Source of the DNA: Phlegmacium glaucopus
Taxonomy: Eukaryota; Basidiomycota; Agaricomycetes; Agaricales; Cortinariaceae
Assembly: GCA_015039465.1 (NCBI GenBank)
Contig: MU129999.1
Location: 1-64,000 of the forward strand
Length of the DNA: 64,000 nucleotides
Direction: 5' to 3'
Positions 1 through 64,000 of the stretch are shown here, in pieces. How positions within the stretch are numbered: position 1 is the stretch's first letter; each line of letters begins with the position of its first letter. The position numbers and the translations under genes were made by a program. Below the pieces are notes generated by a model that had not been told where the DNA came from, did no database searches, and was given only the letters and a program-made list of their open reading frames with translations.

Positions 1-783
1 AGGACCACGGATAGGCAGATCTTTCTGAGTACTTGCGATAGGAGAACACTTTTGGCAAAAAGGATTTCTTCCTCTTATGTTCAATAGTCTCATCACATTG
101 CCCAAAGGATTTGAGGATGGCAGCCTGAGCCCCAAGGTCTAGGCTTTCCTGGCTCATATTGATATTGCCCCATTCACAGGGGTCAATAGTCTTGCCTTTT
201 GACTTTGAAGTCCCCTCATCTTGGGGTCTGGGTGAGTTCTTTCATCTGGTCTGAACAATCTGCTGACAACGCTGAATAAGATGTCTTTGCTTCTTATCAA
301 GAGCTTCTGCTGCAGCTCTTACAGCTTGCCTTTGCTCTGAGGTGAGCTTTCTGGCCCTGGAGATAGTCTCTGGGCTATTGTTTCTTACTCTGTTTAGTGA
401 GCTAAGACTACATGCATGTCTGCGCTTCACTGTAGTCCACGGGAGGTCATCCTCACTTTGGGGAGAACCACTAACATCACTCGAGATATCTTTCTCAAAG
501 TAATTCTCATTATCTTTATCACTGATAATTCTCTCATTCGCAGAACAATGAAGTGCTCCAGTCTCATCAATAACCCTTACAGGGCTTTCAGACCAAGATA
601 CCGGGATCTCCCTTCTTGGCAAAGGGGGTCTTGACGCAACCACATCACTGTATGTTTGCAGGACAGTGGTAGTGTCAGCAGCAGGGTTCACACCTGTAAC
701 GCAAGTAGCAAGCTCATGGTCCAAAGGTATGGATGCAGGGGCTGGGGGTATTTTGACAGCTGGCTCTCTGGGCTGGGTAGCTA
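1..783 (-). pseudogene. Gag-like ORF of an agaricomycete repeat family, 3' end cut by window
   Basis: The frame is open from about 783 to 242 on the minus strand and resumes after a TGA at 239-241. The N-terminal half contains a TYSDVVA-like motif, a PWTTVKRR motif and a basic, Ala/Gln-rich stretch near TSEQRQAVRAAAEAL. After the stop the same frame continues with KGKTIDP and EWGNINMSQESLDL, so it is one protein broken by a single stop, probably CGA to TGA. I recognise the word order from repeat-family gag-like proteins of mushroom genomes, but I cannot name the retroelement. No nucleic-acid-binding knuckle is visible in the part that lies in the window. Calling it gag is inference. Confidence 0.45.
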
Positions 784-930
784 TTGTTGAAATTATCAGT
801 TACAGTGAGAGCTGATCGTATCGATATGGACCAGAGTAGATAGCAGGAATTAGTAGCGAATAGCAATATGTACTTGTATCTACATAGCCACAACTCATAT
901 GTATAAGTAACAAAGCCTTTGGGGACGGAA

Positions 931-1746
931 CTGAACTTTACACTCCCCCACATCTTCCTGCAGGAATCCAGGAATTCCTGATATATTTCTGGTGGATTCC
1001 TAGTAAATTCTTGGTGGATTCCTAGTAAATTCTTGGTGGATTCCTAGTAAATTCTTGGTGGATTCCTAGTATTCCTGTACTACCATTAAATATTATTTAA
1101 AGGTAAAATAGCAATACATCAGTTAATTGTGATCCATACATATATAGGTTAACATCTATTAAAGGTGGCAATGCCTTACTGCCATTTGACACATCTCAAC
1201 AGCACTTTGTTTACAACCACAACTGTCACCAACCAGGAATCCACCAGGAATCACCAGGAATACTAGGAATCCACCCAGAATTTACTAGAAATCCACCAGG
1301 AATAATCTCACTTGTCAGGAATTCCTGGATTCCTCCTGGATTCCTCCAGGATTCTGATGTGTCACATGTGGTCACATGATCAAACCTCGCAGCCTGAACA
1401 AAATTCAAAACTCAAATGGCAGCAAGGCATTGCCACCTTTAATATATGTTAACCTATATATGTATGAATTACAATTAACTTATGTATTTATATTATACCT
1501 TTAAATATTAATAATAAATACTATTTAATAGTAGTACCAGGAATTCCAAGGATTCCTGGTGGACTAATTCCTGGTGGATTCCTGGTACTCAAGGAAATTT
1601 ATACCTGGATTAGGAAGAGCAAGGAATTGTCAATTTCAGGGGAAATCAGAGGAAATTGGCTGGTAGCAAATTCCTCCTGGAATCCTGGTATTCCTACCAG
1701 GAATGGCAGGAATCCTCCAGGAAGACGTGGGGGAGTGTAAGACCTC
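931..1746. mobile_element. TIR element E1, CTTTACACTCCCCCAC family, internal word CCAGGAATCC
   Basis: The left end reads CTTTACACTCCCCCAC and the right end is its inverse with one base missing. The flanks GGGACGGAA (922-930 and 1747-1755) match, giving an 8-9 bp target duplication. The outer parts are dense in short words such as GGATTCCTGGTGG and CCAGGAATCC. Inner arms near 1,081-1,180 and 1,420-1,500 are also inverted copies. There is no transposase frame, so it is non-autonomous. The 8-9 bp duplication would fit hAT-like transposases, which is inference. Confidence 0.8.
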
Positions 1747-1755
1747 GGGACGGAA

Positions 1756-2376
1756 TACCCTATCAGTTTGAATGAATATACTGCGGATTCCCCCTCTAGC
1801 CAAAGCTCCACTTTGTTAGTGCTCTCGACTAGATAGTATACTTCAAGTTCAAACCAACATTTAAATTTTCAACAGCTATACCAGTTCCGGTGCGAGCTCG
1901 AAGGTTATAAGTTCTGGTAGACATTTCAATTTGTTAGTTCAAAAACAGTTAAAAGGAATACGTAGCATTTTTTTTTTTACTTGTCAGTTGCTGGTTGGTT
2001 CGGGTGATCAAGCCGAATGGTTCCTAAGTGACTGAGCAGATTTAAGAGTTAAGCAGTAGTTGTTTCGAAGAGTTCTTTGTTCATCAAAAAAGATGTGACA
2101 GGAGTGACAACTGTGACCAGTAGGTATCAGTAGTGTAGTCCTGGCACACAGAGAGAAAACGATATAACAATATAAAGGTCTGTATTTTCACTGGGGGCTA
2201 CCTAAGTATAGTCAGCAGTTTATATAAGTACTTAGGTAGCAGAGTCCGAAGTAAAGAATGGATGGTTAAAGAAAACAAATAGGAGACAAAAAGGAGGGAG
2301 TAAAAATGAGGTAAGCATAGGTAAGAGTAAGCAGTTAAGCTTAGAGCGAAAAGCGAGCGCGAACACGAGGCGATCC
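1756..2376. other. Intergenic, no gene seen
   Basis: I see no open frame of note, no terminal repeats and no RNA gene between E1 and the stop of the 292-aa gene. There is a short A/T-rich tract near 1,965-1,980. Part of this stretch is probably the 3' untranslated region of the minus-strand gene. Confidence 0.5.
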
Positions 2377-3255
2377 TTATACAAAAACTGCATTGCGAAC
2401 TACAGACTCAAAGCCACTCACTTGTGCACTGAATAACGCTCCCCACATAATATCCGTGTAAGCGGGTGAAATCTCTGAAGGATTAAACGCAAATTCACCA
2501 TAGCGAGATATTTTGTGATAAGTCGCTACTGTTCCCGCTGTTGTTTGACGTGTCTGAGTAACATGTCCATCGGTGGCTGCAGCGAAGGGATGGTCAGGTC
2601 CAGGACGGTGAGCAGAGATAGGCGTGTGCTTCTCGTCGTTCATAGTCCATCCAGTTTCTACCATGCCACTCCCCGGCTGGAGTGAAACCACGCTAAACGG
2701 GACGCGGAAAAGACCTCTCTCGTCAGGACAAACATATTCCGCGCCCGAAAGACACGATTTATCCTTGAGGGATACAAGGCGCTGCAAGCCCATACCCCAT
2801 ACTGCAGAGCAGAACACCGCAGCGAATTTTGACAGGCTCTCTGCGTCGACTTTTTCAACGGCCCGCACTTTAGACGCTGGCCTGACAGCATATTCATAGG
2901 GAACAAGCTCTCCCTCCCGAGGAGAGTACCACATGATGGGATGCAAGTAGTTGGCAGCGTTGTCAGGACAGTGCATGACATGAGAAACATCAACATGGAT
3001 CAACTCTGCGTCAGGCCCTTCGCAAGAGATTTCCCAATGAATGAGACCTTCCCCTTCCTGAATGTCGAAGTGGCGGTGTAAAAGGTGGATCTCAAGGATA
3101 TCTTGTAGCGCATGGGCCTGAAGGATGCTCGCCAGGGCTGCGACATGACCTTTCTTCAGAGCAATAAGTTCTGCATGAGCAGCTGCGTCGTGATCCAGGG
3201 CAAACCTCTGGTATTGATTGGCGGGGAGAATCTCGGCAGAAGTAACGAAGACCAT
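2377..3255 (-). CDS. Unknown 292-aa protein, intronless
   Basis: This is an intact 292-codon frame that opens at an ATG (3255) and closes cleanly, with balanced codon use unlike the AT-rich repeats around it. I do not recognise a domain. The N-terminal third is Ala/His/Leu-rich and looks helical (ALKKGHVAALASILQ). The middle has Cys and Trp residues scattered without zinc spacing, and the C-terminus is hydrophobic (GALFSAQVSGF). No signal peptide or transmembrane segment stands out. It is followed by at least 600 bases without genes and preceded by the duplicated segment at 3.5-3.9 kb. Its intactness beside heavily mutated repeats suggests a real host gene or a young insertion. No function is proposed. 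Confidence 0.6.
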   Translation of the reverse strand: MVFVTSAEILPANQYQRFALDHDAAAHAELIALKKGHVAALASILQAHALQDILEIHLLHRHFDIQEGEGLIHWEISCEGPDAELIHVDVSHVMHCPDNAANYLHPIMWYSPREGELVPYEYAVRPASKVRAVEKVDAESLSKFAAVFCSAVWGMGLQRLVSLKDKSCLSGAEYVCPDERGLFRVPFSVVSLQPGSGMVETGWTMNDEKHTPISAHRPGPDHPFAAATDGHVTQTRQTTAGTVATYHKISRYGEFAFNPSEISPAYTDIMWGALFSAQVSGFESVVRNAVFV

Positions 3256-3507
3256 TCTAAATAGGAGATTATGGTCAGAATTAATTCACAATAATGAGCA
3301 AAGGATCGAAGACTTGCCTATCGAGGCGGGGGTTTTAGGCTGAGAAACCTGGTTCCCCGCTAAGGTACATTTATACTTTGTTGATAATATAGAACTTCCC
3401 CTTTCGGACTTAAGGGATGTTCCTTGGAACAGAGTCCTGACATTGCGTTGTACTCGGCAAAGGTCATCGGTCAAGAACATATGATTGATTCACATGAGGC
3501 GTGTCAT

Positions 3508-3936
3508 ACGTCTTCTGACAAGTGCTTTGCTTCGATACTATACAAAGGTTTCTCTCCCCCCAAACTGGTGAGATCCAATCTAATCGCCGAGTTTGATCGA
3601 ATCGTACTGGGATTGGGCGTTGTAATGATTCACATGAGGCGTGTTCCATTTATGGAATTCGTTCTTTTACCAAACTGGCGTTTTTTCGGGGGCCGTCACG
3701 GTGCCTTAGCCGGCAAATGCCGACTTCTTGCGTTCGGGGTCCCGGCATCAAAGCCAGCCTTTGAATCTGGCCTTGCCGCAACCTTGCCGGTCAGGATTTC
3801 CAGTCCCAAAAGAAAAAGAAGAAAAAAGAACTCGTATATGCCGCGTGTCACGACGGCCCTCACAGACAAGTACGTCTTCTGACAAGTGCTGTGCTTCGAT
3901 ACTGTACAAAGGTTTCTCTCCCGCCAAACTGGTAAG
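3508..3936. repeat. Diverged direct repeat (two 65-bp copies)
   Basis: Copies at 3508-3572 and 3872-3936 start with ACGTCTTCTGACAAGTGCT and end at AAACTGGT, with about four mismatches. A second short word, GATTCACATGAGGCGTG, occurs at 3,487 and 3,629. The block lies directly upstream of the kinase gene. It looks like a local segmental duplication that created a second copy of upstream or first-exon-like sequence. No function is visible. Confidence 0.7.
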
Positions 3937-4036
3937 CGTGGCTCATTCATACGTCTGCTGCGCATCACTACTGAATTTGTTGGGTGAATAGCGTTCAGTT
4001 CTCTCAGTAAACTTCTTGGCTCCCGACGCAATTGCC

Positions 4037-5424
4037 ATGTCTGACCAGAACCTCTTGTCCCTCGATGAAGCCACCTCTAAGCTCATATCCTTCACCCTTT
4101 CTGGTGCTGTTGGCTCCGCTGAGGGCGAAGGAATGGGAGTATCATACTCTTTGTTAGCCACGGATGACAAACACTTCTCCTTCGTCACCGCTCTAGAAAA
4201 CATGGACTATCCCTCTGATCATATAGATCGGTACCGCGTTAAGGTTGATAGGAGAACCGGACAGGTTGGACCTGCCGACTTGATCTCCTTATCCGCAGAC
4301 ACAGTCAAGGAGGCCATTCAGGAAGCAACGAGCGGGCGTCACCACGCCACTCAGGTGTCGCGCTTCACTGATGGGGCACTCAGCATTTCGTACAAAATTG
4401 CAGTTGAAGATCCCAGTATCGAGTATGTTCTGCAGTTAAGGCACCATGGTGACGTGGCCTCCATGAACAATTTTATGCAGATGATCTCGTCCTCGATCTC
4501 CAGCATCACCCTTCCTGTCCCTGCAGTTTATCCTATCGAGTCGTATCAACACCCTATCCACGGCATGGGTATTCAGATTACTGAGTACGTCCATGGAGTG
4601 ATGGCGAACCAGGTTTATCCCAAAATGGATGAGCAGCAAAAGCTTTCCCTGGTCCCCCAACTTGCTCGCGCCATAGCATCTATCTGGGAAATCCCTATTC
4701 CGGGTCGTCGTCTAATTGGCGAACTAAAGGCCCAACGGAATGGTGATAGCACTATTTCTTTGAGCATTGGCCCAGACCGCTACAACAGCCTTGGCGGTCC
4801 TTTCACCTCTGTTTCGGATTACCTCCGCAGTTACATCCGTCTACGACTCATTCAACTGGAGAAACAGCAGGAGGTTGACGAATTCAAATCGATTTACCTC
4901 GCTCGTATCAAGGCTTTTGTCGATGGCGGTATGCAGAATATTCCTCCAGTGGTGGAACAGATTCCCGTCGTTGCGATTCACCAAGATATTGGGCTACATA
5001 ATATTATTCTCTCACAAGATCTCACTCGGATCAACGCAATTATCGACTGGGAGTTCTGTGCTAGCGCACCCTTCGCATCACTGGAAAACATAATCGAGGG
5101 TTTTTTTAGGAGGCAGGCATTGAACGGGTTTGGAGAGCAGTACAATAATGCTGCTGAGCTCCGAAAAGCTTTCTGGGGTGCTATTCCGAAGTGGGAGGCA
5201 CATTACGAGAGTGAAGCCACTAGGGTCTTCCTGGAGTGGTATCGGTTTGGGTCATTTTTGAAGGTGGAGTGGAGATCACCGGAGCTGGCTGACTTAGCAA
5301 AGGACAGCTTTTGGGCGGAGAACATCAGGGTCGTGGAGGCAATACTCTCAAAGTATGAGAAAGCTTGGTACGTCTGCAGGCTAAGTATCTTATTCAAAAA
5401 AAATTCTGATATACCCTCAGGTAG
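4037..5424 (+). CDS. Aminoglycoside phosphotransferase-like (APH-fold) kinase, spliced
   Basis: The protein is 444 aa if spliced as join(4037..5367, 5421..5424). The catalytic loop HQDIGLHN starts near residue 315 and the metal-binding IIDWEF aspartate is near residue 337, which is the HxDxxxxN...D arrangement of the APH family. Such fungal proteins phosphorylate small molecules or are of unknown substrate, and no substrate can be assigned. The ATG at 4037 was chosen because it opens the conserved frame. An intron starting GTACGT at 5368 and ending CCCTCAG places the stop codon (G|TAG) immediately after ...KYEKAW. Without splicing the frame would run on to 5,599 with low-complexity hydrophobic sequence. 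Frame and motifs look intact. Confidence 0.8.
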
Positions 5425-8294
5425 GTTTTATTGCGCCGAGTCCTTGAGTCCGCTCTTCTTCTTCTATACGTTTTCTTTAAACACTTTTTTACCTGTGTCT
5501 ATCTTTACGTGGCAACGCGAAATCTTTTTGACTTTATCGATTAACCTAAGGGTTTTAAATCTGAGGTATGCTTTAATATCTATACCGTTTAGCCACTGAC
5601 TTCACGACTTCACACTCTAAAGAAGGTTCGTGGAGATGGGTTTCTATACCTCTAGGTATTGATACCTTTATTAGCGCAGCATAGTCTCAATAGGTTTGGA
5701 TACCTTTGTCAGTGGAGTTGCAATTGGTCATTTTGCAGGGGTCGGTCATTTGTATCATCACTGTAGCCGACACGCGTACGGTTGCCACAGAGTTCATGGC
5801 CGGATTTCTGCTTTCCAACACGCGTGTCGGCTATTTCAACTTTCAATTCTCAATTTTCTCAACTTGCTGCTGATCTGGAGGGGCTTCCCGTTACGACTGA
5901 GCTTGTTATAACTGTCTTCGGTGCTTCTGGTAATCTGGTGTGTGGTATTATGTCTACTGCATATTTTAAACCTCGCTTCAGTTTTATTGTATGAGTCACT
6001 TAAGACATTCCAATTGAGCACTAGCAGGGCTAGCAAAGACTTGTGCAGCTTCGGCGAGTACATCATGCAATGCACACCATATGGTTAGGTATATTACGAG
6101 TTGATAAGGTAGATGTCAACCACAACCCGTAAACATCGCATGTTGTGACGCCTGTGACCCATACGGTCATCCAAATATGGATGAAAGATAAGAATGCCTC
6201 GATATCATCTTGTGAAGGCGGATTTTGGCAAATCTGCCAAATGAGAACTCTTCTAAAGTAAGTTATTAACATCTTGTCCGCGTTTTATTCTTATCAGATC
6301 AGCCAATGCAGAGGAGTTTCCCTCGGAATGTCGAAATCTGACAAGATTACCCACAGCTTGTCAGAGAAGGTGAATTCTTGTGCGAGAAGTGCCTCTGGTG
6401 TCATCTCAACTACTTTACATTACTCTTTTCTAACTCTTATAACAGCTTTTCAATGTTTGGTAGTACTCGATGCCCCAATACTTGCGCGATGCCATCAACG
6501 TCTCCAGAAATTAGAATGAGAGCAACGCTGTTTGGCTGTCAAATCTGACCCAAAGCAACCTGAATGTTTGTCTGACGAGATAGTGTAGCTTTACACTTTC
6601 TAGGCATGGGCAGATGAACGGAGAGACGAAGCTCTGGCTCTAATCATCAGGCAATCTCTGCATAGAAAGTACTAAATTGGAAACTACATCACAATTTCAT
6701 GTATTTATATAAATCAAAGTACATTTATGGGTAGCAAGGACCTCTCTCTACAGTTCTCATTTGGCACATTTCGGATAATCATTGGATGAACGTGTCAAAC
6801 ACGTGTTCAATCCTAAATTAATGTGTCTCGTCCAAATTTGGATGCTGTCACATTTTGCACGTGACATTTGACGATTGTGGTTGAGATCTACCTTAAGATG
6901 GGTGGTGATTGTGGTGAGTAATTCTTGTTGATTTGATGCTTTCGGTTCTCATCCAACCACAAACACTGCAAACATTGATCCCCACAAACCTGTTGCCATA
7001 ATCCAACATAGATATCACTGGCCTGCATAAGGGCAGTGGACGCAGCTCTTCTTTTCGTGTCCTACTGATCTCGAACCCAGGTCTCTGATTATCCAGTATA
7101 TTCATTACTCACCTCCAGCTCCCTCGCTGAACTTGTCACCCCTTGCATCTTGCCCATTTCCATCACAAGCCCAATCAACAAGACCTGCTACCATGCTGGT
7201 CCATGCACGCTCACCAACTACGATATCTCACCACCTACCACTTATTATTGGTGCTTACAATTCCGCAAAAGCATTCCCAAGCACGCCACCACCTCTGGCC
7301 ATTCCTAGGGCTGCTTGCTCTCTAGTCACCCTGCTCTATTTCTCAGGTATACCGGTCACTTTAATTCTCATCCAATTTATCAATTTTCTGTACTTGAAGT
7401 TGCAAGGATCCATTTGCGGCTTAGTGGGATCGAGTTGTTAGGAATCAGCACTCCCCTCTTTTCTGGTATTCTTCTTTGAGCTCTCATTTCATTTCAATAC
7501 AATTGTGCCATTAACGGGGTAAAGAATTACGAAGGAAACGGCTGGATGGGTCGTGGAAGGAGAACTAGTGAGGAACATGGAGGTACTGTATGTTGGGTAT
7601 GTTCACTGGTGCCGAAGTGCTGCAAGCGCACATTTTAGGTGACATGATAGACTCGGCTATTGCTAACGTACAATAGGTCCATGGACTCTGCTCAACTGCA
7701 CATTGTCAGTGGTTATATACAAATCTTGAAGAATTCTTTTGGAACTAGTGATGTTACAGCCCAGCTCAGCCTCAATACTGCGGCTTAGGCTCGGCTTTCG
7801 AGGGCTCGGGCTTCCAAAATATGAAGCCCAAGCCACCGTACCTTAGGATAAGATAAGAATATGAGACAGTATAGTATTGAATAGGAAATGACTTAGGGAT
7901 GTATGAATATACTGGGTGTGTCTGGCGGGTCATGTACTGATGGCCCAGATATCGGAAATCCGATTTGAACTTGATCTGTTCAGATCAAAACTTTGGGGCA
8001 ATCAGAAATTCCAGGAATCCCCGTTTTGGGCAAGCTGTCAAGTCCTGAGTGTTTGGATAAGCAGATGGCATTGTGTAGAGGCCGAAAAACAATCTAGCCG
8101 TACCAAACACTGAAGGGAGTAGGTGGGCGGGTCAGAAAAAAAATTGCTGATGAAACTTAGATGATGCCAGCAAGACTGAAAGGAAAGATGGTTGATGTTT
8201 ATTGTTGCATCTGATCTTGTGCTATATCTTTGTGCAGAGGCATTTTACCAGCTGTGGCCTCTGCTGCTTCTGTTAAGTTTAAATCAAGGGGTAA
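5425..8294. other. Gene-poor spacer, no gene seen
   Basis: I find no convincing coding frame here. There is a 14-15 bp inverted pair (6235-6249 and 6752-6766, GCCAAATGAGAACT type) that could be the ends of an old small element. A GC-rich inverted pair (TAGCCGACACGCGT near 5,765 and its inverse near 5,820) could form a stem. The stretch 7,770-7,850 is a run of AGCCCAAGCC-like words. All are weak. Confidence 0.4.
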
Positions 8295-9211
8295 TGTTGG
8301 AGTAACTCCAGAACAAGTAACAGAAAGGACTTTGGCCTCAGCGTATGTGCTGTGCCGCCCAGCTCCTATAGTGTCCTGATTTTGGAACCGGAAGAGAAAG
8401 GAATAAGATGGAAGACCTCAGTGACTTAGAGGATGAACAAGAGGAGGAAACTAAGTTGATATTTGAACTAAGGAAAACATACAAGTTTTGAGTACTTAAA
8501 TAATAAAAGGAATAGCAACCAAAATATAAAGGATAAATATAAAGTGCTGCATTCTGCTCCTGGAAGGTCCTGCATTCTTGGGTGAATAATCCATAGCAGG
8601 TGTAGTGATGCCAAAGTTCGGTTCTGAACTGGTGCAAGAACCGAGAACTGAAAGAACTGAACTGTCAGTTCAGGTTCAGTTCAGTTCAGTCCAAGGATCT
8701 TGGACCATCGGTCCAGTTCTCGGTTCTCATATTTCTAAGATTTTGAGAACCAGGTTCAAACTGGTTTAAACTGAACTTTATGTAGTTTTTTTTTTCTTAA
8801 TTTTTCCACAGAGAATTGAATTTATAATCTATAAAGTATTGTTAGGTGCCCGACCCAATGTTTTGGATTTTGGAGTTTGAAAAATTGGCCTCATTTCAGC
8901 CAGGAACCTTTCAGTTCGGTTCTTGGTTCACCAAAAATAGTTGAAGAACTGAACTGAACTGAACTTTGGCATCACTAAGCAGGTGTGATGACTGATAGTG
9001 GGAAAGTGATGACAAAGAAAGAGTGGTAGTGTCAAAGATGTGGTAATGAGTTTGGAGTAATGTCGGAAGAGCCGGAATGAAATGGAGAAGTCTCGGAGTT
9101 GGACATAGGAGAGTAGATCCGGGAACAAGGGAAAGTACTGGAATGGAGTATGGACTTCTGGAGACAACTCCAATGGAGCTGGGCCGGAGTGACATATAAT
9201 GGAATGTAACA
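8295..9211 (-). repeat. 3' LTR of gypsy copy 1
   Basis: In element orientation it begins TGTTACATTCC and ends CCAACA. It matches the LTR of gypsy copy 2 (51745-52317) and the solo LTR at 46063-46620. Without the 375-bp MITE and its 8-bp duplication it would be 534 bp. Many CG dinucleotides of copy 2 read CA or TG here. Confidence 0.8.
8603..8977. mobile_element. hAT-type MITE, TAGTGATGCCAAAGTTC ends
   Basis: Ends TAGTGATGCCAAAG and CTTTGGCATCACTA are inverted. The flanks AGCAGGTG (8595-8602 and 8978-8985) form a perfect 8-bp target duplication. The 375-bp body is built from GAACTGAACTGAA-like words. TIRs of the form TAG-G and 8-bp duplications are the hAT signature. The uninterrupted LTR at 46.3 kb confirms the empty site. 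Confidence 0.85.
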
Positions 9212-9353
9212 GTACCTCCCTGTCAAGGCCCAGACCCTCGAGGCCACATGGTGGTCCATGCAAGGTTGACGTGGTATAAAGACTGTCAGAGACTGGTTGT
9301 GACTCTTCACTTCAGATAACTTCCCCAAACCCCATCGTCTTAACAAAAATGCT

Positions 9354-10407
9354 ATGAACACCAACAACAACAATGCTGGCTCCTCAAGCTCCCAACAAGC
9401 AAAGTTGGAAGTGGCTCGGGCCCGGATTCAGAGCAAGCAGGAGGCAGAGAGGAGAGTGCAGGAGGCTGAGGAGAAGGAGTTGAGGGAGTTGGAGGAAGCG
9501 GCAGTGGAAGAGCGGAGGGAGTACGAGGAGAGACAGAGAGTGGAAATGGAACAACAGAAAGTAGAGGCAGAGAGGAGGAGAAGAGAGGAGGAGCAGCAGC
9601 AGCTGTGGGAGATGCAATGGAGGCAGCAGGAGGAGCAGAAGAAGAGGAAAGCGGAGGCAATCATGGTTGACAATGACAATAAAGAAGAAGAGGAAGAGGA
9701 AGGAAATGGAATGGAATGGAGCCGGGGCCAAGTGCCCTGGAAAAAAGAAAAACAAATGACAAAGTAAGTGGATCAAAAATAGGAATGGAAAAGACTAACG
9801 GAAAACATAGGAGGTCTTTCAGACCAAGACAAAGAAGAATCTGGCATGCACCCAGTGCATAGACGCACACGAGGTGTGCTACAAGAAGAGCAGCAGGCCA
9901 GGGTGCTGGTGCTGCTATGTGTGGAAGATCACATGCAGCTTGGTCAGACGGAAATGGAAGACAAAGGAATGGACAGAGGAATGGAGCAGACGGGTGGATA
10001 AGGGAAAAGGGAAGGAGGTAGTGCCAGCAGCGGAAGGGATGGAGATGCTAATGGAAGAGTTAGAGATGATAGGAGGGTTGTTGCGGAAGTTGGTGGAGAC
10101 ACAGGAGGGAATGAGGTTGGGGATGGAGGTGCGGATGAGGCGGGAGTTGGAAAAGGAGAGACAGAAAGAAGAAAGGAGACAAGAGGAGCAAAAGCGGAAG
10201 GAGGTGACAAAGGCAGAGAAGGGTGTGGAAATGGAGAGGCAAGAGGAGACGGAGGACAAGGAGATGGAAACAGATGATGGGGAAGAGTTGGAGATGGAAG
10301 GAGGATGGGAGAGAGTGTTGGAGGAAGGAACAGAAAGAACAGAAGGAGAAAAAGAAGAAGGACCAGAGAAGGATGGGATGGAAGGAGTAGAAAAAACAAA
10401 AGAGTAA
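9354..10407 (+). pseudogene. Antisense spliced gene of the gypsy element: coiled coil, NLS, Zn2Cys6-like cluster (copy 1)
   Basis: Opposite in strand to gag-pol, this gene opens at 9354 just inside the 3' LTR. Exon 1 encodes a Glu/Lys/Arg/Gln-rich coiled coil (about 130 aa). An intron with donor GTAAGT (9764), branch-like ACTAACG and acceptor TTTCAG (9822) leads to exon 2. Exon 2 has six cysteines spaced C-x2-C-x6-C-x8-C-x2-C-x6-C (9847-9936), then an acidic coiled-coil tail to 10,407. Relative to copy 2, one base is gained near the A-run before the donor, so the two exons are out of frame here. C6 clusters bind DNA as dimers in fungal transcription factors, and a regulatory role in the element is inference. 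Copy 2 has the same intron. Confidence 0.65.
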
Positions 10408-10841
10408 AATAGAAAAAGAATTGTATATAATTTTTTTCTTGTTATTTCTTTTTGTTTTATTTTATAAAAAATTGTTTTCTTGACTTTGTTTGTGCAAACA
10501 GAAAAGTAAGATAACAGAAAAAGGAAGAAGATGGAAATGAACATGGAAGGGACGGAAAGACAAGGAAAGGAATGGAAAAGGAATCAAGAGAGTGGAAGAG
10601 GTCCAGGTTTAGCTGGGTAGCTCTGGTGGAAATCAGCAACAAGTTTGGATGCATGTCCTAATTCATTAGCTGGTAATCAGGAAGTTTCTTCATTGGTACC
10701 TTCATAGCCAGACCACTTGACTAGGTACAGGAGCTTGCATACACGCCGTCTGTTGTCCAATTTAGAGTCCAAAATTTTGGAGACCTCAAATTCCTGTTCT
10801 CCATCAATGATGACTGGAGGGGGCGGAGGTTGAGTACAATC

Positions 10842-11742
10842 TGGTGATAGGATCCATATAACCTCTAGGTTCATAAACAGGTTATTTTCGTGGTTTAACA
10901 ACTTCACAGACACTCATGGATACCTCACAGTTACCATTATCACATGCACTCTCATCTGCGGTTGTCAGTAACTCTCGCACTATCATTTGCATGTCCTATG
11001 ATATCAGCTACTCTTTGCACATGTCTTGCACATCACTTATATGACCCTCATAACTATCCAAAGCACCCTCATTCCTCTTCGCACTTCATACTTCAACATA
11101 TCTACAGCTCTCACTAGCCACAGTGGACTTAGCCATATTCACTCCTTTGCAGCCACACCTTCACACTATCTAATCTCACAGTCTTTCACAGTTCACATAT
11201 GCATTCCTTACCTCTCCATGTATCCCCTGCACTGGTTTTATTATGGTCTGTGTTTATTTTACACTTGCTTTCTTTCATTTTTCCATATATATAATTTATC
11301 ACATACTTCAAAACAGGAGGTCATTCAACTGACCTCCTTACTCATCATCTTTATTTTTACTTTGTCTCCTATTCCTTTGTTACCAAACTACTGGGTCAAT
11401 GTGATTTTGCTCAAATTTTACATTACTGTTTTGCATATCCACACCTGGTTAGTTTACAACTCTTGTATTAAGTATCCATAGCAAGTAGGAGGCAAGGTGA
11501 ACAAGAGATGGCCAGAGTTTGGATCCCATAAACTTTGCAGCAATGTTCTAAGTCAATAGTCTCATTCTTTAAACTACTTCATGTACTTTGTTATCATTTG
11601 CAAACTTTGCTATCTTCACGGTTTACTCTTCTTGTGTATTTCAATACCACAAACTTCTCTTTAACTCTATCAAGGAAATTTACATTAACCCCACAAACTA
11701 TGATACTACTTGCAGTCTGACCCCACCGCTGGTACATCACCA
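10842..11742. mobile_element. Unidentified 901-bp insertion between integrase and chromodomain
   Basis: Gypsy copy 2 is continuous where copy 1 has this block. The block begins TGGTGAT and ends ATCACCA, so it has TG...CA ends and a 7-bp inverted terminus. The flanks do not give a convincing duplication (CAATC against GAATA). It is AT-rich, and the longest frame (11026-11481, plus) is low-complexity hydrophobic. A solo LTR or TRIM-like element is possible. Confidence 0.55.
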
Positions 11743-11854
11743 GAATAGTGTTCAGAACGGAGGGCTCTAGCATGGAAACATGGAAAATGGGATGGACGGC
11801 ATGCATGTTGTCGGGAAGACAAAGGGTCCAGGACAAAGGACCTGCCTGAGCAAT

Positions 11855-12460
11855 TAGTGTTTGAAGGTCCGGTTACGAGACCGGAAAAAGACCGTAACCA
11901 GACCGGACTAGACCAGAAAAAGACCGGACCAGTGGTCCGGTCTTTTGATTGTTGAGAATCAAAGACCGGAAAAAGACTGGTCTCGATTAACCGGTCTTTT
12001 GAGGTTTAGACCGGTTTGAACCGGCAAAAGGGTAGCCCTAATTTACCCCTTTCCAACAAGCCCAAGATCATAAAATGCCAATAAAAACTGGCTGAGAAAT
12101 AAATAGATCCGTAAAATAGTCTACAATATTCGCTAAAATAAGGCATTTTACTAATATTACTGTAGAAAATCCAAATCGTAACGGAAGTTAGCGTTCTTGG
12201 GCTCGTTCGGAAGCTATTATTAAACTGAACAACCTTTTATGATACAAAAATATATATTTCTGCGCAGAAGACCGGTTACAAACTGATTAAGACCAGTTAG
12301 GACCAGGACCAGTCCTAGGACCGAAAAAAACCGATGTAAACCGGTCTGAAGCGGTCCAGTCCGGTCTTTTTCGGTCCTAGGACCGAGGTGAACCGGTTAC
12401 AGTCTCGGTTAAAGGCCCTGAGGGTCAAAAAACCGGACCGGACTGGACTTTTAAACACTA
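11855..12460. mobile_element. hAT-type MITE, TAGTGTTTRAA ends, copy 1
   Basis: Ends TAGTGTTTGAAGGTCCGG and the inverse of TAGTGTTTAAAAGTCC. A perfect 8-bp target duplication TGAGCAAT lies at 11847-11854 and 12461-12468. The empty site is seen in gypsy copy 2 (about 49,640). The body is 606 bp with many ACCGGTC and GACCGG words near both ends and an AT-rich centre. It has no coding capacity. Confidence 0.9.
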
Positions 12461-15400
12461 TGAGCAATGATCTCATACGAACCAAGATACTTCTTGGAAA
12501 GCTTCTTTGAAGGTCTGGTCATATGGAAGAATTGTGCTTTGACAAAGGCTCAATCTCCAACCTTGAAGTCTGGAGGAGGAATCTGACGCTTGTCCGCGGA
12601 ACATTGGTATTGTTCCTGGGAAGTAAGGATAGCTTTTTGGAGTTCCTTGTGGAGTTTGTTAAGGTCCACGACGTACTTGTGAGCATGGGAGGATACAAGG
12701 TCATATTCTGGATGGATAGTGATAGCCAGATCATAACCTTTGTTGGTGAAGAATGGAGATACCCCAGTAGTGGCACTCAGAGTATTGTTGTAGGAAAATT
12801 CCGCTAATGGGAGAAGTGAACTCCAGTTGTCTTGCTGATAGTTGCAGTAGATGCAGATGTATTGTTCCAAGGTTTGGTTGATGTGTTCCATTTGTCCGTC
12901 ACCTTCCAGGTGGTATCCAGAGGTGAAGTGCAACTTCATGTCGAGGGCTTTTCTGAGGGATCTGAAGAAGTGAGATACAAACTCGGAACCACGATCAGAA
13001 GTTACATGGGACAGAACACCATGCTTGGAAAACACGTGGATGACAAACAGTTCAGCAAGTTGAGCAGAAGTGATGGTGTTGTATGTGGGGATGAAAATGG
13101 ATTGTTTTGTGATATGGTCTACTATGACTAAGACCACAGTGAAACCTTCAGAGTCCAGGTGTTCAATGAAATCCATGGAGATGGAGTCCCAGGGACAGGA
13201 CGGAATAGGAAGTTGGTGGAGTAAGCCATAGGGTTTGTGATGTTTGGCTTTGGACCAAGAACAGGTGGTGCAAGTCCTACAATAGTCAGTGACAAAAACA
13301 TGAACACTGGGCCAAGTGTACTCTCGACAGATAACCACAAGAGTCCTATTGACACCAAAATGTCCAGAGACAGGATGGTCATGATAATAATGAAGGACAT
13401 GCAGACAAAGATCTCCGGAATCTGGAACATAGATCCATTGATCAATCCAGACGAATCTGGAAGTGTCCTTTGACCATCTAACATACTTTGGATTATTGAT
13501 ATCCGATAAGTAGGACTGTGCAAGGGGATCCATGGAAAGAGCAGAAAGGATCCCCTTGTTAAGCTCTTCTACATCCATGGTAATGAGACCACGGAGTACT
13601 GTAGGAAGTAATGAAGTAGCTCAGAGAGAAGCAGAAAGTTGTTCAGAAGAAAAGATAGGTTTAAAATTGTGTGGATTGACTTCACAGTAATCTTTCCCTC
13701 CCTCCTTTAGATAGAGGTCAGGACGACAAGTCAGCACATCTGGTTTTGTTCTGAGATGGCCTGGGCAAAATCTAATAACCATGTTGAATGCGGAAAGGTA
13801 CTCTGACCACTGGGCTTGACGCTGGGATAAGATTTTGGTGGTTGAAAAATACTCTAGATTCTTATGGTCAGTAACCACATCAATTGGGAAACTAGCACCT
13901 TCAAGGTAGTGATGCCAAGCTTTGAAAGCTTTGAAAATGGTGAGGAGTTCCTTATCATGAATGTCGTAATTCAGTTCCACACCAGAAAAGGTATGGGAAT
14001 GATATGCAATGGGATGGATTTCTCATCAGAATCATGGATGGAAAGGATAGCTGCTAAAGCATAATTGGAAGCATCAGTCTCCACAATGATAGGACAGTTA
14101 GGCTTCTTATGTGTCAACACTGGAGCCAAAATAAAAGCCTCCTTGAGAGTCTTAAAAGCAAGGCAGCAACTGTCATCAAAAACCCATGGAATATTTTTCC
14201 AGGTAAGACAAGTCAACAGAACAACAATATTGGAATAGTTGTGAATGAAACACCTGTAAAAGTTAGCAAAACCAAGGAAGGACTGGACATCTTTGACTTT
14301 CCGAGGTTCCAGCCAGTCTTGAATGACTTGAACTTTCGCTGGATCCATAGAAAGGCCATTAGGACCAATCATGTGACCCAGGTACTCAACAGAATCAGAG
14401 TGGAAAACACATTTCTTACCATTAGTGAAGAGATTATTATCTTGAAGCCGTCAGAGGACTTCAGAGACATGTTTGATGTGATCCTTTTCATTGATGGAGA
14501 AATTGAGGATGTTGTCCAAGTAGATGATTACAAAGACATCTAAAAGGTCAGCAAAAATAGTGTTAAGGAACCTTTGAAAACCGCCAGGGGTGTTGGTAAG
14601 TCCAAACGGCATGACGAGCCATTCAAAGGAGCCATAGCAGGTACAGAAAGCAGTCTTCCACTTGTCTCCAGCAGTAATCTGGACAAGATGGTAGGCATGC
14701 TTTAAGTCAATCTTAGTAAAAATCCCGGATTTGTGGGGAGCATTAAGTAAATTGGAAACAAGAGGTAAAGGGTACTTGTCTTTCCGAGTGATGGCATTGA
14801 GTTTTCGGAAGTCAACACAAAGCCGTAATGACCCATCCTTCTTCTTGATAAACAGGACAGGTGCTCCAAAAGGAGACTTTGAAGGCTGAATGAAACCCAT
14901 GTTTAGGTGCTCGTTGATGAACTCTCAGAGCATACCCAACTTGGATTCAGAAAGTGGATAAATTGGACCCAAAGGAGGTTTTGCAGACTTATTGATTTCA
15001 AATTTTCAAGTCATACTCTCGATGAGCCGCTAGAGTGTTAGCTTTACCCTTTGAAAAGATGTCCAAAAATTTGTGGTATATTTCCAGAACACCCTCCAAG
15101 TTGGAATTGGAAGATGTGGTGGAGGCTGCTGCAGAATGGCTAGCAGCCTCGATTGGATCATGAATGGAAATGGAAAAGCATTGGGCTCCTTCAGAACAAA
15201 TGGACCTCATGAAAGCTGCAGCAGACACTAAGGAAATTTTAGGAGCAGTCAATGGTTTTGGAACAAACATAATATCAGAAAGAGGTTCCGGAATAATATT
15301 GGAAGGTAATTCAACCTTCAATTTTGTGGAAACCATATCAGACATAGTAATGTCAGATACTGGAACAGGTGCCTTGGCAGAAATGGAAATGGGAACTGGA

Positions 15401-15838
15401 AGGATAATACACTGCTATCAACCCAGTCAATCAACAGATTATGTTGGGTGAGCCAGTCAAATCTGAGTACAGCAGGAAAATCAGAATCCAGCTTGGTTAA
15501 TAAAAACCAGATTTTGTGGATGGAACCACAAGAGAACTGAACGGAAACAACAGTAGCATGGGTAATCATACCTGGAGATGAGCCATCAATAAGATGGAGT
15601 GTCATCAGAGAAGTCAGAAAAATAGGAAAATCATTGGACTTCACATAATGCTCATCCATGAAACAGTGAGTGGAACCACTGTCAATGAAAGCAGAAAAAT
15701 CAACATGTGGAAATTGAAGACAAAGAAGAGAAACAAAAACTGCATGGGTATCTGGAGAGATTATTGCATTTAGGACTGCAACAAGTTCAGCACAGGGGCT
15801 CTCGCAATTCACCATCTGTGCTGAGTCCAGTGAATTGC

Positions 15839-15866
15839 TTAGTCTTTTTTCTTCTCTGAACTGCAC
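15839..15866 (-). promoter_or_regulatory. Probable -1 frameshift site at the gypsy gag/pol junction
   Basis: On the minus strand, removing the KDZ insertion, gag runs into GAAAAAAG (plus 15844-15851) and stops at TAA (15841-15839) one codon later. The protease/pol frame is the -1 frame and overlaps this heptamer. Minus-one slippage at A-rich heptamers is a known gag-pol strategy of Ty3/gypsy elements. That this particular heptamer is used is inference. Confidence 0.5.
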
Positions 15867-15873
15867 ATACCTA

Positions 15874-16323
15874 AGCTACATTGTAACGTGTAACACGGTG
15901 TAGCGAAGTTATACACTGTATCGACTAACTCGGGCCTGCTGGACATCAGCAAAGCCTCTGTATATTACACAGATACATTGTATCGGTTAAGTCGAGCCCA
16001 GCGGGCCTGCTAGGCAGGCTATACATTTATGATGGCAGCAGACGGCCGCAGCCACAAAACCGAGAGGAGAGCTGTGGCTAGTGTACCGCCTCAAATGGAT
16101 GACTACGGCCATGTATATTTACTTACTGATACACAGGACGTGCTTGATATGACTACTGGAGAACATCCAGGTTGTTTTGATGTAAGAATGCAGAGCAGAA
16201 AGGCCGCAGCCAGAAGCAATATAATTTGGGCTGTGGCCAAACTAAGGGATGATGAGCAGACACAGGGCTCCTGTAGCAATAATATGAAAGGAAGACCCGG
16301 AGACCCTTTGAGAGGTGGGATGT
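15874..16323. repeat. Left terminal inverted repeat of the KDZ element
   Basis: This is the inverse of about 37,365-38,275 once the 463-bp E2 insertion is taken out. Shared landmarks are ACGTGTAACAC near the tip, GATGGCAGCAGACGGCCG, GAGAGGAGAGC and ATCATCCCT. CG-to-TG changes separate the two copies. Confidence 0.8.
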
Positions 16324-16667
16324 GGGATGATGCTACATGTATAAAAGTCATGTTACACTGGGGAATATAACAGGATGGCCAAAATAATAAATGTAAAGAC
16401 GAAAGCTATATATTGGGAAGTTGAGATATGGGAGATCGGGGCATAATGTTGTAGCATGCCGCAGTCTCATCGATCATTTCAATGGTATGCGGCCGCACCC
16501 GGCCTTGCAAGAAGGTTAGGATCAGCATAGCCACGGCCTCAGGGACTAGAAGGTGATGTGATTGTCTAAGTAATACAAGTAGTGCTAGTGGAAGCATGAG
16601 TCAGCACCCGCGGCAGTACATAATAAGAAGTATGGGACTAAGTGAAAATAGAGAAGAGCCACTACGA

Positions 16668-19354
16668 CTAATTGTCATCAGCAGAACGATCTCCCTCATC
16701 ATCGGAAGTTGAATTCATCCAGGTGCGGGGAACATAGGAAAAATCCTGCGCGGTGAAAGGCCCAGAAATGTATGGAATGGGGGTAGCGTCAGTGTGAAGT
16801 TGTCCACCGACAAGCGCGCCCAAAATCCTTCCACCGAGCTCCCCTTCTCTAGATCCATCATTTGAATGGAATGTGGCTGCACCGGGACCTTCAGTAAGAT
16901 TAGGATCATCATGGTCTACAGCAAGTTGTCCTGCCAAAATGGCACCTAGAAGTCTGCCACCAACCCTGCCTTCGCTTGAATCACAAGAAAAAGCATCCGC
17001 GGCTGCGGCAACCTCATCATCAGATTCAGATGAGAAGGCATCCCCTGCCGCGACCTCCTCACCAGATTCTGACGATGAGAAGGCATCCCCTGCCGCTACC
17101 TCATCACCAGATTCTGACGATGAGAAGTCATCCCCTGCCGCGACCTCATCACTAGATTCTGACGATGAAAAGGCATCCCCTGCCGCGACCTCATCACTAG
17201 ATGCGGACAATGCAAAGGCATCCCCTGCCGCAACCTCATCACTAGATGCGGACGATGCAAAGGCATCCCCTGCCGCAACCTCATCACTAGATGCGGACGA
17301 TGCAAAGGCATCCCCTGCCGCAACCTCATCACTAGATTCGGACGATGAGAAGGCATCCCCTGCCGCTACGTCATTACCAGATTACGTTGATGTGAAGACA
17401 TCCCCTGCCGCGACGTGAACACTGGATTCTGAGAATGAGAAAGCATCCATGGCCGTGGGAATGCCATCACAATCCGAAGCTGACACGGCGTCCTGTGGTT
17501 GTGGATTCAATGGTGTCAGGTTACCAATGCTTTTGCGGTGCATATCAGATGTGTTGTCTGAGTTGGAGATGTCCGAGAGGGCCGCGGCTGGCCCAGTAAT
17601 GGATAAATTGGATTCGGAAGATAGATCATCTGCTCCAATGGAACAATTGTGAGCAGATAGAGCAAAATATAAAGGACGCTGACCGGTCTCAGATGGCCGC
17701 GGGCGAGTGAATGAAGAAGAGAGAACATCGGCAATTGCGGCCATAGGCAGGACCTCAACAGAGGAAGACCAATCTGAGTACACATCACCCAGGGAAGCAG
17801 AGATATCTGAATCCGAGTACACAGCAGCAGCCACACAGGAGTCCTCACGAGCTGGGCAGATGATTAGGTTACAGTAATATAGCTCAAAGCCCCACCCACC
17901 ACTAATCAGGATATCCGGCGGCACAATGCCCGCCGTGGCCGCTGTAATATTCCCAGGGTGACTAGCAAAATATGCGGCATTTTCGAGGCCAAAAGTAGTT
18001 GAAGATGGTTCTGAGCCACATGGTATAGGTGGACTGCTGTTGACGGCTAGGTGGCGTTCTGCCAAATTGCGCTCCGGAGGGGCTGTGAAAAAGTCATGTG
18101 GTGGGGGATGCAGCCAGGAAGTCACTTGTGGAGCATCTTTAATCACGGGCACGATTAGCTGAGGCGGATCACTGTATTCATGCCGCAGGGGGAAGAATGT
18201 GAAATGGGTAGGGATATCCTCAAGATCCAACTCTGGCACATCCCCATTGTCGTTTGCAATGTCTGACACACGCTGCGGTCCAGACGGAGAAGCGGGTGAC
18301 TCAGATGCCTTGCCACAACGGCCCCAGGGAAGTGAGAACTCATACCCGGAGTGTTGCGGCGGGGCTGTAGGCAGTGTTGGTTTTCCAAGTTGATGTATGT
18401 CTTCCTCTGTCAGGTCCGGACCCCAGGTCCACTTGAGGGAAGGAAGATCTTGCAATCGAGCAAGGTCGGCCGCGGCCACCTCCCGGACCTGGTTGGCCTG
18501 ACGTGATTTACTTACCTTCGCTTTACCCTTGGCCAGGGTAGACTGTGTGTCTTCACATTCCTTCAATAATACTGTGTCATACAGTTGGAAGAACCCCGCG
18601 GCCCTACGTCCAGCCTGGTCCACACGATACTCAGATGCTACTTCGAGACCATGAACTTGGTGACGGAGGTCTTGCAGATTGTCTAAGACACCAAGAGATA
18701 CTCCTCGATACAACCGGCATCGGTCACAGTTGAGGGAGAAACCCTTTGGGTCTGATAGATGCCGTGACCATGTATATTTCGCCTTGTTCACCTTCACAGG
18801 CAGTATGCCTTTGATGCCAGTTACTGCGTGATGGTGTTCGAGGGCGTCATGCATGGAGCTGTAACTGAGGACAACATCCTCGGACGGCGGATTACCATAC
18901 GTCCACCAAGCCAAGTGGTAGCTTTCGGCCACCGCGGCTAAATCGTCCAGGTCACTACCAGCATCGAGAGCGAGAAGAAAATCTCGGTCGAACAGTAGAG
19001 TGATGTAATCAGGACTCCTTTGATAAAGATCACAGGCCAGGGTCTGTAGGATAATCGGGACGTCACAGGATTGCCCAATGGCCACGGCCATGCCTATATA
19101 CGATAAGGCCAATTGCTACAAAAAACAGTCGGTATGTCTTTTGTTGCTCTCAAGGAATAATACAGTACCAGTTCCACCACCAACAAACGCTCCTGCCAGG
19201 CCCTTCTGGGAGTGGGTGCATTGACAGTTGCAATCGATGCGGCACGTAATCTTGAAGCGCAGTAAAGGATAACCTCTTGGATTCGTTTCGGATCGTCATG
19301 ATAAGGACCAGCACTGCCTTTCGCGGCCATGAATGCAACAGGATCAGGGGACAT
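16668..19354 (-). pseudogene. KDZ cargo protein with acidic 15-residue repeats (one nonsense codon)
   Basis: The start is ATG at 19354. An intron (GTACTG at 19168 to TTTGTAG at 19116, 53 bp) joins exon 1 in frame to the long second exon. The N-terminal 250 residues look globular and are unrecognised (SYHLAWWTYGN, FSLNCDRCRLYRG). A Pro/Ser-rich middle follows. The C-terminal part is an array of 15-residue acidic repeats of the type SSESGDEVAAGDAFS, then a tail ending near 16,668. A TAA at 17384-17382 sits inside a repeat unit where the other units have GAA, so one substitution breaks an otherwise continuous frame. It lies just downstream of the transposase C-terminus, on the same strand. The role is unknown. 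Confidence 0.6.
16985..17420. repeat. 45-bp in-frame minisatellite, about nine units
   Basis: The word CATCCCCTGCCG recurs at 17039, 17084, 17129, 17174, 17219, 17264, 17309, 17354 and 17399, exactly 45 bases apart, with a weaker unit near 16,993. Three adjacent units (17,195-17,330) are almost identical, which suggests recent slippage or unequal exchange. The array keeps the frame of the acidic cargo protein. Confidence 0.95.
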
Positions 19355-19481
19355 GACTGAATTTGCCTTGAGATGCTAGTAGGAAAGAAAGATTGATAGA
19401 TGACCGGAGATCGAAAATCAACTATTGACCACGTGACCATGTTAATGGCTTCTGAACAGAACTTAGTGAACAATATATATA

Positions 19482-20445
19482 CTAGCTTATTGTCTCCTTG
19501 TACAACGGACTGACTTCCTGAAACTGTGCACCTGCAGTAGCAGAAATGTCCATCCACATTGCTGCTTTCCGCGCCGCGTATGCTGCGGCACCATTGTCTC
19601 CCGCTGCTACTGCCACAGTTCTGCGTTCCATCCATATCCCAGATTGATACATGTAATATCTGACTGTCCATCCCATTTCATATCCTACAAGAATGAGTTC
19701 TTCCTTCCACCTGTGATGTTGAGCCCGCGCACGGAGCCAATGAACTCGATTAACTGCATGATCAGCATTAAACACAACACTGTCTCAATTGACTCACATT
19801 CACGGAGCCCCTCGGAAGTTTTGCAATTTGCAGTAGATCTGCTTTGCCAGATCCAGGATAATTGGTGCCTTGTGGATCCTGGCTCATTTGGATTTAACAT
19901 TGCGGTGCTGCTGCGGATATCCTGGCAGAGAAGGGGGCGATACTTGGCCAGGGTGGCAGTATCTGCTCCGAGTTTAACGAGCGCACTACGACATCGTCCA
20001 TATATCCGGCAATGATATCCAATACGATAATTAAGTTGTGCAATGGCTGAGCGTGCGCGGGTATGGACACTCTTTCTAGGTGCCACACGGATGATGTGGG
20101 AGAATTGAAATGATTTGTCAGCAATGAGGTCCCGCAATAACTTCAATGTTCGTGCAGCCTGCTCCATACGCAATTCTAGTTCCATTACCCGAGAGGGATT
20201 GTCTTCAGGACCCCATGTAGATGGCATGGATATATATCTGTTCTCAGGTAACACAACATCGATGCCTGCGGTCGTACTCGTGGTGATGGGCTCCGGTGTG
20301 ATGTTCGAAGAGTCATGCATATTCTCTTGTTCATCCAGGTCGTCAAACAATGTGACATCCTGATCCTGCAGAGGTTGTGGCGGATCCACTCTAGTGCCCG
20401 TGGGTACTGTGCCGTGCTGGAGACGATCTAATGTGTCAATGTTTT
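19482..20445 (-). pseudogene. KDZ transposase, C-terminal part, displaced from its N-terminal part
   Basis: The frame contains the KDZ C-terminal region: VMELELRMEQAARTLK, TRARSAIAQLNYRIGYHC and RCRSALVKLG, then an intron (GTGAGT at 19797 to CATGCAG at 19754, 44 bp). It ends with VHWLRARAQHHRWKEE and WTVRYYMYQSG, stopping at 19482. The upstream end abuts a copia 3' LTR at 20446. The codon at the break continues the frame that stops at 29459 on the plus strand, when both flanks of the copia insertion (ACATT) are fused. It is therefore the missing C-terminus of the transposase at 26,660-29,459. Confidence 0.85.
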
Positions 20446-20705
20446 TGAATGTGCAGGGTAACCGAGATAGGATAGAGCTAAAGATTATTAGACCTCAGTG
20501 ATAATAAACACTATGCATTCAATAATAAGTACCTAAAGATTATTAGCTAAAGGAAGAGTAAGTAAAAGATATATAATACGAAGACCAAGCGACTTACACC
20601 TCAGTGATAATAAACACTGAGGTGTCACATAAACGAGAGTGACCTTTAAAAGAAAGAAATTACGTAATATTAAATAAGCGGATAACTAGTGTAATAAGTT
20701 CAACA
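20446..20705 (-). repeat. 3' LTR of copia element 1
   Basis: In element orientation it starts TGTTGAACTTATTACAC, directly after a purine tract GAGGGGGAG. It matches 29460-29719 with only two mismatches in 260 bp. It contains ACACCTCAGTG...CACTGAGGTGT, an 11-bp stem with an 8-base loop (20597-20626), and a second, shorter copy of the same word. The far flank reads ACATT, matching the flank of the other LTR. Confidence 0.9.
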
Positions 20706-20729
20706 CTCCCCCTCGAGACAAATATGGGG

Positions 20730-23700
20730 TTAACGAAGCCCAAGGAGGTCTCGAAAAGCAACGAATTTGTTTCGCGAGAGAGATTTAGTAAAGATATCGG
20801 CAATCATGTCGGAGGTAGGGCAATATTTGATAAAAATGTGGCCAGAAGAAATAGTTTGTCGAATAAAATGGAAATGAACGTCGATATGTTTGGTGCGACC
20901 GTGAAATGTCGAGTCTTTGGACAAGCGGATAGCACCTTGATTATCACAAAAGAGAGTAGTAGGTAAAGTAAAAGAGAAAATATTAGAAAATTTTGAAAGA
21001 AACTTATGTATCCATAGTATATCCTTGGAAGAATGAGTGAGGGCAACGTATTCGGCTTTGGTGCTGGATAAAGTGACGATAGGTTGTTTCTTGCAGCTCC
21101 AGGAGACAATTCCGATACCAATAAAATAGACAAAACCAGATATCGAGTGTCGATGTAGATGAGAAGCCCAGTCTGCATCAGAATAGCCAGTAACCTTGCT
21201 ATGAGTACTGCCCAATACGAGTTGTAGATCTTTAGAACCTAATAAATACTTGAAAACACGAGTGACGGCCTTTAAGTGAGTCGTATGGGGGGTTTCAAGG
21301 TACTGAGACAAGGTTGAAACAGTGAAAGAAATGTCGGGACGAGTCATTACAGCGATGTACATAAGCGAGCCGATCATTTCGCGGTATTTCGTCTTTTCAC
21401 AAGGAGTAAGAAGGGTAGGCGAAACTCCTCGCGAATCTGGTGTTAAGTTGATTCCGGGTTCTAGTGGTGTGACTGCGATACGGGAATCTTCTAAGCCAAA
21501 ACAAGTAATAATTTGCTCAATATAAGACAATTGGGATAGGGACATTGTACGAGTTTCGAGATCGTGTGTGATCTTGACTCCAAGTAGCCAGTTAATGGGT
21601 CCAAGATCGGTGATTTTGAATCGTTGACGAAGTTGCTGTTTGAAAAATTCAACCGATTTGTCAGAATCGGCAATGATAGTGAAATTGTCAGTCGCAGCGG
21701 CAACTATGATGTACTTATCATTGTCGAGTTTGTAGAATACGGCTTCATCAGCTTGTGAGACTGTAAATCCAAGTCCAGTAAATGTATCGACAACTTCGAG
21801 GTACCAAGCGCGAGCACCTTGTTTAGTCCCATAAAGTGGGCGACGAAGTCGACATACTAGATTTTTGATATTTCGCAAGTTATTGGGTAAATCGCGAAAT
21901 TCATGATACAGAGGGGGGAGATTCATATGAATCACCTCGTCCTCTTGTAGGTAGGCATTAAGATAGGCATTTTTAACGTCGATTTGATGAATGGAAGCTC
22001 CTTTTTGAGCACCAAAAGACAATAGGATGCGTAAGCTTACAGGGCGGACTGTGGGAGCGAAAGTTTCAGTGTAATCAACACCAAACTCCTGTCTATATCC
22101 TTTTGCGACTAATCTGGCTTTATATTGAGCGATATTCCCATCGGCATCACGTTTACGGCGAAAAACGTATCGGCATGGTATCACGTTGGTACCGTGTGGT
22201 GCATCGATAAGATCCCAAGTGTGTAACTTTTCGATCTGGGTAAGTTCCGCTTCTATTGCATCCGTCCATTGTTCTTTTTCACGACCGCTAAGTGCTTCCC
22301 TCAAGGTAGGTTCATCCTCTTGGTTAGCAACCATTGCCATCTCTAATTCATCTTGGAACCAGTCGGTCTTGCAGACGTCTAGTTCTACTCCCCCTGGTTC
22401 AAGATTTTCGCTCGCTTTGACTGCGAAAACAGCCTCTCCATGTTGAATATTTAGTACGTCAGACTGAACAATTGCATTCTTTTGAGTTCATCTTCCGCAG
22501 CCGTATTCATTGGAGTTATACTGTTGTAAGCCTTTAAGTGAGTTTCGTCTTTGTCTTGGATGGGTTGTAGGTGTTGACATTGACTGAGACTCGTTTGATT
22601 GTAGGTTGGGTACTTGAGATTCAACAGTAGGTAGGATCGGTAAGTTCTCAGTTTCATTGTTGAGAATTTGGGGTTGATTCGTTTCATTTTGAACTTTAGG
22701 TTCATTGGGAGTGATTTTAGAAGGTTTGAGAGTGTCGTTGGGTTTTTTAGGATCGTCCGGATTGGAAAATATGTCCCACTCCCCCTCGATTTGGACGTCA
22801 TTCAATTGTAAGACTTCATTTTTATCAAAATAAATGTCTCTTTCAATCGAAACCTTCCTTTTTTCAGGCCAGTATATCCTGAGACCTTTCGATTCATCGT
22901 CATAACCCACAAAACGCCCTTTCTCAACTTTTGAGTCAAGTTTTGAAACGTTTAACTTCTTTACCCAGGCTGTGGCCCCCCATTCATGCAATTGCGAAAG
23001 GTCGGGTTTCTTTCCGGTTGCCTTTTCATATGGGGTTTTATTTTCATTTATGGATCGAGTGGGTACGCGATTACGAATCCATACGCTATGTGATATAGCT
23101 TCTGCCCATAGGTTTCTTGGTAGTCCGGAAGCCGCTATCATTGCGAGTGCGCATTCAACATGTGTTCAGTTGGCTCGTTCGGCTGATCCATTTGAAGATG
23201 GAGAATCATGAACGGTAAGATGACAAACCGTTCCTGATTTTTGGAGATGTTCACTAAAAACTTTACTAGTGAATTCACCACCTCGGTCACATCCGAAAAT
23301 TTTGATTGTTGTCCCGCGTTGACTTTTAACCCAAGCCTCGTATTTCTGGTAGTTTTCAAACCCTTCCAACTTTGCTCGACAAAAGTAGACTCGTTCCTCG
23401 TGACTCGACAGGTCCTGGTATAGCTGGTAGTATTTATTTCAACCAAGTGATTCTACAGGAGCTGGACCCCAGGTATCAGCAACCACCTTATCACCATATT
23501 GCTGATATTTGGTTTCGCTCTTTTTAGGAAAAGGTTTTCGAGTCGCTTTTGCTTTTATGCAAGGTTCACAGAACTCGGGTTCGGATGCAAAATCGAGATC
23601 CACTCCTTTTACCATGCCGTTTTTGACCATCTTGCATAAGTCGTCATAATTTACGTGACCCATTTTTCTATGTAGATCATTGATTGACATCGGTTTGATT

Positions 23701-23903
23701 GTAGCATTTGCGGTAAGTGACTTTAGGAGTTTCGGCTCTTCCATTACTCGATATAGACCTCGTATAAGGGGGATATGAGCGATGATTTTGCCTTTTGGAC
23801 TTTGGATAACACATTTTCCGGCTTTAATGAATAGGGTATAGTCGGCGCGATCCAATATCCCAACGGATATGAGGGTAAATGCAAGCATCGGTGAGTAGTA
23901 TAC
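20730..23903 (-). pseudogene. Copia 1 pol: protease tail, integrase, RT, RNase H (three TGA stops)
   Basis: One frame runs from the N gap at 23,903 to 20,730. It holds the end of the protease (MLAFTLISVGILDRADYT), the pre-integrase HRKMGHV...CEPCIKAK region, integrase with DTWGP, FGCDRGGEFTSK and SGLPRNLWAEA, and RT with YKARLVAKGYRQ and IHQIDVKNAYLN. The active-site pair reads TDN in AAATDNFTIIAD where a TDD pair is expected. RNase H has GYSDADWAS, SSTKAEYVAL and TKHIDVHFHF. Stops at 23439-23441, 23166-23168 and 22488-22490 are all TGA and in the same frame. Each fits CGA to TGA at a CpG. The LTRs are nearly identical, so the damage is recent. Confidence 0.9.
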
Positions 23904-24425
23904 NNNNNNNNNNNNNNNNNNNNNNNNNNNNNNNNNNNNNNNNNNNNNNNNNNNNNNNNNNNNNNNNNNNNNNNNNNNNNNNNNNNNNNNNNNNNNNNNN
24001 NNNNNNNNNNNNNNNNNNNNNNNNNNNNNNNNNNNNNNNNNNNNNNNNNNNNNNNNNNNNNNNNNNNNNNNNNNNNNNNNNNNNNNNNNNNNNNNNNNNN
24101 NNNNNNNNNNNNNNNNNNNNNNNNNNNNNNNNNNNNNNNNNNNNNNNNNNNNNNNNNNNNNNNNNNNNNNNNNNNNNNNNNNNNNNNNNNNNNNNNNNNN
24201 NNNNNNNNNNNNNNNNNNNNNNNNNNNNNNNNNNNNNNNNNNNNNNNNNNNNNNNNNNNNNNNNNNNNNNNNNNNNNNNNNNNNNNNNNNNNNNNNNNNN
24301 NNNNNNNNNNNNNNNNNNNNNNNNNNNNNNNNNNNNNNNNNNNNNNNNNNNNNNNNNNNNNNNNNNNNNNNNNNNNNNNNNNNNNNNNNNNNNNNNNNNN
24401 NNNNNNNNNNNNNNNNNNNNNNNNN
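23904..24425. other. Assembly gap (522 Ns)
   Basis: Run of N. It should hold the copia protease N-terminus plus the outermost bases of the adjacent 1-kb TIR element. Any reading frame through it is meaningless. Confidence 1.
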
Positions 24426-25522
24426 CAGGAAAAATGATTTTGGCCCTAGGTAGCCTTGGGTAATTTGTTAGTATCACATCACTACTCAGGACATCCCAGG
24501 ACACCCCAGGACACCCCAGGACACCTCAGGACATCCTAGAGCAGCACAGGTAAAATTTTGAGTGTCACCCATTTTCTCAGGACACCTTTAGTGTATCCTG
24601 GTGCATTGACCATCTGGACCAAATCACATCAGGAGGCCCTGGGAGTCCCTTAGAATTTATGAATTTTGCTAGAAAATCTTTAACCGCCGCGTCCAGAAAA
24701 GTATTTTGCAGTTTTCTCAATAAGGAGAGCTGCTATTAATATAATTTAAACATATTCAGGGTCCTAAAACAATTCTCTACCATCTTTAAAAAATTTCCTT
24801 TTTTGGAATTTATGTAATCTACCCTGACCCAGCACCATATGCTTGAAGTCATGCTTATCTGTGATCATGTGACCAATGGTCTGTGCGCCATCCAAAAGAT
24901 ATATAAACCACCCACAATTTTGTTTTCTTATTTCCTACTTCCCCAGTATTATACTAGTATATTCATGTATCACTATTTTATTATTATTTTATTACTAGTA
25001 CTATATATGATGTTTAGAATAATTGAATATAATTTTATTGTTATTATTATTATTCTGTTGTGTGAGACCACTCAAATATCTGGTTTATATATGTTTTCTA
25101 GCATCAGATCCAAAGGGACTAAGGCTGCCTCAGGATGCTCTCAGGTTGCCTCAGGAGCATCTTGCCTCAGGACGCTCCCAGGTTGCCTCAGGACGCTCTC
25201 AGGTTGCCTCAGGACGCTCTCAGGTTGCCTCAGGACGCTCTCAGGTTGCCTCAGGATGCTCTCAGGTTGCCTCAGGATGCTCTCAGGTTGCCTCAGGTTG
25301 CTCTCAGGTTGCCTCAGGTTGCCTCTCAGGTTGCCTCAGGACGCTCTCAGGTTGCCTCAGGACGCTCTCAGGTTGCCTCAGGTTGCCCCAGGACAGCCTA
25401 AGACTTTTCATACATAGGTAACTTGCACCCCAGGGCGACCTCTTGACCTGAGCGCCCTGAGCTGCCTGGGGCACCCCAGGACATTTCAGGACAGCCTAGG
25501 GCACAAGTCATTTTTCCTGATG
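24426..25522. mobile_element. CATCAGGAAAAATGA element A with 21-bp internal repeats
   Basis: It is the inverse of element B (30674-31667), apparently with only one mismatch over the first 290 bases compared. The left tip lies in the N gap and the right tip reads TCATTTTTCCTGATG. Subterminal arrays on the left are GGACACCCCA words. On the right there are about twelve 21-bp units (TTGCCTCAGGACGCTCTCAGG, 25,120-25,395). It has no transposase. The AT-rich centre contains an open frame of no recognisable type. In the un-inverted order this copy would sit between copia gag and protease. Confidence 0.85.
25120..25400. repeat. 21-bp tandem array in element A
   Basis: Units CCTCAGGACGCTCTCAGGTTG alternate with shorter CCTCAGGTTG variants. 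Element B has a shorter array (about 165 bp), which explains most of the 100-bp length difference between the two elements. Confidence 0.9.
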
Positions 25523-26426
25523 CTGCGTTCATTACTACCCACGTAGGCCGCCATGTTGTCATGCCTGTCACACATCAGGTGCGGTCTGAGGACACATAAA
25601 TCACTCACATCTCAACCACGATGGTCCCATTGGGGCGCGTGTAACCATAAAAGCTCAACGTCAACACTCCCATATCTTTCCAATGCTTCCGAGCTGATTT
25701 AGCGATGGCTTGGCTTGCCATCCTGAGGGCCCGCCTAACGGGGAAGGCTCACATCATACAGTACCAGAATATTAGAACAATATGACGTACTTGTCTTGCA
25801 TATCCGATGGTACAGGATCATTTCCTGTCTCCCGTTTCTTGTCAATGAGAGCCTTCTTGTCCGCACTGAGGTTGTCAAGTACTTTCCTGGCGGCCGCTGT
25901 TCTGTATTTGAAGATTTCGTCTTGGGTTGCCGGTTCTGTCCTGCCATCCTCCGCGACCATAGCATTGACTACCTCCACAACCTTGTCCTCCATCTCCCGC
26001 CACACAATGTCAATTTGAGATTTCTTCCATGCTGTCGCGGCTATCTTTCTGACGGTATGATAACTGCGCCAATTGTTCGTTATCCACCGACTAAGCTTCT
26101 GTGACAAGGAGATGATTCACTTCTGTAGCTTAATTCATATAAACCCTTATTCTTACCTTTATTCGCTCTGATGCTTCTCCTTCGCTGATATCGGCACTCA
26201 CTACGCCCTTGCTGTACCAGTGGTTGAAAATATCAACGAGGATGTGTTGACGGAATAAATCATATCTTTCATCTGTGTTTATTTTCCGTCTGTACTCCTC
26301 TTTATATTTTCCAAGGACCTTTTTTTCCTCGGGAGTATATTGGCTCTCCTTCCTGGGTTTGCGGATTTTCTTTGTAATACTTTCAAGCAGGGCGGCTTGC
26401 AGAGGAGCGACAAATGCTGTATTCAT
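25523..26426 (-). pseudogene. KDZ companion gene, N-terminal part (interrupted)
   Basis: The start is ATG at 26426. Exons 26426-26157, 26098-25791, 25734-25609 and 25564-25523 are joined by GT-AG introns of 58, 56 and 44 bp, all in frame. Recognisable words are SQYTPEEKKVLGKYKEEYR, ILVDIFNHWY, LSRWITNNWRSYHTVRKIA and EMEDKVVEVVNAM. This is a protein family I associate with KDZ elements of mushrooms, divergently transcribed from the transposase; its biochemical role is unknown. The last exon ends in ...AACGCAG at element A. Its continuation is on the other strand at 31,668 (AGG TTC CTT...), which restores the codon at the break. See the inversion finding. Confidence 0.75.
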
Positions 26427-26659
26427 AATCCAGATCTGGGGAACAAGGACTGGTGAGAGAGCGCAACAAGATTTTAATTTGCTTTTATTGGGATGTTCTA
26501 TCATATGTCCACCACATGTGGTGACCATGCGGTGGACCTGTGGTAGACCACATGTCCCACTTTGCACCACATGTCCAACACATGGCGATAAGGGACAAAA
26601 ATAGTGTGACCTGTCATTGGACCATCCTGAGACAGCTCTCCCTTCCTTTCCACCAGAAC
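26427..26659. promoter_or_regulatory. Shared divergent promoter of the KDZ transposase and companion gene
   Basis: The two start codons face away from each other with 233 bp between them. Within 26,500-26,585 there are at least five CATGTG/CACATG-type words (ATATGTCC, CCACATGTGG, CCACATGTCC twice, ACACATGG). The CCACATGT core is E-box-like and could bind a bHLH factor or a protein of the element. Function is inference. Confidence 0.5.
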
Positions 26660-29459
26660 ATGGAACCATCTAAGCGTCCGACCAAAAGAAGGAGGAAGGG
26701 AGTACGTCGACTAGCAGAAGATGATGATGAGGCGGCAGATGGGATAGCAGTCAAAACAATCCTCAGGCACACTGCTGATGGTCCTGTGGAGGAGAGGTGT
26801 GAAATGCCTGTCTGGACAAATCGACCGCCACCAGCATCTACCACAGACACACCTCCAAGGGAAACATCTGACAACCCCTCAGCCTCGATTGAGGTAGATA
26901 ACCTTGATTTTCCACAGCCCGAATCTCCACCAGAAACCGCAGGGACTGCACGGACGCAACAATACTATCTTCAGGAATTCGTCCATCGTGTAGATCCAAT
27001 GCTCAGGGCACTACTTGCGCGGGAGGTCGTCCCTCACAAGGCAATGTGTGGCCGATGTCCGGAGAGCAATATTGCAAGGTGGCGGTGTTGAGATTGTACA
27101 GCGGCCCGAGTCATGTGCCGCGGGTGCATACGGGATTGTCACATGGAATGTCCGACACACCGGATTGAGGTATGGACCGGCACATACTTTCGTCCAGCAG
27201 ACCTATGGGAGGTTGGGATATATATTCTCATCCGCCATCAGATGGAACCGATACTGTGTGCTACACTGCGATTTCAACAAGACATACTTGAGAAATTCCA
27301 GCAAAATCATGATGAAAAAGAACAACGTACACTGGCAGCTGGTATTTTGCCTGGTTTGATGGAAGGGAATGCGAACAGTGGAATAAACCATGGCCGCACA
27401 GATATGGATGTGGATCCAGGAGACACTGAAATTGATGAAATGGACGCAATGTATGCTCAGTGTGATGATGAGGACGATGCTGATTTTGCCCGACGGCTGG
27501 ACAACATATACCGCAGAAGGCAGCAAGGGGTGGATATCCTTCAGGAAAATGTGGAGGATGTGTGGGAGGACAATGAGAGAGATGAAGATGACACTGAGTG
27601 CCTTGCTTTGCCGACAAACTATATGCCGTCTCCAGAGGTCACCAAAACCGATGCATCAGATGCCGCGGAACCCTCCAGTAACTTTCAAACGTCTGGGAAC
27701 TATGCCGCCGGTGATGTTCCACGGGTTGATGCACTGAACAATCCATATGTACGGGTAGTGCATACCAATGGTATCCACCATGTTGCACTTGTATTTTGTT
27801 CATGCCGCGGCAAGGAGACGACACATACCGATTTGATGACCGCGGCTCTACTGCCAACAAGTTTCACGTGTTATCGGACAGTGTTCACACATGCTGTACT
27901 GGATGATTTTCGTCTTTCCAATCTGGAATGTAAGGCCTCAGCATATCAATATTTTCAGAAGCTTTGGCGCCAAACATCACCAATGTCTCCGGACACTGTC
28001 CCAAATTTATATCATGAGCTCCGGAGAATGTCACGGATATGGAGATGGACGAAGAAGCTGAAGTGGGCCGGGATTTCCTACAAGTCAGGCATAACAACCG
28101 ATGCGAACCCAGGTGAACTTGCCAACTTTTGTCCAGCATGTCCGCAGCCAGGTATCAACCTTCCAGAGAACTGGTGCATGGACCCTCAACGGTAAATCTG
28201 ATAGCCTGGATAATTGCATTGAATACTGATATATACAGATGGGTTTATCAACGGTCCTTTGTCGCAGATGGGAATTTCAAGGCCGACCATGTCCGTCAAC
28301 CGCATGCCGCGACTGAGGTGTGGCTGTCTGAGGGTGGAGGGATGACTAGCAAAAGAAACAACTATGAGGAGTTCCTACACACTGCAGTTGAGAGGTCAAC
28401 AGTAAGTCCATGGAAATATGCCCGTGGCCGCATCTAATGTTGGGCGCACACAGAAGGCACCATGTGAAAATCAGTTCAGGGCCATTGAAATGGCAATGTT
28501 ACTATCCAAGGCATGTGATATCACCGGAATTGTGGCCATTGCGTGTGCCCGCCACGGATGCTTTGCTCCGAACAGCGTCGCAAACTTGTTCCGTGGGGAG
28601 CAACAAAAGAATGTAGATTGGGCATTTTTACAAGCCTTGAAAACAACCAATATCGACAACCGCCAGGGGGTGATGCTTATCTATGACATTGCCTGCCAGT
28701 ATATTATCCATTTGCAGGACCGTATCGGACACCTGTTACCTGTGGACTTGAAGATCGACTCAGCCATCGGCCTCTTTCATGTCCATGGTCACAAGGATGC
28801 TTGCTTCTTTAGATATGCAACATCATTCATCCCAGGGGCCGCGGTCGTTGCCGGAGAGATATTGGAGAGCCTTTGGGCCATACACTCCAGCAATGCGCAT
28901 GGCAACCCTGGCTCATCGCACAGAAATCATGGATGATCATATGACTGATTCAAATCACAAAAAATTGCTTGGCATGGGTCAGTGTCCACGAATATATGAA
29001 GCGTATGGAACCTCACTTGTCCATTCAGCTGTGTCACTTGCGGACAGATATATATTAGCCACGGACACCTCCCAAAGTGCAATTGAGTATTTTCAGAAAC
29101 TTATCAAAGGAATCAGTGCGAATGATCTTGAACAATGGGAACAGGATATTCAACAGGCTGAGAGTAGCCGACTGCAGGATCGAACTGTCATGGACATTCT
29201 CGGTGCGCAACAACCAGAACAGAAGGAGCCCGCGGCACCCTCTGATCACTCTGATGGCCGCGGCACTGTTGAACAATGGATCCAATTGGCCATTGACATT
29301 GAGGAGAAACAGTCAGTGCACCTCATGCATCTTTACAGACATTAATAGTCCTCCTTTAGGATTGAGATACAAGACCGTGTCCACCGTGGAGTTCTGGACC
29401 CTGCTGGCACTGACAGGAATGAGGTTGAGCGCTTACGGCAGCTCCTGACATCAAACATT
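26660..29459 (+). pseudogene. KDZ transposase, N-terminal and catalytic part
   Basis: The start is ATG at 26660, with a basic N-terminus (PTKRRRKGVRR). A CxC2-type cysteine cluster follows at 27,042-27,160 (MCGRCPESN, WRC-x-DC, MCRGCIRDCHMECPTHRIEVW). The KDZ catalytic region has SFVADGNFKADH, LSEGGGM, ITGIVAIACARHGCF, VMLIYDIACQY, GLFHVHGHKDACFFRYATSF and AGEILESLW. Introns are 28192-28238 and 28402-28453. Defects are TGA at 27089-27091 between WRC and DC, and a one-base shift near 28,870 after ESLW. The frame recovers as MATLAHRTEIMDDHM. It then ends at the copia 5' LTR at 29460 and resumes at 20445 on the minus strand. It is a cut-and-paste transposase now inactive in three ways. Confidence 0.9.
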
Positions 29460-29719
29460 TGTTGAACTTATTACACTAGTTATCCGCTTATTTAGTATTA
29501 CGTAATTTCTTTCTTTTAAAGGTCACTCTCGTTTATGTGACACCTCAGTGTTTATTATCACTGAGGTGTAAGTCGCTTGGTCTTCATATTATATATCTTT
29601 TACTTACTCTTCCTTTAGCTAATAATCTTTAGGTACTTATTATTGAATGCATAGTGTTTATTATCACTGAGGTCTAATAATCTTTAGCTCTATCCTATCT
29701 CGGTTACCCTGCACATTCA
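29460..29719 (+). repeat. 5' LTR of copia element 1
   Basis: It begins TGTTGAACTTATTACAC and ends near CTGCACATTCA. It differs from 20446-20705 at two positions. The left flank is ACATT (29455-29459), shared with the far flank of the other LTR. The internal hairpin word occurs as in the other copy. Confidence 0.9.
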
Positions 29720-29735
29720 AAAGGTTATGGGCCCT
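29720..29735 (+). promoter_or_regulatory. Copia primer-binding site (initiator-Met tRNA type)
   Basis: Immediately after the LTR the sequence reads AAAGGTTATGGGCCC. Copia-class elements commonly prime from an internal half of initiator-Met tRNA using a GGTTATGGGCCC-like site. The overlapping ATG at 29727 is therefore unlikely to be the gag start. Confidence 0.7.
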
Positions 29736-29750
29736 GACGACGTCTCCAAG

Positions 29751-30673
29751 ATGAATTCTATGTCAAACACAGGTCAAGGATTAACAATTCCAAAGCTTCA
29801 GCCAAACGGCTCCAATTGGACGACGTACGCTGAAAGAGTAATGAATTATCTTACTTCAAAAGGCCTGAAGAGACACGTCACTGGGACAGCGCGTAAACCG
29901 ATTGAACTAGTAGCAAGAGCGGGTGCTTACTATAGACCCAGTTCCCTAATACCTTTATCGGATGACGAGATCCAAAAACACGAGACTGAACAGGACGAAT
30001 ACGAGCAACGACAGGCAGCCGTTCGCGAAGTTATTTACCGATCGATTGATAGCTCAACGTTCATTCAAGTCAAAAACGAACCCAATGCCACATCTGTATG
30101 GAAAAAGATTGTGTCAATTCATGCTGACAAGGGTTCTATGTACGAAACGAACCTTCTTACTCAATTGCAAACAAGCCGATACATTGATGGCCAAAGTATG
30201 CGAGAACACTTGACGAAAATGATTGAAATCAAAGAGAGACTGGCTGAAATGAACTGCCAGATTTCCGACGAGTCTTTTGTGGCATATATCCGAACCTCTC
30301 TATCCCTTGCACCCAATTTTCAATCTCTAATTACGACGCTAAGCGCTGCCGCACATGAATCTGGGAAGAAACTCTTGAGCACGAACCTAATTTGGCACCT
30401 CAATGAAGAGGCTAATTCTGTAGCTCTTGAGGAAAGCATAAACAAATCCAATGAGGCGATGATAGCGGCCACTGCGAGAGCTCGAAACCCAAACTGGAAA
30501 GGGAAAGAAAAATCACAAAGGGAAAGCAAACGATGTTCGAACTGCAAAAAGAAAGGTCATACCGATGATAACTGCTTCGAAAAGGGTGGTGGAAAAGAGC
30601 ACAAGGCTCCGGATTGGTGGAAAGAGAAGAAGAAGAAGTCTCAGGCTACAAAGGGGAAGTCAGCGAACGTAGC
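29751..30673 (+). pseudogene. Copia 1 gag, cut by element B
   Basis: I take ATG at 29751 as the start because the upstream ATG lies in the primer-binding site. The frame carries the copia gag/UBN2-type core (GSNWTTYAERVMNYL, SVWKKIVSIHADKG, RYIDGQSMREHLTKM, ELAEMNCQISDE-like) and a CCHC zinc knuckle CSNCKKKGHTDDNCF near 30,540. It is open to ...KGKSANV, where CATCAGGAAAAATGA of element B interrupts it. The rest of the polyprotein lies on the minus strand at 23,903-20,730. The frame itself has no stop codon. Confidence 0.85.
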
Positions 30674-31667
30674 ATCAGGAAAAATGACTTGTGCCCTAGG
30701 CTGTCCTGAAATGTCCTGGGGTGCCCCAGGCAGCTCAGGGCGCTCAGGTCAAGAGGTCGCCCTGGGGTGCAAGTTACCTATGTATGAAAAGTCTTAGGCT
30801 GTCCTGGGGCAACCTGAGGCAACCTGAGAGCGTCCTGAGGCAACCTGAGAGCAACCTGAGGCAACCTGAGGCAACCTGAGAGCATCCTGAGGCAACCTGA
30901 GAGCAACCTGAGGCAACCTGAGGCAACCTGAGAGCATCCTGAGGCAACCTGAGAGCATCCTGAGGCAGCCTTAGTCCCTTTGGATCTGATGCTAGAAAAC
31001 ATATATAAACCAGATATTTGAGTGGTCTCACACAACAGAATAATAATAATAACAATAAAATTATATTCAATTATTCTAAACATCATATATAGTACTAGTA
31101 ATAAAATAATAATAAAATAGTGATACATAAATATACTAGTATAATACTGGGGAAGTAGGAAATAAGAAAACAAAATTGTGGGTGGTTTATATATCTTTTG
31201 GATGGCGCACAGACCATTGGTCACATGATCACAGATAAGCATGATTTCAAGCATATGCTGGGTCAGGGTAGATTACATAAATTCCAAAAAAGGAAATTTT
31301 TTAAAGATGGTAGAGAATTGTTTTAGGACCCTGAATATGTTTAAATTATATTAATAGCAGCTCTCCTTATTGAGAAAACTGCAAAATACTTTTTTGGACG
31401 CGGCGGTTAAAGATTTTCTAGCAAAATTCATAAATTCTAAGGGACTCCCAGGGCCTCCTGATGTGATTTGGTCCAGATGGTCAATGCACCAGGATACACT
31501 AAAGGTGTCCTGAGAAAATGGGTGACACTCAAAATTTTACCTGTGCTGCTCTAGGATGTCCTGAGGTGTCCTGGGGTGTCCTGGGGTGTCCTGGGATGTC
31601 CTGAGTAGTGATGTGATACTAACAAATTACCCAAGGCTACCTAGGGCCAAAATCATTTTTCCTGATG
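30674..31667. mobile_element. CATCAGGAAAAATGA element B
   Basis: Perfect tips CATCAGGAAAAATGA and TCATTTTTCCTGATG, 994 bp. The flanks give a possible 2-bp duplication AG (30672-30673, 31668-31669). It is inverted relative to element A. The right side holds GGGTGTCCTGGGGTGTCC words and the left side CCTGAGGCAACCTGAGAG words. It bounds the inverted segment on the right. Confidence 0.9.
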
Positions 31668-32995
31668 AGGTTCCTTGATATTTTTGAAAAACAGGTGGAT
31701 GATATACAGCGCAAAATGATTGATTATGTCAAACTCCTTAAGCGGCCCAGCACAAATCAACCCATCATCCAGTCCGCCATTCCCAGGCTGAGGTCCGATC
31801 TTGATATTCAAACAAAGGATGGCTATCCATTGATGCCGCCGGTGGACGACAACATAGAGCTGAAAAAAGAAGAATTAGAAGACTTACTGCGGCGTTATTT
31901 AAATGCTCATTACAGTGAGTGATTCATGGAGTCTACGGCCGCGGACTGATCTTGCTTGTATTATCAGGACTCGCCTCAGGCAATCGGAAGTCCCATGTTC
32001 CATTTGGCAACCTCTGTAATGACGCCAGCCACTTTGTCCACCACAAGTACGTTCCAGGCGGGTTCATGTGGAAAGACCCACGTAACATGACAAAGGCCGT
32101 GGCGGTGGACCTGTGCAACCATATCCGGAAGCGGCAAAGTGAATACGGCCCTGAGGAAGGCTTTCGGTTTCAGGGATATTTTGATGGGAAAGATATGGTC
32201 AAGGCAGAATATGGTAGACGGGTGAATGAAGAACAGGCAGCAGCAAGAGCAAAGAAACGGCAGGCTACACGGAAAGAGAAAGGCGCGGGTGAGCATAGAG
32301 TGAAGAAGGGACGGAAAACAAAGCCAAAGGAAGGCGCCTTGGTCAGGAACATCCAGGACACACCAAATACTGTGAATGACATTGCCGCGGCATCGGCCCC
32401 TGAACAACGCTCCGCGGTCAGTGAACATGATGGAAGTGAACTTACTCTGGATGAAGCAATGGCATATGTACCAGTAATTGATCCATCACTTCTGGCTTCA
32501 GGCGAATCAACAGGGGGCACCGCTGTCCCCCAACATCAGGATGCGACAGGAAGAATCATCAATGACATTGAAATGCAAATACTGAACAACAATGGCTATC
32601 CAGCGTCCATCCCTATTAACGGCCCGAGTGAGGGCCCTCCAAGATACTACGTGCCTGCCGCGGCCCTCAACCTACTCCCTGCTAAGGGACAATCAGCATC
32701 GGATAGATGTCCCATGGGATCACAGCTGCAGGTCATGGAGCAATACAATCCTCTGGAAACCCTGCAACCTCTGTCACAAGGGCAACACCGCGGCAAAAGA
32801 GACCATGGCAATGCCGATCCTATTCTACCACAGCGCAGTCTTCGAGGGAAAAACATGGACCCACCAGACACCAATCCCCCTTTGAACAAGACAAGAAAGC
32901 GGACGAAGAATGCCGATACTCAGGCCGCAGAGGAAGCTCAGCAGTTACTGGCAGGTTCTCAAGGAAGTCGTCACAGGAGGGATGCAAGACGTTAA
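31668..32995 (+). pseudogene. KDZ companion gene, C-terminal part
   Basis: It begins AGG TTC CTT GAT at the edge of element B, in frame with the exon ending at 25,523 on the other strand. It contains DIFEKQVDDIQRKMIDYV, GYPLMPPVDDNIELKKEELE, an intron (GTGAGT about 31,915 to TATCAG about 31,968), then SHVPFGNL, KYVPGGFMWKDPRNM and a Lys/Arg-rich stretch (KKRQATRKEKG). A long variable tail ends RHRRDARR and TAA at 32,995. The region after the intron is one open frame. No catalytic motif is visible. Confidence 0.7.
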
Positions 32996-33111
32996 CATCA
33001 AAGAGGCCGTGAATGTATGGGTGGTTGACGATTGGCCGCGGCTCTACAGCGTATATACTGAAATGTATCTACTGCACAATGTAATGTCCTCCAGATACAT
33101 AAGACCAGAGC

Positions 33112-33741
33112 CTACATCTCTATCCCGGGGCATGCGGCCCCTTCATGATCAAAATCCCCAACATCGATCTTGGTAATAGGCGGGTAGATCTCGTTGATGA
33201 TGGTGTTGTCAATGGTTTCCCAAATCTTTGTAAAGGCAAGTTCTGCCTGTTTTTCTAGCTTCATTTTCTCCACTTCAGTCATGTACAGATGATGGGCCGC
33301 ATCTTTATAACTGAGGCCCAAAGTTGCCTGTAGGGCTTTTACCTCTGCGTGGAGGTTCAAGGCCTCCCGATCACTGAAAGGCTTATGTCTAGGTGAGCAG
33401 GGTATACTGGCAGCATATGGCCCACCTACCGGATCAGCTGGGATGTGAACAAGTCCTTCTGCTATTCCTTGCCATGGTTGATTTGAATATGGCGGCGGCT
33501 ACGGAATAGGATGACATGATAATGATCAGAGAGGGATTTCTGTGGCCGCGGCCTGACTCACTCCTGGAGCAGCATTATCTGCCTGCACCGCCATCCGCGC
33601 TACCTCAACTTCCATTGCCATCTTCGTGGCTGGGACCATAAAGGTGGGGACCAAAACTGACTGATTATCAGGCCCTTCGATTAGGCTGTAGCCATTTGGA
33701 ATGCGCAGCCGAGGTTGAGATGGTGGAGATTGAGTGTTCAT
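33112..33741 (-). CDS. KDZ cargo gene, 188-aa protein
   Basis: CDS join of 33741-33562 and 33498-33112 across a 63-bp intron (GTGAGT...CGTAG), 188 aa, no stop or frame change. The N-terminal part reads RIPNGYSLIEGPDNQSVLVP. The C-terminal half is helical with TLGLSYKDAAHHLYMTEVEK and a probable coiled coil. I recall similar small proteins beside KDZ elements in mushrooms but know no function. Start chosen at the first ATG of the conserved frame. It lies tail-to-tail with the companion gene (117 bp apart) and head-to-head with the C6-cluster gene (214 bp between starts). Confidence 0.65.
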
Positions 33742-33955
33742 ATTGGTATGTGTAAGAGAAAAGCTATGCAGATAAGTGATACAGACGAGTGTCATGTGAT
33801 GTGACCATCACGTCGCGACTTTGTCTGTTTACATTGTGATTGAAGTGACGTGGGAAAAAGAAATTTGTTAAATAGAAGCCCTGTCTCATTCTCAAGGACA
33901 CCCACCCGCACCCAAACGACCGCCTCCTAAGCAACAACATATCCTCACAGTGCCG

Positions 33956-36522
33956 ATGTCTCACTTCAGTCCTGCTGCAATCAGTCACACCTTGGCCGAA
34001 TTCGATGCTCTCGTCCGACAAGGCCTTCAAGATGGTGATGTTGTGGAGAAGGTCAATGAGAAAGAAACCCAGATAGTGAGTCATGGCCATTCTCACTTCA
34101 CCAACAGCTAACAAAATGTAACCAGAAAATGTTTTATAAAACTTGTATGCGCTTGACGGACCCAGCCCAGATGGCCGCATTCAACACCTCCTACTTCCTA
34201 CATGGCTTCATGCGCGATTTCAGGAAGGCCAAAGACAGTGCCACATTTTTGGAGGATCAACAGCGATGTGTCAGGAAATACGACGTAAAATGTGGGGCGG
34301 CCGCTGCTCCCATCCCCCCGGTCGCCATCTCTGGACCCCTCGGGGCTCCCATGTCTGTGGCCTCTCTGGCTGGTCCAATCCCGGTCTCTGCTGCTCCAAA
34401 TCCAACATTGGGGTTGGGCGCTCTTCCAATCAGCCTGGCGGCCGTGTCTGGACCCAGGGCTCCTGTTGCCGTGGCCTCGCACGCTCCTGTTGCCATGGCC
34501 TCGCACGCTCCTATTGCCGCGGCCTCGCTTGCTCCTGCCCCCAGTCCTATGTCGGTCCCTGCCACCACTAGGAAGTCTGGTCCAGCTCGAAAGGCAAAGT
34601 CCCCTCCCCCAATCAGCCTGGCGGCTGTCTCTGCAACCAGGGCTCCTGTTCCTGCTGCCACGGCCTCAGTTGCTCCTCCCCCCAGTCCTATCTCGGTCCC
34701 TTCCACGACTAGGAAGTCTGGTGCGGCTCGAAAGCCGAAGTCCCCTCCCCATGCAATCGCAGGTCCTGGCCCCAACACAATGTTCATGGCAGCCGCTGCT
34801 CGGACAGGCATGATTCGACATCCGCTTCCGGAGACGGATTGTGAGGGCCCAAGGTCGACTATGGATGAAGAGGAAGGATTTATCCATACACTTAGGGAGA
34901 TCGAGGAGTCCACCATGGAGTCTGATGTGATCGAAGTAAAGCCGCCCCCCAGTAAAAGAGCGAAGGGAAAGGAGAAGGAGAAGCAAAGGGGATCAGACAA
35001 TGAATCGTGGTGTGAATCCATCATTGTGTCCCGCCCGCGCCCAACTGTATCCACCCATTCACAGCAAAAACCCCGCGGCCGCGCGGGTCCCATTCCAACC
35101 GGTGAATTGCATCTTTCCCCCTGTTCCAGGTGTCGAATCGGTGGCAAGGATTGTGAGAAGCAGGAAGCAGGAGGAGCATGTGTGAATTGTAGGACATTCA
35201 AGCACAAGTGTGAGTACGCGAAGCGGGCCCGCAATCAAAAGAAAAGCAAGCCCATGGTGGAGAGTGAGGATGACCTTTCAGCCACCATGCGAGGTCCACG
35301 TGAAGCTGCAAAAGCCACGAGGCAAGCAATCCAAGAGGTGGTCGGTGAGTCGCCCACAGCCACAAAGCCGCGGGCCTTGATCCGCCTCAAGTCCCAGCGA
35401 CCTAGTAGGTGGTCAATTGTTTCTGCATAACTATTCCAACTCATAAGTGGTAAAGGGACTCCCAAGGCCACTGTCCAGGACCAGTTAGCGGACATCTTGG
35501 ACCGCGTGGATGCCCTCACAACATTTATCGTACCAATGGCAAACCTGGTCAACCGTCTCTACGATGCGGTCATGGAAGAGCAGGAGAGGGAGGCTGAGGG
35601 TGAGACTGAGCCAACACAGCCGCCGCCATCCCTTGCCCATGAACCTCCTCCATCATCACCTCTGGCCGCGGCCGCACCTCTTGTCAATCCACCCTCAAGC
35701 CCTACACCTGTCCATGTCCCTCCTAACGTGAACCTGATCCATCCAACTCCACAACATTCCCAGGAGGTACAGCCGCCACTGACCCAACTCCATCCAACGC
35801 CCCCACAGCCTGTGGATGCCCCCCCTCATGCAGCGGCTGATATACCGCAACAAGTGGTCGCCGCAGCTGTTTTACCCATGGCGGCCGTCATGGACTTGGT
35901 GCCAGTTGCACCGACTGAAGAGGCGGCCATGCCTGAGGAGCCCTCAGATGCCCCCATCCTCCCTCAGGACTCTGCCCCCACCTGTGCAGCTTCCCCTGTC
36001 TCCTCTCCCGCCACAGCGAACATACCCGCGGCCTCAGCTTCCCCCATTTCTCCTCCAGCCACATCAATCGTGCCCGCGGCCTCCTCACCCCTCCCTGACT
36101 CCCCATCCCAGCCTCAGTCCTCCGGCGGTACTCTGCTATCTCAGCCTGACCACCTGCAGCAATCATTCCTGCCCGTCCTCTGCCAGGCCTCGTCCTCGTC
36201 TTCCACCACATCAGCCATGCCTGAGACTGCAGTTTCTGCTGCCGCGGCGTCCGACATCAGCACATCCCATGTTCCTCCTGCCACGGCCTCCTCTCTGTCC
36301 CCCGACAGCGCGCGCATGTCCCCCGGTCCTGCAGGGCATACACGGGCACGTAGTAAGACACCCATGCCCGCCGGACCAATGACACTTGCTGTCCCTGTGG
36401 TCAGTCCCCTGCGGACGCGATCAGGGACCAGATCGAGGAGCCCAATGCCACTCCCAGGCATCAAGAGGAAGGCAAATGATGACCAGGACGAGGCAGGCGG
36501 GGCAAAGAAACATAAAATATAG
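33956..36522 (+). CDS. KDZ cargo gene: Ala/Pro-rich protein with Zn2Cys6-like cluster
   Basis: Exon 1 is 33956-34075, then a 50-bp intron and a long exon from 34126. The N-terminus is helical (TLAEFDALVRQGLQDGD; DPAQMAAFNTSYFLHGFMRDF). A 250-residue Ala/Pro/Ser linker follows with repeated SLAAVS...TRKSG blocks, a basic KRAKGKEKEK stretch, and six cysteines near residues 373-402 spaced C-x2-C-x6-C-x8-C-x2-C-x6-C. Another intron near 35,390-35,446 (acceptor CATAAG) leads to an exon starting DQLADILDRVDALTTFIVP, a second Pro-rich region, and a C-terminal KRKANDD...KKHKI nuclear-localisation-like tail. A DNA-binding regulator is the simplest reading; target unknown. The exact second intron is uncertain. 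Confidence 0.6.
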
Positions 36523-37364
36523 CAGGTGGACACTCAGACCACGGCCGCCTTTTTTGTTGGGAGCAATGTTTGATACTCCGCAGCTGACCTTTTTGGTACA
36601 TTTGCATATATATAAGTCCAATGATATGTATATATTTTACCTGTCACTATAATCAATGTGTTTCTCTGTCTGAATTGTAGGCTGCGTTGGTAGGCCGCGG
36701 CTGACCTTTCTATCAGCCATTCTACCTCTACCATGCTTCCGTGCAATCGGGGCGGCCTCACCATCAGACAGATACTTTAACCTCTTTGTCCTGCTGCCCT
36801 TGTCCATATAGGACCATCCTGGTTCCATGTCCAATGTGAACATTTACCGATGAGCCGTAGCCAGTCCAATTTATCACAGCCGCAGCCTCATTGCCAACAC
36901 GTCCTTGTATTGACTCCAGGGATCCTGATGTTTATGCAGGAGAGTATAATCACACCTCTGAAAGGCCTCCCGGGTATATATTATTGCTACACGAGGCCTG
37001 TTTCTACTCATTATCCCTCATGTGAATGTGCTTAGGCCGCGGCCCTGTTGCCAGGACAACGTGCTGTAAGGTGGTGATGATCGTAGCCTTATTGAACGTC
37101 CAGGTGCAGCCACATACAATTGAACTGATGGCTGAGGCCGCGGCTATGCTACACCATCAGGCCCCGCTCTCCCATATCTCACCTTCCCAATGTATGACTT
37201 TCGTCTTTCCATTTATTATTTTGCCCCTGTTATTTTGCCCAGCTGTGGCATGACCTTCTCCGCCTACCTTTAGTTCTCACATTTCTGAACCTCATTCCCC
37301 CTGACCACCCGCGGCTCCATGTCTGATCCGCAATTCTGGACTTCAGGATTTGAGTTTTACTTGT
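36523..37364. other. KDZ interior without a convincing gene
   Basis: There are short frames only (for example 36,843-36,640 minus, basic and 68 residues). GGCCGCGG words are frequent, as throughout the element. The part 37,060-37,180 resembles 16,440-16,560 in inverted orientation and may be the inner fringe of the terminal repeat. Confidence 0.4.
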
Positions 37365-38275
37365 CCCACTTGAAATGGCCTCCGGTCATACTTTCACATT
37401 ATTGCTACAAGGAGCAATGCGTCTGCTCATCATCCCTCGTTTGGCCGCGGCCCAAAATATATTGCGTCTGGCTGCGGCTTCTCTGCTATGCATTCTTACA
37501 TCAAAACACCCTGGATGTTCTCCAGTAGTCATATCAAGCAGGTCGAGGTCTTTACACTCCCCCACATTGTCTGGCCGGAATTCCGCCGGACTGACCAGAG
37601 TCCGGTCAGAGTCCGGTGAGAGTCCGGTGGAAGTCTGGTGGAAGTACAAAATATGCCTGTATCCCCTCCTAACCCTCCTAACCTAAGAACGCGCTACCGC
37701 GCGGACAGAAAATATCCCCATCCCTAAATATTAATCCTAAGCCCTAAGCCTAAGCCCTAAATCTAAATATAACCCTAAGCCTAAGCTCTAAATCTAATTA
37801 TAACCCTAAATTCCATCAAAAGTCCGGGGGATGTCCGGTGGATGTCCGCCGGACTGTGACCAGACATACAGTCCAGGCATTTTTCTACTTTCACCGGACT
37901 CTGACCGGACTCTCACCAGAATGTTACCAGAATTTTAGTGGAGTCCGCCGGACTTTTGGCAGTCCGGCGGACTCCGGCCGGACAACGTGGGGGACTGTAA
38001 AGTACACAGCAGGTCTTGTGTAGAAGTAAGTAAATATGCATGGCTGTAGTCCATTCGAGGCGGTACACTAGCCGCGGCTCTCCTCTCGGTCTCGTGGCTG
38101 CGGCCGTCTGCTGCCATCATAAATGTATAACCTGCCTAGCGGGCCCGCTGGGCTCGACTTAATCGATACAATGTATCTGTGTAATATACAGAGGCTTCGC
38201 TGATGTCCAGCGGGCTCGAGTTAGTCGATACAGTGTATGACTTCGCTACACTGTGTTACACGTTACAATGTAGCT
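37365..38275. repeat. Right terminal inverted repeat of the KDZ element (with E2 inserted)
   Basis: Inverse of 15874-16323, interrupted at 37545-38007. The outer tip CAATGTAGCT is followed by the TACCTA duplication. Confidence 0.8.
37545..38007. mobile_element. TIR element E2, CTTTACACTCCCCCAC family, internal word CCGGACTCC
   Basis: 463 bp with a perfect 8-bp target duplication AGCAGGTC (37537-37544, 38008-38015). The empty site is visible in the left KDZ TIR. Both halves are packed with GTCCGGTGG and GTCCGCCGGACT words. The centre (37,690-37,805) is a degenerate CCCTAA/CCTAAG array. There is no coding frame. Confidence 0.9.
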
Positions 38276-38880
38276 TACCTACCTGTGAACTGGAGTCCTT
38301 TGGCTTAGCTGGAATGGACTTGGAAGTGGAATCAGAAATGGTAGAGGCTTGGCCTTTAGCAGAGCTTGCCTTGGCAAGGTTACAATCAGGAACACAATGA
38401 CCAGCCTTGCCACATAAAAGACAGAGATTATTATCCATTCAGCATTGCCTTTCTTGCTGGGTAAGTCTACCCTGCGAGTCCAGCTTACCGACTAGATTAG
38501 GTTTTGGAGGAGCAGAAGTGGAAGTCTTACCAGAGTCTGCGGGCTTGGCGGATTTTTGATCCGAAGGCTGAGACTGTTTTCCGGAATTGGAAGAAGGGTT
38601 GGAAGAGGGTACAGAGGAGGATGAAGAAGGAGTAGGAGCCTTTGGAGGGTTTTGGCATTGTTGCGGGACTGGCTCCCGAGAATGTTCTTGCATATGTTCC
38701 CAGTGTTGAGCATCAGCATTTTGAGCTTTTTGTCGCATCGCGGCCATGGTCTGAGGCTTGCCATCACCTTTGGTAATTTCATCCTTGAGTTGGGAAGGTA
38801 AACCTTTGTAAAACCTATACCTCAGAGCAGAAAGTTGTTGTTGCCACCGGGGCCAAATCCAAATCCAAACTGTCAAGTGC
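38256..38880 (-). pseudogene. Gypsy copy 1 gag with zinc knuckle
   Basis: On the minus strand, after a frame change near 38,840, the sequence reads ALRYRFYKGLPSQLKDEI and KPQTMAAMRQKAQNADAQHWEH, a Ser/Pro-rich linker, and the CCHC knuckle CLLCGKAGHCVPDC (about 38,410). A TGA at about 38,438 (ERQC to MDNN) is likely a mutated Arg codon. The N-terminus is absent: the homology stops at 38,880, where copia sequence begins. The KDZ element inserted about ten codons before the gag stop. Confidence 0.75.
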
Positions 38881-38924
38881 CATTATTTGTTATTGTTTGC
38901 TGCCATCACCATTATTGACCAAAT

Positions 38925-41517
38925 ATGCCTACCGAAACCAATTTTGATAAGCTTACCAATGGAAACTTTCATGAGTGGAAAATCTATATGGAAGCTATGT
39001 TAACAAGAAAAGATTTATTGGATTATGTCAATGGAACAAAGAGACACCCTGGGGGGACTGAAGGCTCGAAAAAGGTTAGAGATTTCTATCAAAACAATTG
39101 GAAGCCCCAGCAGAAATTATTCTCCATGTCACACCATCCCAACTCACTCACTGCTGTGATCTGGACCCTATGATAATCTGGAACAGTCTCATCACTATCC
39201 ATCAATCCTGTGGTCACTCAACCATCATTGCTTTACATCGCTGTTTTCACTGTCTCTGTTAGGGGACACCTATTGTGTCCGCCTCTATGCTTGCTTAGTA
39301 TGTTCTTACCTTCACTCACTCTATGATTGTATCCCATACCGCATCCCCTATCCTACTCCTCGTGTTCACCCTTCCATTGTTGTAGTAGTTGTCCCTTCAC
39401 CGATGACACCGTTATAAATTGTTGTTTGTGTTGATATATAACACCAACCAGAGGGAACTGGACCAGACTTTAGGTCAAAATATCCCCCTGTGTTCATTTA
39501 GGGAAGGTATAACCAGAGACTAGTAAGCACACTTGGTAAAAGAGAGTAGAGGAGGATGAGGATGAATATGAAAGAGTCTTTGGTGAGACTACAGCGGTTG
39601 ACAGTAGGGGACAGTAACAAGTAACAGGCTGAAAAAGCAAAGGGAGAGAGGATATGGATGAGGATGATAGAGGAAGAGTCTTCAGCAAGACTATAGTGAT
39701 TGACAGTAGGGGACAGAAACAGATAAAAGGCTGAAAAAGCGAACTTGAAGGAGGAATTCACTGGAATTCCACTGAGATGATGACTGTAGGGAAGTAAGAA
39801 TGGATTGAGATTGAACTACCTATCCTGGTACAAAAGAGAAGTATTTATACCTAAGGATGAGGCTATGTAAGAACAAATACACATAGGGTCCCTAGAAGAG
39901 TATAAGAACAAGTCTTTACTATGTAAGACTTGTAAAAAAAGAGAAAGAAGTACGCGCTGTCAGAAGAGGAATGAAGAAAGGACAGCTGTGAGAAGAAAAG
40001 AACAAGAAAAAGAAAAAGGAACAATAAAAAAATCTGTACAAGTGTCAAAGTGTGAGAGAAAATAAGAGAAGGCAGTGCGCATAGCCCAATAGCAAAAATA
40101 TATCAGCTCCATAGCCATGTGGTCATGTCAAAATATGAAAGGTCCTGAGTCAACACTTGAAAGGCGCAGCCTTGTTCCCAAGAAAATACTACCTGCCCAT
40201 GATCCCATGATGCGCAGCCTTGATAACACTTGACACTCTGCAAGAATAATCCTCTGCTGCTGATTCATCTGCAATTCCTGCTTAGTCATGATCCTCCTGG
40301 ACTTCCTAAATTGTCACAAAGAGGGTGGGAAGGCTTCAGGTACCACATGAATGATGGTTTTGGCAGTGAGTGATAAGATAAGAGGTAGATGAGTGAGGAT
40401 AGGGGACTGAGTGCAATCCAGGAGCAAGGTATGGCAAGATAGATAGCTGAGGCGAAGACTTGTGGGTCCATAGCCACAACAACGATGACAAAGCCTTTGA
40501 CATAATGGGAGATATAGCTGATGCGTCCATAAACGGGCCGTTCTTGAAATGATGGGCCATAGATACGATCAAATGCAAGCCAATGACCAATGCGAATAGT
40601 AGATTGATCGCTTTGTTGTATTGTTAGCCAAGGGACAAACGGATGGTAGATATTAAGGAGCATGTTGATGGTGTAAATGATGGATAGCATAGTGTGAGAC
40701 ATTGAGGATATGATGAGCGATGAAGTTGATAACATTGAATGAATGATTTTATTGACCAGGAATGCGATTCAGAGCTGCTTCCAAAATAGGTAAGTGAATT
40801 CAAAGTCCGCTTATTTCATGATGGCAACTTTTAACCTTTGTTCTCATGCTACCAATCAGTATTGGTGTGTGATACCGTATCAAGTGTCAGTTTATATTTA
40901 GGTTTTACCTCGTCCTACCTTCCATTACATCCTAGCCATATATAGTGGAATTGGCTCTCACGCCTGTAGTATATAGACGAAAGGTGGTTATCTTTGATAA
41001 CCACCTTTGTATTCAACTTGGTTCCCGGGTTCTAACATTCCCTAACAGTCTCTGTCTTGAACACACCAAAAACATGTCTGCTTATGTTGCCTGCGTCTGC
41101 CATACTGCCTTTCTACTTGAAGAGGCCGATGTTACAGTCAGTGACAACAATATTATATTGGCCATCACATCTGGACTTCCCCATTCATACAACCCTTTCC
41201 TCATATCACTTGATGCCACATCCAGTCTTGATTACACCCTTCCTCTTGTTATCGCATGGCTAGTAAATGAATACCAGCATCAACATTTTTCCCACCATCA
41301 CACACGCCAGCAGCTGACAACTTCTGACCAAATTGATGAAGTGATGGCCGTCACAAGTTCCACCCTGCACCAGCTCATGCACATCACATGCTTCAAATGT
41401 GGAAAAAAGGGCCATTATCAAGCCAATTGTCCTGCTGAGTCTGCAAATAAACCCTTAAAAATTGAATATGCTAATTTTGCTGAAGAAAATGACTCTGAAA
41501 TTGATGAAGCATTTTAG
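38925..41517 (+). pseudogene. Copia 2 gag, split by a 1.79-kb insertion
   Basis: The first part reads TNFDKLTNGNFHEWKIYMEA and LDYVNGTKRHPGG, then after a frame change DLDPMIIWNSL. The frame continues across the insertion at 39257-41047 with HTKNMSAYVACVCHTAFLLE, ILAITSGLPHSY and SLDYTLPLVIAWLVNEYQHQH. It carries a CCHC knuckle CFKCGKKGHYQANC (about 41,395) and ends AEENDSEIDEAF. Around the insertion point the target reads TGT CTC TGT CTT, where Arg codons CGT would be expected, which again suggests CpG transitions. Confidence 0.75.
39257..41047. mobile_element. Unidentified 1,791-bp insertion with TG...CA ends
   Basis: It starts TGTTAGGGGACACC and ends ATTCCCTAACA. The 5-bp duplication GTCTC flanks it (39252-39256, 41048-41052), which fits an LTR-type integrase. 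I could not find two matching LTRs inside. About 39,545-39,735 holds two imperfect 95-115 bp tandem copies of a block ending CAGTAGGGGACAG...GGCTGAAAAAGC. The 450-base minus-strand frame (40735-40286) is not recognised. The same TGTTAGGGGACACC start occurs at 42,869. Confidence 0.6.
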
Positions 41518-41574
41518 GCTTCCAGGGGTATGCCTTTTATTTTTCTTATGGTCATTTCACTGTTTGCAGGGGTA

Positions 41575-41798
41575 TGTTGGAATATTAATTTCCTAATACA
41601 AACAGTTGCATTCCTATATCTCCAATTATCCAACAATAACATACAATTTATGATTGTAGTAAAAACCTTTCTTTGCCCGTTATGGTAATACAGAAATATG
41701 TACTTAAGCTAGTAGTTTACAGTCTGTACCCTACACATTTACCTCCCAAAAAAAAAGTTGCCACTCTCATCTCATTGTTGTCATTGAGCCTTTCAACA
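41575..41798 (+). repeat. LTR of copia 2
   Basis: TGTTGGAATATTAATTTCC...CCTTTCAACA, 224 bp, preceded by GCAGGGGTA. Confidence 0.6.
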
Positions 41799-41838
41799 TC
41801 ATAAATCAGCAAGTGATCAGTTTTTGAGAATAGAGCAA

Positions 41839-42897
41839 CTAACTATTAGCTGGCTCTAAATATGGACTTGGTGCTTTGTGATTTCCTTCCCACTTTTTGA
41901 CCACCTTTGTCCATTCATCAATAATCTCAGGTGTGAATGTCAACAATAATTGGTTAAAAAGATCTTCATGTTTCTTTTGCATCAATGCTGATTCCTTGAA
42001 TTGTTTGGTGAAGGCTGTCCCTGTGTTGTTATTAGTGTTTAAAAGTCCGGTCTGGTCCGGTTTTTTGACCCTCAGGGTCTTTAACCGAGACTGTAACCGG
42101 TCCACCTCGGTCCTAGGACCGAAAAAGACCAGACTGGACCGCTTCAGACCGGTTTACATCGGTTTTTTCGGTCCTAGGACTGGTCCTGGTCCTAACTGGT
42201 CTTAATCAGTTTTTAACCAGTCGTCTGCACAAAAATATATATTTTTGTATCATAAACAGTTGTTCAGTTTAATAATAGCGTCCGAACGAGCCCAAGAACG
42301 CTAAATTCCGTTACAATTTGGATTTTATACAGTAATATTAGTAAAATGCCTTATTTTAGCGAATATTGTAGACTATTTTACGGATCTATTTATTTCTCAG
42401 CCAGTTTTTATTGGATTTTTATGATACTAAGCTCGTTGGAAAGGGGTAAATTAGGGCTACCTTTTGCTAGTTCAGACCGGTCCGAACCTCAAAAGACCGG
42501 TTAATCAAGACCAGTCTTTTTCCGGTCTTTGATTCTCAAAAACCAAAAGACTGGACCACTGGTCCGGTCTTTTTCCGGTCTAGTCCGGTCTGGTTACGGT
42601 CTTTTTCCGGTCTCATAACCGGACCTTCAAACACTAGTTGTTATTAGCAAAACAAGATCACAAATTTGAGAATCCACAGGAACACTCATGAAAACCAACT
42701 ATTTTTTGGAAATTCTAGCCATTCCAATGGTCATTCAAGGCATCATGCCACACTTCCAGGGCCATTTCCCATACACTGGCAGCAAGTGGATTGGTATGTG
42801 ACCAGCTACCCTCAATTTCATCCCTACACATTCTCCTGACCCCTTTCATGTAAGAGAGGGAGAATGTTAGGGGACACCTGGTTTTCAACTGAAGCAC
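41839..42897 (-). pseudogene. Remnant of a transposon-type hypothetical protein
   Basis: Fragments in one direction: RRMCRDEIEGSWSHTNPLA, WHDALNDHWNG (about 42,725), then past the MITE at 42033-42636 TKQFKESALMQKKHEDLFNQ, IIDEWTKVVKKWE and APSPYLEP (41,845-42,000). The words resemble a multi-copy protein of mushroom genomes that accompanies DNA transposons and has no known activity. Stops and the MITE break it. Confidence 0.5.
42033..42636. mobile_element. hAT-type MITE, TAGTGTTTRAA ends, copy 2
   Basis: 604 bp, inverted relative to the copy at 11855-12460. Perfect 8-bp duplication GTTGTTAT at 42025-42032 and 42637-42644. Confidence 0.9.
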
Positions 42898-43559
42898 CGA
42901 CTCCTGATCAGGCCCAAACCCTACCCCAGTCCTGACTCCAAACCATCTCCTGATTCTACTCCGGAATCAAGACCTGACTGTGACTTGCTACATTCCACCT
43001 CACCAACGAAATCAACTTGAACCTGAACTGACTGGTTCAACTCCCAAATCTTAATCGGCCCCAGTCCAACTTCTGATCCTGATTCAACTTCATATGTCAT
43101 GTTGACCATGAAGATGACCCTCCTCTAGTTGGACTCCTTTTCACCCAGAGTGAGTTTATATTACAACTTCAAATGATTCAGGTTCACTGATCGTTAACAG
43201 TCATCACAATGTTTGTTTCAAGTTCAATCTGAGGACTAGAGCTGTGTAGACTTGTTAAGGTCTAGAGAAGCTGTTGTCTTTGAGAGTGTTCAAGAGTAGA
43301 AAGTCCATCTATTAAAGCCTAGGTAAAGAATATTGTACAAGGTATTGACATTTATATACAAAAAGAGGAAATGAAGTGCATGAAGTAAAGGTAAGTAAAA
43401 CATGTGTTCAACACATGTTTGAAAGCAAAGTGATAAACATGTGTGTATGAAACAATGAAAGTAGCATGGAATGTGCATGTGTGATTAAGTAAAAGAAAAT
43501 GAAAAAGATGTGTACTCAGCATGTAAATGTTCATAACAGTTTAATAATCTGGTCAAGAA
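42898..43559. other. No gene seen
   Basis: Contains repeated CCTGACTC/CTGATTC words (42,900-43,090) and an AT-rich stretch with ACATGTGT words (43,390-43,520). No supported gene. Confidence 0.4.
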
Positions 43560-44720
43560 CCAGAAGTCTTATTTTGATGAGGCTTTTTTGATGCTGTTTC
43601 TCATATTATGAATGGGCAAATGGGGGTGATCCATGATTTCATTCAGATAGTTATTAACAACAGTGTGAGTCCTTTGCATTAGAAAGGGTGATGGTCTGAC
43701 ATTTGGTTCAGTCATTTCATGAATTCAAGCATGCTGGCAAACTTTACACTTGGGATTCATTTCTGGCCACATTGACCCCTGAAAATTTGCTATGAAAGCT
43801 TGGTTCCATTGGCATATTCTCAAGGGGGGCTACCACCAGATGAGGCACTCCAATCCTTGGCCACCACTGGTGTTTTTTCTGCTGTCCTTTCTGAGAATGC
43901 TGTAATGGAGGCTGACTTTGGGACTGGTTCAGAGAAGAGTGATGTGCTTCAGCAGTGTTTTTGCAATGGTTTGCTCCATGCAGACAAGTTTGCAAATTTA
44001 CAAGAAGCTGACACTGGTTACTTCTTCCCATTGTTGCTTCACTGCTGGTATGTGGAGTGGAAGCTATCAATGTCTCCCAAGAAAAATTCCAAGGGGCCCA
44101 ATTCCATGCAAATAGTCTTCTGGAACTTGTGATTGATGTCATTTGCCTGTTCTCCCTGCACCTTCTCTCAGCTGAATGAAGATTAGGTCCTGGTTGTATT
44201 CAGCAACCACCTGAAGCACATTATCAGGACAAACTGTATCGCTGCTGTCATGATCTTTCAGAAGGGTAGCTGGTCACCTTCCCTGAATTTGGAACAGTGA
44301 AATGACATGTAGACTTTTATATTCCTGCCAAACACTGGGGATATGTTGGAATATATACTGAGACGAGGCAGTGCGACAGTGAACAAGCAACAGGCTATGA
44401 ATTTGAAGTGAAGTTTTATTTTACTTGTGGCAGAGTATATGTATTAAACAAAATTACATAATCTATGGTAGTGGTGGGAGTCATATTTCAACAGGATAGA
44501 ACTTTTATGTGATGGTAATCAACTGGCAAGTCATTGGGGTTGATTCTCCAAAAAAGGGTCATACAGGATGACAATTTCTCTAACTGACTACATCATTGTC
44601 AACTGCTGCACTACATGTCTGTTGGAGGAACATCCATGTAAGTGGACTTAGCTCCCAATGTTGTCATTATTGAACAAGGATGGCCTGAAGATGAAAGACC
44701 TGTAAGTAAATAGTTGGGTC
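43560..44720 (+). pseudogene. Degraded gene with a mushroom-type RWYVEWKL C-terminal domain
   Basis: Reading through several stops and shifts, the plus strand gives GKMGVIHDFIQ-like, RKGDGLTFGSVIS, LAYSQGGLPPDEALQSLATT, GVFSAVLSENAVME, HRWYVEWKLS, PPEAxYQDxxYRCCHDL-like, VTFPEFGT-like, then after a solo LTR (44344-44493) GIELLCDGNQLASHWG and SLTDYIIVNC. The order matches the C-terminal module of a large multi-copy protein family in Agaricomycetes (often attached to P-loop or Crinkler-like N-termini). I recall no firm function. It is badly decayed. Confidence 0.5.
44344..44493. repeat. Solo copia LTR, 150 bp
   Basis: TGTTGGAATATATAC...ATATTTCAACA with a 5-bp duplication GGATA (44339-44343, 44494-44498). 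The host reading frame resumes right after it. Confidence 0.85.
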
Positions 44721-45280
44721 AGGACATGTATGAATGCATATGAAATTTCAGAAGGGACTTACCAATTTTTATGTTACATGGCATGGAGAAAAGGAGTCCA
44801 GTTGAAAGGAAATCAATCATGGAGTCATTGTGGAGATTTCAGAGTCTGAAGAGTAGAGAAGGATGCTGATGAAGAAAAAGATGGGTTGATAAGGAAACAC
44901 TCAAGCAGATCAGCAAGTGTTGGATCACATGACCCAAATCAATCAACACATCACGAGCATCTGGAAGTCACAGAATTTGGAGATTTTGAAGAAGTTGAGA
45001 GGATAGAGAAGGTAATGAGGACATTACACTTATTAAGCCAGTCAATTATCAAAAATGAGCCTGCATTATCTAAAACATCAGTGTTCAACATTCAGGTGAA
45101 GGTGGGAAAGTTAGGACATGGTGTCCTAACTTTCCCACAAATCCCACCTATGATGTTTTTGCACCATTGACAATTGCTGATAAGTAGTGCTAGTAGTGCC
45201 AGGGTAAGTCCTTTCTATTTTTTATTTTCATTTTATTTACTTTACTTCTTTTAATCTACAGGTACAACAATAGCAGCAGC
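44721..45280. other. Spacer with a weak ORF and a perfect hairpin
   Basis: A 94-codon frame at 44886-45170 has no recognisable domain. At 45102-45138 GTGGGAAAGTTAGGACA is followed after TGG by its exact complement, a 17-bp stem with a 3-base loop. No U-run follows it. Confidence 0.4.
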
Positions 45281-46793
45281 ACAATGTTGGTCATTTTTGG
45301 GTCGTTTTCAATGTTCAATGGTGCATTCAAAAGCTAATGATTCCATCTTTCAGGATCTGGTTTTACATTTTTGGTCGGTTTGTTATTTGTTCCATTATAC
45401 ACACTGCAAATGCAGGGGGCCAAATTAGTAGGAGGTAGATTGAAATGGTGCAATCTCAGTCATTTTTGGTTTGTTTTTAATGTTCAATAATGGGTTTAAA
45501 ATCTAATAACTACCTCTTTTAGGATCCGGTTTTAACCTTTTGGTTGGTTTAGTATTTGTTCTGTTATACACACTGCAAATACAAGGGCCCCATCAGTAGG
45601 AGGTAGATTGAAAATGGAGAAGTGTTGGTCATTTTCAGGTATTTTTCAATGTTCAATAGTGTGTTTGAAAGCTAATAATTTCCTCATTTAGTATCTGGTT
45701 CTACCTTTTTGGTCAGTTTGGTATTTGTTCCGTTATACACACTGCAAATACAAGGGCCCTATCAATAGGAGGTAGATTGAAATAGAGCAATGTTGGTCAG
45801 TTTCAGGTTTTTTTCAATGTTCAATGGCATGTTTGAAAGCTAACAATTTTTTCTTTCAGGATCTGGTTTTACCTTTTCAGTCCATTTGGTATTTGTTCTT
45901 TTATACACACTTCAAATACAAGGGTCCCATCAATAGGAGGTAGATTGAAATAGAGCAATGTTGGTCAGTTTTGGGTCATTTTCAATGTTCAATGGCATGT
46001 TTGAAAGCTAATGATTCCCTCTTTCAGGATATGGTTTTACCTTTCAGTCCATCTGGTATTCATGTTACATTCTGTCATATGTTACTCCGGTCCAGCCCCA
46101 TCAGAGCTGTCTCCAGTAGTCCATACTCCATACAGTGCCTTCCCTTATAACCCAAACCACTCTTCCTATGTTCAACTCCGAGACATTTCCATGTCATTCC
46201 AGCTCTTCCATCTATACTCCAAACCCATTACCACTTCTTCACCACTACCACTATTCTTTGTCATCATCTTTCCCACTATCAGTCAGCATACCCGCTATGG
46301 ATTATTCACCCAAGAATGCAGGACCTCTCTGGGAGCAGAACACAGCACTTATATTTATATTCTATATTTCAATTGCTACTCCTTTTATTATTTAAGTACT
46401 CAAAACTTGTATGTTTTCCTTAGTTCGAATATCAACTTAGTTTCCCTTCCTTGTTCTTCCTCTAAAGTTCTTTGCAACTTCCGGTTCCACTCTGTTTCCA
46501 TTCTCACTCCGAAATCAGGACACGAAGGTTCTGGGTAGCACAGCACATAAGCTGAGGCTAAGTCCTATTCTGTTCCGTGGTTCCGTTCCATTACTCTGTC
46601 CAATATTCCAGAACTTAACAATTCATTCTTTTATACACACTGCAAATACAAGGGCCCTATCAATAGGAGGTAGATTTAAATAGAGCAATGTTGGTCATTT
46701 TCAGGTCATTTTCAATGTTCAATGGTGCATTTGAAAGCTAATTATTCCCTCTTTCAGGATCTAGTTTTATATTTTTGGTCAGTTTGGTATTTG
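45281..46793. repeat. 168-bp satellite, about six units, split by a solo LTR
   Basis: The word CAATGTTCAAT recurs at about 45309, 45479, 45647, 45815, 45983 and 46713. The spacing is 168-170 bp, except the last (168 plus the 558-bp LTR and 5-bp duplication). Each unit contains TACACACTGCAAATACAAGG and ends AGGAGGTAGATTGAAA. Units differ by substitutions, so the array is old. No gene product. Confidence 0.9.
46063..46620 (+). repeat. Solo LTR of the gypsy family
   Basis: TGTTACATTCTG...GAACTTAACA, 558 bp, with a perfect 5-bp duplication ATTCA (46058-46062, 46621-46625) within a satellite unit. Compared with 51745-52317, most CG sites read CA or TG. Confidence 0.95.
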
Positions 46794-47040
46794 CAATCCT
46801 CATCACCCTCAATCCTCATCATCATCTATACTTTCTGGCTATCTTACCTTATTTACACCCCATCTCTCTATACAACAACCATATCATATCATATCATATC
46901 TAACCCAATACCCAATACCCCATACCCCAAATGTATTCTTTTTATGACTATATTCAACCACTGTTCTGAGATGCAGAGTATTCTTGATAGCTTTGGGATG
47001 CTCTGAGATACCTTGGGACACCTCCAGGGTCTGTGCAGTA
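46794..47040. other. No gene seen
   Basis: A run of ATCATATC/CCAATACCC simple words around 46,885-46,930. No gene. Confidence 0.4.
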
Positions 47041-47381
47041 CTTTACCCTCCCCCACACATTCCAAGCAGGTCTAAGCAGGTCCAAGCAGGTCTGAGCAAT
47101 CCAAGCAAATTCCAAGTAAATTCTGACCAAATTCCGACCAAGTTCTGACATCATTTAGGGTTAGGTTAAGGTTTGGTTAGAGTCTATTTAGGGTTAGGAT
47201 TAAGGTTTATTTAAGAGGTTAGGGCAGTATATTGATGCTAGGTAGTTATAATGAATTTGATGTAAAATTGGTCAGAATATGGTCGGATCCACTCAGATTC
47301 TGGTCAGATTCTGCTTGGATTCTGCTTGGAATTTGCTTGGACCTGCTCAGACCCACTCAGAATGTGTGGGGGAGAGTAAAG
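47041..47381. mobile_element. TIR element E3, CTTTACMCTCCCCCAC family, internal word CAAGCAGGTC
   Basis: Left end CTTTACCCTCCCCCACACATTC and right end its inverse with one change. Both halves are built from CCAAGCAGGTC and GATTCTGCTTGGA words. The centre (47,153-47,225) has degenerate TTAGGGTTAGG repeats. I find no clear target duplication. It lies next to, or within, a decayed CATCAGGAAAA-type element whose right tip ends at 47,445. Confidence 0.7.
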
Positions 47382-47956
47382 ACCTCCATCCCAAGGCACC
47401 TAGGGGGTCCTAGGAAGCTCCAGGGCTAAACTGCTTTTCCTGATGCACAAGAATAGCAATTTTGCCCTCTGGGACCTGTGCAATTTGGCAGCTCGATCTC
47501 AAACACGTAGTCTCATCTAGCCAGTCTTTTAAAGGTAATAACTGAATTATTGATTCTTAGAGCCCTTCTTCACCCCTTATCAAGTCCTCAATTTTGAAAA
47601 CGACACAGATTAGGGTTGGTGAAGTTTAGTTCCAACCAACACAAAGAACCAGAACCACCAGAACCAAACCAAAGTTCTGGTTTGGTTCTGGTTTGGTTCT
47701 GGCCCACTCATCTTGGTTTGGTTCTCAGTTCTCAGCTGGCAAGAATTTTGAGAACTGGTTCCAAACCAAGTTGAAGCATCAGGAAAACTCAGAAACTTTC
47801 ACAAGTACTTGTGAGAAACTGTACCCATAAAAATTGCATAAAAACTACACAAGGTAGCAATGACAATCATAAGAAATTAAGATTTCATGCATACCAACTA
47901 CTTGCAAGAAACTGTAGCCAGTTAAATTTTATCCTAACTAGTAACAACATATTATA
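47382..47956. other. Decayed element ends, no gene
   Basis: GCTTTTCCTGATG at 47,433-47,445 is the tip of a CATCAGG-type element. From about 47,610 a run of CCAGAACCAAACC words, possibly another hAT MITE beginning TAGGGTTGGTGAAG, continues to 47,800. Confidence 0.45.
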
Positions 47957-48499
47957 TAGTGTTTAAAAGTCCGGTCTGTTGGAGTAATACAAGTTTCAAC
48001 TTGTTGTTTTATTTCTAAGCGCGTTATCTTTCAGATCTTATCATTTTTCTGTATTTTTGTGTCCCAATAATGGTCACATCTTATAGTCACAGATTTTAGT
48101 ATAGCAAGTCTCAACTTTCTATCAAAAGTTGAGACATGAGTTCACTTGTTTATTCCTTAGTTATAATATCTAACATATACCTAGTTATTCATTTATTGTT
48201 CTAGGTATATTAATTAAATCAACTTTCTATCAAAAGCTGAGACTTATTCATTTATTGTTCTAGCTGCAAAATATTACAGCAACATGGTCCAGTCCAGTTT
48301 TTGGCACCCAGGGGCTCTAACCAATACCAATACCAATTATCTTTCATCCCAGAACCAAAAATAACCTAACTGGACTGCAACTAACCAGTTAGGACCATAA
48401 AATTGAAAGTCAGCAAAAAATAGGCAAATCTGTCCATATATGTCTCAGTAAATATTATTTCCACTTATATTAGCTTTAAAACGAGCCCAATAACCAAGA
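47957..48499. mobile_element. hAT-type MITE, TAGTGTTTRAA ends, copy 3 (truncated)
   Basis: It begins TAGTGTTTAAAAGTCCGG and is interrupted after 20 bases by a solo LTR (47977-48294). It then continues as a diverged version of copies 1 and 2 up to ACGAGCCCAATAACCAAG, where element E4 starts. The right half is missing. Confidence 0.7.
47977..48294. repeat. Solo LTR, 318 bp
   Basis: TGTTGGAGTAATAC...ATTACAGCAACA. The flanks CGGTC (47972-47976) and TGGTC (48295-48299) are a near-perfect 5-bp duplication. It contains two copies of AACTTTCTATCAAAAG. Confidence 0.75.
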
Positions 48500-49296
48500 C
48501 TTTACACTCACCCACCAGTCCGATTGGACTCCGAGTAATCCGATCAGAATCCGATCAGAATCCGATCGGACTCCGAGTAATCCAAGTAAAAACATCAAAA
48601 GTCCGAGTTCAGTCCGAGCTCAGTCCGAGCTGAGTCCGAGTCCAAGTAATTTTTTTACTTGGACTCGGACTCAGCTCGGACTGAACTCGGACTGAACTCG
48701 GACTGCATCAGGAAAAATGATTTTGACACCTTTAGTGCATCCTGGTGCATTGACCATCTGGATTAAATCACATCAGGAGGCCCTGGGAGTCCCTTAGAAT
48801 TTATTTAGAATTTATGAATTTTCATATAAAATGTTCAACTGCCGCGTCCAGGAAAGTATTTTGCAATTTTCTCAATAAGGAGAGCTGCTATTAATAGAAT
48901 TTAAACATATTCAGGGTCCTAAAACAATTCTCTACCATCTCTAAAAAATTTCCTTTTTTGGAATCTTATGTAATCTACTCTGACCCACCATATGCTTGAA
49001 ATCATGCTTATCTGTGATCATGTGACCAATAGACTGTGTGGGAAGAGGACAAACATGGGCACAAACAAGTAGTCTAAGCAATTTACTTGGACTGAGTCTA
49101 AGTAAGTCCAATCAGAATCCAATCGGAATCTGATGACATACAGTCCGATCAGATTCCGAGTAAGTCCGAGCAATTTACTCGGACTGAACTTGGACTGGGC
49201 TCGGACTCAAAACTTGAAAATGGCTGGTGCTCCAGCCAAATTTGAGTCTGATCGGACTCCGATTAGTCCGATCGGAATTAGTGGCTTAGTGTAAAG
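48500..49296. mobile_element. TIR element E4, CTTTACACTCMCCCAC family, internal word GTCCGAGT
   Basis: Left tip CTTTACACTCACCCACCAGT and right tip its diverged inverse ...GTGTAAAG. The body is made of CCGATCAGA, TCCGAGT and GGACTCGGACT words. A truncated CATCAGGAAAAATGA element (48,716 to about 49,040) sits inside. The left neighbour is hAT MITE copy 3, the right neighbour is gypsy integrase, with no duplication, so the flanks do not belong together. Confidence 0.7.
48716..49040. mobile_element. CATCAGGAAAAATGA element C (deleted derivative)
   Basis: It starts CATCAGGAAAAATGATTTTG, then jumps to the GACACCTTTAGTG block of elements A and B, and follows them to ATCATGTGACCAATAG. The left array and the whole right half with the 21-bp repeats are missing. 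Confidence 0.75.
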
Positions 49297-49301
49297 ACCT
49301 C

Positions 49302-50011
49302 TCTCTCATTAGCGGAATTCTCCTACAACAATACTCCGAGTGCCACTACCGGTGTATCTCCGTTCTTCACCAACAAAGGCTATGATCCGGCTCTCACTAT
49401 CCATCCGGAGTACGACCTCCCGTGCTCACAAGTACATTACGGACCTTAACGAACTCCACGAGGAACTCCGAAAAGCTATCCTTACTTCCCAGGAACAATA
49501 CCAACGTTCCGCAGACAAGCGTCGGATTCCTCCTCCGGACTTCAAGATTGGAGATCGAGCCTTTGTCAAAGCACAATTCTTCCATACAACCAGACCTTCA
49601 AAGAAACTCTCCGAGAAGTATCTTGGTCCATATGAGATTATTGCTCAGGCAGGTCCTTTGTCTTGGACCCTTTGTCTTCCCGACAACATGCGTGCTGTCC
49701 ATCCCGTCTTCCATGTTTCCATGCTAGAGCCCTCCGTTCCGAATACTATTCCGGATCATACTCAACCTCCGCCTCCTCCGGTCGTCATTGACGGAGAGCA
49801 GGAATTTGAGGTCTCCGAAATTTTGGACTCTAAATTGGATAACAGATGGCGCGTATGCAAACTTCTGTACCTAGTCAAGTGGTCTGGCTATGAAGGTACT
49901 GACAAAGAAACTTCCTGGTTACCAGCTAATGAGTTAGGACACGCGTCCGAACTTGTTTCTGATTTCCACAAGAGCTATCCGACTAAACCCGGACCTCTTC
50001 CGCTCTCTTGA
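49302..50011 (+). pseudogene. Gypsy copy 2 integrase end and chromodomain
   Basis: AEFSYNNTPSATTGVSPFF, then a small deletion/frame change near 49,420 (after HPEYDLP), then AHKYITDLNELHEELRKA, RRIPPPDFKIGDRAFVKAQF, WTLCLPDNMRAVHPVFHVSM and the chromodomain [18 protein letters not shown]...[12 protein letters not shown], ending GPLPLS and TGA at 50,011. Chromodomains at the integrase C-terminus target chromovirus integration to heterochromatin in several fungi. Only the 3' third of pol is present. Confidence 0.85.
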
Positions 50012-50171
50012 TTTCTTTTCCTTTCCTTTCCTTGTTTCTCCGTTCCTTTCTTTGTCTTTTCCGTTCTGTTCCTTTCTGTTATCTTACTCTTCTGTTTCAC
50101 AAAACAAAGTCAAGAAAACAAAATTTTATAAAAAACAAAAAGAAATAACAAAAAAAAAAGAATTATACAAT

Positions 50172-51604
50172 CTATTTTTCTATCCACTCTTTTGTTTCTT
50201 CCACTTCTTCCATCCTTTCTTCCTCCACTCCATCCATCCTCTCCATCTCCGCTCCCAACCCTCCTTCCACCTCCGACTCTTCCCCGTCATCCGTTTCCGA
50301 CTCCTCGTCTTCCGTCTCCTCTTGCATCTCCGTTTCCACTCCCTTCTCCGCTTTCATCACTTCTTTCCATTTTCTCTCCTCTTCTCTCCTTGCTTCCTCC
50401 TGTTTCTCCTTTTCCATCTCCCATTTCTCCTTTTCCACCTCCCGCCTCACATCAGAAAAAAATAACCTTGGCCTGGCTGGCTCTGGCTGCCCTGGCCTGC
50501 CCTGGCCAGCCCTGAACATCTTTGGCTAGGTTTAAAAATCTGAAAAAATGCTAACAAATCACAGAAATATTTATAGCACCCAATTTCAAAAAAAGTACAC
50601 AATTACATAAGACAGATGCTGAGATATTAAATATATTAAATTATTTTAATATATTTAATATCTCAGCATCTGTCTTATGTAATTGTGTACTTCTTTTGAA
50701 ATTGGGTGCTATAAATATTTCTGTGATTTGTTAGCATTTTTTCAGATTTTTAAACCTAGCCAAAGATGTTCAGGGCTGGCCAGGGCTGGCCAGGGCAGCC
50801 AGAGCCAGCCAGGCCAAGGTTATTTTTTTCTGATGCATCCGCACTTCCATTGCTATCCTCATTCCCTCCTGCGTCTCTGCCATCTTCTTCAATATCCCCG
50901 CTATCATGTCCAGCCCCTCTATCAATACCTCCATTCCGTCGTACCCAGTCGCTACCTCCTTCCCTTTTCCCTTGTCCACCCGTCCACTCCGTTCTTCCGT
51001 CTGTTCCTTCATCCTCCGTTTCCCTCCGACCAGGCTGCACCCCATCTTCTGCTGGTAGCGCCTCCAGCAGCCAGGCCCGCTACTCTTCTCCGTAGCACAC
51101 CTCTTGTGCATCGTTACACCGACTGCACCCCGGGTTCTTCTTCGTTTTGGTCTGATAGACCTCCTATGTTATTTCCGTTAGTCTTGTTCCATTTCTGTTT
51201 TTTGTTCCACTTACTTTGTCGTTTATTTTTCTTTTCTTCGGGGCACTCGGCCCCGGCTCCATTCCATTTCCTTCTTCCTCTTCTTCTTTGTTGTCGTCGT
51301 CGTCCACCGCGATGGCCTCCGCCTTTCTCTTCCTCTGCTCCTCCTCCTGTTGCCTCCGTTGCAACTCGCGCAGCTGCTGCTGCTCCTCATCTCTTCTCCT
51401 CCTCTCCGCCTCTACCCTTTGTCTCTCCGCTTCCGCCTTCCGTCTCTCCTCCTCCTCCTCTAGCCTCCGAGCCTCCTCAATCTCCGCTTCTTCCCGCCTC
51501 TCCTCCTCCTCCCGCTCTTTCCATCGTCGCTCTCTTGCTTCTTCGAGCCTTGCTCGTTGCAAGGCAGGAGGAAGGGAGGGGCCAGCTTTGTTGTTGTTGC
51601 TCAT
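50172..51604 (-). pseudogene. Antisense spliced gene of the gypsy element (copy 2)
   Basis: It opens at 51604 (MSNNNKAGPSLPPALQRA), 140 bp inside the 3' LTR. Exon 1 is a charged coiled coil with many EERR/EAER words and ends in PKKRKINDK, an NLS-type sequence. An intron with donor GTAAGT, branch-like ACTAACG and acceptor TATCAG joins it in phase 0 to TKTKKNPGCSRCNDAQEVCY, the start of the C6 cluster. One extra base after CY shifts the frame before the remaining three cysteines. The frame of the second half continues through GMRIAMEVRM, is split by the 386-bp foldback element, and ends in the acidic tail near 50,172. The intron is conserved in copy 1. Confidence 0.65.
50450..50835. mobile_element. 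386-bp foldback (palindromic) element, CATCAGAAAAAAATAACC ends
   Basis: The two 190-bp arms are almost perfect inverse copies meeting at TTAT (about 50,641-50,644). The tips CATCAG/CTGATG are shared with the CATCAGGAAAA family. Next to each tip is an array of GGCCAGGGCTGGCC words. The flanks show a 2-bp CA duplication (50448-50449, 50836-50837). The empty site is seen in copy 1 of the antisense gene near 10,137. Its RNA would form a long hairpin. Confidence 0.9.
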
Positions 51605-51744
51605 GGTGTTTTTATTACAAGGATGGGTTTGTGAGAGTTAACCGAAGTGAAGAGTCACCACAGTCTCCGACGGTCTTTATACCACGTCAACCTCACACGG
51701 ACCATCACGTGGCCTCGAGGGTCTCGGCCTTGACAGGGAGGTAC

Positions 51745-52317
51745 TGTTACATTCCGTCATACGTTACTCTGGTCCAGCTCCGTCAGAGCTGTCTCCGGCA
51801 GTCTGTACTCCGTACAGTGCCTTCCCCTTATATCCCGAACTACTCTTCCTATGTTCAACTCCGAGACATTTCCGTGACATTCCGGTTCCTCCGTCTATAC
51901 TCCAAACCCGTTACCACTTCTTCACCACCACCACTATTCTTTGTCATCATCCTTCCCACCATCAGTCAGCATACCCGCTATGGATTATTCACCCAAGAAT
52001 GCAGGACCTTCTCCGGGAGCAGAACGCAGCACTTATATTTATCTTTTATATTTCGGTTGCTATTCCTTTATTTATTTAAGTACTCAAAACTTGTATGTTT
52101 TCCCTCAGTTCGAATATCAACTTAGTTTCCCTCTCTTATTCTACCCCTGAGTTCTCTGCAACTTCCGGTCCCACTCCGTCCCCGTTTACTCTCCGAAATC
52201 AGGACACAAAGGTTCTGGGTAGCACAGCACATAAGCTGAGGCTAAGTCCTATTCCGTTCCGTGGTTCCGTTCCGACACTCCGTCCGATATTCCGGAACAG
52301 AGTTCTTGAACTTAACA
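51745..52317 (+). repeat. 3' LTR of gypsy copy 2
   Basis: It starts TGTTACATTCCGTC after a GACAGGGAGGTAC purine-rich tract and ends GAACTTAACA, 573 bp. It is the most CpG-rich of the three LTR copies in the window. Confidence 0.85.
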
Positions 52318-53554
52318 CCTTGGGCTTTATCAACACTGATCAGTATTAGGGCCCATGTTTTCTGTAAGCTGGCTCATTAGTTGTAGCCATGGGTTATATG
52401 AAGGGAGGCAGCAAGGGACAAAGAATCCTCAAGATCTTCTGTGGGAATACCCAAAAATTTTGGACTTGGTCAAAATTTTCAACAGCACATGATCATGTTC
52501 ATCACATACATGTCACACCAGTTCATCACCCTTCATTGTACCACCATCACCACCACACCATCTTTGCAGCAACAAGGTCTAGCTGTTGCATCACCTCCAT
52601 TCCTGTCCCCCATTTCAGGTCAATGCCAACACACCAACCATGAGCATACTAGGGGTAGTGAACACTACCCCTTATTTGTTTTCTCCTTTTTTTGTAAGTT
52701 CTTTTGTTTATTTTCAGCCTGAATGCACATCATATGACGTGCATTCAGTTAAGTTTTGGCTAACTGTGATTTCCACCAGTGCCACTGGCTGCTGGATGCA
52801 TCGTCACCAGCAGCCATACAAATACCAGTAGTTGTGAGGTTTTCTTTTGTTAGTTTTCACCCTGAACACATGTATATGCATTTGGTTGAATTTTCCTAAC
52901 TTTTTTTTCTTTTTTATATTATTTCCATCCAACACCACTAGCAACAATAGCAGCAGCAATGACAGCAGCAACACCACTGGCAGCAGCTATGACAATGGCA
53001 GCAGCAACAAAACCAAAAGACAGCAATGATGCTAGTACCAGCAGTATCCCCAGCAACAACCCCAGCAGCTGCAGCTACAATGGCAGGGTTTTTTTTTGCC
53101 ATTGTGTAAGTGTTACAAACTTTATTTTCTTTTTCTTTAACTCCACCAAACATGATGCTGTTTCATCTACATATGCTATACATCCTCTTTTCATTTCCAT
53201 TTACACATGTTTACCTTCATTTTTTCATTGTTTCACCTACATGCATATGACTCATTGTATGAGTCACTTCTATTCTTTACCTATGACTTACCCTCTACAT
53301 GCAGACAACTCATACACATATGTGACTCATCTATTTACTATAAATACTGTATTTACTCAACATGTATTCTCTAGCTAGTTCTTGAGAATTGTATCTACTT
53401 TCCTCTTTGATCTTCCTCAAACTCTTAAGACAATTCCTTGAGACGCTCTCTTGGTATTCTTCTGAGCTCACTTTGAATGACAAATCTATCTTTATACAAC
53501 TGTCTATGGTCAGAGTCATCTGAACCATTCAAAGTTGTAACAGTAAGTGCTAAT
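52318..53554. other. No gene; simple repeats and a hairpin
   Basis: CACCA/CATCAC words (52,480-52,560), a TGAATGCAC...GTGCATTCA hairpin (52,721-52,749), and a CAGCAG/CAACA trinucleotide tract (52,930-53,080). Open frames here are low-complexity. Confidence 0.5.
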
Positions 53555-54530
53555 AGGGACCGTCAAAGTTGGCCGTATTCATATTTGTTTTCATATTTGA
53601 CTGCATTATATAATATAATTTAAAGCCCAACATGCGGCCTTTGCATCACGTTGGATTCATGATAACACTTCGCTCACGTTCACTATGCCCTCATGTCTAT
53701 GATGTTTATAAAATTATTTACCCCTCCTGAAAGAAGGACAATTGAGCATATGCAGCAAGAGTCTATGCTTGATTTGGATTCTCTCACTGCAATACTTAGT
53801 TCTCGTTATCCTAATGGTCAACTCCATGTTCCCAAGGATTGAAACCTTCATTTAGCATGGGAGTATGCCCAGAATCCTACAGATCATCATCATTTCATAA
53901 ACATGCTGCATGTAACTCCAGTGCTCCACTGGTTTTTCAAACAATCCTTAATCTCATTGAAGAACATCCTGTATATAGAACAAGTAAAAGCTCAGTCTTG
54001 AAAGGATAGACTAATTTATTGTCAGCTATACCTATAGAACAAGTAAAAGCTACTAATTTATGAGTCTTTGGAGTAAAGTAAAAAGTATAGATACTGACCT
54101 CAGTCTCGAAAGGATAGACTGAGGTACAACTATGTCGAGTAAAGAATATAAGTATCAACTTCTCCATTCTCAGAGAGTAACAGCTTTGTACAATGGTCAT
54201 ACAAGGTAAAACATAAATAATAAAGGGGCTTGGAATAAATAAGAGATATAGGAGAAACAATAAAGATGCATAATTGTGATTACATACGGTTTGTTATTCG
54301 ACACTGTATTCACTAGCCTTGGTTGCTTTGGCCATATTAAAATAAGTGTAATATGGAAATGAGTGTGAATTAGAGGAAGGGTTTTCACCATAGGTGTTGT
54401 GTCAAGAGGTATTGAGTTTGACAGCAATGCCGCAGGTCACAAAATGGTCACAGTTGACTTTGAATTTTATATTATATAACGCAGTCAAATACAAATACAA
54501 ATACAAATACGGTCAACTTTGACAGTCCCT
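53555..54530. mobile_element. PIF/Harbinger-type element, internally deleted
   Basis: Ends AGGGACCGTCAAAGTTG and the inverse CAACTTTGACAGTCCCT, with a 3-bp duplication AAT (53552-53554, 54531-54533). The 3-bp duplication and the transposase fragment inside agree on Harbinger type. 976 bp, so most of the transposase is gone. Confidence 0.8.
53690..53980 (+). pseudogene. Harbinger-type DDE transposase, N-terminal fragment
   Basis: Words MQQESMLDLDSLTAILSSRY, NGQLHVPKD, LAWEYAQNPTDHHHFINML and, after a frame change, TILNLIEEHPVY. These match the N-terminal part of DDE-superfamily (Harbinger-like) transposases common in mushrooms. A TGA follows HVPKD (Trp expected). The catalytic DDE residues are not present. 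Confidence 0.65.
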
Positions 54531-54533
54531 AAT

Positions 54534-55980
54534 GATACTCTGAAAGTCTGCCCCTCTGAAACAGTGAAACTCACATCACCACCAGCCTGAAATCCAACCA
54601 CCACCAACCCTACAACATTACCAGCCCACCCATGGCACAGCAGTAAAGTGCAGGCATGTCTGACATCTGCATGTTCAATTAATTTTTTGCTAACATATTT
54701 TTTACAAAGTCTATTACCCTACCCAACCCCATGTCACCACCAGCCCCAAAATCTGCAGTCCATTCAGCAGCACCAGTGAGTGAATGGGCAGAGCCAGACT
54801 GTAGCATGATAAAAATGTATATATGTATATGAAATATAATATTTGCAAAGCATGATTGATAAAAAAAAACACAGTATATAACCCTCTGTACCAGACTGTA
54901 CCTACCCTAGTCAAATATGTACCTACCATACTGGGATCCATACCATTATGTACCGGTCTATAGTGAGGAGGGAATGTTATGTAATGCTTTATAATTAGCT
55001 TAGTGTGTTATGAACATAGGGACCCATAGTACAGCAGTACAGCACTATGTAGTGGTACATACCGGTACATAGGGAAACCAGGAACTACTGATGCAAATAG
55101 CATCAATCCAAAGTTCACACAACATCTTACACTGGAGAAGAGACTTTGTGGCACAGATACTACCTTGAATAAGAACTCCTTATATGTTTATTAAATTATG
55201 AGATATTTTACTGTTTTCAAAAATTTTAAGGTCAAAATAAGGCTTTCAAAAAATTTCCCAGGCTATAGAGGTTCAAACCAGTTCAAACCAGAACCAAACC
55301 TGAACCTAAGGTTTAGTTCATGGTTCAGCAATATACCCTGCACCAAACCATAGGTTCAGTTCTAGGTTCAGAAAAATCCTTGCCTGAACCAAACTGAACT
55401 GAACTTTTCCATCACTAATACTGGCACTGCATTTGATGATAACTGAAAAGACTCAGTCAGATGTATCACCCAGGACCCAGCACCAAAGCTTGATGTTGTC
55501 GGAATTGGACATATTCCCTGGTGGTGGTGAATTGAAGACCTCTATTTCAACAAAGGAGGCGATTGACCAGAGTTTGTTTCACAAATCATATGATTCCGAG
55601 GTCTAATACTACTAGGGGTCAACTTCATCAACTGACACCTTGCTGAGCTACCTAGCAGATTTAGTATTGATACATTGTTTTTCACCCATAATCAACACTC
55701 AGATGTATCTGTTTCTTTCAAAAAGATGAATTTCAGAAATATATTAATATCAAAGTGATACATAAAAATACACAAGATCAAGCTATCAGTGAATGCGATC
55801 ATGAAACAATGGTTTTTTTTCTGCGAGATTGTAAGTAAAAACTGAGCAACTAATTGTTCTGTTTTTTCTTCTTTTTAACAGGACTATCAGAGACCGCTGA
55901 TTCGCCTTCAGTAGCGGTAGGGTCTTTGTCTTCATCAACTACTCTTTTTTTGCCATCTGCCTTTAACAATGGCTGGGGCA
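54534..55980. other. Decayed repeats, no gene
   Basis: A GTACATACC/GGTACATAG word cluster (54,900-55,080). The right tip GAACTTTTCCATCACTA (55,405-55,421) belongs to a TAGTGATG-type hAT MITE with its left part lost. No supported gene. Confidence 0.45.
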
Positions 55981-55989
55981 TGGCTCTTC

Positions 55990-56270
55990 TCATTTTGTAG
56001 TGCCCGGATACACGTTCACAGATTAAAGGTCAAATGATGGAGTGTGTTATTGTCAACATTTCAAAACCTCTGTCTGGAAGGTTATTGCCATTCAGCATAT
56101 ATGTTGCTCTGTCAAGAAGCGGGGGGCGGAGGACAATCCATATTCTAAGAGATTTTGACCCAGCGTTGTTCATGCACCATCCTTCTGAAGATCTGAAAGG
56201 AGACATGGCAAGGCTGGAATGATTGAATGAGAAACTCAAGGCAGGTGATGATTGAGACAAATGATAAATG
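55990..56270 (+). pseudogene. Helitron/PIF1-type helicase, C-terminal fragment
   Basis: The frame reads KGQMMECVIVNISKPLSGRL, PFSIYVALSRSGGRRTIHI, LRDFDPALFMHHPSEDLKGD and, after a TGA, LNEKL. YVALSR is helicase motif VI of PIF1-type helicases, and the tail with HPSE and DFD is typical of the Rep-helicases of fungal Helitrons. Everything upstream is missing or unreadable. I could not identify a Helitron 3' end. Confidence 0.65.
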
Positions 56271-56372
56271 AAGTTGTAATGGACTGTGAAACTCTAGCAA
56301 ATAAGAACGGGGACATATTCAATAATTTAAGTACAAACCAATCATTCTGCCCCCTTTCTTTTGCTTTCCTCC

Positions 56373-56532
56373 CTTTTTCTTTGGTTGATGGTGAATAGGT
56401 AGCAAGACATGTTGCAAATTTTCAAACACCTGTATTCAATAGCCCCCCTTTTTTGTGTTCATCCTTTTTTCTTTGGTTGATGTTGAGTGGCTAGCGAGAC
56501 GTGTTGTAAACTTTCAATTACCTGTATTCAAT
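56373..56532. repeat. Diverged tandem duplication, about 70-bp units
   Basis: TTCTTTGGTTGATG ... ACCTGTATTCAATA occurs twice, 92 bases apart, with about ten mismatches. Confidence 0.75.
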
Positions 56533-57300
56533 AAGTTTATGGAATCTTGTTAGGAAGAAGTAATGCACCAAGGTGAGGCATTCAATCAGCCGGAAGATGG
56601 CTGAAAAAATGTGGAAGATAGGACTGTCGCTGACGATGGAATGAAGCATGATGAACATAGCTTGAATGATGTTGATTGGTCAGGCAAATGAACATGGGAA
56701 AAATGAGTCGCCAACAAAAGTAGTGTGATAGGCAATCAAAATGAAACAATAGTAAACTCAAGGAGACTTCGACATCGAGAAAGTGGTGTCGGCCATAGTT
56801 GAGTCTGGAAAGAATGAGGGAAGTGGATGCGAACACGAAAAACAGAAGGGGGAGGGATGTAAGGTCAGCTTAAACCATGAGTAGCGGAGTTGATGATGGC
56901 CATGATTCGAACACGAGGTAGGAGAACGGGATCTGTTGTTGTGGTTGAAGAGAGCACGTACAACAACGTGATTTGCAATTTTGACTTTTGTCCAAAAATA
57001 CAATTACTCTCCTGTTGATGTGGGGGTTTTTTCGTGGGCAAAAAGAAGAATGGGCACGAACAATAATAAATTTATGCTCGTAAAAAGTGAGGGATCCAGC
57101 TCGCTTAATACGCCTGAAAGAGTTGGACACAAATAAGTACAAAGCATAACTATTCTTTGGCCGGAATTGGCGAATTCAGCCCAGGACGAACAAGTGGAGT
57201 ATTTGTTTATATTGAAGCACGTCAAAGTTAAACAACAATTATTTCGTCAGGTGATTTAGACCCAGGAGAGACCTTGCTTTACAGCAAGGTGTAGCCTTAC
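56533..57300. other. No gene seen
   Basis: Minus-strand frames around 56,580-57,225 look Phe/Ser-rich and chance-like. Nothing recognised. Confidence 0.4.
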
Positions 57301-57800
57301 ACCTGTTACGGTTGCGATACTGGAAGCCCTCCACTATCAAAGTTTTCATTCTCCGGGGGGTTGCCGGTGGACGGCTTTACATGTGAGCTACGCATCAAGC
57401 GATCAACAAACATTTGGAATTGATAATTTTAAATCTTACATGCTCGCGCTTGCTCTTCTTCTGTGCGAGAATGCTGGAGTCATTGGTACTATGAATGGGA
57501 TGGGATAGCAAGGCTGAAAAGCGGGTGTATGTATGTCATTATACCCAACTTCTAGGGGGTTTTGGGTTGGTGTTTCTGGTGTTTCTGGTATAGCTGTTGT
57601 GTTAACAGATATCTCTGACTCTTCCTGAGTATGTTCTTCCATTGCTGGGATATAATGAATAAATCATATATTATTCTTCACTATATTAGAGGCAAAGGGG
57701 AGTCACATGCGACGAGAAATGGCAGCTCAGGGACCGGCATTGTTTCGGAGTCCGAATTTTTTGATAGTGGAGGGCTTCCAGTATGGTAACCGTAACAGGT
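57301..57800. mobile_element. 500-bp TIR element holding a small spliced ORF
   Basis: The left tip ACCTGTTACGGTT...TACTGGAAGCCCTCCACT and the right tip are inverse over about 40 bp with three mismatches. The flank duplication is unclear (AC at most). The interior holds the ORF listed separately. Confidence 0.75.
57306..57642 (-). CDS. Small spliced ORF (94 aa) inside the 500-bp TIR element
   Basis: ATG at 57642. Exon 1 is 57642-57440, the intron 57439-57388 (GTAAGAT...GCGTAG, 52 bp), exon 2 is 57387-57306, in frame, 94 aa. Exon 1 is acidic at the start (MEEHTQEESE) and Pro/Thr-rich, ending SHRRRASAS. Exon 2 encodes KPSTGNPPENENFDSGGLPV and its stop TAA lies in the TIR. No domain recognised. 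Coding status is uncertain, but the two exons and intron fit exactly. Confidence 0.4.
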
Positions 57801-57905
57801 ACCAGGCGTTATATCGGTGAACGTCGTTCTTCACTGATCATGTGACGACTGGCTGGCGAGGCTAAGCAAGGTGATTATTAGATCCGTCACCATGGTTGCT
57901 TTGCC

Positions 57906-58530
57906 ATGTCAGGAGCTTTAGATGATGTTCAACAACATCTACAGCTATCTGCTTCAAATCTGCTTTCAAGGTTATTGAAAAATAATATACCTAATGTATG
58001 ACTCAATTCTTGCTTCGTAGGGTAAATTCAATGTTCCATCCTTCATAGGATCTGCTTCTGAGAAACTGATTGCGCGTTCGAAGGCTGATAATGGACGTAT
58101 GTCGATTGACGACAAATTCCAACATATTGAAGACAATTATTCAATCCAGCGTTTGACCCCAGGCCATTCCTGCAGACCTTCGAAGCAGCAGTAGATAAGT
58201 TGATTGCTATGCAAAAAGAAGTTCAAGCAAAGACAGATCACATGGAAAAGAGCGTGCGCGTCGCAGAGAGAGAGTATTCTAAGAAAATGATGGAATTAAA
58301 CCGTGGTTTCGAGGCACCTTTAGCATTAACTTGCGCTGCGTCGTATTTATGCACTTTCAGGCATCAGCACCTCCTTTTCCGGAATGGAGAGTCAAATGAA
58401 TCAGGTCAGCACAACAGCGGTCCGAGTTGGTAAGGAATGCATTATTGTTAAAAGTGTAATCGTAAAGTATTTTTCCAGGTGAACAGTTGGAGACCGTACA
58501 CATCGAACGCCAGCGAGCCCAAGCAACCCT
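57906..58530 (+). pseudogene. SEC10: Exocyst subunit SEC10, truncated 5' fragment
   Basis: Reading across introns: MSGALDDVQQHLQLSAS, GKFNVPSFIGSASEKLIA, then a 51-bp intron (GTATGT...CCAG) to FDPRPFLQTFEAAVDKLIAM, VQAKTDHMEKSVRVAERE, YSKKMMELNRGFE, FSGMESQMNQVSTTAVRVG and, after another intron, EQLETVHIERQRAQA. This is the N-terminal coiled-coil region of the exocyst subunit Sec10, which tethers secretory vesicles at the plasma membrane. The homology stops at about 58,525, where a FunK1 remnant begins in the opposite direction. The donor after NRGFE reads GC instead of GT, and the first exon join is off by one. I take it as a partial duplicate, not the working gene. Confidence 0.7.
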
Positions 58531-59215
58531 GCAAGTGTCAGGTAGATAACTGCTTCATGATCCATATGCAGCGTCTTCTCCTGCCACAGATCCTCCAGAA
58601 AAGAGATTCCCCACGTTCTCTTGATAAGGACAGGCGAGAGGGCACGATAAACAGGAAACAGACTAGCATGTGCCCATATCTCGGAGGCGGAATGAAGAAG
58701 GCTTCTGAGCACTTCTTTTCGTCATCTGTGACTCCTTCAAAACAGAGGGGAGTGTCACCCATGCTTGAGCTTTCCACCACTGCCAAAGTGGGTTAGTGAT
58801 AACGCCCAAACTCTTTACGCACGGACTATGTAAGACACTTCTTAGCTCAACCGTAGAGTCGAACCCTCTCCGAAGAAGTGTGAGTTGGCCATAGCGCAGG
58901 TAGCAATGGAAGATGACCATTACCATTGGATGCTTGATCGAATCGGCAAATGACTCCGCGACTGTCCCAGTGAATGAAGCGAGCGTACCGACCGAGATCA
59001 ACATTGAAAAAAAAGTGTTTTCGAAAAGACACCGAGGCCGCCATCTTCCCACATTTGGATACCAGACTCGCAGTCGGTCGGTCGGTCTTGGTATCTTATT
59101 AGTCTCGTCGGATATGATGTGTTCCTCTACCTGGGGCTCATCGAGAATCAACGCAGCATTTGTGTCACCATGGTTCAGCTCGACATTTGCACCCATCTGG
59201 TCCCTTACTCTCATC
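58500..59215 (-). pseudogene. FunK1-type fungal protein kinase remnant
   Basis: Minus-strand words in changing frames: FNVDLGRYARFIHWDSRGVI (about 59,000), YLRYGQLTLLRRGFDSTVE (about 58,880), then ISFLEDLWQEKTLHMDHEAV (about 58,600). The order matches the N-lobe region of FunK1 kinases (…RxIRWDRxG…, …RGxDPTV…, FLKDSWR…E). There are at least three frame changes. It abuts the SEC10 fragment tail-to-tail. Confidence 0.55.
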
Positions 59216-60296
59216 CTCTTTGTCCTCGTCCTCGTTCGCGTCTAGGCCTTCGAGTTCGTCTTTGTTGTCCGCTGACTTTTTTTTCTTTTTCTTGCGTTCC
59301 TTCAGCCTCTTGTGTGACAGATGCTGAAATGCATCGTGGGTTTGAAATCTTGATGAGTCTGTTGGTGTGAGAAATTGGTACGTTCCGTAAAATCCTCGTT
59401 CGAGGAAGTTGTTTCAAGACGTGTTCGGTGCTAGAAAGTGGAGAATCTGCGGTTTGGAACCTGGACCATCTTCAACGCCGCCTTGATGCCAGTGACCTAT
59501 CCATTCATCAAAGACCCTTCACCAGCTCGATGAGTAGTCATCTGATACCTAATACATATAGCGCAGATCATCTATTCCATAGCTAAACCTCCCCAGCAGA
59601 TGATTTCTTTCAGCGGAAGGGCGTATATATGCTACGCCGACATCCACAGGACAGACCCGAGAGCTGCTATTCATGGTCGCAGTGAGCACCCAGTGGTGGG
59701 TGAATGGTGACTACTTTGATCGTCTTTTCCAGAGCCTCACTGCTCCCTGAGTGAGTACAGTGTTCTGGGTACACTACATCAACATGTATAATAGCAATCT
59801 GTTCAGTCCGAATCTTTTGCTGTAATATTCATTGAGTCGTATAAAAATGCTGTCAGCGATACTCTGCTTGTGCGCAATAAATGCTGTTTTCTTTTTCATC
59901 TTATACCTCAGCATACATGGCATGATTTGGATTTTTCCGCACACTCTACTAGAGTAAGCTGCAGTCACAATTATCAATGAACGAATATGGCTAGCAGGAA
60001 TACTTCTAACAGCCGTATATATTCTCCATCCCCCCATCCAAACAACCCACCACCTATATCCCAGTTTTATAGACGCTGGATTATTTCCTAGAGGACCATG
60101 TTCGTTTGGTGTCTATCCAACCTGTCGATCTCGTTATGCTGAAGCGGCCTTTGAGAAAGATGGATTCTCGATACCAATAGATGAGATTTCGAATATTGCA
60201 TACGCGCTTGCCAAATGGTATAGTGATGCATAAATTGCCGTCCTCGTCTCTTGGGGGTTGGTTGTGTTAAGGTAAAATAAAGCACAGGTCATCGTG
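59216..60296. other. No supported gene
   Basis: The stretch 59,216-59,420 encodes a Lys/Arg-rich run on the minus strand, possibly the N-terminus of the kinase remnant. A short plus-strand open stretch at 60,060-60,231, preceded by a possible acceptor CCCAG, could be a terminal exon of an unseen gene, but two frames look equally plausible. Confidence 0.4.
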
Positions 60297-60724
60297 TCAG
60301 GATGCCACCTTCCGCTCCGCAGTGACTGTACAAAAGTGAAAAGAGAAGAAATAGGTGTGAGAGAAAAGCAAAGCGTTGGTAGAATTGAACAAACGGTACC
60401 CCATGCTCTGCGGTCCATTGGACATTGTTGTTTCGAAGCAACAGTTCCGATCCATTTAAGCAAACAATGCATATGAAATACATGAGTGCATTCACCCCAA
60501 ACTGTGAAACAAAAAGCCGGTTATTAAGCTTGCATGAAAAAATCAAAATAACACTTACTCAATGGACAGTCATCACCAGGCATTTTACAAGACGGACAAC
60601 ACCCTTCATACGGTACGCGGCAAATACCACAAACATCACCCTCAGTATCGTCATCTTGTTCGGGATTTCCAGTATCCCAACGCCATTGTGCAACAGCGTG
60701 CCATCGTTTAACGACTACTTTCAT
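60297..60724 (-). CDS. APC11: Anaphase-promoting complex subunit 11 (RING-H2)
   Basis: Exons 60724-60559, 60501-60400 and 60325-60297 with GT-AG introns of 57 and 74 bp give 98 aa in frame. The start MKVVVKRWHAVAQWRWD is the APC11 signature. The RING-H2 ligands are visible: CGIC, CCPSC, DDCPL, then after intron 1 GECTHVFHMHCLLKWI and QCPMDRRAW. The protein ends TAERKVAS, as in other basidiomycetes. APC11 is the catalytic RING subunit of the APC/C ubiquitin ligase that drives anaphase and mitotic exit, binding the E2. There is a small insertion (GNPEQDDDTEG) before the first Cys pair compared with the short yeast/human form. It shares an upstream region with the HAUS1-like gene. Confidence 0.95.
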
Positions 60725-60888
60725 ATGGTCGGAACGAGAGTATGAGAAGGAGAGAAGAGTTTGAACCAGAAGGAAAACAACAACTAACGAAAAAGTTGAA
60801 CTTATTTGGCTTTGTGTACGCGTCATATTTCAAAATCAAAAAGAAACGCGTCTGCCTGTCGTGATTGAAGGATCCCCTGACGACTACT
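60725..60888. promoter_or_regulatory. Divergent promoter of APC11 and the HAUS1-like gene
   Basis: There are 164 bp between two start codons facing away from each other, so both transcripts must start from this short region. No TATA box is evident. Confidence 0.6.
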
Positions 60889-61858
60889 ATGATGATCAGT
60901 GATAATTTAATGCAGCCGATTTCTATCGGTCCCAATCCAAATATCTGGGAAACCCATCTCCCACCTCTTGTAACAGACCAAGACGGGGACAACAACGACG
61001 AGCTCGTCAAGTCACTTAATATTCTTACTGAAGTGGTGCAAATCCTTGGTATTCCAGACGCTTCATATACCAGGTAAAAAAAAAAAAAAAACCTTTCAAA
61101 CTAGCGTGATTTTTTTTTTAACTCAATTTTACCTGAACCAACAGTTATTCAACGGCTATCACCCATCTAACCAAGGAATCATTCTCACTTGATCGTTCTC
61201 TCAATCGACTTGAACAAGTCGAAGATGAACTTTCGAATCACCTGGCTTCAATCAAACATGAATACCACCTGATAGAACAGTTAAGCAACAAATTTTCATT
61301 TTCGATTAATGCACTCATAATGAACTAGTTGGAATAAAACCTTGATCCCAGGACCTTCAAATACTTCGAGTACTGCTAATATGGAGACTGCACCAACTCT
61401 TGAAAGACGCAGGGAAACGCTGATTAAAAAAGCTAAAGAGTATCACAAAGAATTGGAATCATTACTCGTTCGTTACCCAATTCCCCCCTTCAATTCCCAA
61501 TATGATCCATCCTTTTTTTTCTTCCCCCTTATATCATCATCAGGTCGAAGAACCTCTTCAAGTATCTATAACAGTCAGCCAACTACTTGAACAGAAAGAA
61601 AAAAACCAAGTTAGAGAACGTGAACTGAAAGAAAAACGCGCAAAGATCAGGGCTTTCCAAGGCCTTCCACCAGTAAGCATTCTTAAAGTCATCTCTCTCT
61701 ATCACACAATTTCCTTGGAAATCTGTTACGTTGACATCCCCTTGGTGCAGAACCTGGAACTTGCACGACACGAACTGCGTACTGCTCGTCAAAAGCAAAT
61801 GGAACTAGTCCAACTACGGGAGCGTCTGTTGGGCAGAATGGCCGATGGCGTCGCTTAA
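60889..61858 (+). CDS. HAUS1: Augmin HAUS1-like coiled-coil protein
   Basis: Exons 60889-61073, 61145-61279, 61329-61467, 61544-61672 and 61751-61858 give 231 aa with all phases consistent. The N-terminal motif LTEVVQILGIPDASYT followed by TKESFSLDRSL resembles HAUS1 (start of the helical N-terminal region). Then comes a coiled coil with LIEHWNKTL and KAKEYHKELESLL, the motif KIRAFQGLPP matching the HAUS1 LRxYQxLPP block, and a C-terminal coiled coil LELARHELRTARQKQMELV. Augmin recruits gamma-tubulin to spindle microtubules. The donor of intron 3 (GTTCGT) is weak. ATG at 60889 is the first in frame. Family assignment is by motif order and length (278 aa in human), so moderately sure. Confidence 0.65.
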
Positions 61859-62897
61859 ACTTAGTGTTATATTCATATCAATATCCCATGGGTCACTAAG
61901 GAAAACTTCAACACCGAGAGAAAAGGAATAACGTTGTATGAGTATGTATGTACAGAACAAAAAAAAAGCACATAGATATAGGGAAAACAAAAAAAGAGAG
62001 AAAAGCGTAAAAAAAATAGAGATAGATTGGAAAAGAAAAAACTTGAAGGAAGTAATAAATGACTTCCGTTACTGCAAAAGGGGTTTGTACAAGTACATGC
62101 AAAAGAACAGAGAGGTCAGAGGCGAGCATTGTTACATCGAAAAGGGGGGAATATTGGAAGGCAGTGTCCAGAAGCAACAGTAGACAAACACAACACAAGT
62201 AGTTAATAGGCCAACCAACAAGGGGACATGAAGGGAGCGGAAAAAGATTGTCGTTACAGTGAGAGTTCACAGATAGATCATTGGCGCCAACACAGGGGCA
62301 TTAAAAAAAAAAGCCAGCCAGCCAAAGCCGTTCCATCTCTGAAGCAAAGCCGAATTCATGAAAGATGGGAAGCAAGTTTGAGATATAGAGACGAAATCGA
62401 AAGAAGAAGCAAAAAGGAGTGGGCATGAATATCCAAAAGAAAAAGGAAGAATAAGGATGTTTTGCATATCTAGATGGAGATTGAATTGGATGATCATGAG
62501 AAAAAGATCTGAAAAATCCGTTGATGCAATTTCTTGCTTTTTCGTTACCGGTCGGTTGGGGCTCAATGGACAATGGGCAATGGGGGAACCACTCGGTACA
62601 TAGGCGTCCAGTGGCGACGTGTTCGTGGTCAGTAATTTGTATGGCGAGAGCGTGGATGGTAGTGGTAGTACACGAGATGGATATCTTGAAGAGTCTCTGT
62701 CTGTCAGTCTTGATGGGTACGATCCGAACCCAACTAGAGGAAACGATAAGCCTCTGGGGTTTTGTCTTGTCTTATTCTTGTTTGTATCTGCTTTCTTCTT
62801 TCGCAGTCTTTCTGGTGTAGTTGCATTGCTTTGCTTGCCGACCCCTCCTTGAGACCTTCCTTTTACAACAAAAACTCTTGGGTCATCTTGTCGCTAC
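61859..62897. other. Intergenic between convergent genes, no gene seen
   Basis: A-rich with GAAAAGAAAAA runs (61,960-62,050). The stretches next to each stop codon are probably the 3' untranslated regions of the HAUS1-like and PSP1 genes. No frame is supported. Confidence 0.5.
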
Positions 62898-64000
62898 TCA
62901 TTGTTCATATTCACCACTTCCTTGGAGGGAAGCCATCCATATCCGTGTTTTATACAACCTATTAATACACCAACCAGTCAATATCCATTGGAATTACTCA
63001 GTTAGGAAGTATCATACCTGAAAAGCTCTCTAACAAGCTCTCTGAAGTCTATTCGTTTTTCAGCAACGAAGTAGAACGTCAATTTTCGTCGATCCCTGTT
63101 AAAAAATTCCAATAAGACCCTTTCGTCAAAAGAAGATTAAGCAACACATACCATTGATATTCAGCATCAATAACTTCCATCGGTAACTTCTTCGCCCGAA
63201 CTTTGGTCTGACACAACTGTAGAGCCTTTTGTTCATCTTGGTTCTTCGCTGCGAGGAGTCTGTTCGAACAACGAGAAGGGAGAAAAATATTAGGCACCCG
63301 CTCATAACGCGAGAATACAACCAATACGTACTGCATCTCCTGCGCTGAAGCCTTCCCATATATCATCTTCGGGTTGATCTCCTTCTTTCCCATACCTCCG
63401 TTGCCAGCCCCACTACTCATACCTCCAGGACTCGTCGGCTCACCACTACCACTACCACTACCACCGCCTCCAAACCCTCTCTCCATCTGCTGTCTCTGAA
63501 ACGCTTCCACCTCCGCCAGAGTGATACTATCATTAACAACTGTTCCCAGATCTTTCCCTCTATCAGCTTCTACCATGACCAAATCACCAGCTCTGATATT
63601 CTGCGATAGATCAGTGAGATAGAATAGATCGGTTCGGCCAGCTTTAAATTCTACAATGAATAAAGGCCAGGAAGGTGGAACGGCATGGAGTGGGACACCT
63701 TTGCCGAGATCGGAAAGGTTTTGTTGGTGGTGCGATTGGTGTTGGGATGAAGATGGTGGGAGATGGTGTTGCGCGTCAGAGAGCCTACGCTGGGTTTGAG
63801 GGTAGTATGGGGGTTGTTGTGGATTGATAGCACGTCCGGTGGTGGGAGAGATGGGAGAGAGATTGGACGATCCAGAATACGACGGAGCTCTCGTGCGACC
63901 GTACTGAGGACTAGGTGGATGGTGCATTCCTCCTTGTTGTTGTTGCTGAGGAGGCATGTACTGAATGCCTTGGCCTGGAATGTAACGAGCTGTTAATTCA
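62898..64000 (-). CDS. PSP1: PSP1 C-terminal-domain protein, 5' end beyond window
   Basis: Exons from the right: about 63,990-63332, 63259-63152, 63095-63018 and 62958-62898, with introns of 72, 56 and 59 bp, in frame. The visible N-terminal part is Gln/Ser/Pro-rich. The PSP1 domain begins PLFIVEFKAGRTDLFYLTDL, followed by GDLVMVEADRGKDLGTVV, a Gly/Ser insert, EINPKMIYGKASAQEMQ, ALQLCQTKVRAKKLPMEVID, AEYQWDRRKLTFYFVAEKRI, DFRELVRELFR and LYKTRIWMASLQG, with a stop right after GEYEQ. Yeast PSP1 was found as a suppressor of polymerase mutations; the fungal proteins' exact role is unclear. The possible acceptor TTAACAG at 63,990 suggests another exon outside the window. Confidence 0.85.

Follow-up and report, generated by a model that had tools for sequence, protein, structure and literature searches.

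The described systems closest to the locus presented here are inversions between inverted repeats, exemplified by human inversions (PMC3961182) and by a flip/flop region of 24 kb on Saccharomyces chromosome XIV (PMC9731477). Two groups of DNA transposons are also relevant: PlavakaB elements, for which section 3.2.2 of PMC12730594 gives CATCA..TGATG termini and a 2- or 3-bp target duplication, and KDZ (for Kyakuja-Dileera-Zisupton) elements, for which a 7- or 8-bp duplication is given in the same paper.

The window, i.e. the whole stretch of DNA that was analysed, corresponds to the initial 64 kb of contig C9 (466,588 bp), and relatives of its components were searched in the same genome (60.5 Mb in 259 contigs). 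An earlier note on this DNA had proposed that positions 25,523-30,673, located between two inverted elements (hereafter A and B), are flipped relative to an older order, and the comparison with relatives confirmed it. Compared with the copia, KDZ and companion-gene relatives possessing both parts (7/7, 4/4 and 9/9, respectively), a segment of 5.15 kb (25523-30672) is inverted, and its breakpoints lie at A and B. The components are nested: a KDZ transposon carries a copia element in its transposase gene, A and B, in whichever order they inserted, lie in the copia element and in the companion gene, respectively, and the flip came last. It is almost certain that this nesting, the derived order and the coincidence of the breakpoints with A and B hold jointly.

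The copia element is bounded by two LTRs inverted to each other (29460-29722, + strand, on the gag side; 20443-20705, - strand, on the pol side), which are 263 nt long, 99% identical and differ at 2 of 263 positions, so that the insertion was considered as fairly recent. ACATT is present on both sides, at 29455-29459 and, on the reverse strand, at 20438-20442. The gag open frame (29688-30672, + strand; Retrotran_gag_2, 75.3 bits) is cut by element B, and pol is represented by several open frames (20730-23903, - strand; RVT_2, 178.4 bits; SH3_retrovirus, 77.1 bits). Separate searches of the genome with a stretch of gag (29723-30664) and one of pol (22500-23903) gave 16 and 12 other matches, respectively. 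Both were found on seven other contigs (C180, C145, C154, C243, C221, C164 and C13), all of which have gag and pol in the canonical order and orientation; among contigs holding both, the window is the only place where they are opposed. The spacing is 337-359 bp on five of the seven; an N run lies between gag and pol on C164, the two are 24 kb apart on C13 with an N run after gag, and gag itself is split by another insert on C145 and C154. The copia copy of C180 (99% identical) continues without a break across the site at which gag ends in the window and A inserted, with AG as the target. That the flip joins copia gag to its own pol is thereby borne out by the order of the relatives, the joining letters themselves not being part of this evidence.

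The interrupted transposase was recognised by its KDZ (PF18758, 111.7 bits, cut-off 26.6) and CxC2 (PF18803, 70.2 bits, cut-off 27) Pfam domains, both located in the N-terminal part, which extends from 26660 to the copia insertion at 29459 (+ strand); the C-terminal part lies beyond copia (19688-20437, - strand). The parts before and beyond copia were searched separately across the genome. The three other DNA matches of the C-terminal part (two on C228, one on C224) all adjoin N-terminal matches on a colinear strand, with spacings of 451, 971 and 1171 bp, where skipping copia predicts 432, 1009 and 1165 bp. The parts are colinear on C47 too, by protein match, and no C-terminal match was found in the stretch of C134 examined; they are thus colinear in all four relatives in which both were found, among five examined. 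Position 29459, at which the N piece ends, completes a codon in a frame matched weakly by C47 (34 residues, E 4e-5), and the best match of the C piece is in the frame whose codon starts at 20437. The statement that the transposase reads on in frame without copia stands as regards phase and colinearity, but, ACATT occupying 20438-20442, the frame resumes at 20437 and not at 20445. Two in-frame stops near 29345, in the N-terminal part, are read as sitting in a putative short intron.

The companion gene is divided into a left, N-terminal part (25523-26426, - strand, with putative introns) and a right, C-terminal part (31668-32995, + strand), and no Pfam match over the cut-off was obtained for the two companion-gene open frames tested. 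In a DNA-level search of the genome, both unique companion stretches matched only themselves; it was thus ruled out that the assembly contains the locus twice. At the protein level, the left part matches 13 other places, nine of which have a right-part match nearby; the other four have none among the matches listed. The halves are on one strand and in order in all nine, and in eight of them the spacing is within 12% of the prediction of the flip (897 bp against 901 bp, 972 bp against 967 bp and, for the worst of the eight, 1041 against 934); on C227, it is 3,152 bp against 973 bp predicted. These nine relatives are not fully independent, as C241 and C176 look like near-duplicates. On C176, 98 bp separate the end of the left-part match (26 residues, 46%) from the right-part match (83 columns, 34%), against about 89 bp predicted by the flip, and the right-part exon has its frame open for 18 more codons upstream; the last short left-part stretch before the junction has no match of its own beyond chance on this contig. 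For the flipped order, the companion gene had been described as reading across B with its codon intact: order and spacing in the relatives and a compatible phase agree with this, apart from the stretch next to the junction.

The transposase and the companion gene point away from each other, ~230 bp separating their likely starts (26426-26660). Divergent matches to both were also found on six other contigs (C47, C193, C138, C223, C224 and C227), so that the pair looks like a conserved two-gene transposon, with a companion lacking a Pfam match over the cut-off. Several CCACATGT-like repeats were observed between the two genes (26490-26590), which are possible candidates for a shared promoter or for transposase-binding sites.

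As the flip predicts the protein-anchor spacings seen in relatives of three unrelated families, the agreement was considered as more than chance. The earlier note had counted three independent joins from one operation; all are backed by the arrangement in relatives and not by the joining letters, and only two breakpoints stand behind them, since the copia and transposase joins share the left breakpoint and are two tests of one junction, the companion join testing the right one. Relatives with the present order, or pieces misfitting their family, were looked for in the genome itself and not found. On these sequence comparisons, the present order is almost certainly derived.

Element A (24426-25522, + strand, in L-to-R orientation) is a non-autonomous PlavakaB-like transposon that lacks its left flank and its initial 3 bases, CAT, because of an N gap, and whose R end, ATG at 25520-25522, is followed by CT. 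Element B (30673-31667, - strand) is an inverted copy of A, complete from CAT to ATG, with AG at 30671-30672 and 31668-31669 as its 2-bp target duplication. Of the bounds proposed earlier, the end of A at 25,522 is exact, but B starts at 30673 and not at 30674, the element including CAT...ATG. The two align in three inverted arms: 24426-24834/31256-31664 (409 nt, 100% as rounded), 24833-25156/30937-31260 (324 nt, 99%) and 25325-25530/30665-30870 (206 nt, 99%). They are the same over their first 270 bases and 99% alike elsewhere outside a 21-bp repeat array, which is ~105 bases longer in A than in B; besides this array, differences are found at positions 271, 408-410, 423 and 539.

Of 457 candidates for the family, 40 were scored and 39 full-size places other than A were retrieved. 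With few exceptions, B and the sampled copies share the same ends, consisting of two bases, CATCAGGAAAAATGA, the body, TCATTTTTCCTGATG and two bases; the CATCA..TGATG termini are complete in B, and in A except for the CAT falling in the gap. Exceptions among the 39 other copies are a degenerate right end in L070 and one base near an end in L083 and L089; the left end of L094 is cut by an N run. Once A and L094 had been left out because of N at their flank, the outer two bases matched in 33 of the 39 testable copies (32 of 38 others, and B), against a chance level of ~13%, the six mismatched copies being L070, L072, L088, L089, L097 and L099. The terminus, with at most one mismatch, occurs 234 times forward and 234 times reverse in the genome (control: 15 and 9). 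There are at least 183 Plavaka-domain matches in the genome among the matches listed, none tied to elements with A/B-type ends; together with the KDZ/CxC2 matches, they suggest that the DNA is from a basidiomycete. When the first 409 bases are compared, B is equalled in its closeness to A by at least six other copies, and five copies are nearer to B than A itself is. The identity of A and B thus points to a young family and not to a special pair, and their similarity was rejected as the mark of a special relation. Both elements are near-identical and inverted, as first described, but the similarity is family-wide. The A/B family is one of young, non-autonomous elements with PlavakaB-like ends.

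Several further observations concern this family and the rest of the window. The R-side flanks of A and B (25523-25530 and 30665-30672) share 7 of 8 bases, CT[GA]CGTTC, a likeness reached by 3 of 2888 flank pairs with about 1 expected by chance; it is possibly a coincidence, and no target preference of this kind is visible in other copies of the family. One full copy (L088, C153:19873-21291) directly abuts an inverted 477-bp partial copy, its outer flanks, GA and TA, not matching, and this arrangement is either a rearrangement or an assembly fold-back. In the window, a truncated and diverged relative of A and B (~90% identity) is present at 48706-49038, with no gap. A near-perfect palindrome of 386 bp (50450-50835), mismatched at 6 positions and without spacer, is bordered by CA on either side and has CATCAG..CTGATG as its termini; it resembles a fold-back element whose ends are Plavaka-like. 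Other components of the window are a long, diverged inverted similarity between 8978-10836 and 49759-51979 (gypsy-type debris, 77-82% identity), integrase, chromodomain and RNase H matches in or near the other debris, and an open frame with a phosphotransferase (APH) Pfam domain (3992-5599, 46.2 bits).

The following history would lead to the present order. A two-gene KDZ DNA transposon (transposase and divergent companion) would have been hit by copia inside the transposase; two copies of a young non-autonomous PlavakaB-like element, inverted relative to each other, would have inserted into gag and into the companion gene, respectively; and homologous recombination between A and B would have flipped the 5.15 kb between them. 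That the flip is such a real inversion, as regards both its occurrence in the genome and its mechanism, is given an even chance. Over evolutionary time, inverted repeats of 1 kb that lie 5 kb apart are expected to recombine frequently, as known from yeast work. The N gap (23904-24425, 522 N) is the only N run of the window and, as the earlier note stated, lies at the tip of A, the contig resuming at CAGG, 3 bases inside the element. In the C180 copia copy, gag and pol anchors are separated by 337 bp; ~330 bp of copia is absent from the window, and the gap should hold it, judging by this copy. The nearness of the 522-N estimate to the ~330 bp expected weakly favours a real inversion. Target duplications were also considered as a test of order and rejected: both insertion sites read AG, so that the present and flipped orders fit alike, and the outer flank of A is inside the gap.

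A local flip between inverted repeats is a classic assembly ambiguity, and in the best-surviving alternative, given slightly less than an even chance, the order in the living genome is still the ancestral one, and the 5.15-kb interior was turned the wrong way round by the assembler at the inverted A and B, the contig breaking at the tip of A. The gap is exactly at this tip, which is the end of a high-copy repeat (see the terminus counts above), and the 270 identical bases at the start of A and B are all that a read switch needs. Copy L094 likewise has an N run at its start, a second pair of close inverted copies among those scored, on C153, is abnormal as well, and 6 of the 38 testable other copies are without matching duplications, which indicates that errors or rearrangements do occur in the family. 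Against an assembly flip, the matching duplications in most testable copies suggest that the assembler usually bridged the family correctly, and the internal differences between A and B are at most about 270 bases apart, flanks counted, so that reads of a few hundred bases could tell one from the other. Unpaired terminus matches (44 in the first 100 of 468 listed) were dropped as a sign of gaps, the copy at 48706 being old, truncated and gapless. We lean slightly towards a real inversion over an assembly flip.

It is unlikely, at about one chance in eight, that the interior flips back and forth in living nuclei via A and B, both orders coexisting in the strain or population; if so, the PlavakaB-like family, being young and high-copy, would generate small reversible inversions more generally in this genome. 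Aberrant transposition, in which one end of A would have been used with an end of B, would suit a family that is young and repeated, in a genome with that many Plavaka-domain matches, but such events usually lose an end or create a new duplication; B has both of its ends and a matching AG on either side, A is intact up to the gap, and this origin of the inversion was considered as very improbable. The view that the order seen here is ancestral, with the three joins a coincidence, can be dismissed on the relatives compared, as no support for it was found and every relative with both parts, in each of the three families, shows the other order.

Whether real or made by the assembly, an inversion between inverted repeats is a well-known, ordinary kind of event. 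The flip has no evident function, because in both orientations copia interrupts the transposase and B the companion gene, and a function hanging on it is little likely. If the inversion is real, it is a small rearrangement dated after three nested insertion layers, in which a young mobile family reshapes the genome. If it is an artefact, the assembly contains an error that can be checked, and gene models interrupted by inverted repeats next to a gap call for comparison with paralogues.

The components of the locus can each be compared with known systems. With Ty1/copia, the retrotransposon shares gag and RVT_2 domains over the cut-off, paired LTRs and a 5-bp duplication (ACATT); it differs in that, as assembled, gag faces pol instead of being colinear with it, and in the stretch missing in the gap. 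With KDZ transposons, the transposase pieces share the CxC2 and KDZ Pfam domains, but the transposase is interrupted by copia and paired with a divergent companion gene. A and B resemble the PlavakaB elements of Agaricomycotina (PMC12730594) in their termini and 2-bp target duplications, and differ from them in being only ~1 kb long, in having no transposase match here and in carrying a 21-bp repeat array. Finally, the inversions of PMC9731477 and PMC3961182 have in common with the window a segment between near-identical inverted repeats, found in inverted order, whereas here a single assembly is concerned and the repeats are short transposons lying in mobile-element debris.
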